A DNA stretch of 20,390 nt from a virus: the IMG/VR virus record IMGVR_UViG_3300009506_000599, positions 1 to 20,390 of that record, one strand, 5' to 3'. Under the pieces are notes generated by a model that searched no databases, was not told where the DNA came from, and saw only the letters and a list, made by a program, of their open reading frames with translations. Both the position numbers and the translations under genes were made by a program. Of the stretch, positions 1 to 20,390 are shown piece after piece. Position 1 is the stretch's first letter; each line of letters begins with the position of its first letter.

Positions 1-645
1 GCTCTCCGTCGCCTCCATCGTGAACATCTGAGTCCAGAGGCGCTGGCCGGAGAAGGCCATGTCGGCAGGGATGGGCAGCGTCAGCACCACCACCCTGCCG
101 TTGGGCTCGCGCTCCATGACCATGTCCTTGTAGCCAACCACGCCGCCGAATCCCCACACGAGCGTCGCGGGCGAGTCGAGGTCCCAGAGCAGCACGCAGC
201 CGTTCGGGAAGACGACGACCGGCTCCTCGTAGTTCTTCGGCGGGTTGAGGCTCGCGATCACCCACGCGCCCGGAGTTGCGTAGATGCCGTCCTCGCGAGG
301 CAGCGAGTAGATGTGGTAGACGACGCGAAACGTCGTGCCGATGTGCGGCTTGCCCCACATCAGGTAAGGGCGCACCCCGCTGCCGCAGGGGCGATACCAC
401 TGCGCCACGCGGCCCCAGACGAACTTCTCCTCAACCGGACCTTTTCGCGCGAGAAAGGTGCGCGCCACGGCCATCAGATCCGGGCTCGTGTTCGTCTTTG
501 GCAGTGCGCGTTTGACCTCCGGGTCTTGGACCTCGGGTGCGGCTACCATGAACGGGTCTCTTGGCCCGATGTTCGGCGTCCACGACTGGCAGGTCGAGAG
601 AGTCCAGTAGGCGAGCGAGGCGAGGATCGTTAGCAGCAGCTTCAT
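1..645 (-). CDS. Exported protein of unknown function (3' end truncated by window edge)
   Basis: An open frame starts at the ATG at 645 and runs off the left edge with no stop (215 codons). The N-terminus (MKLLLTILASLAYWTLSTCQ) is a clear signal peptide. Cys19 could be a lipidation site, although Thr at -1 is not standard for a lipobox. The start is supported by the AAGGGG Shine-Dalgarno sequence at 653-658. The mature part is rich in Trp, Tyr and Val, with strands such as VWGRVAQWYRPCGSG (about 76-90) and VVGYKDMVMEREPNGRVVVL (about 169-188), which suggests a beta-rich fold. Around 190-207 the sequence PIPADMAFSGQRLWTQMF resembles the closing segment of many beta-sandwich secreted proteins of Planctomycetota (from memory, not searched). 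The first 215 nt overlap the Fis-like gene in another frame. Being the last gene visible and exported, it could be a host-derived morphon or surface-modifying protein, but the function is unknown. Confidence 0.72.
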   Translation of the reverse strand, partial: MKLLLTILASLAYWTLSTCQSWTPNIGPRDPFMVAAPEVQDPEVKRALPKTNTSPDLMAVARTFLARKGPVEEKFVWGRVAQWYRPCGSGVRPYLMWGKPHIGTTFRVVYHIYSLPREDGIYATPGAWVIASLNPPKNYEEPVVVFPNGCVLLWDLDSPATLVWGFGGVVGYKDMVMEREPNGRVVVLTLPIPADMAFSGQRLWTQMFTMEATES

Positions 646-949
646 GGAACATCCCCTTGCGGAGCTGGTTGTAGAGAGTCGACCGACCGATGCCGATCAG
701 GTCGGCCGCCTTCGTCACCGCGCCGGTGTGCTGGAGTGCGCGGATGACGAGTTCGGCGTAGAGGTCATCCCACTGCGGGATGTCCAGCGGGAGGGTGAAC
801 AGGTCCATCGGCTTCGTCTCGACTTCGAGGCGTCGCTCCAGGACCAGGACCAGCTCGCGCGCGGCCCGCAGGGCTTCGGCTGTCGGGACGCCCGCGAGTT
901 CTGCATCGAGCTTGCTCGTCAGTCGCTCATGCTGCTGGCGGCGAGTCAT
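431..949 (-). CDS. Fis-type helix-turn-helix DNA-binding protein (172 aa)
   Basis: Residues about 66-98 (ELVIRALQHTGAVTKAADLI, then GIGRSTLYNQLRK) match the Fis/HTH_8 pattern found at the C-terminus of NtrC-type sigma54 activators: a helix, TG, AA..LGI as first HTH helix, then R.TLY..L as recognition helix. Residues 1-48 form a charged helix (LRAARELVLVLERRLEVE). No AAA+ or receiver domain is present, so it is a stand-alone DNA binder, perhaps a late-gene regulator or a terminase-like DNA recognition protein. The start at 949 gives a 23-nt overlap with the upstream gene; no strong Shine-Dalgarno is seen, so the start is moderately certain. The C-terminal 70 residues (basic, Gly/Pro/Arg-rich, without predicted structure) are encoded in DNA shared with the exported protein. 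They look like low-constraint read-through rather than a domain. Confidence 0.75.
   Translation of the reverse strand: MTRRQQHERLTSKLDAELAGVPTAEALRAARELVLVLERRLEVETKPMDLFTLPLDIPQWDDLYAELVIRALQHTGAVTKAADLIGIGRSTLYNQLRKGMFHEAAANDPRLARLLDSLDLPVVDAEHRAKRPVHGSRTRGPRPGGQTRTAKDEHEPGSDGRGAHLSRAKRSG
653..658 (-). promoter_or_regulatory. Shine-Dalgarno (AAGGGG) for the exported protein
   Basis: On the minus strand AAGGGG sits 7 nt before the ATG at 645. It lies inside the coding sequence of the Fis-like gene. It supports 645 as a real internal start despite the long overlap. Confidence 0.55.
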
Positions 950-1265
950 CCTGACACAGTGCGCAGTTCTTGCGGATCTCGCGAACGTCGTGCCGGATCT
1001 CGTGCAACTCGGTGTCGACGCGCTCGACGAACGCCGTGACCTTCGCTCCGTTGTCGAGCGGTCCACCGTCGTAGGTGCGCTTCCAGTCCATCAGCTCGGC
1101 GGAGCGACGGTGTAGATCGAAGATCATGTCGTAGATCCTCGGCTGGCCGTTATCTGCGTTGTTGACGGCCTTGTTGGCCTGCTGTGCTTCTCGGCGCGCT
1201 CGCCCAGCGAAGTAGGCCCCGAGGCCCGCCAGGAAGGCAGCGATCGCTGGAACGAGCTGATCCAT
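927..1265 (-). CDS. Small single-TM protein, candidate holin or inner-membrane lysis protein (112 aa)
   Basis: The start ATG at 1265 overlaps the previous stop as TGATG. Residues 3-20 (VPAIAAFLAGLGAYFAG) form one hydrophobic segment, followed at once by a basic stretch (RARREAQQANK) that would keep the rest in the cytoplasm. Residues about 43-100 are helical and charged, probably a coiled coil (VERVDTELHEIRHDVREIRK), and the tail has a CALC pair at 101-104. An N-terminal TM plus helical body is compatible with a phage holin, an i-spanin, or a membrane-associated accessory protein. No sequence family is recognised, and a holin role is inferred from size, topology and position only. The next gene overlaps its end by 23 nt. 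Confidence 0.8.
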   Translation of the reverse strand: MDQLVPAIAAFLAGLGAYFAGRARREAQQANKAVNNADNGQPRIYDMIFDLHRRSAELMDWKRTYDGGPLDNGAKVTAFVERVDTELHEIRHDVREIRKNCALCQDDSPPAA

Positions 1266-1534
1266 CAGAGGAGCCCCGACACCACCTTCCCGACGGCTTC
1301 GAGGAGCCAGTCACGAACCTTGTCGATCGTCTTCTCCAGATACTCGGCGCTCAGGTTCATGGCCTGCGCCTTGACGTGCTGCATCTCGCGATCGACGTCC
1401 TCACCGACCGAGGCGCGTGCAGCCAGGAGCGCGGCGCTGGTCGCCACGCGCTCGACGAGCGCCACCGTCTCGTCGTCGATGTCGTCGGGAAGCACCTCGC
1501 GGATGCGACCCATCAGGTCGGAGAGGTTGGTCAC
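1265..1534 (-). CDS. Small helical protein of unknown function (89 aa, GTG start)
   Basis: The gene begins at a GTG at 1534 that overlaps the upstream TGA as GTGA. A GGAGG Shine-Dalgarno lies 7 nt upstream (1542-1546), which fixes this start over more distant ATGs in the same frame. The protein is almost entirely helical: an acidic N-terminal part (REVLPDDIDDETVALVERV), an Ala-rich middle (ATSAALLAARAS at 31-42), and an amphipathic C-terminal helix (YLEKTIDKVRDWLLEAVGKV). No TM segment is convincing. It sits between a small lipoprotein and a small TM protein, so it may work with them in lysis or virion assembly. I do not recognise the family. Confidence 0.75.
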   Translation of the reverse strand: MTNLSDLMGRIREVLPDDIDDETVALVERVATSAALLAARASVGEDVDREMQHVKAQAMNLSAEYLEKTIDKVRDWLLEAVGKVVSGLL

Positions 1535-1731
1535 TTCGATGCCTCCACGCGGCGCCGCCACGTCTCGACCGTGTCGTAGCGGAGCTGCTTCTGCTCCTGG
1601 GTGAGTTCGGGGTCGCTCTCGACGTAGATCACGTATTCGGGAGCGATCGCGTTGAACGTCTCCAGCTCGGCCTGCGTGTTGGGAGACACGCATCCGCCGC
1701 ACAGGAGTAGGGCCACTGCCAGCTTTCTCAT
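1531..1731 (-). CDS. Small lipoprotein (66 aa), possible outer-membrane lysis component
   Basis: The ATG at 1731 overlaps the stop of the giant ejection-protein gene as ATGA and has a strong GGAGGA Shine-Dalgarno at 1740-1745. The N-terminus MRKLAVALLLCGGC is a lipoprotein signal: Arg-Lys, a hydrophobic core, then a GGC lipobox with Cys14 as the acylation site. The mature peptide is about 52 residues, charged and probably helical (ELTQEQKQLRYDTVETWRRR). Short lipoproteins beside a TM protein are typical of o-spanin (Rz1-like) genes, but this one lacks the usual Pro-rich region and is not nested in another lysis gene. The lipoprotein call is firm; the spanin role is only a possibility. Confidence 0.8.
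   Translation of the reverse strand: MRKLAVALLLCGGCVSPNTQAELETFNAIAPEYVIYVESDPELTQEQKQLRYDTVETWRRRVEASK
1542..1546 (-). promoter_or_regulatory. Shine-Dalgarno (GGAGG) deciding a GTG start
   Basis: GGAGG on the minus strand, 7 nt before the GTG at 1534, inside the end of the lipoprotein gene. It is the main evidence that the 89-aa gene starts with GTG in translational coupling. Confidence 0.65.
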
Positions 1732-4700
1732 GGTTCGAGTCCTCCGAGTTGGTCGATGATCGGCTTCGCGAGAGCGTAGATCCTACGGTCCGCCTCGGCT
1801 CGATCTGGGGTGTTGCGCCTGATCGTGCTGATCTGCCGCTTGAGCTTCTCGACGCGCGGCCGCAGGGCGGCCTGCATCGGCGTGATCTCCCCGGAGCCAG
1901 CCAGCCGGCCGAGCTGGTCGCTCCAGTTGTAGATCGCGTCGCCGTAGGCGCCCAGCTCGTGCTCGCGGGAGAAGAACGAGCGCGGCAGCAGGCCGGTCGC
2001 GAACTCCCCCCGCGTGAGCGCACCGAACGCGCCCTCGGCGGACCGCGCGATCGCCAGGGCGAGGCCGCCGGTGTAGCCGCTGAGGATCGCCTCGACCTTG
2101 ATGGGCGAGACGCCGAAGAACGACCCGAGAGCCTTCGCGGTCTCGGTGGTGTAGCGGGTGTATTGGTCCTCGGGCAGCCGGCTCTTCTCCATCCACTCCG
2201 GGACCAGCTCGCGCTCCTTGAAGAAGGAGTGGTTCGCGATCACCTCGATGAAGGGCATGATCGCCGCGATCTTGTAGGCGTTCGTGACGGCGTCGCGCTG
2301 CTCCTCCAGGAAGCTCAGGAACGAGCGCCGGGCAGTCTCGCCGCCGCGCTCGTAGCGCAACGCATCGAGCACGCCCTCGATGCTGGTGCCGAAGATTTGG
2401 CCCAGCTCGAACGGCTTCGGGATCTTGAGGATCTCGTCGGTGCCGTGCAGCTTGAGGTTCCAGTAGTTCTCGCGCTGCCACTGCGGGAGATCCTCGCGCC
2501 AGTCGTCCTCGCCGAAGAGCGCGTTCCAGGCATAGACCGCGAGGGACATGCCGCCGATGTTCGCGAAGGCCCTCTGGAAGAACGCGGCCTGCGCAGCCTT
2601 GCCCTCGGCCCCGGTCATCACCCGGTAGAGCTTCCGCTTGCCGGCGAGGTTCGGCGCGTAGTAGGGCACGAGCTGGTTGATCGCGCGGGCGACGTGGCCG
2701 GCGCGCGTGAAGTTGGTGGTGATCTCCTTGGCCGCCAGCATCGCCTCGTAGAGCGCGTCGATTCTCGTCCCGCCGGCCTCGCGCACGTTGCGCTCGACGT
2801 CGACGAACTCGGTGAAGCGGTGCCAGGACTCGGGCTTCGAGAGGAACTGACCGACCCTCTGGTGCAGCTTCTTGAACGCCTTGGCGAACTCGTTGGCCGA
2901 CCGATGGAAGTCGCGCTGGAACTCGGTGCCGTAGATCGAGGCTCCTTCGAGGCCGACGTTGGCGTAGCGCAGGTAGTCCTGGGTCCCCCGGTGCTGCGCT
3001 CTGGCCGCGCGCACTGCATCGGCCATCGCGTTGAACATGTTGTAGTGCTCCTCGCCGCGCTTGAAGACCGTGGCCGTGATGAGGTCGCGCGCGATGTTGC
3101 GAGCAGCGAACGCCGGGCTGAGGACGGTGGCGCCTGCGCGCACCAGCTTCGATGGCCCGACGATCACGCTGTTGACGATGTCCGGCGCGTTGTCGATCAG
3201 CGACCGTGGGGCGTCGATCGTCATCAGCGCGTTGAAGATCGTGGGGTCGATCTCGAACCAGAGGACCTTGCCCTTCTCGGCGTTGAGCCTGCGCCGCTCG
3301 TTGGCGGTCAGGTTCAGCTCGTCCATGTAGCCTTCGGGGACGTTGGGTCGGAACGGGATGATCGGCTCCGCTCCGACGTGGGCGGTCATCGGGAACCAGA
3401 ACTGGATCGCCGTGCTCTCGTCACCGAACAGGCGGAGCATGTCGCCGGCCACCTTCCGGGCCTCGGCCATGAACTCCTCGCGCGCATCGGGGTCGTCCAT
3501 GACCTCGCCGCGCTCCTTGGCCTTCTTGTAGATTTCCTTCGCCATCTGGTCGACGAAGACCGTGCGCGGCTCCGCGTCGCGGGCGACCTGCGTGGCGAAG
3601 CTGCCCATCGGCGCCTGCTTGTTCGCGATCAGGCGCGGGTTCAGGATCCGGTTGTTCAGGTAGATGGCCTGCGTGACCATGTGGTGCTGCGCCTTCTGGA
3701 TCACGTCGTAGGCTTGGTCGCGCAGCACGCGCAGTGGATCTTCGATCTCCCAGCCCGAACCCTTGAAGCCCTTGAGCGCCTTGCCGCGCTCGCCGACACC
3801 GACGCCGGGCTTCACCGCCTCGACCCTCTCGCCCTGCGCTGAGCGGATCACCCGCTTGAACGGCAGGTAGACGTCGTAGGCGTTGGCGATGTTCTCGCGG
3901 TCGGACTCCTTGATGGAGCCAGCCTCGACGCCGTAGTCGATGACGCGCAGCGACCACTCACGGACGCGGCCGGCGATCTCCCGCCACTTCTCGCCCTTCG
4001 AGGTCGCGTCATACTTCTCGACAACGAAGTTCGCGTCGGCCTCGCTGAACCCGGTCTCCGGGACTTCCGCCAGCTCGCGAGCCTGCTCACCGGCCTGCTT
4101 GCCGATCTCGTGCGCTTCGGTGGGATCGGCGCCGGCCTTCTCCGCCGCCTTGAAGGCGCGCTCGTAGGCTTCCTCGTAGGCTTTCCTGCGGGGGAACTCG
4201 ACGAGCGACTGCACGCGCAGGGCGACGAAGAAGTTCCAGAAGCGCCGATACTCGTCGTTGCGCTCCGCCTTGGGCACATCCTTCCCGACGGCCTCGATGA
4301 TCGGCACGAGACCTTCGCCAGTCGGGTTGCCGAACAGGTCGAAGGTGCCCTCGTGGACGGCGCGCTGCGCCATCTGGTAGCCGGTCATGCGCTGCGCTTC
4401 GAGGAGCCGCAGCGGGTCCATCGTGATCGGGATGTCGAGCGGCTTCTCGACGCCCATCTCCGACGCCTTGCGCCACCTGTTCCACGCTTCCTTCGCCTTC
4501 GCGAGATCGTCGAGCATCGCGTCCCGGAAGGTCGACCACATGCGACGCACGCGGCTGCCCTGGAACTCGGCCTCGACCTCGGTCGGCTTTGCGCCCTCCA
4601 TGACGCGGCCCATCTCGACGCGGCGCTCGGCGCCGATGTCGCGGTAGTTCGCGAGGACCTGCCTGGAGTATTCGAGCTGGTTCCAGAAGCCCTGGGTCGA

Positions 4701-7700
4701 CTCGCGACCCATCAGGTCGCTCACCATGAAGCGGTAGAGGTTCGGCACCTCGTCCTGGAGTTCCGGATCCTCCAGTCTCCAGCGCGACCAGAACTCCGCG
4801 AAGCCCTCAGACTGCACGAAGTTCTTGAGCTTCACCTGCGCGGCTTCGAGCTTCGCGATGGTGTTGGCGTCGAGCGGTGTGCCGTCCGGAAGCATCCCGC
4901 TTTCGAGCACGTCCTTGATGATCTTCGTCTTCTCGTAGGCGTCCTTGATGCCGGGGTAGGTGCTCGCTGCTTCCGCCAGCTCGCGGTAGAGCACGTCGTC
5001 GATCTCGGTGGTCCCGTTCGGCCGCCACTCACCGCGCGCCTGGAGCCGGTTGTCCATCGCGTGCGCCTGCTCGTGCGACGCCTCGATGATCGCGTTCGGC
5101 TGGCGCAGGCGGGCCTGATGCTGCGAGGGCTGATACCACGCCCGCACGCCCTCGCTGATCCGCTCGCCTTCGATCCGAATGCCGGGGCGGATGCGGAGCT
5201 GCACCGGATCCTCGGGGCGCCCCTCCAGCGCGGCGATCGCGTCGGACATCCGGGTGTCCGGCACCTCCCGCGTCGTGACCGGCAGCATGACGTTCTGCGG
5301 CACGAGCCGCAGCGACTTCGGCTGCCCCATCCTCGGGCCGGGCACGTCGCCCTTGCCGAGCTGGAGGATCGCGTCGGCATCCTCGGCCGCCCGCTGCGCC
5401 TCGACGCGGTCGACCAGCATCTCCTCGTGCGTGCCGGGCTTGACCTCGCCCTCCCGGTCCGCGCGCAGGATCATCTCCTCGAAGGTCTCGGCCGCCTCCT
5501 CGGGGCGCTCTACTGGCGGCTCCTGGCTGCGAACTGGCGGCTCCTGGCTGCGAACTGGCTGCGGTTTGGTCGGGTCGAACTCCCCGCGCCGCGCCGCGCC
5601 GACGAGCTGCCCCAGAGTCAGGGTGCCGCCGCCGCCGATCGCCGGCACGTCGGGGAGGCCCGGCTCGTCCTTGAGCCCCGCGTCCTCGACGACCTTGGCC
5701 TCTGTGCCGGCCTGGACGGCCCGCAGCGCGGCCAGCAGCGACCGGATGTCCTGCTGGGCCTTCGCCGCCCGCTTCGTCCCCCGCTGGTTCCCGGCCAGCT
5801 TCCCGGCCTGCACGACCGAGCGGAGGCGCTGGATCTCCTCGTAGAGCTTCTTCGCGACGTCGGCTCTCTGAGCCCCCAGGTGCGGCTCTGAGACGCTCGC
5901 GGCGACATCGGCTCCGAGGAGCCGGTCCATCGCCTCGCGCGAACGTGGCGTGAACTGGACTGGCTCCGGCCCTCTCTCGCGCCTGACCTGCGCCGGGACC
6001 TCCTGGAGCCGGCGCAGGGCCTCTCTCAGCTCCCGCATCTTGCGGACCCGCTCCCGGATCGTGGAACCCTTGAAGACGTCCTTCCGGACGCCCCGGTGCC
6101 AGGGCTCCTTCTCCCGGAGCTGGTGGCGCAGGTGCTCGTTCTGGAGCCGCGTCAGCCGGTGCCGGATGGCGTTGGTGATCTGGTCCAGCTCGCCCTTGGT
6201 GTAGACGCGCGGCTCGGTCCCGATGACCTCTGCGAGCCGCTCAGCGCCCGGCATTCCACGCAGGGCCTCGCGGACCTGCTTGGCCCCGGCTGGGCTCAGG
6301 GGCCGCCCTGGGCGAACCTCGGGCGCCTGGGCGCGGCGCTCGCCCTGCCGGCGCTCGCCCGAGCCCTGGGTGAAGTGCTGGAACCAGATCAGCTTGCGCT
6401 GGGACGCATCAGGCGCCTCGGTGATCCGGCGCCGGACGTCCTCCGGCAGCTCCATGAAGTCGGTGCGCTCCAGCGGATCGGTCAGCTCCATGACCTGCTT
6501 CATCCGCTGGTTGAAGCTCTTCGACCTGCCGGCGCGGCGCTCGCCCTCCACCCGGCGCCGCTCGGGCTCGGTGAGCTTGTCGTAGTCGACCACTCGCCGC
6601 CGTGCTTCGCGCTCGGCGGCCTCACGCGCGCGCCCAGCCATCTCAGCCTCGGCTGCCTTCCCCTCGGCCGCGATCCGCTCGGCGCGCTCACGGCGGCGCT
6701 GGCGGGCCTCCTCGGCGCGGACCAGGGACTCGGCACGCTCCGGCAGGAGCAACGGCTTGGCCTCGGGAGCCGGCTGCTGAGCCTCCCTGGCGAGCTGCTC
6801 GACGCGCGCCTCGAACGGCGAGCGCCCGGTCATGCCCTTGTAGATGCCGAACGAGACGACGTTCGCCAGCACCTCCTTCGCCAGCGCGTTCGAGGTGTCG
6901 GCGCTCGGGTCGCGCATGAAGCGCCACAGCGACGACTCCAGCTCCAGCGCCGAGGCCGGCGTCAGCGCCAAGCCCTCGATCCCGCCGGCAATCGTGCGCT
7001 GCACGAACCTCGGCATCGACTTGCGCGTCGCCAGCAGGCGCTCGGCCGCCTTGCCCATGCGCCCGGCTGCCGCGAACGCGAGACCCATCGGGAGAGCGTG
7101 AGCGAAGGCGCGGCCGTAGCCGTCCATGCGCCCGTAGAGCGTGGACTCGTAGACACCGAGGCCGATGCCCTGGCCGAGCCCTGAGCGGAAGAACTCGGCG
7201 GCGCGGTAGAGCCGGGTGCCCGGCTTCGCGCCGAGCAGCAGCGCGGCGCCCATCTTCCCTCGGGTGATGAGCTGCGCCCCGGCACCGATCGCCTTGCCCC
7301 CGCCGGTCGCGATGAAGCCGGCCAGCGAGCCCAGACCGATCGTGATCGCAGTGCCGTAGCTCTCCAGCTCGCCGGTCTTCTGCGCGCGCATGATGTCGTC
7401 GGTCTCGGCGACGCGCACTGCATACTTGCGGATGTCGTCGACCGTCGCGTTGCTGCCCAGCTTGAGCATCACGTTCGCGAGACTGGTCGAACTCTGGGAG
7501 CGCGGCGCGCGGTCGACCAGCTTGCCGTTCCGATCGACGAACGGCTCGGCGTAGGCTTCGGCGCGGTAGTTCTTGAGGAGGTCCTGGTAGTAGGGATCGT
7601 CGCTCAGCGTGGCGACGGCGCTGAGCCCGACGTCCATCACCGCGTTGCCGGCCGCCGCGAGCGACGACTCGAACGCCTTGCCACCCTGGTAGAGCGCTCT

Positions 7701-8396
7701 GCCGACGGGGGTTCCGAACTCGGCCTCCTGGGCCGGACCCTCCGTGAAGTAGCCGGCCCCCGCGCCGACACCGATGCCGTCGACGATGCGCTTGTAGTCG
7801 GGGTCCTCGTTGATGTCGTAGTTCGGGTTCTGCTCGCGCGCCGCTTGCGCCCACGCCCCGAGCACCGACAGGATGCGCTGCCGGTCTTCCTCGGGAATCT
7901 CGTGCTTCTGCATCTGCATCTGCGCGAGAGCGATGTCGTCCGGCGTCGCGTAGGGGCCGACCTTCGCGAGCACGCTCTTGTTCAGCGCGGCGAACTTGTC
8001 GAGGTGCGAGTCGAAGAGGCGGATGCCGGCCTGGATCTCCGGGCGCTTCTTCACGAGGTCCATCTCGGCCTGACGCTGGGCCAGGATGGGCACGATGAAG
8101 GTCTGCGCCACCTCGGGGCTCGCAGCGCGCGAGCCCGGGTAGACGTGGTTGATCGGATCGAGACCGTTGGTCCGCGCCTTGACGACGGACCCGAGGTAGC
8201 GCTTCCACTCTTCGTGCAGAAGGGCGGCGCGCTTCTCCGGGTCCTGTTCTTCGTCGACGGCGTTGCGGAGTTGGATCCCCTGGATCGCGTCCAGCGTCAG
8301 CGACGGATCACCAGTTTCGGCCGACGTTGTAGGGGTTGCCCCCAGCTCCGTAGTTCCGGTTGCGTCGTCTGGTGTCGCGGGCTCGTTGATCTTCAT
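1728..8396 (-). CDS. Giant ejection / internal virion protein with zincin motif and LPD38-like C-terminus (2222 aa)
   Basis: This is the largest gene, a third of the window. By position (after two other internal-virion-like genes) and size it corresponds to the T7 gp16-like ejected protein or a polyvalent phage protein. Visible parts: a helical N-terminus; Gly/Ala-rich hydrophobic stretches at about 344-452 that could enter a membrane (TIGLGSLAGFIATGGG, ALPMGLAFAAAGRM); a very charged Arg/Glu/Ala coiled-coil zone at about 530-800; a Pro-rich linker with a duplicated VRSQEPP heptapeptide near 950-960; and an HEQAH zincin-type motif with His1108, Glu1109 and His1112, followed by SEGFAEFW (Glu1197) as a possible third-ligand region. 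Further on is a long helical part. The C-terminal YAPNLAGKRKLYRVMTGAEG...WQRENYWNLKL region (about 1910-2050) resembles the LPD38 domain of polyvalent proteins. The ATG at 8396 has GAAGG 9 nt upstream and overlaps the preceding gene by 89 nt. Confidence 0.85.
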   Translation of the reverse strand: MKINEPATPDDATGTTELGATPTTSAETGDPSLTLDAIQGIQLRNAVDEEQDPEKRAALLHEEWKRYLGSVVKARTNGLDPINHVYPGSRAASPEVAQTFIVPILAQRQAEMDLVKKRPEIQAGIRLFDSHLDKFAALNKSVLAKVGPYATPDDIALAQMQMQKHEIPEEDRQRILSVLGAWAQAAREQNPNYDINEDPDYKRIVDGIGVGAGAGYFTEGPAQEAEFGTPVGRALYQGGKAFESSLAAAGNAVMDVGLSAVATLSDDPYYQDLLKNYRAEAYAEPFVDRNGKLVDRAPRSQSSTSLANVMLKLGSNATVDDIRKYAVRVAETDDIMRAQKTGELESYGTAITIGLGSLAGFIATGGGKAIGAGAQLITRGKMGAALLLGAKPGTRLYRAAEFFRSGLGQGIGLGVYESTLYGRMDGYGRAFAHALPMGLAFAAAGRMGKAAERLLATRKSMPRFVQRTIAGGIEGLALTPASALELESSLWRFMRDPSADTSNALAKEVLANVVSFGIYKGMTGRSPFEARVEQLAREAQQPAPEAKPLLLPERAESLVRAEEARQRRRERAERIAAEGKAAEAEMAGRAREAAEREARRRVVDYDKLTEPERRRVEGERRAGRSKSFNQRMKQVMELTDPLERTDFMELPEDVRRRITEAPDASQRKLIWFQHFTQGSGERRQGERRAQAPEVRPGRPLSPAGAKQVREALRGMPGAERLAEVIGTEPRVYTKGELDQITNAIRHRLTRLQNEHLRHQLREKEPWHRGVRKDVFKGSTIRERVRKMRELREALRRLQEVPAQVRRERGPEPVQFTPRSREAMDRLLGADVAASVSEPHLGAQRADVAKKLYEEIQRLRSVVQAGKLAGNQRGTKRAAKAQQDIRSLLAALRAVQAGTEAKVVEDAGLKDEPGLPDVPAIGGGGTLTLGQLVGAARRGEFDPTKPQPVRSQEPPVRSQEPPVERPEEAAETFEEMILRADREGEVKPGTHEEMLVDRVEAQRAAEDADAILQLGKGDVPGPRMGQPKSLRLVPQNVMLPVTTREVPDTRMSDAIAALEGRPEDPVQLRIRPGIRIEGERISEGVRAWYQPSQHQARLRQPNAIIEASHEQAHAMDNRLQARGEWRPNGTTEIDDVLYRELAEAASTYPGIKDAYEKTKIIKDVLESGMLPDGTPLDANTIAKLEAAQVKLKNFVQSEGFAEFWSRWRLEDPELQDEVPNLYRFMVSDLMGRESTQGFWNQLEYSRQVLANYRDIGAERRVEMGRVMEGAKPTEVEAEFQGSRVRRMWSTFRDAMLDDLAKAKEAWNRWRKASEMGVEKPLDIPITMDPLRLLEAQRMTGYQMAQRAVHEGTFDLFGNPTGEGLVPIIEAVGKDVPKAERNDEYRRFWNFFVALRVQSLVEFPRRKAYEEAYERAFKAAEKAGADPTEAHEIGKQAGEQARELAEVPETGFSEADANFVVEKYDATSKGEKWREIAGRVREWSLRVIDYGVEAGSIKESDRENIANAYDVYLPFKRVIRSAQGERVEAVKPGVGVGERGKALKGFKGSGWEIEDPLRVLRDQAYDVIQKAQHHMVTQAIYLNNRILNPRLIANKQAPMGSFATQVARDAEPRTVFVDQMAKEIYKKAKERGEVMDDPDAREEFMAEARKVAGDMLRLFGDESTAIQFWFPMTAHVGAEPIIPFRPNVPEGYMDELNLTANERRRLNAEKGKVLWFEIDPTIFNALMTIDAPRSLIDNAPDIVNSVIVGPSKLVRAGATVLSPAFAARNIARDLITATVFKRGEEHYNMFNAMADAVRAARAQHRGTQDYLRYANVGLEGASIYGTEFQRDFHRSANEFAKAFKKLHQRVGQFLSKPESWHRFTEFVDVERNVREAGGTRIDALYEAMLAAKEITTNFTRAGHVARAINQLVPYYAPNLAGKRKLYRVMTGAEGKAAQAAFFQRAFANIGGMSLAVYAWNALFGEDDWREDLPQWQRENYWNLKLHGTDEILKIPKPFELGQIFGTSIEGVLDALRYERGGETARRSFLSFLEEQRDAVTNAYKIAAIMPFIEVIANHSFFKERELVPEWMEKSRLPEDQYTRYTTETAKALGSFFGVSPIKVEAILSGYTGGLALAIARSAEGAFGALTRGEFATGLLPRSFFSREHELGAYGDAIYNWSDQLGRLAGSGEITPMQAALRPRVEKLKRQISTIRRNTPDRAEADRRIYALAKPIIDQLGGLEP
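1740..1745 (-). promoter_or_regulatory. Shine-Dalgarno (GGAGGA) for the lipoprotein gene
   Basis: Perfect GGAGGA 8 nt before the ATG at 1731, inside the last codons of the 2222-aa gene. It should give efficient translation of the first of the three small genes, in addition to coupling by the ATGA overlap. Confidence 0.6.
5512..5553 (-). repeat. Two perfect 21-bp tandem copies inside the giant gene
   Basis: Two identical 21-nt units lie head to tail at 5512-5532 and 5533-5553, and the first five bases recur at 5554. In the protein they give VRSQEPP twice, in a Pro/Gln/Glu-rich linker. The repeat is in frame, so copy-number change would lengthen or shorten the linker without a frameshift. Confidence 0.9.
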
Positions 8397-9765
8397 CTTG
8401 CATCGCCTTCACTCGACGTTCGTCGGCCGGCCCGGCCCTCTTCACCTCCACAGGAGGCGTCACCGGGTTGCCCTGTTCGTCACGACCCTGACGCATCTCG
8501 GTCTGCACGTTCTCGTCGACGTTCGCCCCGAGCAGCGCGAGACGCTCGTTCTGGCGGTCGATGATCCCCTGCATCTCGGCGATCGTGGAATCCTTCTGCG
8601 CCATCTGCTCCTGGAAGCCCGAGGCTTTGAGCATCCTGGACTGATCGACCTTGTAGCGCTCGGCCTCGACCATGATCTGCGCGGTGGTCTTGCGCAGGAA
8701 GTCGTTGCGCTCGTCGACCGACTTGATGCCCTGCCACGCGCCAGCGAGAGCGCCGCCCTCCTGCTGCGCTGTGGCCTGATCGAAAGCGTCGCCTTGAGTC
8801 AGGTCGACACCAGTCAGGTTGCCCATCTGCCGGAACGACGCAGCGACCTCGTTGAAGCGCGCGTTGTATTGCCGGATGACCGGGTTCGATGGGTCGTAGC
8901 CCGGCGGCATCTTGCCGCTCGACGCCATGTAGGCGACCTGCTGGTTGCCCAGGCGCGTGCGGAGGAACTGCACGATGCGGCCCTGATCGACTTCGCCCGA
9001 CGCGAGGTTCTCGTTGTCGGGGAAGCTCTTCGCGACCATCTCCGGCGTCAGCTCGCCGCGCATGACCTGGTTGATGAGGTCCTGGCTCTCGGTGATCGCC
9101 TTCTCCATGCCGTTCAGGGCGATCTTCTGAGCCTCATCCCGCTTCTCTCCCGGCGGCTGTGCCTGCGCCTGCTGGTAGTCGAAGGCGCCCTTCGCGAGCC
9201 GCTGATCGTTCAGGGCGATCTGCTGCTCGACCAGTCGGTTCTCCTGAGCTTCCCTGGCGAGTCGCGAGGCCGACTTGCGCGGGCCGGTGCTCTGGTAGCC
9301 CTGGGTGCCGGTGTATTCCATCGGCTTCTCGGCCTGCGCTCGCAGGCGCTCGATCTCCTCCGACGGGAGAGGTCCGGGGCCAGCTCCGCCAGGAGCGGCT
9401 GGCGGCTGCTGCTCACCCTGGGCCATGTCGGCCTCGGTCTTCGCCTTGCGCTTGTCGAGGTAGCTCTCGACCGGCGGCGTCCCCTCGATGCCCTTGTCGG
9501 CTGCCTCGATGTCCTGGCCGCGCTCCTGGAGCGCCTGACCGCGCGCGGCGATGTCGCCACGCTGCTGTCGGGACTCGCCCTGCTCTGCGAGCTGCCCAAC
9601 CTGGAGCGCTGCGTTGGTGATGTCGCGCGACCCGGAACGAGCTTGCTCCAGGTAGGCTTCGTGAGCGCGCTGGCGACCGGCCGTGCCGGCTTCCAACGCG
9701 CGGGACATCCGCTCCGACTGCTCTCCCGAGCCGCCCCGGATCCTCGTCTTGCTCGTTCGTGCCAT
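8308..9765 (-). CDS. Probable internal virion / ejection protein, coiled-coil (485 aa)
   Basis: The protein is hydrophilic, Gln/Glu/Ala/Arg-rich and largely helical. Residues 15-95 and 165-235 are charged helices; 115-135 is a Pro/Gly/Gln linker (GEQQPPAAPGGAGPGPLP); about 350-412 is another likely coiled coil (DERNDFLRKTTAQIMVEAER, IIDRQNERLALL). The tail is basic with an Arg/Asn/Gly end (RDTRRRNRNYGAGGN). No enzyme motif or TM is visible. It lies between a glycine-zipper protein and the giant protein, matching the T7 gp14-gp15-gp16 order of ejected core proteins, so I assign a gp15-like role by position; there is no clear sequence match. An in-frame ATG three codons upstream (9774) exists. 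The ATG at 9765 is preferred because it forms the TGATG overlap used throughout this operon. Confidence 0.8.
   Translation of the reverse strand: MARTSKTRIRGGSGEQSERMSRALEAGTAGRQRAHEAYLEQARSGSRDITNAALQVGQLAEQGESRQQRGDIAARGQALQERGQDIEAADKGIEGTPPVESYLDKRKAKTEADMAQGEQQPPAAPGGAGPGPLPSEEIERLRAQAEKPMEYTGTQGYQSTGPRKSASRLAREAQENRLVEQQIALNDQRLAKGAFDYQQAQAQPPGEKRDEAQKIALNGMEKAITESQDLINQVMRGELTPEMVAKSFPDNENLASGEVDQGRIVQFLRTRLGNQQVAYMASSGKMPPGYDPSNPVIRQYNARFNEVAASFRQMGNLTGVDLTQGDAFDQATAQQEGGALAGAWQGIKSVDERNDFLRKTTAQIMVEAERYKVDQSRMLKASGFQEQMAQKDSTIAEMQGIIDRQNERLALLGANVDENVQTEMRQGRDEQGNPVTPPVEVKRAGPADERRVKAMQDEDQRARDTRRRNRNYGAGGNPYNVGRNW
8406..8410 (-). promoter_or_regulatory. Shine-Dalgarno (GAAGG) for the giant ejection-protein gene
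   Basis: GAAGG on the minus strand, 9 nt before the ATG at 8396. It lies inside the coding region of the 485-aa protein. It supports a start 89 nt before that gene's stop, rather than a start at the stop codon, where no in-frame start codon exists. Confidence 0.5.
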
Positions 9766-10643
9766 CAGAACCACCCGCTCCCTGCTGCGCCGCCGGCAGC
9801 CATTCCGAACCCGCCGGCAGCCATGCCGATGTTGCCGGACAACAGACCGCCGACACCCATCCCGATCCCGGCGAACGTCTGCATTCGCGCCTGCTTCTTC
9901 TGCAAGTCCTCGGCGCGTCGCATCAGCTCCATCTGGATCTGCTGCTGCTCCTTCTGGATGAAGTAGCTGTAGTCGGCGGCCTCGTATTCCATGTTGGAAT
10001 ACATGTCCGCGAGGCCCTCGTAGAGCCCCATCTGGAGCGTCGCCAAAGAGCCGCGCCCGCGAGACTGCACCTGCCCCATGCCGGTCTGGAGTGCGGCGAT
10101 GCCCTTCTCCTGCTGCATCTCGTTCTGGCGCTGCGTGATCGCCTGCGAGATGTAGTTCATGTTCGCGGCTGCCTCGCCGAGCGTCATGGCGCCACCCGAG
10201 GCGTCCGCGATCTGCTGCGGCGTCATCAGGAAGTTGCCCTGCTCGTCGACGAGCCGTCCGCGACCGATCGGCATCCCGTAGCGCTGGGCGAGGTTCTGAG
10301 CCATCTGGTCGAGGCTCGTGCTGCCCATCGGCATGTCCGCTTGCAGCTCGCCACCGCCGGCAGCCTGCGCCGCCTGGAACTGCTGCTGGCGCACATCGAA
10401 GCCGATGCCACCCATCGAGGTCTGGGCGTTCTGCACCTGATCGTAGAGCTGGTTCAGGCTCGCCATCTGCTGCTGGAGACCCGTCGGGGGAAGACCCTGG
10501 GCCTGAGACTGCGCCGGGGAGATCGCCTGCCCGCCGGGCATCGGTCCACCAGCACCGCCAGCCTGAGCGTTGCCCCCGGACTGCTGGTCCTTGAGACCCC
10601 CCATCGCCCCTTGAACGAGGCTGCCGATGTTGAAGTCGCTCAT
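9765..10643 (-). CDS. Probable internal virion / ejection protein with Gly/Ala hydrophobic tail (292 aa)
   Basis: The N-terminal 55 residues are Gly/Gln/Pro-rich and probably disordered. The middle (about 56-255) is helical and very rich in Gln and Met (QQQFQAAQAAGGGELQADMP, QKEQQQIQMELMRRAEDLQK). The last 36 residues are a Gly/Ala hydrophobic stretch (FAGIGMGVGGLLSGNIGMAA and onward) with small-residue spacing suited to packing inside a membrane. This layout recalls T7 gp14-type ejection proteins, which insert in the outer membrane during DNA delivery; the assignment is by composition and gene order, not by family match. The true start is the ATG at 10643, which overlaps the previous stop as ATGA; an in-frame ORF extends further upstream but only as a shadow of the fibre gene. 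The stop overlaps the next ATG (TGATG). Confidence 0.82.
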   Translation of the reverse strand: MSDFNIGSLVQGAMGGLKDQQSGGNAQAGGAGGPMPGGQAISPAQSQAQGLPPTGLQQQMASLNQLYDQVQNAQTSMGGIGFDVRQQQFQAAQAAGGGELQADMPMGSTSLDQMAQNLAQRYGMPIGRGRLVDEQGNFLMTPQQIADASGGAMTLGEAAANMNYISQAITQRQNEMQQEKGIAALQTGMGQVQSRGRGSLATLQMGLYEGLADMYSNMEYEAADYSYFIQKEQQQIQMELMRRAEDLQKKQARMQTFAGIGMGVGGLLSGNIGMAAGGFGMAAGGAAGSGWF

Positions 10644-11317
10644 GGTGTCTTCACGTAGAACAGGGTGATGTAGCCGTAGAAGGTGCTCCGGTTCGTGCCT
10701 GTGCGGATCTGCACGCTGCCGCCGGCCGCGATGATCTGGAGCTGGATCTGGTTCGCGAGCGAGGCGGTGTTGGCTGCCGGCAGCGGATACTCGGTGTTGC
10801 CAGCACCACCGCCCGTCGTGTCGTAGGCGATCGCCTCCCAGGCGATCGCGAAGTCGAGGTTGGTGATGCCGTGCGCGACCGCCTTCGTGGTCGTGTTCGG
10901 CAACAGGCCGAAGTCGATGGTCTTCTGGTAGATCGTGCGGCCGTCGATCCAGGTGCGGTTCGTCGCCTGCTCGCTGGTCGAGTAGTCCTTGTGCAGACCG
11001 CTCGTGCCGCCGCTCGGCGCCGCCACGAACTCCAGGCCCGTCGCGCCCGCGTTCACCGCCACGAAGTCCCCGCCGGCTCCGGCGTAGCTCGCAGGCGTGT
11101 CGGTGAGCTGGAGGAACGTCGACGCGCCGCCGCCGCCGCCGTTGCAGCACTCGTCGATGATCGAGCTGATGTCGTCGCAGATCGCCTGCCGCAGCCGGTT
11201 CAGGTAGTCCTCAAGGAACTGGTCGTTGATCTGGCCGGTGCTCGCGTTGCTGTCCCCAATCTGCGGGGTCGCTTGGTAGCGGAACGGCTCGACGTCGCAA
11301 ATCTTGCTGGTGGGCAT
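10640..11317 (-). CDS. Tail-fibre-tip-like virion protein (225 aa)
   Basis: Three parts are visible. Residues 1-58 form a short N-terminal attachment part ending in the helix YLNRLRQAICDDISSIIDE and a Cys-Cys pair. Residues 59-64 are six glycines. Residues 67-98 hold the phage fibre motif FLQLTDTPASYAGAGGDFVA ... GATGLEF, known from many tail fibres. From about 120, WIDGRTIYQKTIDFGLLPNT ... AHGI and a final GYITLFYVKT are typical of the small C-terminal head domain of phage tail fibres (YxxxTxxtWIDGkpIYrK pattern). The protein is therefore probably a receptor-binding or tip protein on the tail, short because it lacks a long shaft. It follows another structural gene by TGATG overlap and precedes ejection proteins by ATGA overlap. 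Confidence 0.85.
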   Translation of the reverse strand: MPTSKICDVEPFRYQATPQIGDSNASTGQINDQFLEDYLNRLRQAICDDISSIIDECCNGGGGGASTFLQLTDTPASYAGAGGDFVAVNAGATGLEFVAAPSGGTSGLHKDYSTSEQATNRTWIDGRTIYQKTIDFGLLPNTTTKAVAHGITNLDFAIAWEAIAYDTTGGGAGNTEYPLPAANTASLANQIQLQIIAAGGSVQIRTGTNRSTFYGYITLFYVKTP

Positions 11318-12618
11318 CAGCGATACTCTTGCCAGTTGAAGCCGCCGGCCGCGTTGAGCGTGCCGCTGATGAGCGAGACCGCGATGGTCAGCCGGTCCGG
11401 AGTGGTCCCGGCGATGTCGAGCGCGATCGGCAGGCGCCCGAGGACGAACGCCTCACCGGCGCTGGAGGATTGGTTCGTGGCGTTCGCGTAGAAGCGCCGC
11501 ACCACGATCCCGCCCGTGACCACCGTCGCCGCCGTGTCGAACTCCATGACCGACTGCGCGTCGACCGAGGCGAACGCGGCTCCAGTAAGCGTGCCGTTGT
11601 AGATCACGTCGACGTAGCCGAGCCCGTTGGTGCCGCTGAACAGCGTCTCGATCTGGCGCTGGATGATCTGCACCCGGTTGGTCAGACCGTTGAACGTGGT
11701 CTTCGGGCGGATGCTGATGATCGGGACCCGCGCGCCGCCGACCGACTTCATCGCGATCGACCCGGTCGCGAACGGGAACCCGACCGTGGCCTCCTGGCCG
11801 CCCTCGGAGATCACCGAGCAACAGATTTGATCGAAGTTCGTGACCCCTGCCGGGGCTCCGGTGGCTTCGATCTCGTAGCGCACTGGAAGCTGAGCGGTCG
11901 TCATGTAGACGACGGTCAGCGTGTTCGCGTTCAGGAACTCGTGCGCGTAGCGGATAATCCCGTCGATCACGAAGCCGACGCGGACGCGGCCCACCCCGAG
12001 CCACTCCATGTCGATCACGAGGATCTGCGTCTTCGTCGGATCGAGGTCCGAGAAGGCGTCGAGGTTCCAGTCCGCTTGTGCGATTCGGTTGTCGACTACC
12101 GCTCCGCTGGTGTAGGTGCGACGGACGAACCAGAGCGCGCCGTCGATCTCCTCCAGGAAGATCCCGTTCTGCGCCTCGAAATAGCCGACCCGCTTGCGGA
12201 CGTTCGGATCACCGGCGAGCAAGTTGAACGTGCAGAAGACGAGCTGCGACTTGCCCGGCTGGTAGCGGAAGTAGTCCTTGGTCTGACGGACCGCCGCGTC
12301 GCCGTTGTTCGTGACGGCGAGCCGGGTCGCGGACTCGTTGACCCGAAACGTCGCGGTGCCGCCAGCCGTCAGCGCCTCGTTCCACAGGAGCGTCTGCTTG
12401 TCGTAGGTCTGCGTCGACTCGAAGAGACCCTCTGGCTCCGAGACCCGCAGCCGGTCGAAAGCGTCGATCGAGGGGCTGTCGCCGAATGCTACGGGGAGGT
12501 TTCCGCTGGCCGCCTTCGGGGTGATAAGTGAGTCGACGAGCAGGCGGTGGTTCCGCACCGCTGCCATGTGGCCGGTGTTGTCCTGGTCCGCGATGCGTGA
12601 CTTGCCTGCACCTGCCAT
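11317..12618 (-). CDS. Conserved phage virion structural protein, FDRLRVSEP family (433 aa)
   Basis: Residues 54-62 read FDRLRVSEP, followed by a long conserved body with QTKDYFRYQPGKSQLVFCTF (near 112-131), GYFEAQNGIF, WLGVGRVRVGFVIDG and FDQICCSVISEGGQ. I recognise this set from a widespread family of marine and environmental phage proteins, usually annotated only as structural or hypothetical. The body is beta-rich with repeated aromatic strands, consistent with a tail or baseplate/fibre-associated protein. The N-terminus (about 1-48) looks extended and may be a docking arm. Its place between the nozzle and the fibre-tip gene suggests a part that joins the fibre to the tail, but no experimental role is known to me. 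The start at 12618 overlaps the nozzle stop as TAATG. Confidence 0.85.
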   Translation of the reverse strand: MAGAGKSRIADQDNTGHMAAVRNHRLLVDSLITPKAASGNLPVAFGDSPSIDAFDRLRVSEPEGLFESTQTYDKQTLLWNEALTAGGTATFRVNESATRLAVTNNGDAAVRQTKDYFRYQPGKSQLVFCTFNLLAGDPNVRKRVGYFEAQNGIFLEEIDGALWFVRRTYTSGAVVDNRIAQADWNLDAFSDLDPTKTQILVIDMEWLGVGRVRVGFVIDGIIRYAHEFLNANTLTVVYMTTAQLPVRYEIEATGAPAGVTNFDQICCSVISEGGQEATVGFPFATGSIAMKSVGGARVPIISIRPKTTFNGLTNRVQIIQRQIETLFSGTNGLGYVDVIYNGTLTGAAFASVDAQSVMEFDTAATVVTGGIVVRRFYANATNQSSSAGEAFVLGRLPIALDIAGTTPDRLTIAVSLISGTLNAAGGFNWQEYR

Positions 12619-15600
12619 TACTTGCTCGTCCTCGGCGTGACCATCAACAGGATCGAGATGGGCTCCTCGGGAGCGAAGTTCCTGAACCGCACAGCCATGA
12701 AGCTGTGGACGTAGCGACCGACCGGCTTGACCTGCCGACCCTTGGAGTAGTCCATCCGGAAGACCCGGCCTTCGCCGGTCTCGTTCGTGACAGGGTCGAC
12801 AACCGTCAGCTCTTCGGGGTCGATCTGCGAGAAGTCCGGCAGCAGCTCGACGCGGAGCTGGCTGGAGAAGCTCTCGATCTTGTGGACCACGACCTGCCGC
12901 CAGTCGCGCTTCGTCATGTCGTCGGTGCCGTAGTTCTGCGGCTTGAACAGGCAGTTCATCTCGATGGCGCCGACCATGAAGTCGTCACCCTCGGCAGGCT
13001 GCTCGGAGCCCCACGGCGGCGTGATGAAGAGCTTGTCGTCGGTCGCCGCGTAGATCGTCCGCACGGTCCACGGGTCATCCAGCTCAGCATCCGCGCCGCG
13101 CGTGTAGAGGCACACGCCAGCAAGGCCCAGATCGTCACCGTCGAGAGCCCCAGAAAGACCAGGAACCCCTGACAGGTTCGCGAGGCCAGGGAGTCCGCCG
13201 GTGATGAAGCCGCCCGCAGTCGACTGGAGGTAGTCGGCGCCGAACTCGTCGACGCCTGCCGCTGCGACCGTCCCACGAACCTGCCCCGTGGCGTTCGGAT
13301 AACCCACTCCATCCGTGTCTCCCACGTCGAAGATCCAGACGAAGCCGTTGGTGTCCCCCAGGTAGACGCGCTCGTTGCCGTCCGCGTCCTTGCCGACCTC
13401 CATCGACTGAAACTCCTGGCAGAACTTCAACAGCGTGATGTTCTGGAGCGACACGTCCCACACGAGCATCAGGTTGCACCCGCGCTCGGTCTGGATGGTC
13501 GGCAGCAGCAGGAGATACTGCTCGCGCTTGGGATAGAAGACCCCCACCGCGTCGATCACTCGCCCGTTGCGGTCGCGCCGCACGTAGAGCGGGTTGTCGG
13601 GGTTGGTGAAGAGGTCGTTCATGTTCTCGGAGGCCGGGACGTGGCCCACCGAGCGACCGTCGAACAGAGCGAGTCCGCGCTCTGCGAGCCACACCGACCC
13701 GCTGGCGACCTGCGCGAAGCTGCGCGGCGCGATGCAGCCGATGTCCGAGCTGATGCGGCTCGGAACGATCACCTCCAGCGCCGGGCTCTCGCGGAACGTC
13801 AGGACGTAGGTCTTCCTCCGCTTGCAGATCACGAGTCGGTCGAAGTTCGAGACCGCTCCCATGATCCGGTCGCCGTCGCCGGGCTCGATGTCGAGGAAGT
13901 TCGCAGCCGGCCAGCACTCGGGCTCCAGAGGCTCGCTGATGTAGAGCCGGTTGGGGCGCCCGCAGATCGAGTAGGTCAGCCCGGTATCCGTGGACCCCTC
14001 GTAGGCGTCGACGAGCTTGAGGCGCGCGATCGGCGGCGAGATGCCAGACACCGGCGGCAGCACCTTGAGGATCTCGTAGGAGCGACAGTCGCCCGCGATC
14101 TGGATGAACTTCCCCTCCAAGCAGCGGGTCCATTCGACCGCGCCATCGCCGAGCACGATGTCGCTGCCGTTCTCCACGCTCACGAGGCCGGCGGGGGTCA
14201 AGTTGGGGATGTCGCCCATGCCGAACAGGCGGTTCCGGAAGTCGACGACGATCGGCACGCAGGGCATCGGACCGTTGAGGTTCGAGATGCCCTCGGTGAA
14301 GAAGTCGAGTTCCGAGTCAGCCAGCTCGTCGACGAAGGTGCTTGCTTCGTCGACGTTGAAGCAGCCAACCTTCGCGAGCACGGAGTCGTCCTGGCCGCCA
14401 AGGACTGAGCGGTAGAGGCAAATCTCGCAGATTTGCGAGTCGCCGGGGATGCGGACTCCAGCGAACGAGAACGTGACCTTGGCGGCCGGCGATGCGCCGG
14501 TGGTGTCGACCTCGATCACCTCACTCGGATCGCTCTCCTTGCCGGTGCAGCAGTTCCGGAAGGTGTAGCGGTAGATGTAGCTCCCCGCACCGAGGCCGCC
14601 AGCCGGAGACGCTGACGTGTCGTCGACGATGAAGCTCGGCAGCTCACCGTCGAACGGCAACGGCATCCCGGCATCTTCGATCTCGCCTGCCGTCCCGGCT
14701 GCTGTCGGGTTGAACTTCTGCGGGATCGAAGAGCCGTTCGTGATGATGAGCAGCGGTGGCTCGCCGAGCCCCGCGCTCGTGGCCGCGCATCCCTCCGCAG
14801 CGAAGGCCGCGAGATCGAACAGCGGACCCAGGTCGAGGAACTCTCGGTTCGGGACGACGAGCCCGTAGGCGATCATCGAGCCGCCCGGCTGCCCGGTGGT
14901 CCAGACCGCCGACGATGCGTAGTCGATGAGAACGCGGGCTCCCGCGAGGTTGATCGGATTGTTGGTGGTGATCGGCCCGGCCGTGAGCTTGTAGCCGAAG
15001 TCCAGGACAGGGGTCGACGTGACGTGCGGGAAGATGAAGGCGTTGAACCCGGACGTCGCCGGATCGCACTGCGTATCCGCGTTGATGATGAGCCCCTGCT
15101 GGACGACGTCGACGGCGCTCACCGCCTTGAAGCCACCCCACAGCTCCTCGAAGCGGATGATGCTCTCAGGGATGCCCTGATACCACGTCGGGTCGAAGTA
15201 GCCCTTCCCATACCAGAACTGCGTCGGGTGCCCGACCTCGCCGATCGCGATCGGGCCGCCAGTCGATCCGGGGTGCGGGCAGACCGTCTTGTTGAAGTCC
15301 TCCTGGATGATCTCCAGGTAGCCGTAGGGCTGGCCGATCGACGTGCCGACCAGCTTGCGCCACTCGATGCCGAGCAGGTCGCCGTCGACGAGCGACGAGA
15401 GGACGTTCAGGCTGCGGTGGCCGGCGTCGACGTTGCTCACGCCGATCGCGTCGCTGAACGACTCGGTGTAGCGCTGGATCGCAGTGACGGATCCACCGCC
15501 GAGCTGCATCGCTGCAAGCTCCATCTCCATGTTCCAGGTGCCGGAGCCGCCGGAAGACGGCAGGAAGCTCCAGGCATGGACCGAGGTGACGTTGTCCCAA

Positions 15601-16349
15601 TCGGCTTCGCGCCAGACCCAGGGGAACGCACGCGGCGTCCCGAAGCTCGTGCCCTCCGCGCCGTAGCTGATCCACCCGTTTGCCGAGAGGATCGTGGTGG
15701 TCCGGTTCACGCCGGTCGGCGCCTGCACGACCGAGCACCCGCCGCCTTGGAAGATCAGGTTGTTGGTCTTCGAGTCTGTCGACCAGTTGGCGAGTTCGCT
15801 CTCCGGGACGAGGCCGAACTTGCAGTAGTCGTCGTCGCCGTTCGCCGCCGCCATCTCGTCCCAGGCGTTGAAGAAGTCCGCGCTGTCCGCAAGGAAACGA
15901 TCGAACTCGACGAGGATGAAAGTGCTGGCCCGGTCGGCGAACGTGGCGATGTCCTGGAGGTCCTCCCAATCGCCACCCTTGTTGAAGAGCGCGCCCTCGT
16001 CGTTCGGTGGGTTCGGGAAGTCGCTGGACCCACCTCTCGTGCGGAACGTGGCGCCTGGAACGATCGTCGCGGCGACCGGCACGATCGACGTCGAGCTGCT
16101 CGACGAGATCGCGATGCGCAGGCGCACCCGCCCGGTCGTCGGAGGCGTCGCATCGAAGAGCACGCAGTTCATCCAGAACGAGACCTTGCGGACCTCGCTG
16201 TAGCGCGCTGGGTTGAGGTAGAAGTTGCCCGGGTCGGGGAGCACCAGGAAGCGCCCGAACGCCGACGGGTTGTTCGAGTTGACGCCCGACCCACTGGAGC
16301 GGATGCACGCGGTTCCGTGCGACTTCGGGTAGCGAAGGCCGAGCGCCAT
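12618..16349 (-). CDS. Tail nozzle-like beta-propeller protein with large N-terminal extension (1243 aa)
   Basis: The C-terminal half resembles tail nozzle proteins (T7 gp12, P22 gp10): an Fn3-like segment at about 570-685 (SYIYRYTFRNCCTGKESDPS), then propeller blades (VDFRNRLFGMGDIPN, RPNRLYISEPLEPECWP, FDRLVICKRRKTYVLTF, GCIAPRSFAQVASGSVWLAE, RGLALFDGRSV, YLLLLPTIQTERG, VYLGDTNGFVWIFDVGD). About 1015-1120 is an inserted small domain, and WRQVVVHKIESFSSQLRVEL is a closing strand set. The first 500 or so residues are not nozzle-like. They are Ser/Gly/Trp-rich and beta-rich, with strands such as VSFWMNCVLFDA and TWNMEMELAAMQL, and may be one or two lectin-type sandwiches. The usual nozzle N-terminus is missing here and is found in the gene immediately upstream. 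More than 20 cysteines are present, including CEIC at 641-644. The start has GGAGG 9 nt upstream and a TGATG overlap. Confidence 0.82.
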   Translation of the reverse strand: MALGLRYPKSHGTACIRSSGSGVNSNNPSAFGRFLVLPDPGNFYLNPARYSEVRKVSFWMNCVLFDATPPTTGRVRLRIAISSSSSTSIVPVAATIVPGATFRTRGGSSDFPNPPNDEGALFNKGGDWEDLQDIATFADRASTFILVEFDRFLADSADFFNAWDEMAAANGDDDYCKFGLVPESELANWSTDSKTNNLIFQGGGCSVVQAPTGVNRTTTILSANGWISYGAEGTSFGTPRAFPWVWREADWDNVTSVHAWSFLPSSGGSGTWNMEMELAAMQLGGGSVTAIQRYTESFSDAIGVSNVDAGHRSLNVLSSLVDGDLLGIEWRKLVGTSIGQPYGYLEIIQEDFNKTVCPHPGSTGGPIAIGEVGHPTQFWYGKGYFDPTWYQGIPESIIRFEELWGGFKAVSAVDVVQQGLIINADTQCDPATSGFNAFIFPHVTSTPVLDFGYKLTAGPITTNNPINLAGARVLIDYASSAVWTTGQPGGSMIAYGLVVPNREFLDLGPLFDLAAFAAEGCAATSAGLGEPPLLIITNGSSIPQKFNPTAAGTAGEIEDAGMPLPFDGELPSFIVDDTSASPAGGLGAGSYIYRYTFRNCCTGKESDPSEVIEVDTTGASPAAKVTFSFAGVRIPGDSQICEICLYRSVLGGQDDSVLAKVGCFNVDEASTFVDELADSELDFFTEGISNLNGPMPCVPIVVDFRNRLFGMGDIPNLTPAGLVSVENGSDIVLGDGAVEWTRCLEGKFIQIAGDCRSYEILKVLPPVSGISPPIARLKLVDAYEGSTDTGLTYSICGRPNRLYISEPLEPECWPAANFLDIEPGDGDRIMGAVSNFDRLVICKRRKTYVLTFRESPALEVIVPSRISSDIGCIAPRSFAQVASGSVWLAERGLALFDGRSVGHVPASENMNDLFTNPDNPLYVRRDRNGRVIDAVGVFYPKREQYLLLLPTIQTERGCNLMLVWDVSLQNITLLKFCQEFQSMEVGKDADGNERVYLGDTNGFVWIFDVGDTDGVGYPNATGQVRGTVAAAGVDEFGADYLQSTAGGFITGGLPGLANLSGVPGLSGALDGDDLGLAGVCLYTRGADAELDDPWTVRTIYAATDDKLFITPPWGSEQPAEGDDFMVGAIEMNCLFKPQNYGTDDMTKRDWRQVVVHKIESFSSQLRVELLPDFSQIDPEELTVVDPVTNETGEGRVFRMDYSKGRQVKPVGRYVHSFMAVRFRNFAPEEPISILLMVTPRTSK

Positions 16350-17248
16350 CAGACCTGCCCTCCAGAGACCGATTCGATCTGCGGGTCCGGCGTGTCGTCA
16401 GTGCGTTGCAGGCCAACCGCGCTGAGCTGCCCGAGGCCCGCGTCCTGGGCTTCCGAGATCGTCCCGGTGAGAGACAGCGACGTGCCGCCGGACGGGATCA
16501 CCGACAAGGTCGCCGTGAACGTGCCGGCGTCGTAGCTGAGGCGCAGGAAGCCGTCCGCCAGCTTCCTCCCGGTCACGTCGCTTTCCGCGAGCAGAGTGCG
16601 GGAGCCGTTCAGGACCAGGTAGAGGTAGGCCCGGTAGGTCGTCTCGTCGGTGACGATCGCGGCCTCCAGGTAGGAGAGCCCGTCAGTCGATCGCTTCACC
16701 ACGACCGACGTGACCTGCTTGGTGCTGAGCGCTTCGAGGCGGTAGTTGGTCTCGACGTAGTAGCTCTGGACTACCGCCGGCTTGAACCACTGCATGAGCT
16801 GCGCGGCGCGCACGAAGTTGTCGGTGTTCTTCGCGTCCAGGTCGTTGAGCTGGAGCGCCCCGAGGAACACCTCGTAGGCGGAGGTGTTGCTCCAGCGGGT
16901 CGTGTCGAGGGTCTCGAAGTCGTCGAACGGCAGCGAGTCGCTGCCCAGGAAGGTCGGCACCTCGAAGGGCGTCCTGACCTTGATGCCGGCTTGGTCGGAG
17001 ACGACGAGATACTCGATGCCGCAGTTGTCCGTGTAGCGGAAGAGCCCGCAGACGACGCCGTCGAACCGCTCGTCGAGCCCCCTGATGAGGCCCTTCCGCT
17101 TCTCCAGGAGGTCGGCTTCGTTGATGACGACGTTGAAGCTGCCGTCCTCCAGGTAGCCGGCACCCGGATCGAGAAGACCGCCCTTCGTGTTCAGGCCGGG
17201 CCACGGTTGGCCCTGCGGTCGCAACGGAAACTCGGTCCACTTCGTCAT
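16349..17248 (-). CDS. Nozzle N-terminal segment plus lectin-like domain (299 aa)
   Basis: Residues 15-93 match the start of tail nozzle proteins: PWPGLNTKGGLLDPGAGYLE, then a NVV strand, LLEKRKGLIRGLDERFDGVV, and YLVVSDQAGIKV, which is the usual first propeller blade. At about 100 the nozzle sequence stops and a new domain begins with DSLPFDDFETLDTTRWSNTS, a pattern common at the start of concanavalin-A/laminin-G-like sandwiches. It continues with regularly spaced strands (YYVETNYRLEAL, SVVVKRSTDGLSYLEAAIV, YRAYLYLVLNGSRTLLAE, GFLRLSYDAGTFTATLSVIP) to about 280. The protein ends soon after, and the rest of a nozzle appears in the next gene. Likely role: an assembled tail part that contributes one nozzle blade and a surface-exposed glycan-binding domain. 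Starts and stops are TGATG overlaps on both sides. Confidence 0.8.
   Translation of the reverse strand: MTKWTEFPLRPQGQPWPGLNTKGGLLDPGAGYLEDGSFNVVINEADLLEKRKGLIRGLDERFDGVVCGLFRYTDNCGIEYLVVSDQAGIKVRTPFEVPTFLGSDSLPFDDFETLDTTRWSNTSAYEVFLGALQLNDLDAKNTDNFVRAAQLMQWFKPAVVQSYYVETNYRLEALSTKQVTSVVVKRSTDGLSYLEAAIVTDETTYRAYLYLVLNGSRTLLAESDVTGRKLADGFLRLSYDAGTFTATLSVIPSGGTSLSLTGTISEAQDAGLGQLSAVGLQRTDDTPDPQIESVSGGQV
16359..16363 (-). promoter_or_regulatory. Shine-Dalgarno (GGAGG) for the 1243-aa nozzle gene
   Basis: GGAGG on the minus strand, 9 nt before the ATG at 16349. It argues that the second half of the nozzle is made from its own start and is not merely the broken remainder of an older fused gene. 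Confidence 0.55.
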
Positions 17249-18921
17249 CAGAACCCCAGCAGGTTGTTCAGCGACGCGGAGCGCGTCAGCGGGATCTCGC
17301 GGGAGACGCCCTGGTCAGCGATCGAGCGGAACACCGTCTGCTTTCCGCTGACCTTGCGGTTGTTCGCCCGGATCAGGGCCTTGGCCTTCTTCATGTAGAC
17401 CCCGCCCATCGTCTGCGAGTTCGCGCTGTCGGTGTCGAGCAAGAGCGCGTGCGCCGCAGCGCCGTAGATCAGCACGTCGATGTGCGCCTGCGGCACGAAC
17501 GGGATCTGCACGTCGGGCTCGCTCGGCACGAGCTGCCGCGCGAAGTATTCGATGATGAGGTAGGGGTCGTTGGTCCCGTTGACCGGGATCTGGTCGTCGC
17601 CGGGCGCCGGGTAGATGTTGATGGTCTTGCGGCCGTCAGGCCCGGTCTGCGCGGGCGTGTAGGAGCGCGGGCGGCCGGCCGTGGTCGTCGCGCCTCCGAG
17701 GAGCTGATGGAACCTCCAGGTGTCCATCTCCCGCAGCGGGACGTCGTTCCAGTTGCCGGGCCTGATGACCTCGACCAGCTCGCAGTCCTCGGGCAGCTCG
17801 TATTCGGAGACGCCGTTGCGCAGGTAGATGCGCTGCGTGCGCCGCATCCAGTCGAAGTAGCCCTCCTCCCGGATGATGTCCGCCTCGGCCTCCAGGACGA
17901 ACTGGAGGTAGGTGTCGAACTTGGTCGCGGCGTTGGTGGTCGCGTTGTATTTCGCGTCGCCGTCCTTCTCGACCAGCGTGATGACGCGGTTCGTGACGTC
18001 GCGGTAGGTGCGAGCGGCCCCGGGCGACGTGCGCACTGGCTGCATCACCGAGCGGAACGTCTCGACCGTGAAGATGCCGCACCGGAGCTGGCTCAGCCCG
18101 GCGAGCGAGAACGGACTCACCCCCGCCGGCTGCGTCGTCAGTGTGCCGCTGAGGAACTCGAAACCAGGGACGCCGATGATGCCCCACAGCGGATCGACGC
18201 GGTCCCGGTAGGTGAGCTTCGGCGTGTTCAGGTTGCGGTCGTTCAGGAAGACGTCCAGGTCGACCTGCGCGTCCTTCCGCTGGATGCGGAGCCGCATGTC
18301 CTGCCAGAAGCCCTTGTAGGGGAGGATGTCGCCCTGGGAGTAGCTGGTGGGGTCGAAGTCCGGGTCGAGGTTCAGGTCGTCGAAGTCGAGCGTCACCTGG
18401 AGCAGCACGACCATGCCGTCGACCTCGGTCGACGACGGCCGCGCGAGCCCGGGCAGCCGCTTCACCGGCATGAACTTGATGAGCTTGAGGATCGGCGCCG
18501 ACCCATCCAGCGGGAAGGTGACGCGGGCTCCGTAGCCCTGGTCGTAGCAGTTCGGATCCTCCTCGACGTTCAGGTCGTAGAGGAGCGGGTCCTTCGTCAT
18601 GCGCGCGAGCAAGGTGAAGCTCGGCGCCGTGGTGATCTCGCCGGTGTCGAGTGCGCTCGGGTCCTCGCCATCGTGGGCGAAGGTGCCCCGGACGACGTAG
18701 TCCGGGCCGTCCATCGCGTCGGCGGTGTAGAGCACCTGCGTCTTCCGCGCGGTGACATCTGACGGGAAGGGGAACTGAGGGCTGATCCCCGAGGGGATCT
18801 CCGCTGCGTTGATCGGGATCACCGCCTCGTCCGCGATGATGACTCCGCCACAAGCCTGCGTGTAGTTGTCCCCGATCTCCCCGTCGGCACGGTCGAACTT
18901 GTCGATGAAGCGGCTCGTCAT
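17248..18921 (-). CDS. Head-tail adaptor (T7 gp11-like) with N-terminal lectin-like extension (557 aa)
   Basis: Residues about 305-557 have adaptor features: RDVTNRVITLVEKDGDAKY and FVLEAEADIIREEGYFDWMR helices, then a strand unit with YLRNGVSEYELPEDCELVEV, RKTINIYPAPGDD, YLIIEYFARQLVPSEPD, and a helical end IDVLIYGAAAHALLLDTD ... YMKKAKALIRANNRK. This matches podovirus adaptors that form a 12-fold ring under the portal. Adaptors of this type are normally 180-260 residues, so the first 290 residues are an addition. They begin FIDKFDRADGEIGDNY, a typical opening of laminin-G/concanavalin-A-like sandwiches. They also contain the strands VDGMVVLLQVTLDF and DMRLRIQRKDAQVDLDVFLN and close at about 290 (CGIFTVETFRSV). 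The start ATG has GAGGA 7 nt upstream (18929-18933) and overlaps the preceding stop as ATGA. Confidence 0.85.
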   Translation of the reverse strand: MTSRFIDKFDRADGEIGDNYTQACGGVIIADEAVIPINAAEIPSGISPQFPFPSDVTARKTQVLYTADAMDGPDYVVRGTFAHDGEDPSALDTGEITTAPSFTLLARMTKDPLLYDLNVEEDPNCYDQGYGARVTFPLDGSAPILKLIKFMPVKRLPGLARPSSTEVDGMVVLLQVTLDFDDLNLDPDFDPTSYSQGDILPYKGFWQDMRLRIQRKDAQVDLDVFLNDRNLNTPKLTYRDRVDPLWGIIGVPGFEFLSGTLTTQPAGVSPFSLAGLSQLRCGIFTVETFRSVMQPVRTSPGAARTYRDVTNRVITLVEKDGDAKYNATTNAATKFDTYLQFVLEAEADIIREEGYFDWMRRTQRIYLRNGVSEYELPEDCELVEVIRPGNWNDVPLREMDTWRFHQLLGGATTTAGRPRSYTPAQTGPDGRKTINIYPAPGDDQIPVNGTNDPYLIIEYFARQLVPSEPDVQIPFVPQAHIDVLIYGAAAHALLLDTDSANSQTMGGVYMKKAKALIRANNRKVSGKQTVFRSIADQGVSREIPLTRSASLNNLLGF

Positions 18922-19385
18922 TCGTCGATCCTCGTGCTGCGGTGACGGTTCAGGTTCTTCGGGTCGGACCAGTAGTCCTTGTCACCCGTCTCACGAATCT
19001 TGCCGTGGTAGAGATCAGCCGGAACAGAGTGCGTCTGACGGATGACCCCGTTGTTGCCGCCGGCTCTGGCGAGCGCGCGACGGTCTTCGATGTGACGCTG
19101 GAAGCGCGCTTCCTCTGCCGCCGCTGATCGCGGACGCGATGTCCTCTGGACACGATGCTGCTCCGGGATGTCGTCGTGGTCTCGACAGCCAGCAGTGTCG
19201 ATGTTGCAGCCGAAGACCCGGTCCATCGACACCCCACACTTCGGGCAGAGCGGGTGAATCGGCGGGTGGAACGGGCGGGCGTCGATGCTCACCGTCGTCC
19301 CGCAGGGATCACACTCGAATGGGTAGATCATCGCTTTCCGACCACTCTGACGTTGCGACCGCAACCGCGTTGGCGGCCACCTCAT
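18918..19385 (-). CDS. FmdB-like zinc-ribbon protein with conserved C-terminal tail (155 aa)
   Basis: From residue 19 the sequence MIYPFECDPCGTTVSIDARP and LCPKCGVSMDRVFGCN gives a CxxC...CxxC zinc ribbon like the small FmdB family (usual start MPxYxFxCxxCG). The middle is charged and helical (AEEARFQRHIEDRRALARAG). The end, SVPADLYHGKIRETGDKDYW then SDPKNLNRHRS, is a tail I associate with zinc-ribbon proteins encoded beside phage capsid genes. The role is unknown; capsid-proximal assembly or regulation is possible. Two starts compete: the ATG at 19385 with an AGAAGGG Shine-Dalgarno (19392-19398) and ATGA coupling, chosen here, and the ATG at 19331 that gives the family-like MIYPFEC start (137 aa) with weaker GGA spacing. 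Confidence 0.72.
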   Translation of the reverse strand: MRWPPTRLRSQRQSGRKAMIYPFECDPCGTTVSIDARPFHPPIHPLCPKCGVSMDRVFGCNIDTAGCRDHDDIPEQHRVQRTSRPRSAAAEEARFQRHIEDRRALARAGGNNGVIRQTHSVPADLYHGKIRETGDKDYWSDPKNLNRHRSTRIDE

Positions 19386-19513
19386 CCGTAGCCCTTCTGA
19401 ATGACGTTCTTCACGACACGCCACTTGCAAACCGTGCAGCGGAGCGTCTGGCGGATGCCAGACCGCTCCGCTGCGGCTTCCGCGCCGCATTTAGGGCAGA
19501 CGCGGCGTGTCAT
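19382..19513 (-). CDS. Mini zinc-ribbon protein (43 aa)
   Basis: This short frame begins at the ATG at 19513, one base after the capsid stop, and ends with a TGA that overlaps the next ATG (ATGA). It reads MTRRVCPKCGAEAAAERSGI, then RQTLRCTVCKWRVVKNVIQK and GYG. The two pairs CPKC and CTVC, 21 residues apart, form a complete treble-clef/zinc-ribbon ligand set, and the rest is basic, so nucleic-acid or protein binding is plausible. No Shine-Dalgarno is evident; expression would depend on coupling to the highly translated capsid gene. The tight coupling and intact cysteine pairs support it as a real gene, although it is too short for a family assignment. Confidence 0.68.
   Translation of the reverse strand: MTRRVCPKCGAEAAAERSGIRQTLRCTVCKWRVVKNVIQKGYG
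19392..19398 (-). promoter_or_regulatory. Shine-Dalgarno (AGAAGGG) favouring the 19385 start
   Basis: AGAAGGG ends 6 nt before the ATG at 19385 and lies in the last codons of the 43-aa gene. It is the reason for choosing the longer zinc-ribbon protein over the start at 19331. Confidence 0.45.
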
Positions 19514-19514
19514 C

Positions 19515-20390
19515 TCACGGGCACCCGCTGACGCCGGTGCAGAGGTCCGTGATGTAGCCGATGGCGTTCGGCGCGAGCACCTCCAGGGTGCCCTCCCACT
19601 CGACCATCCCCTTCGTCGACGAGCCGACCTTCGCCAGCTCGACGGCGAGCACCGGGCGCAGCACCGCGATGCGGAGCTTGCTGGCCTCGGCCGTCGCGAT
19701 CCGGTCGTTCCGCTGGTAGCGGTGCAGGTAGATCCGCTGCGTGCCGAAGTCGCTCTGGTAGAAGTCGACGGTGTTGATGACCGTGCGCTCGTTGACGGGG
19801 ATGTTGTAGCGGACGTTGCTGTTCGGGTTCAGCGTCAGGTTGCTGAGCGAACGCTTCTGCGCCGAGTTGGCCCAGAGAGTGTCCGTCATCGCGCCCTTGG
19901 CCCACATGGCCTCCAGGTGCGCGTTCAGGATGCACTCGTCGATGCAGTCGTCCGGCGACGTGCCGGCGACCGTGGTGACGGTGCCCATCTCGTCCGAGGA
20001 GAGGCCGAGCGTCGTCGCGCAGGTCGGATCGCTGGCCGCCGCGAAGGCGTAGTAGCCGTCCATCTTGCGCGGCAGCACGCCGCCCGTGTTGCCCTGCGCG
20101 GTCTGCGACTGACGGATCGAGTGGACGAGGGCGAACTCGATGAACCGAGCCAGCTCCATCGTCGCCTTCCGGAGCTGGTAGACGTATTCGTCGCGGATGC
20201 CGGCGGTGTTGATGTCCCGCTGGGTATCCGAGACGTCGAACGTCCTCCGGATGATGTGCGTCAGGTTGCAGAGCCGCTTGCGCGGCACGAGCGGGTCGAA
20301 CGTGGCATCGCTGCCTTCCGGCGTGGCCTGCACGTCGGCGTTCCCGTTCGCCGGATCGCCGAAGTCGGCGAGGATGTCCACCAGCCACTC
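19515..20390 (-). CDS. Major capsid protein, SU10/DUF5309 type (5' end truncated by window edge)
   Basis: The frame is open to the right edge and reads EWLVDILADFGDPANGNADV, so the apparent GTG at 20381 is internal: the EW..D.LA segment is a conserved N-terminal stretch in SU10-type capsid proteins. Other family signs are LCNLTHIIRRTFDVSDTQRD, then AGIRDEYVYQLRKATMELAR, FIEFALVHS, and the C-terminal VEWEGTLEVLAPNAIGYITD. An HK97-fold capsid of about 320-350 residues is usual for the family; 291 are visible, so only a short N-terminal part is missing. The extreme C-terminus (LCTGVSGCP) has two cysteines. The stop at 19515 is one base from the next gene. Portal, protease or scaffold genes would be expected just upstream, outside the window. 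Confidence 0.88.
   Translation of the reverse strand, partial: EWLVDILADFGDPANGNADVQATPEGSDATFDPLVPRKRLCNLTHIIRRTFDVSDTQRDINTAGIRDEYVYQLRKATMELARFIEFALVHSIRQSQTAQGNTGGVLPRKMDGYYAFAAASDPTCATTLGLSSDEMGTVTTVAGTSPDDCIDECILNAHLEAMWAKGAMTDTLWANSAQKRSLSNLTLNPNSNVRYNIPVNERTVINTVDFYQSDFGTQRIYLHRYQRNDRIATAEASKLRIAVLRPVLAVELAKVGSSTKGMVEWEGTLEVLAPNAIGYITDLCTGVSGCP

Follow-up and report, generated by a model that had tools for sequence, protein, structure and literature searches.

The nozzle, through which DNA leaves the tail, is the DNA gate of short-tailed phages. Every solved or named nozzle encountered in our analysis is one chain, and in T7 gp12, SU10 gp17, P22 gp10, and Pa223 this single chain forms the platform, the propeller, and the inserted tip domains. 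In T7 gp12 and SU10 gp17 the propeller has seven blades, and blade 1 is a velcro that closes it by joining N- and C-terminal strands (PMC6702177, PMC9509320). The platform of T7 gp12 (~790 aa; PDB 7boy; PMC6702177) takes three strands from the N-terminal 45 residues and also draws on the C-terminus, and the nozzle tip is inserted at blade 3. In SU10 gp17 (1005 aa; PDB 7z47, 7z4b; PMC9509320), blades 2 and 3 are separated by four Ig domains.

Two profile families of single-chain nozzles are also relevant here. PHROG 3287 includes Pa223 9nwi, PaP3 orf13, and the 622-aa “stabilization protein” of DSL-LC04, each encoded by one ORF in which no more than a small beta-domain separates blades 1 and 2. 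A tblastn search with the DSL-LC04 protein led to PaP3 orf13, which is almost the same protein as the solved Pa223 9nwi and resembles the VP1 and SU10 (7z47) nozzles. The PHROG 511 nozzles (Pseudoalteromonas phage PH1, KF-1, BcepIL02, and CF418P1) are encoded by one ORF of 530–650 aa in which an Fn3-like domain is followed by blades, and blades 1 and 2 are contiguous.

The locus described here encodes a 299-aa protein (chain A; 16349..17248, minus strand) and a 1243-aa protein (chain B; 12618..16349, minus strand), which a preliminary description had taken for a tail nozzle split over two genes. This proposal has held up, with nozzle families and nozzle structures matched by the larger protein and the N-terminus of one nozzle family matched by the first 95 residues of the smaller. 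The PHROG 3287 nozzles are colinear with the pair, their N-terminus corresponding to the 299-aa protein and their propeller to the 1243-aa protein, while PHROG 511 gives the best profile match to the latter. As with SU10 gp17, which is among the Foldseek matches, large beta domains are inserted into the propeller; the two phages also have SU10-type capsid protein and adaptor families in common, and a velcro blade 1 may be shared by analogy. In contrast to the one chain of SU10 gp17, with its Ig domains between blades 2 and 3, the present nozzle would comprise two chains, with the break and the inserts between blades 1 and 2 and one insert of lectin fold. The likeness to T7 gp12 would lie in the propeller nozzle, the platform drawn from both termini, and the velcro blade 1; a lectin domain is absent from T7 gp12. 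The solved examples hold the platform and all blades in one polypeptide, an arrangement seen neither here nor in the relatives, all of which are split.

Operon context and a conserved gene split

The window, that is, the whole stretch of DNA that was analysed, is a 20,390-bp contig that makes up an entire virus record and is probably a genome fragment. On its minus strand, the gene order runs from an SU10_MCP-type capsid gene, truncated by the contig end, through a small zinc-ribbon-like gene and the genes for the 557-aa adaptor, the 299-aa, 1243-aa, 433-aa, and 225-aa proteins to further genes. An SU10_MCP domain (5.2e-52) and an SU10_adaptor domain (PF24175, 9.6e-15; residues 305–518 of the 557-aa protein, 17248..18921, minus strand) are both present, as in an SU10-like capsid/tail module. 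The nozzle genes adjoin the tail adaptor, the end of the adaptor gene being the start of the 299-aa gene; the relatives checked likewise have an adaptor of similar length (548–634 aa, stop to stop) ahead of the small gene. At its N-terminus, the adaptor is extended by ~300 aa, which begin IDKFDRADGEIGDNYT and look lectin-like by eye; a profile comparison of this extension with the chain A lectin domain gave no signal.

The genes for the adaptor and the 299-, 1243-, 433-, and 225-aa proteins (10640–18921, minus strand) meet in successive stop/start overlaps of exactly one base, at 17248, 16349, 12618, and 11317. These overlaps across five consecutive structural genes suggest a fully coupled tail operon. 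The two nozzle ORFs are exactly as first described and share one base within TGATG; since the one-base TGATG-type overlap is the usual boundary of this operon, the 299/1243 junction is not special in itself. In the junction sequence, GGAGGGCAGGTCTGATG (16347..16363, minus strand), the stop TGA overlaps the start and a Shine-Dalgarno motif, GGAGG, stands 9 nt before the ATG.

Relatives were gathered by profile scans, which yielded about thirty other contigs, many of them 40–49 kb. Both parts are visible in 30 other viral contigs, all of which have the two-gene layout and none a fused gene. In these relatives, the nozzle-like N-terminus is followed by about 196–226 residues and a stop, and a second ORF carries the remainder; three further contigs terminate shortly after the stop of the small gene. 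Identity among relatives is 30–69% for the small protein and 39–74% for the large one. The split is conserved in a group of uncultured short-tailed phages. A fused relative was sought among viral contigs, among cultured phages, and in the genomes of 84,980 prokaryote species, and none was found; the cultured phages and those prokaryote genomes likewise yielded no close relative. A split nozzle is not described in the literature searched (open-access coverage). The chance that the split arose through an error of sequencing or assembly, or through decay of a single nozzle gene, is in our estimate negligible, as 30 other contigs are split at the same place and both parts are strongly conserved; assembly error was rejected on the same 30 contigs.

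Junction types vary among relatives (TGATG, TAATG, TAGTG, GTGTGA, ATGA, and overlaps of 8–11 bases). A Shine-Dalgarno match of at least 5 nt precedes the second start in 14/22 sequences, as compared to 9% of random positions. The own start of each half, a point already made in the preliminary description, is thereby joined by an own ribosome-binding site and by a frame relation that is not conserved, which together argue against sequencing error and against programmed frameshifting. The direct overlap of stop and start does recall some recoding sites; programmed frameshifting or readthrough of the stop could then still yield some fused nozzle, with the 299-aa protein as a truncated form. We regard this as highly improbable: the frame offset of the second ORF is +2 in most relatives but +1 in L008, L014–L017, and others, so that no single shift joins both ORFs, and most relatives have a separate Shine-Dalgarno and start for the second ORF. 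Additionally, the same overlap parts plainly distinct genes of the operon. Programmed frameshifting was rejected on the differing offsets, and the two chains are probably translated separately in a coupled manner.

Nozzle homology of the two proteins

The 1243-aa protein matches two nozzle families, PHROG 511 (1e-11) and PHROG 3287 (1.7e-8), and such matches were obtained for 7/7 chain B members tested. In hhalign comparisons, chain B residues 568–904 align with positions 127–365 of a single-chain PHROG 511 set (2.4e-13), and residues ~793 to 1009 align with a PHROG 3287 set (3.9e-6). The AF2 model of chain B (residues 44–1243) is mediocre (pLDDT 69, pTM 0.45); Foldseek nonetheless returned the nozzle chains of cyanophage A4, SU10, Pa223, PhiM1, VP1, T7, and P22, at TM-scores of only 0.2–0.3. 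Neither protein, nor the profile of either, gave a direct sequence match to PDB nozzles. A match to the designed propeller Pizza6 (6f0t, 3.4e-4) was dropped, as it consists of six tiny repeated motifs, none significant alone. By profile and by predicted fold, the 1243-aa protein is identified as a tail nozzle protein.

At a looser setting, the PHROG 511 alignment extends back to chain B residue ~536, equivalent to position 94. Upstream of this point, single-chain nozzles have ~93 residues, as compared to ~532 unrelated residues in the 1243-aa protein. As judged from these alignments, the N-terminal ~90 residues of single-chain nozzles are missing from chain B. In their place stand residues 1–532 (14754..16349, minus strand), inserted, fast-evolving, beta-rich domains that have no counterpart in single-chain nozzles; residues 44–500 gave no alignment to the latter, and much of residues 1–500 is well predicted by AF2. 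About 500 beta-rich residues of non-nozzle sequence had been expected at this end, in good agreement with the ~530 that precede the alignable part. The preliminary description had also placed the Fn3-like part at the start of the nozzle region. The non-nozzle stretch ahead of it stands, but the nozzle-like part opens earlier, at residue ~533, with an apparent blade 2 ahead of the Fn3-like domain.

Blades were counted from sequence and AF2 strand lists, which are consistent with blade 1 lying in chain A and blades 2–7 in chain B, and the blade limits given here are approximate in this sense. Residues 533–1010 (13320..14753, minus strand) would comprise blade 2, the Fn3-like domain (about 570–690), and blades 3–7, as supported by hhalign and Foldseek. 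By analogy with T7 gp12 and SU10 gp17, the C-terminal part (residues 1011–1243; 12621..13319, minus strand) is expected to contribute the velcro strand together with what remains of the platform.

A candidate for the missing piece is the conserved N-terminal segment of chain A, GLNTKGG...VVSDQAGIKV (residues 1–95; 16964..17248, minus strand), which corresponds to PHROG 3287 positions 10–109. Four divergent chain A members match the N-terminus of this family in one register, with a start offset of +5 (15–120/10–109, 17–84/12–77, 18–88/13–82, and 29–86/24–80). Their E-values of 0.011–0.11 refer to a library of 38,880 families; arithmetic from these values gives roughly 1e-6 per member if PHROG 3287 is treated as one pre-specified family. 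In hhalign, chain A 1–91 aligns to 1–82 of eight single-chain nozzles (P 0.0066), and 0/250 query column shuffles scored as high; in an earlier shuffle test, the real score was reached by 2/150 shuffled targets and 0/150 shuffled queries. The segment gave no signal against the PHROG 511 nozzles, no nozzle match in the PDB, and nothing in hhalign with shallow alignments against DSL-LC04 alone. Each test is weak, but the same family is matched in the same register, N-terminus to N-terminus, and we read residues 1–95 as the probable nozzle N-terminus, with platform strands and blade 1.

The AF2 model of chain A has strands at 66–73, 79–85, and 88–92, which we infer to be three strands of blade 1. 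Residues 1–60 are unfolded when predicted alone, as expected if the remaining strands of the platform sit on the other chain. Confidence is likewise low for chain B residues 1137–1243 predicted alone, and the two low-confidence stretches correspond to the two platform halves in T7 and SU10. Low confidence at these chain ends may also stem from a shallow alignment.

The weakness of the chain A homology in single tests leaves room for a different assignment, in which the 299-aa protein is a separate, lectin-bearing tail accessory that merely resembles a nozzle N-terminus and the 1243-aa protein is a complete nozzle closing its own propeller. The blades of chain B are read from sequence and strand lists rather than from coordinates, which leaves this assignment some further room. 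Set against it are the four chain A members that match the N-terminus of the nozzle family in one register and the extent of the homology in chain B, which begins at about blade 2 and has no nozzle-like N-terminal segment before it. A complete, closed propeller was accordingly not found in the 1243-aa protein alone. We judge the accessory assignment unlikely, and the evolutionary rates given below also speak against it.

A lectin-fold domain and fast-evolving inserts

At about residue 100, chain A changes from the nozzle-like segment to a well-predicted beta-sandwich, as had been noticed from the sequence. This domain (residues 100–299; 16352..16951, minus strand) has an AF2 pLDDT mostly above 90 and belongs to no detectable sequence family. 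Its Foldseek matches are GH43 enzymes whose C-terminal domain is of lectin type, an engineered 1,3-1,4-beta-glucanase, legume lectins, and an entry for a mycobacteriophage baseplate. The predicted fold is confirmed as concanavalin-A-like, a two-sheet jelly-roll sandwich common to the C-terminal domain of GH43 enzymes, GH16 glucanase, and legume lectins. The preliminary description had placed lectin-like domains on both sides of the break; this stands for chain A 100–299, while residues 1–500 of chain B can be described only as beta-rich. In profile comparisons, the domains inserted in chain B gave no signal of internal repeats or of a relation to the lectin domain of chain A. In DSL-LC04, a 1365-aa protein annotated as concanavalin-A-like (L013:3799-7896) is encoded a few genes from the single-chain nozzle gene.

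The nozzle parts and the inserted parts differ in their rates of change. Measured against the window, median identity is 68% for chain A 1–95 and 66, 72, and 56% for chain B 501–690, 691–1010, and 1011–1243, respectively, as compared to 37% for the lectin domain and 26–34% for chain B 44–500. The pieces between the nozzle parts evolve about twice as fast as the nozzle pieces, a pattern expected of surface receptor-binding inserts. Chain A 1–95 is as conserved as the propeller, unlike the lectin domain it is joined to, which is difficult to reconcile with a separate accessory protein. Distances for chain A 1–95 correlate with those for chain B 501–1010 (r 0.90, slope 1.23). The lectin domain distances correlate with the propeller too (r 0.92), and such correlations are also expected from shared descent.

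A proposed two-chain assembly and other genes of the contig

We consider it likely that the tail nozzle of this SU10-like short-tailed phage is divided into two genes, with one protomer made of two co-translated chains and the cut falling after blade 1, before blade 2. From chain A would come the platform strands of the N-terminus and those of blade 1, and this chain would end in the lectin-fold domain. Chain B would start with ~530 residues of variable beta domains and then provide blades 2–7, the Fn3-like domain, the strand that closes the propeller, and the remainder of the platform. Coupled translation could keep the chains at about 1:1, and six heterodimers (6+6) may assemble into a hexamer on the dodecameric adaptor, with the platform and the velcro blade 1 completed in trans, between chains. 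In such a nozzle, the DNA gate would be held in the manner of T7 or SU10. Each new chain end would place its domains outside the propeller, facing outward, where they may bind host-surface glycans. A stronger form of this model, to which we give about an even chance, makes the nozzle an obligate hetero-oligomer (six copies per chain) in which a second polypeptide completes the velcro blade and the platform jelly-roll and exchangeable receptor-binding domains occupy the new chain ends.

Inserts in this region of the propeller are already known, and the chain break is the new part. The break could be functionless in a nozzle of the same architecture if lectin-type cassettes between blades 1 and 2 brought gene boundaries with them, which were then fixed while the chains continued to pair. 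Nearby inserts are tolerated by single-chain relatives (an apparent beta-domain after blade 1 in DSL-LC04, the Ig domains of SU10), and the boundary type is ordinary for this operon. The count of 0 re-fused genes among 31 contigs, where small indels could produce one, tells against this origin and is not decisive. We hold it to be a real possibility, though short of an even one.

A conserved two-chain nozzle would show that propeller closure can operate between chains and would mark the blade 1–2 loop as a site for adding receptor-binding modules. If receptor-binding domains do sit on the nozzle, receptor contact could act directly on the DNA-holding gate, and the locus would offer a natural split protein for testing gate opening. 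For annotators, a “missing” nozzle N-terminus may sit in a small upstream gene.

Downstream of the nozzle genes, the 433-aa structural protein (11317–12618, minus strand; PHROG 1645, 7e-90) is a widely shared virion part. Its relatives at 33–42% identity include proteins of Puniceispirillum phage HMO-2011, DSL-LC04, and cyanophages such as S-RIM8, and the DSL-LC04 relative adjoins the single-chain nozzle of that phage. A 2222-aa protein (1728–8396, minus strand) is possibly an ejected internal virion protein. Two small ORFs resemble lysis/spanin genes by eye, one membrane-protein-like (927–1265, minus strand) and the other a 66-aa lipoprotein-like ORF (1531–1731, minus strand) with the motif LLLCGGC.
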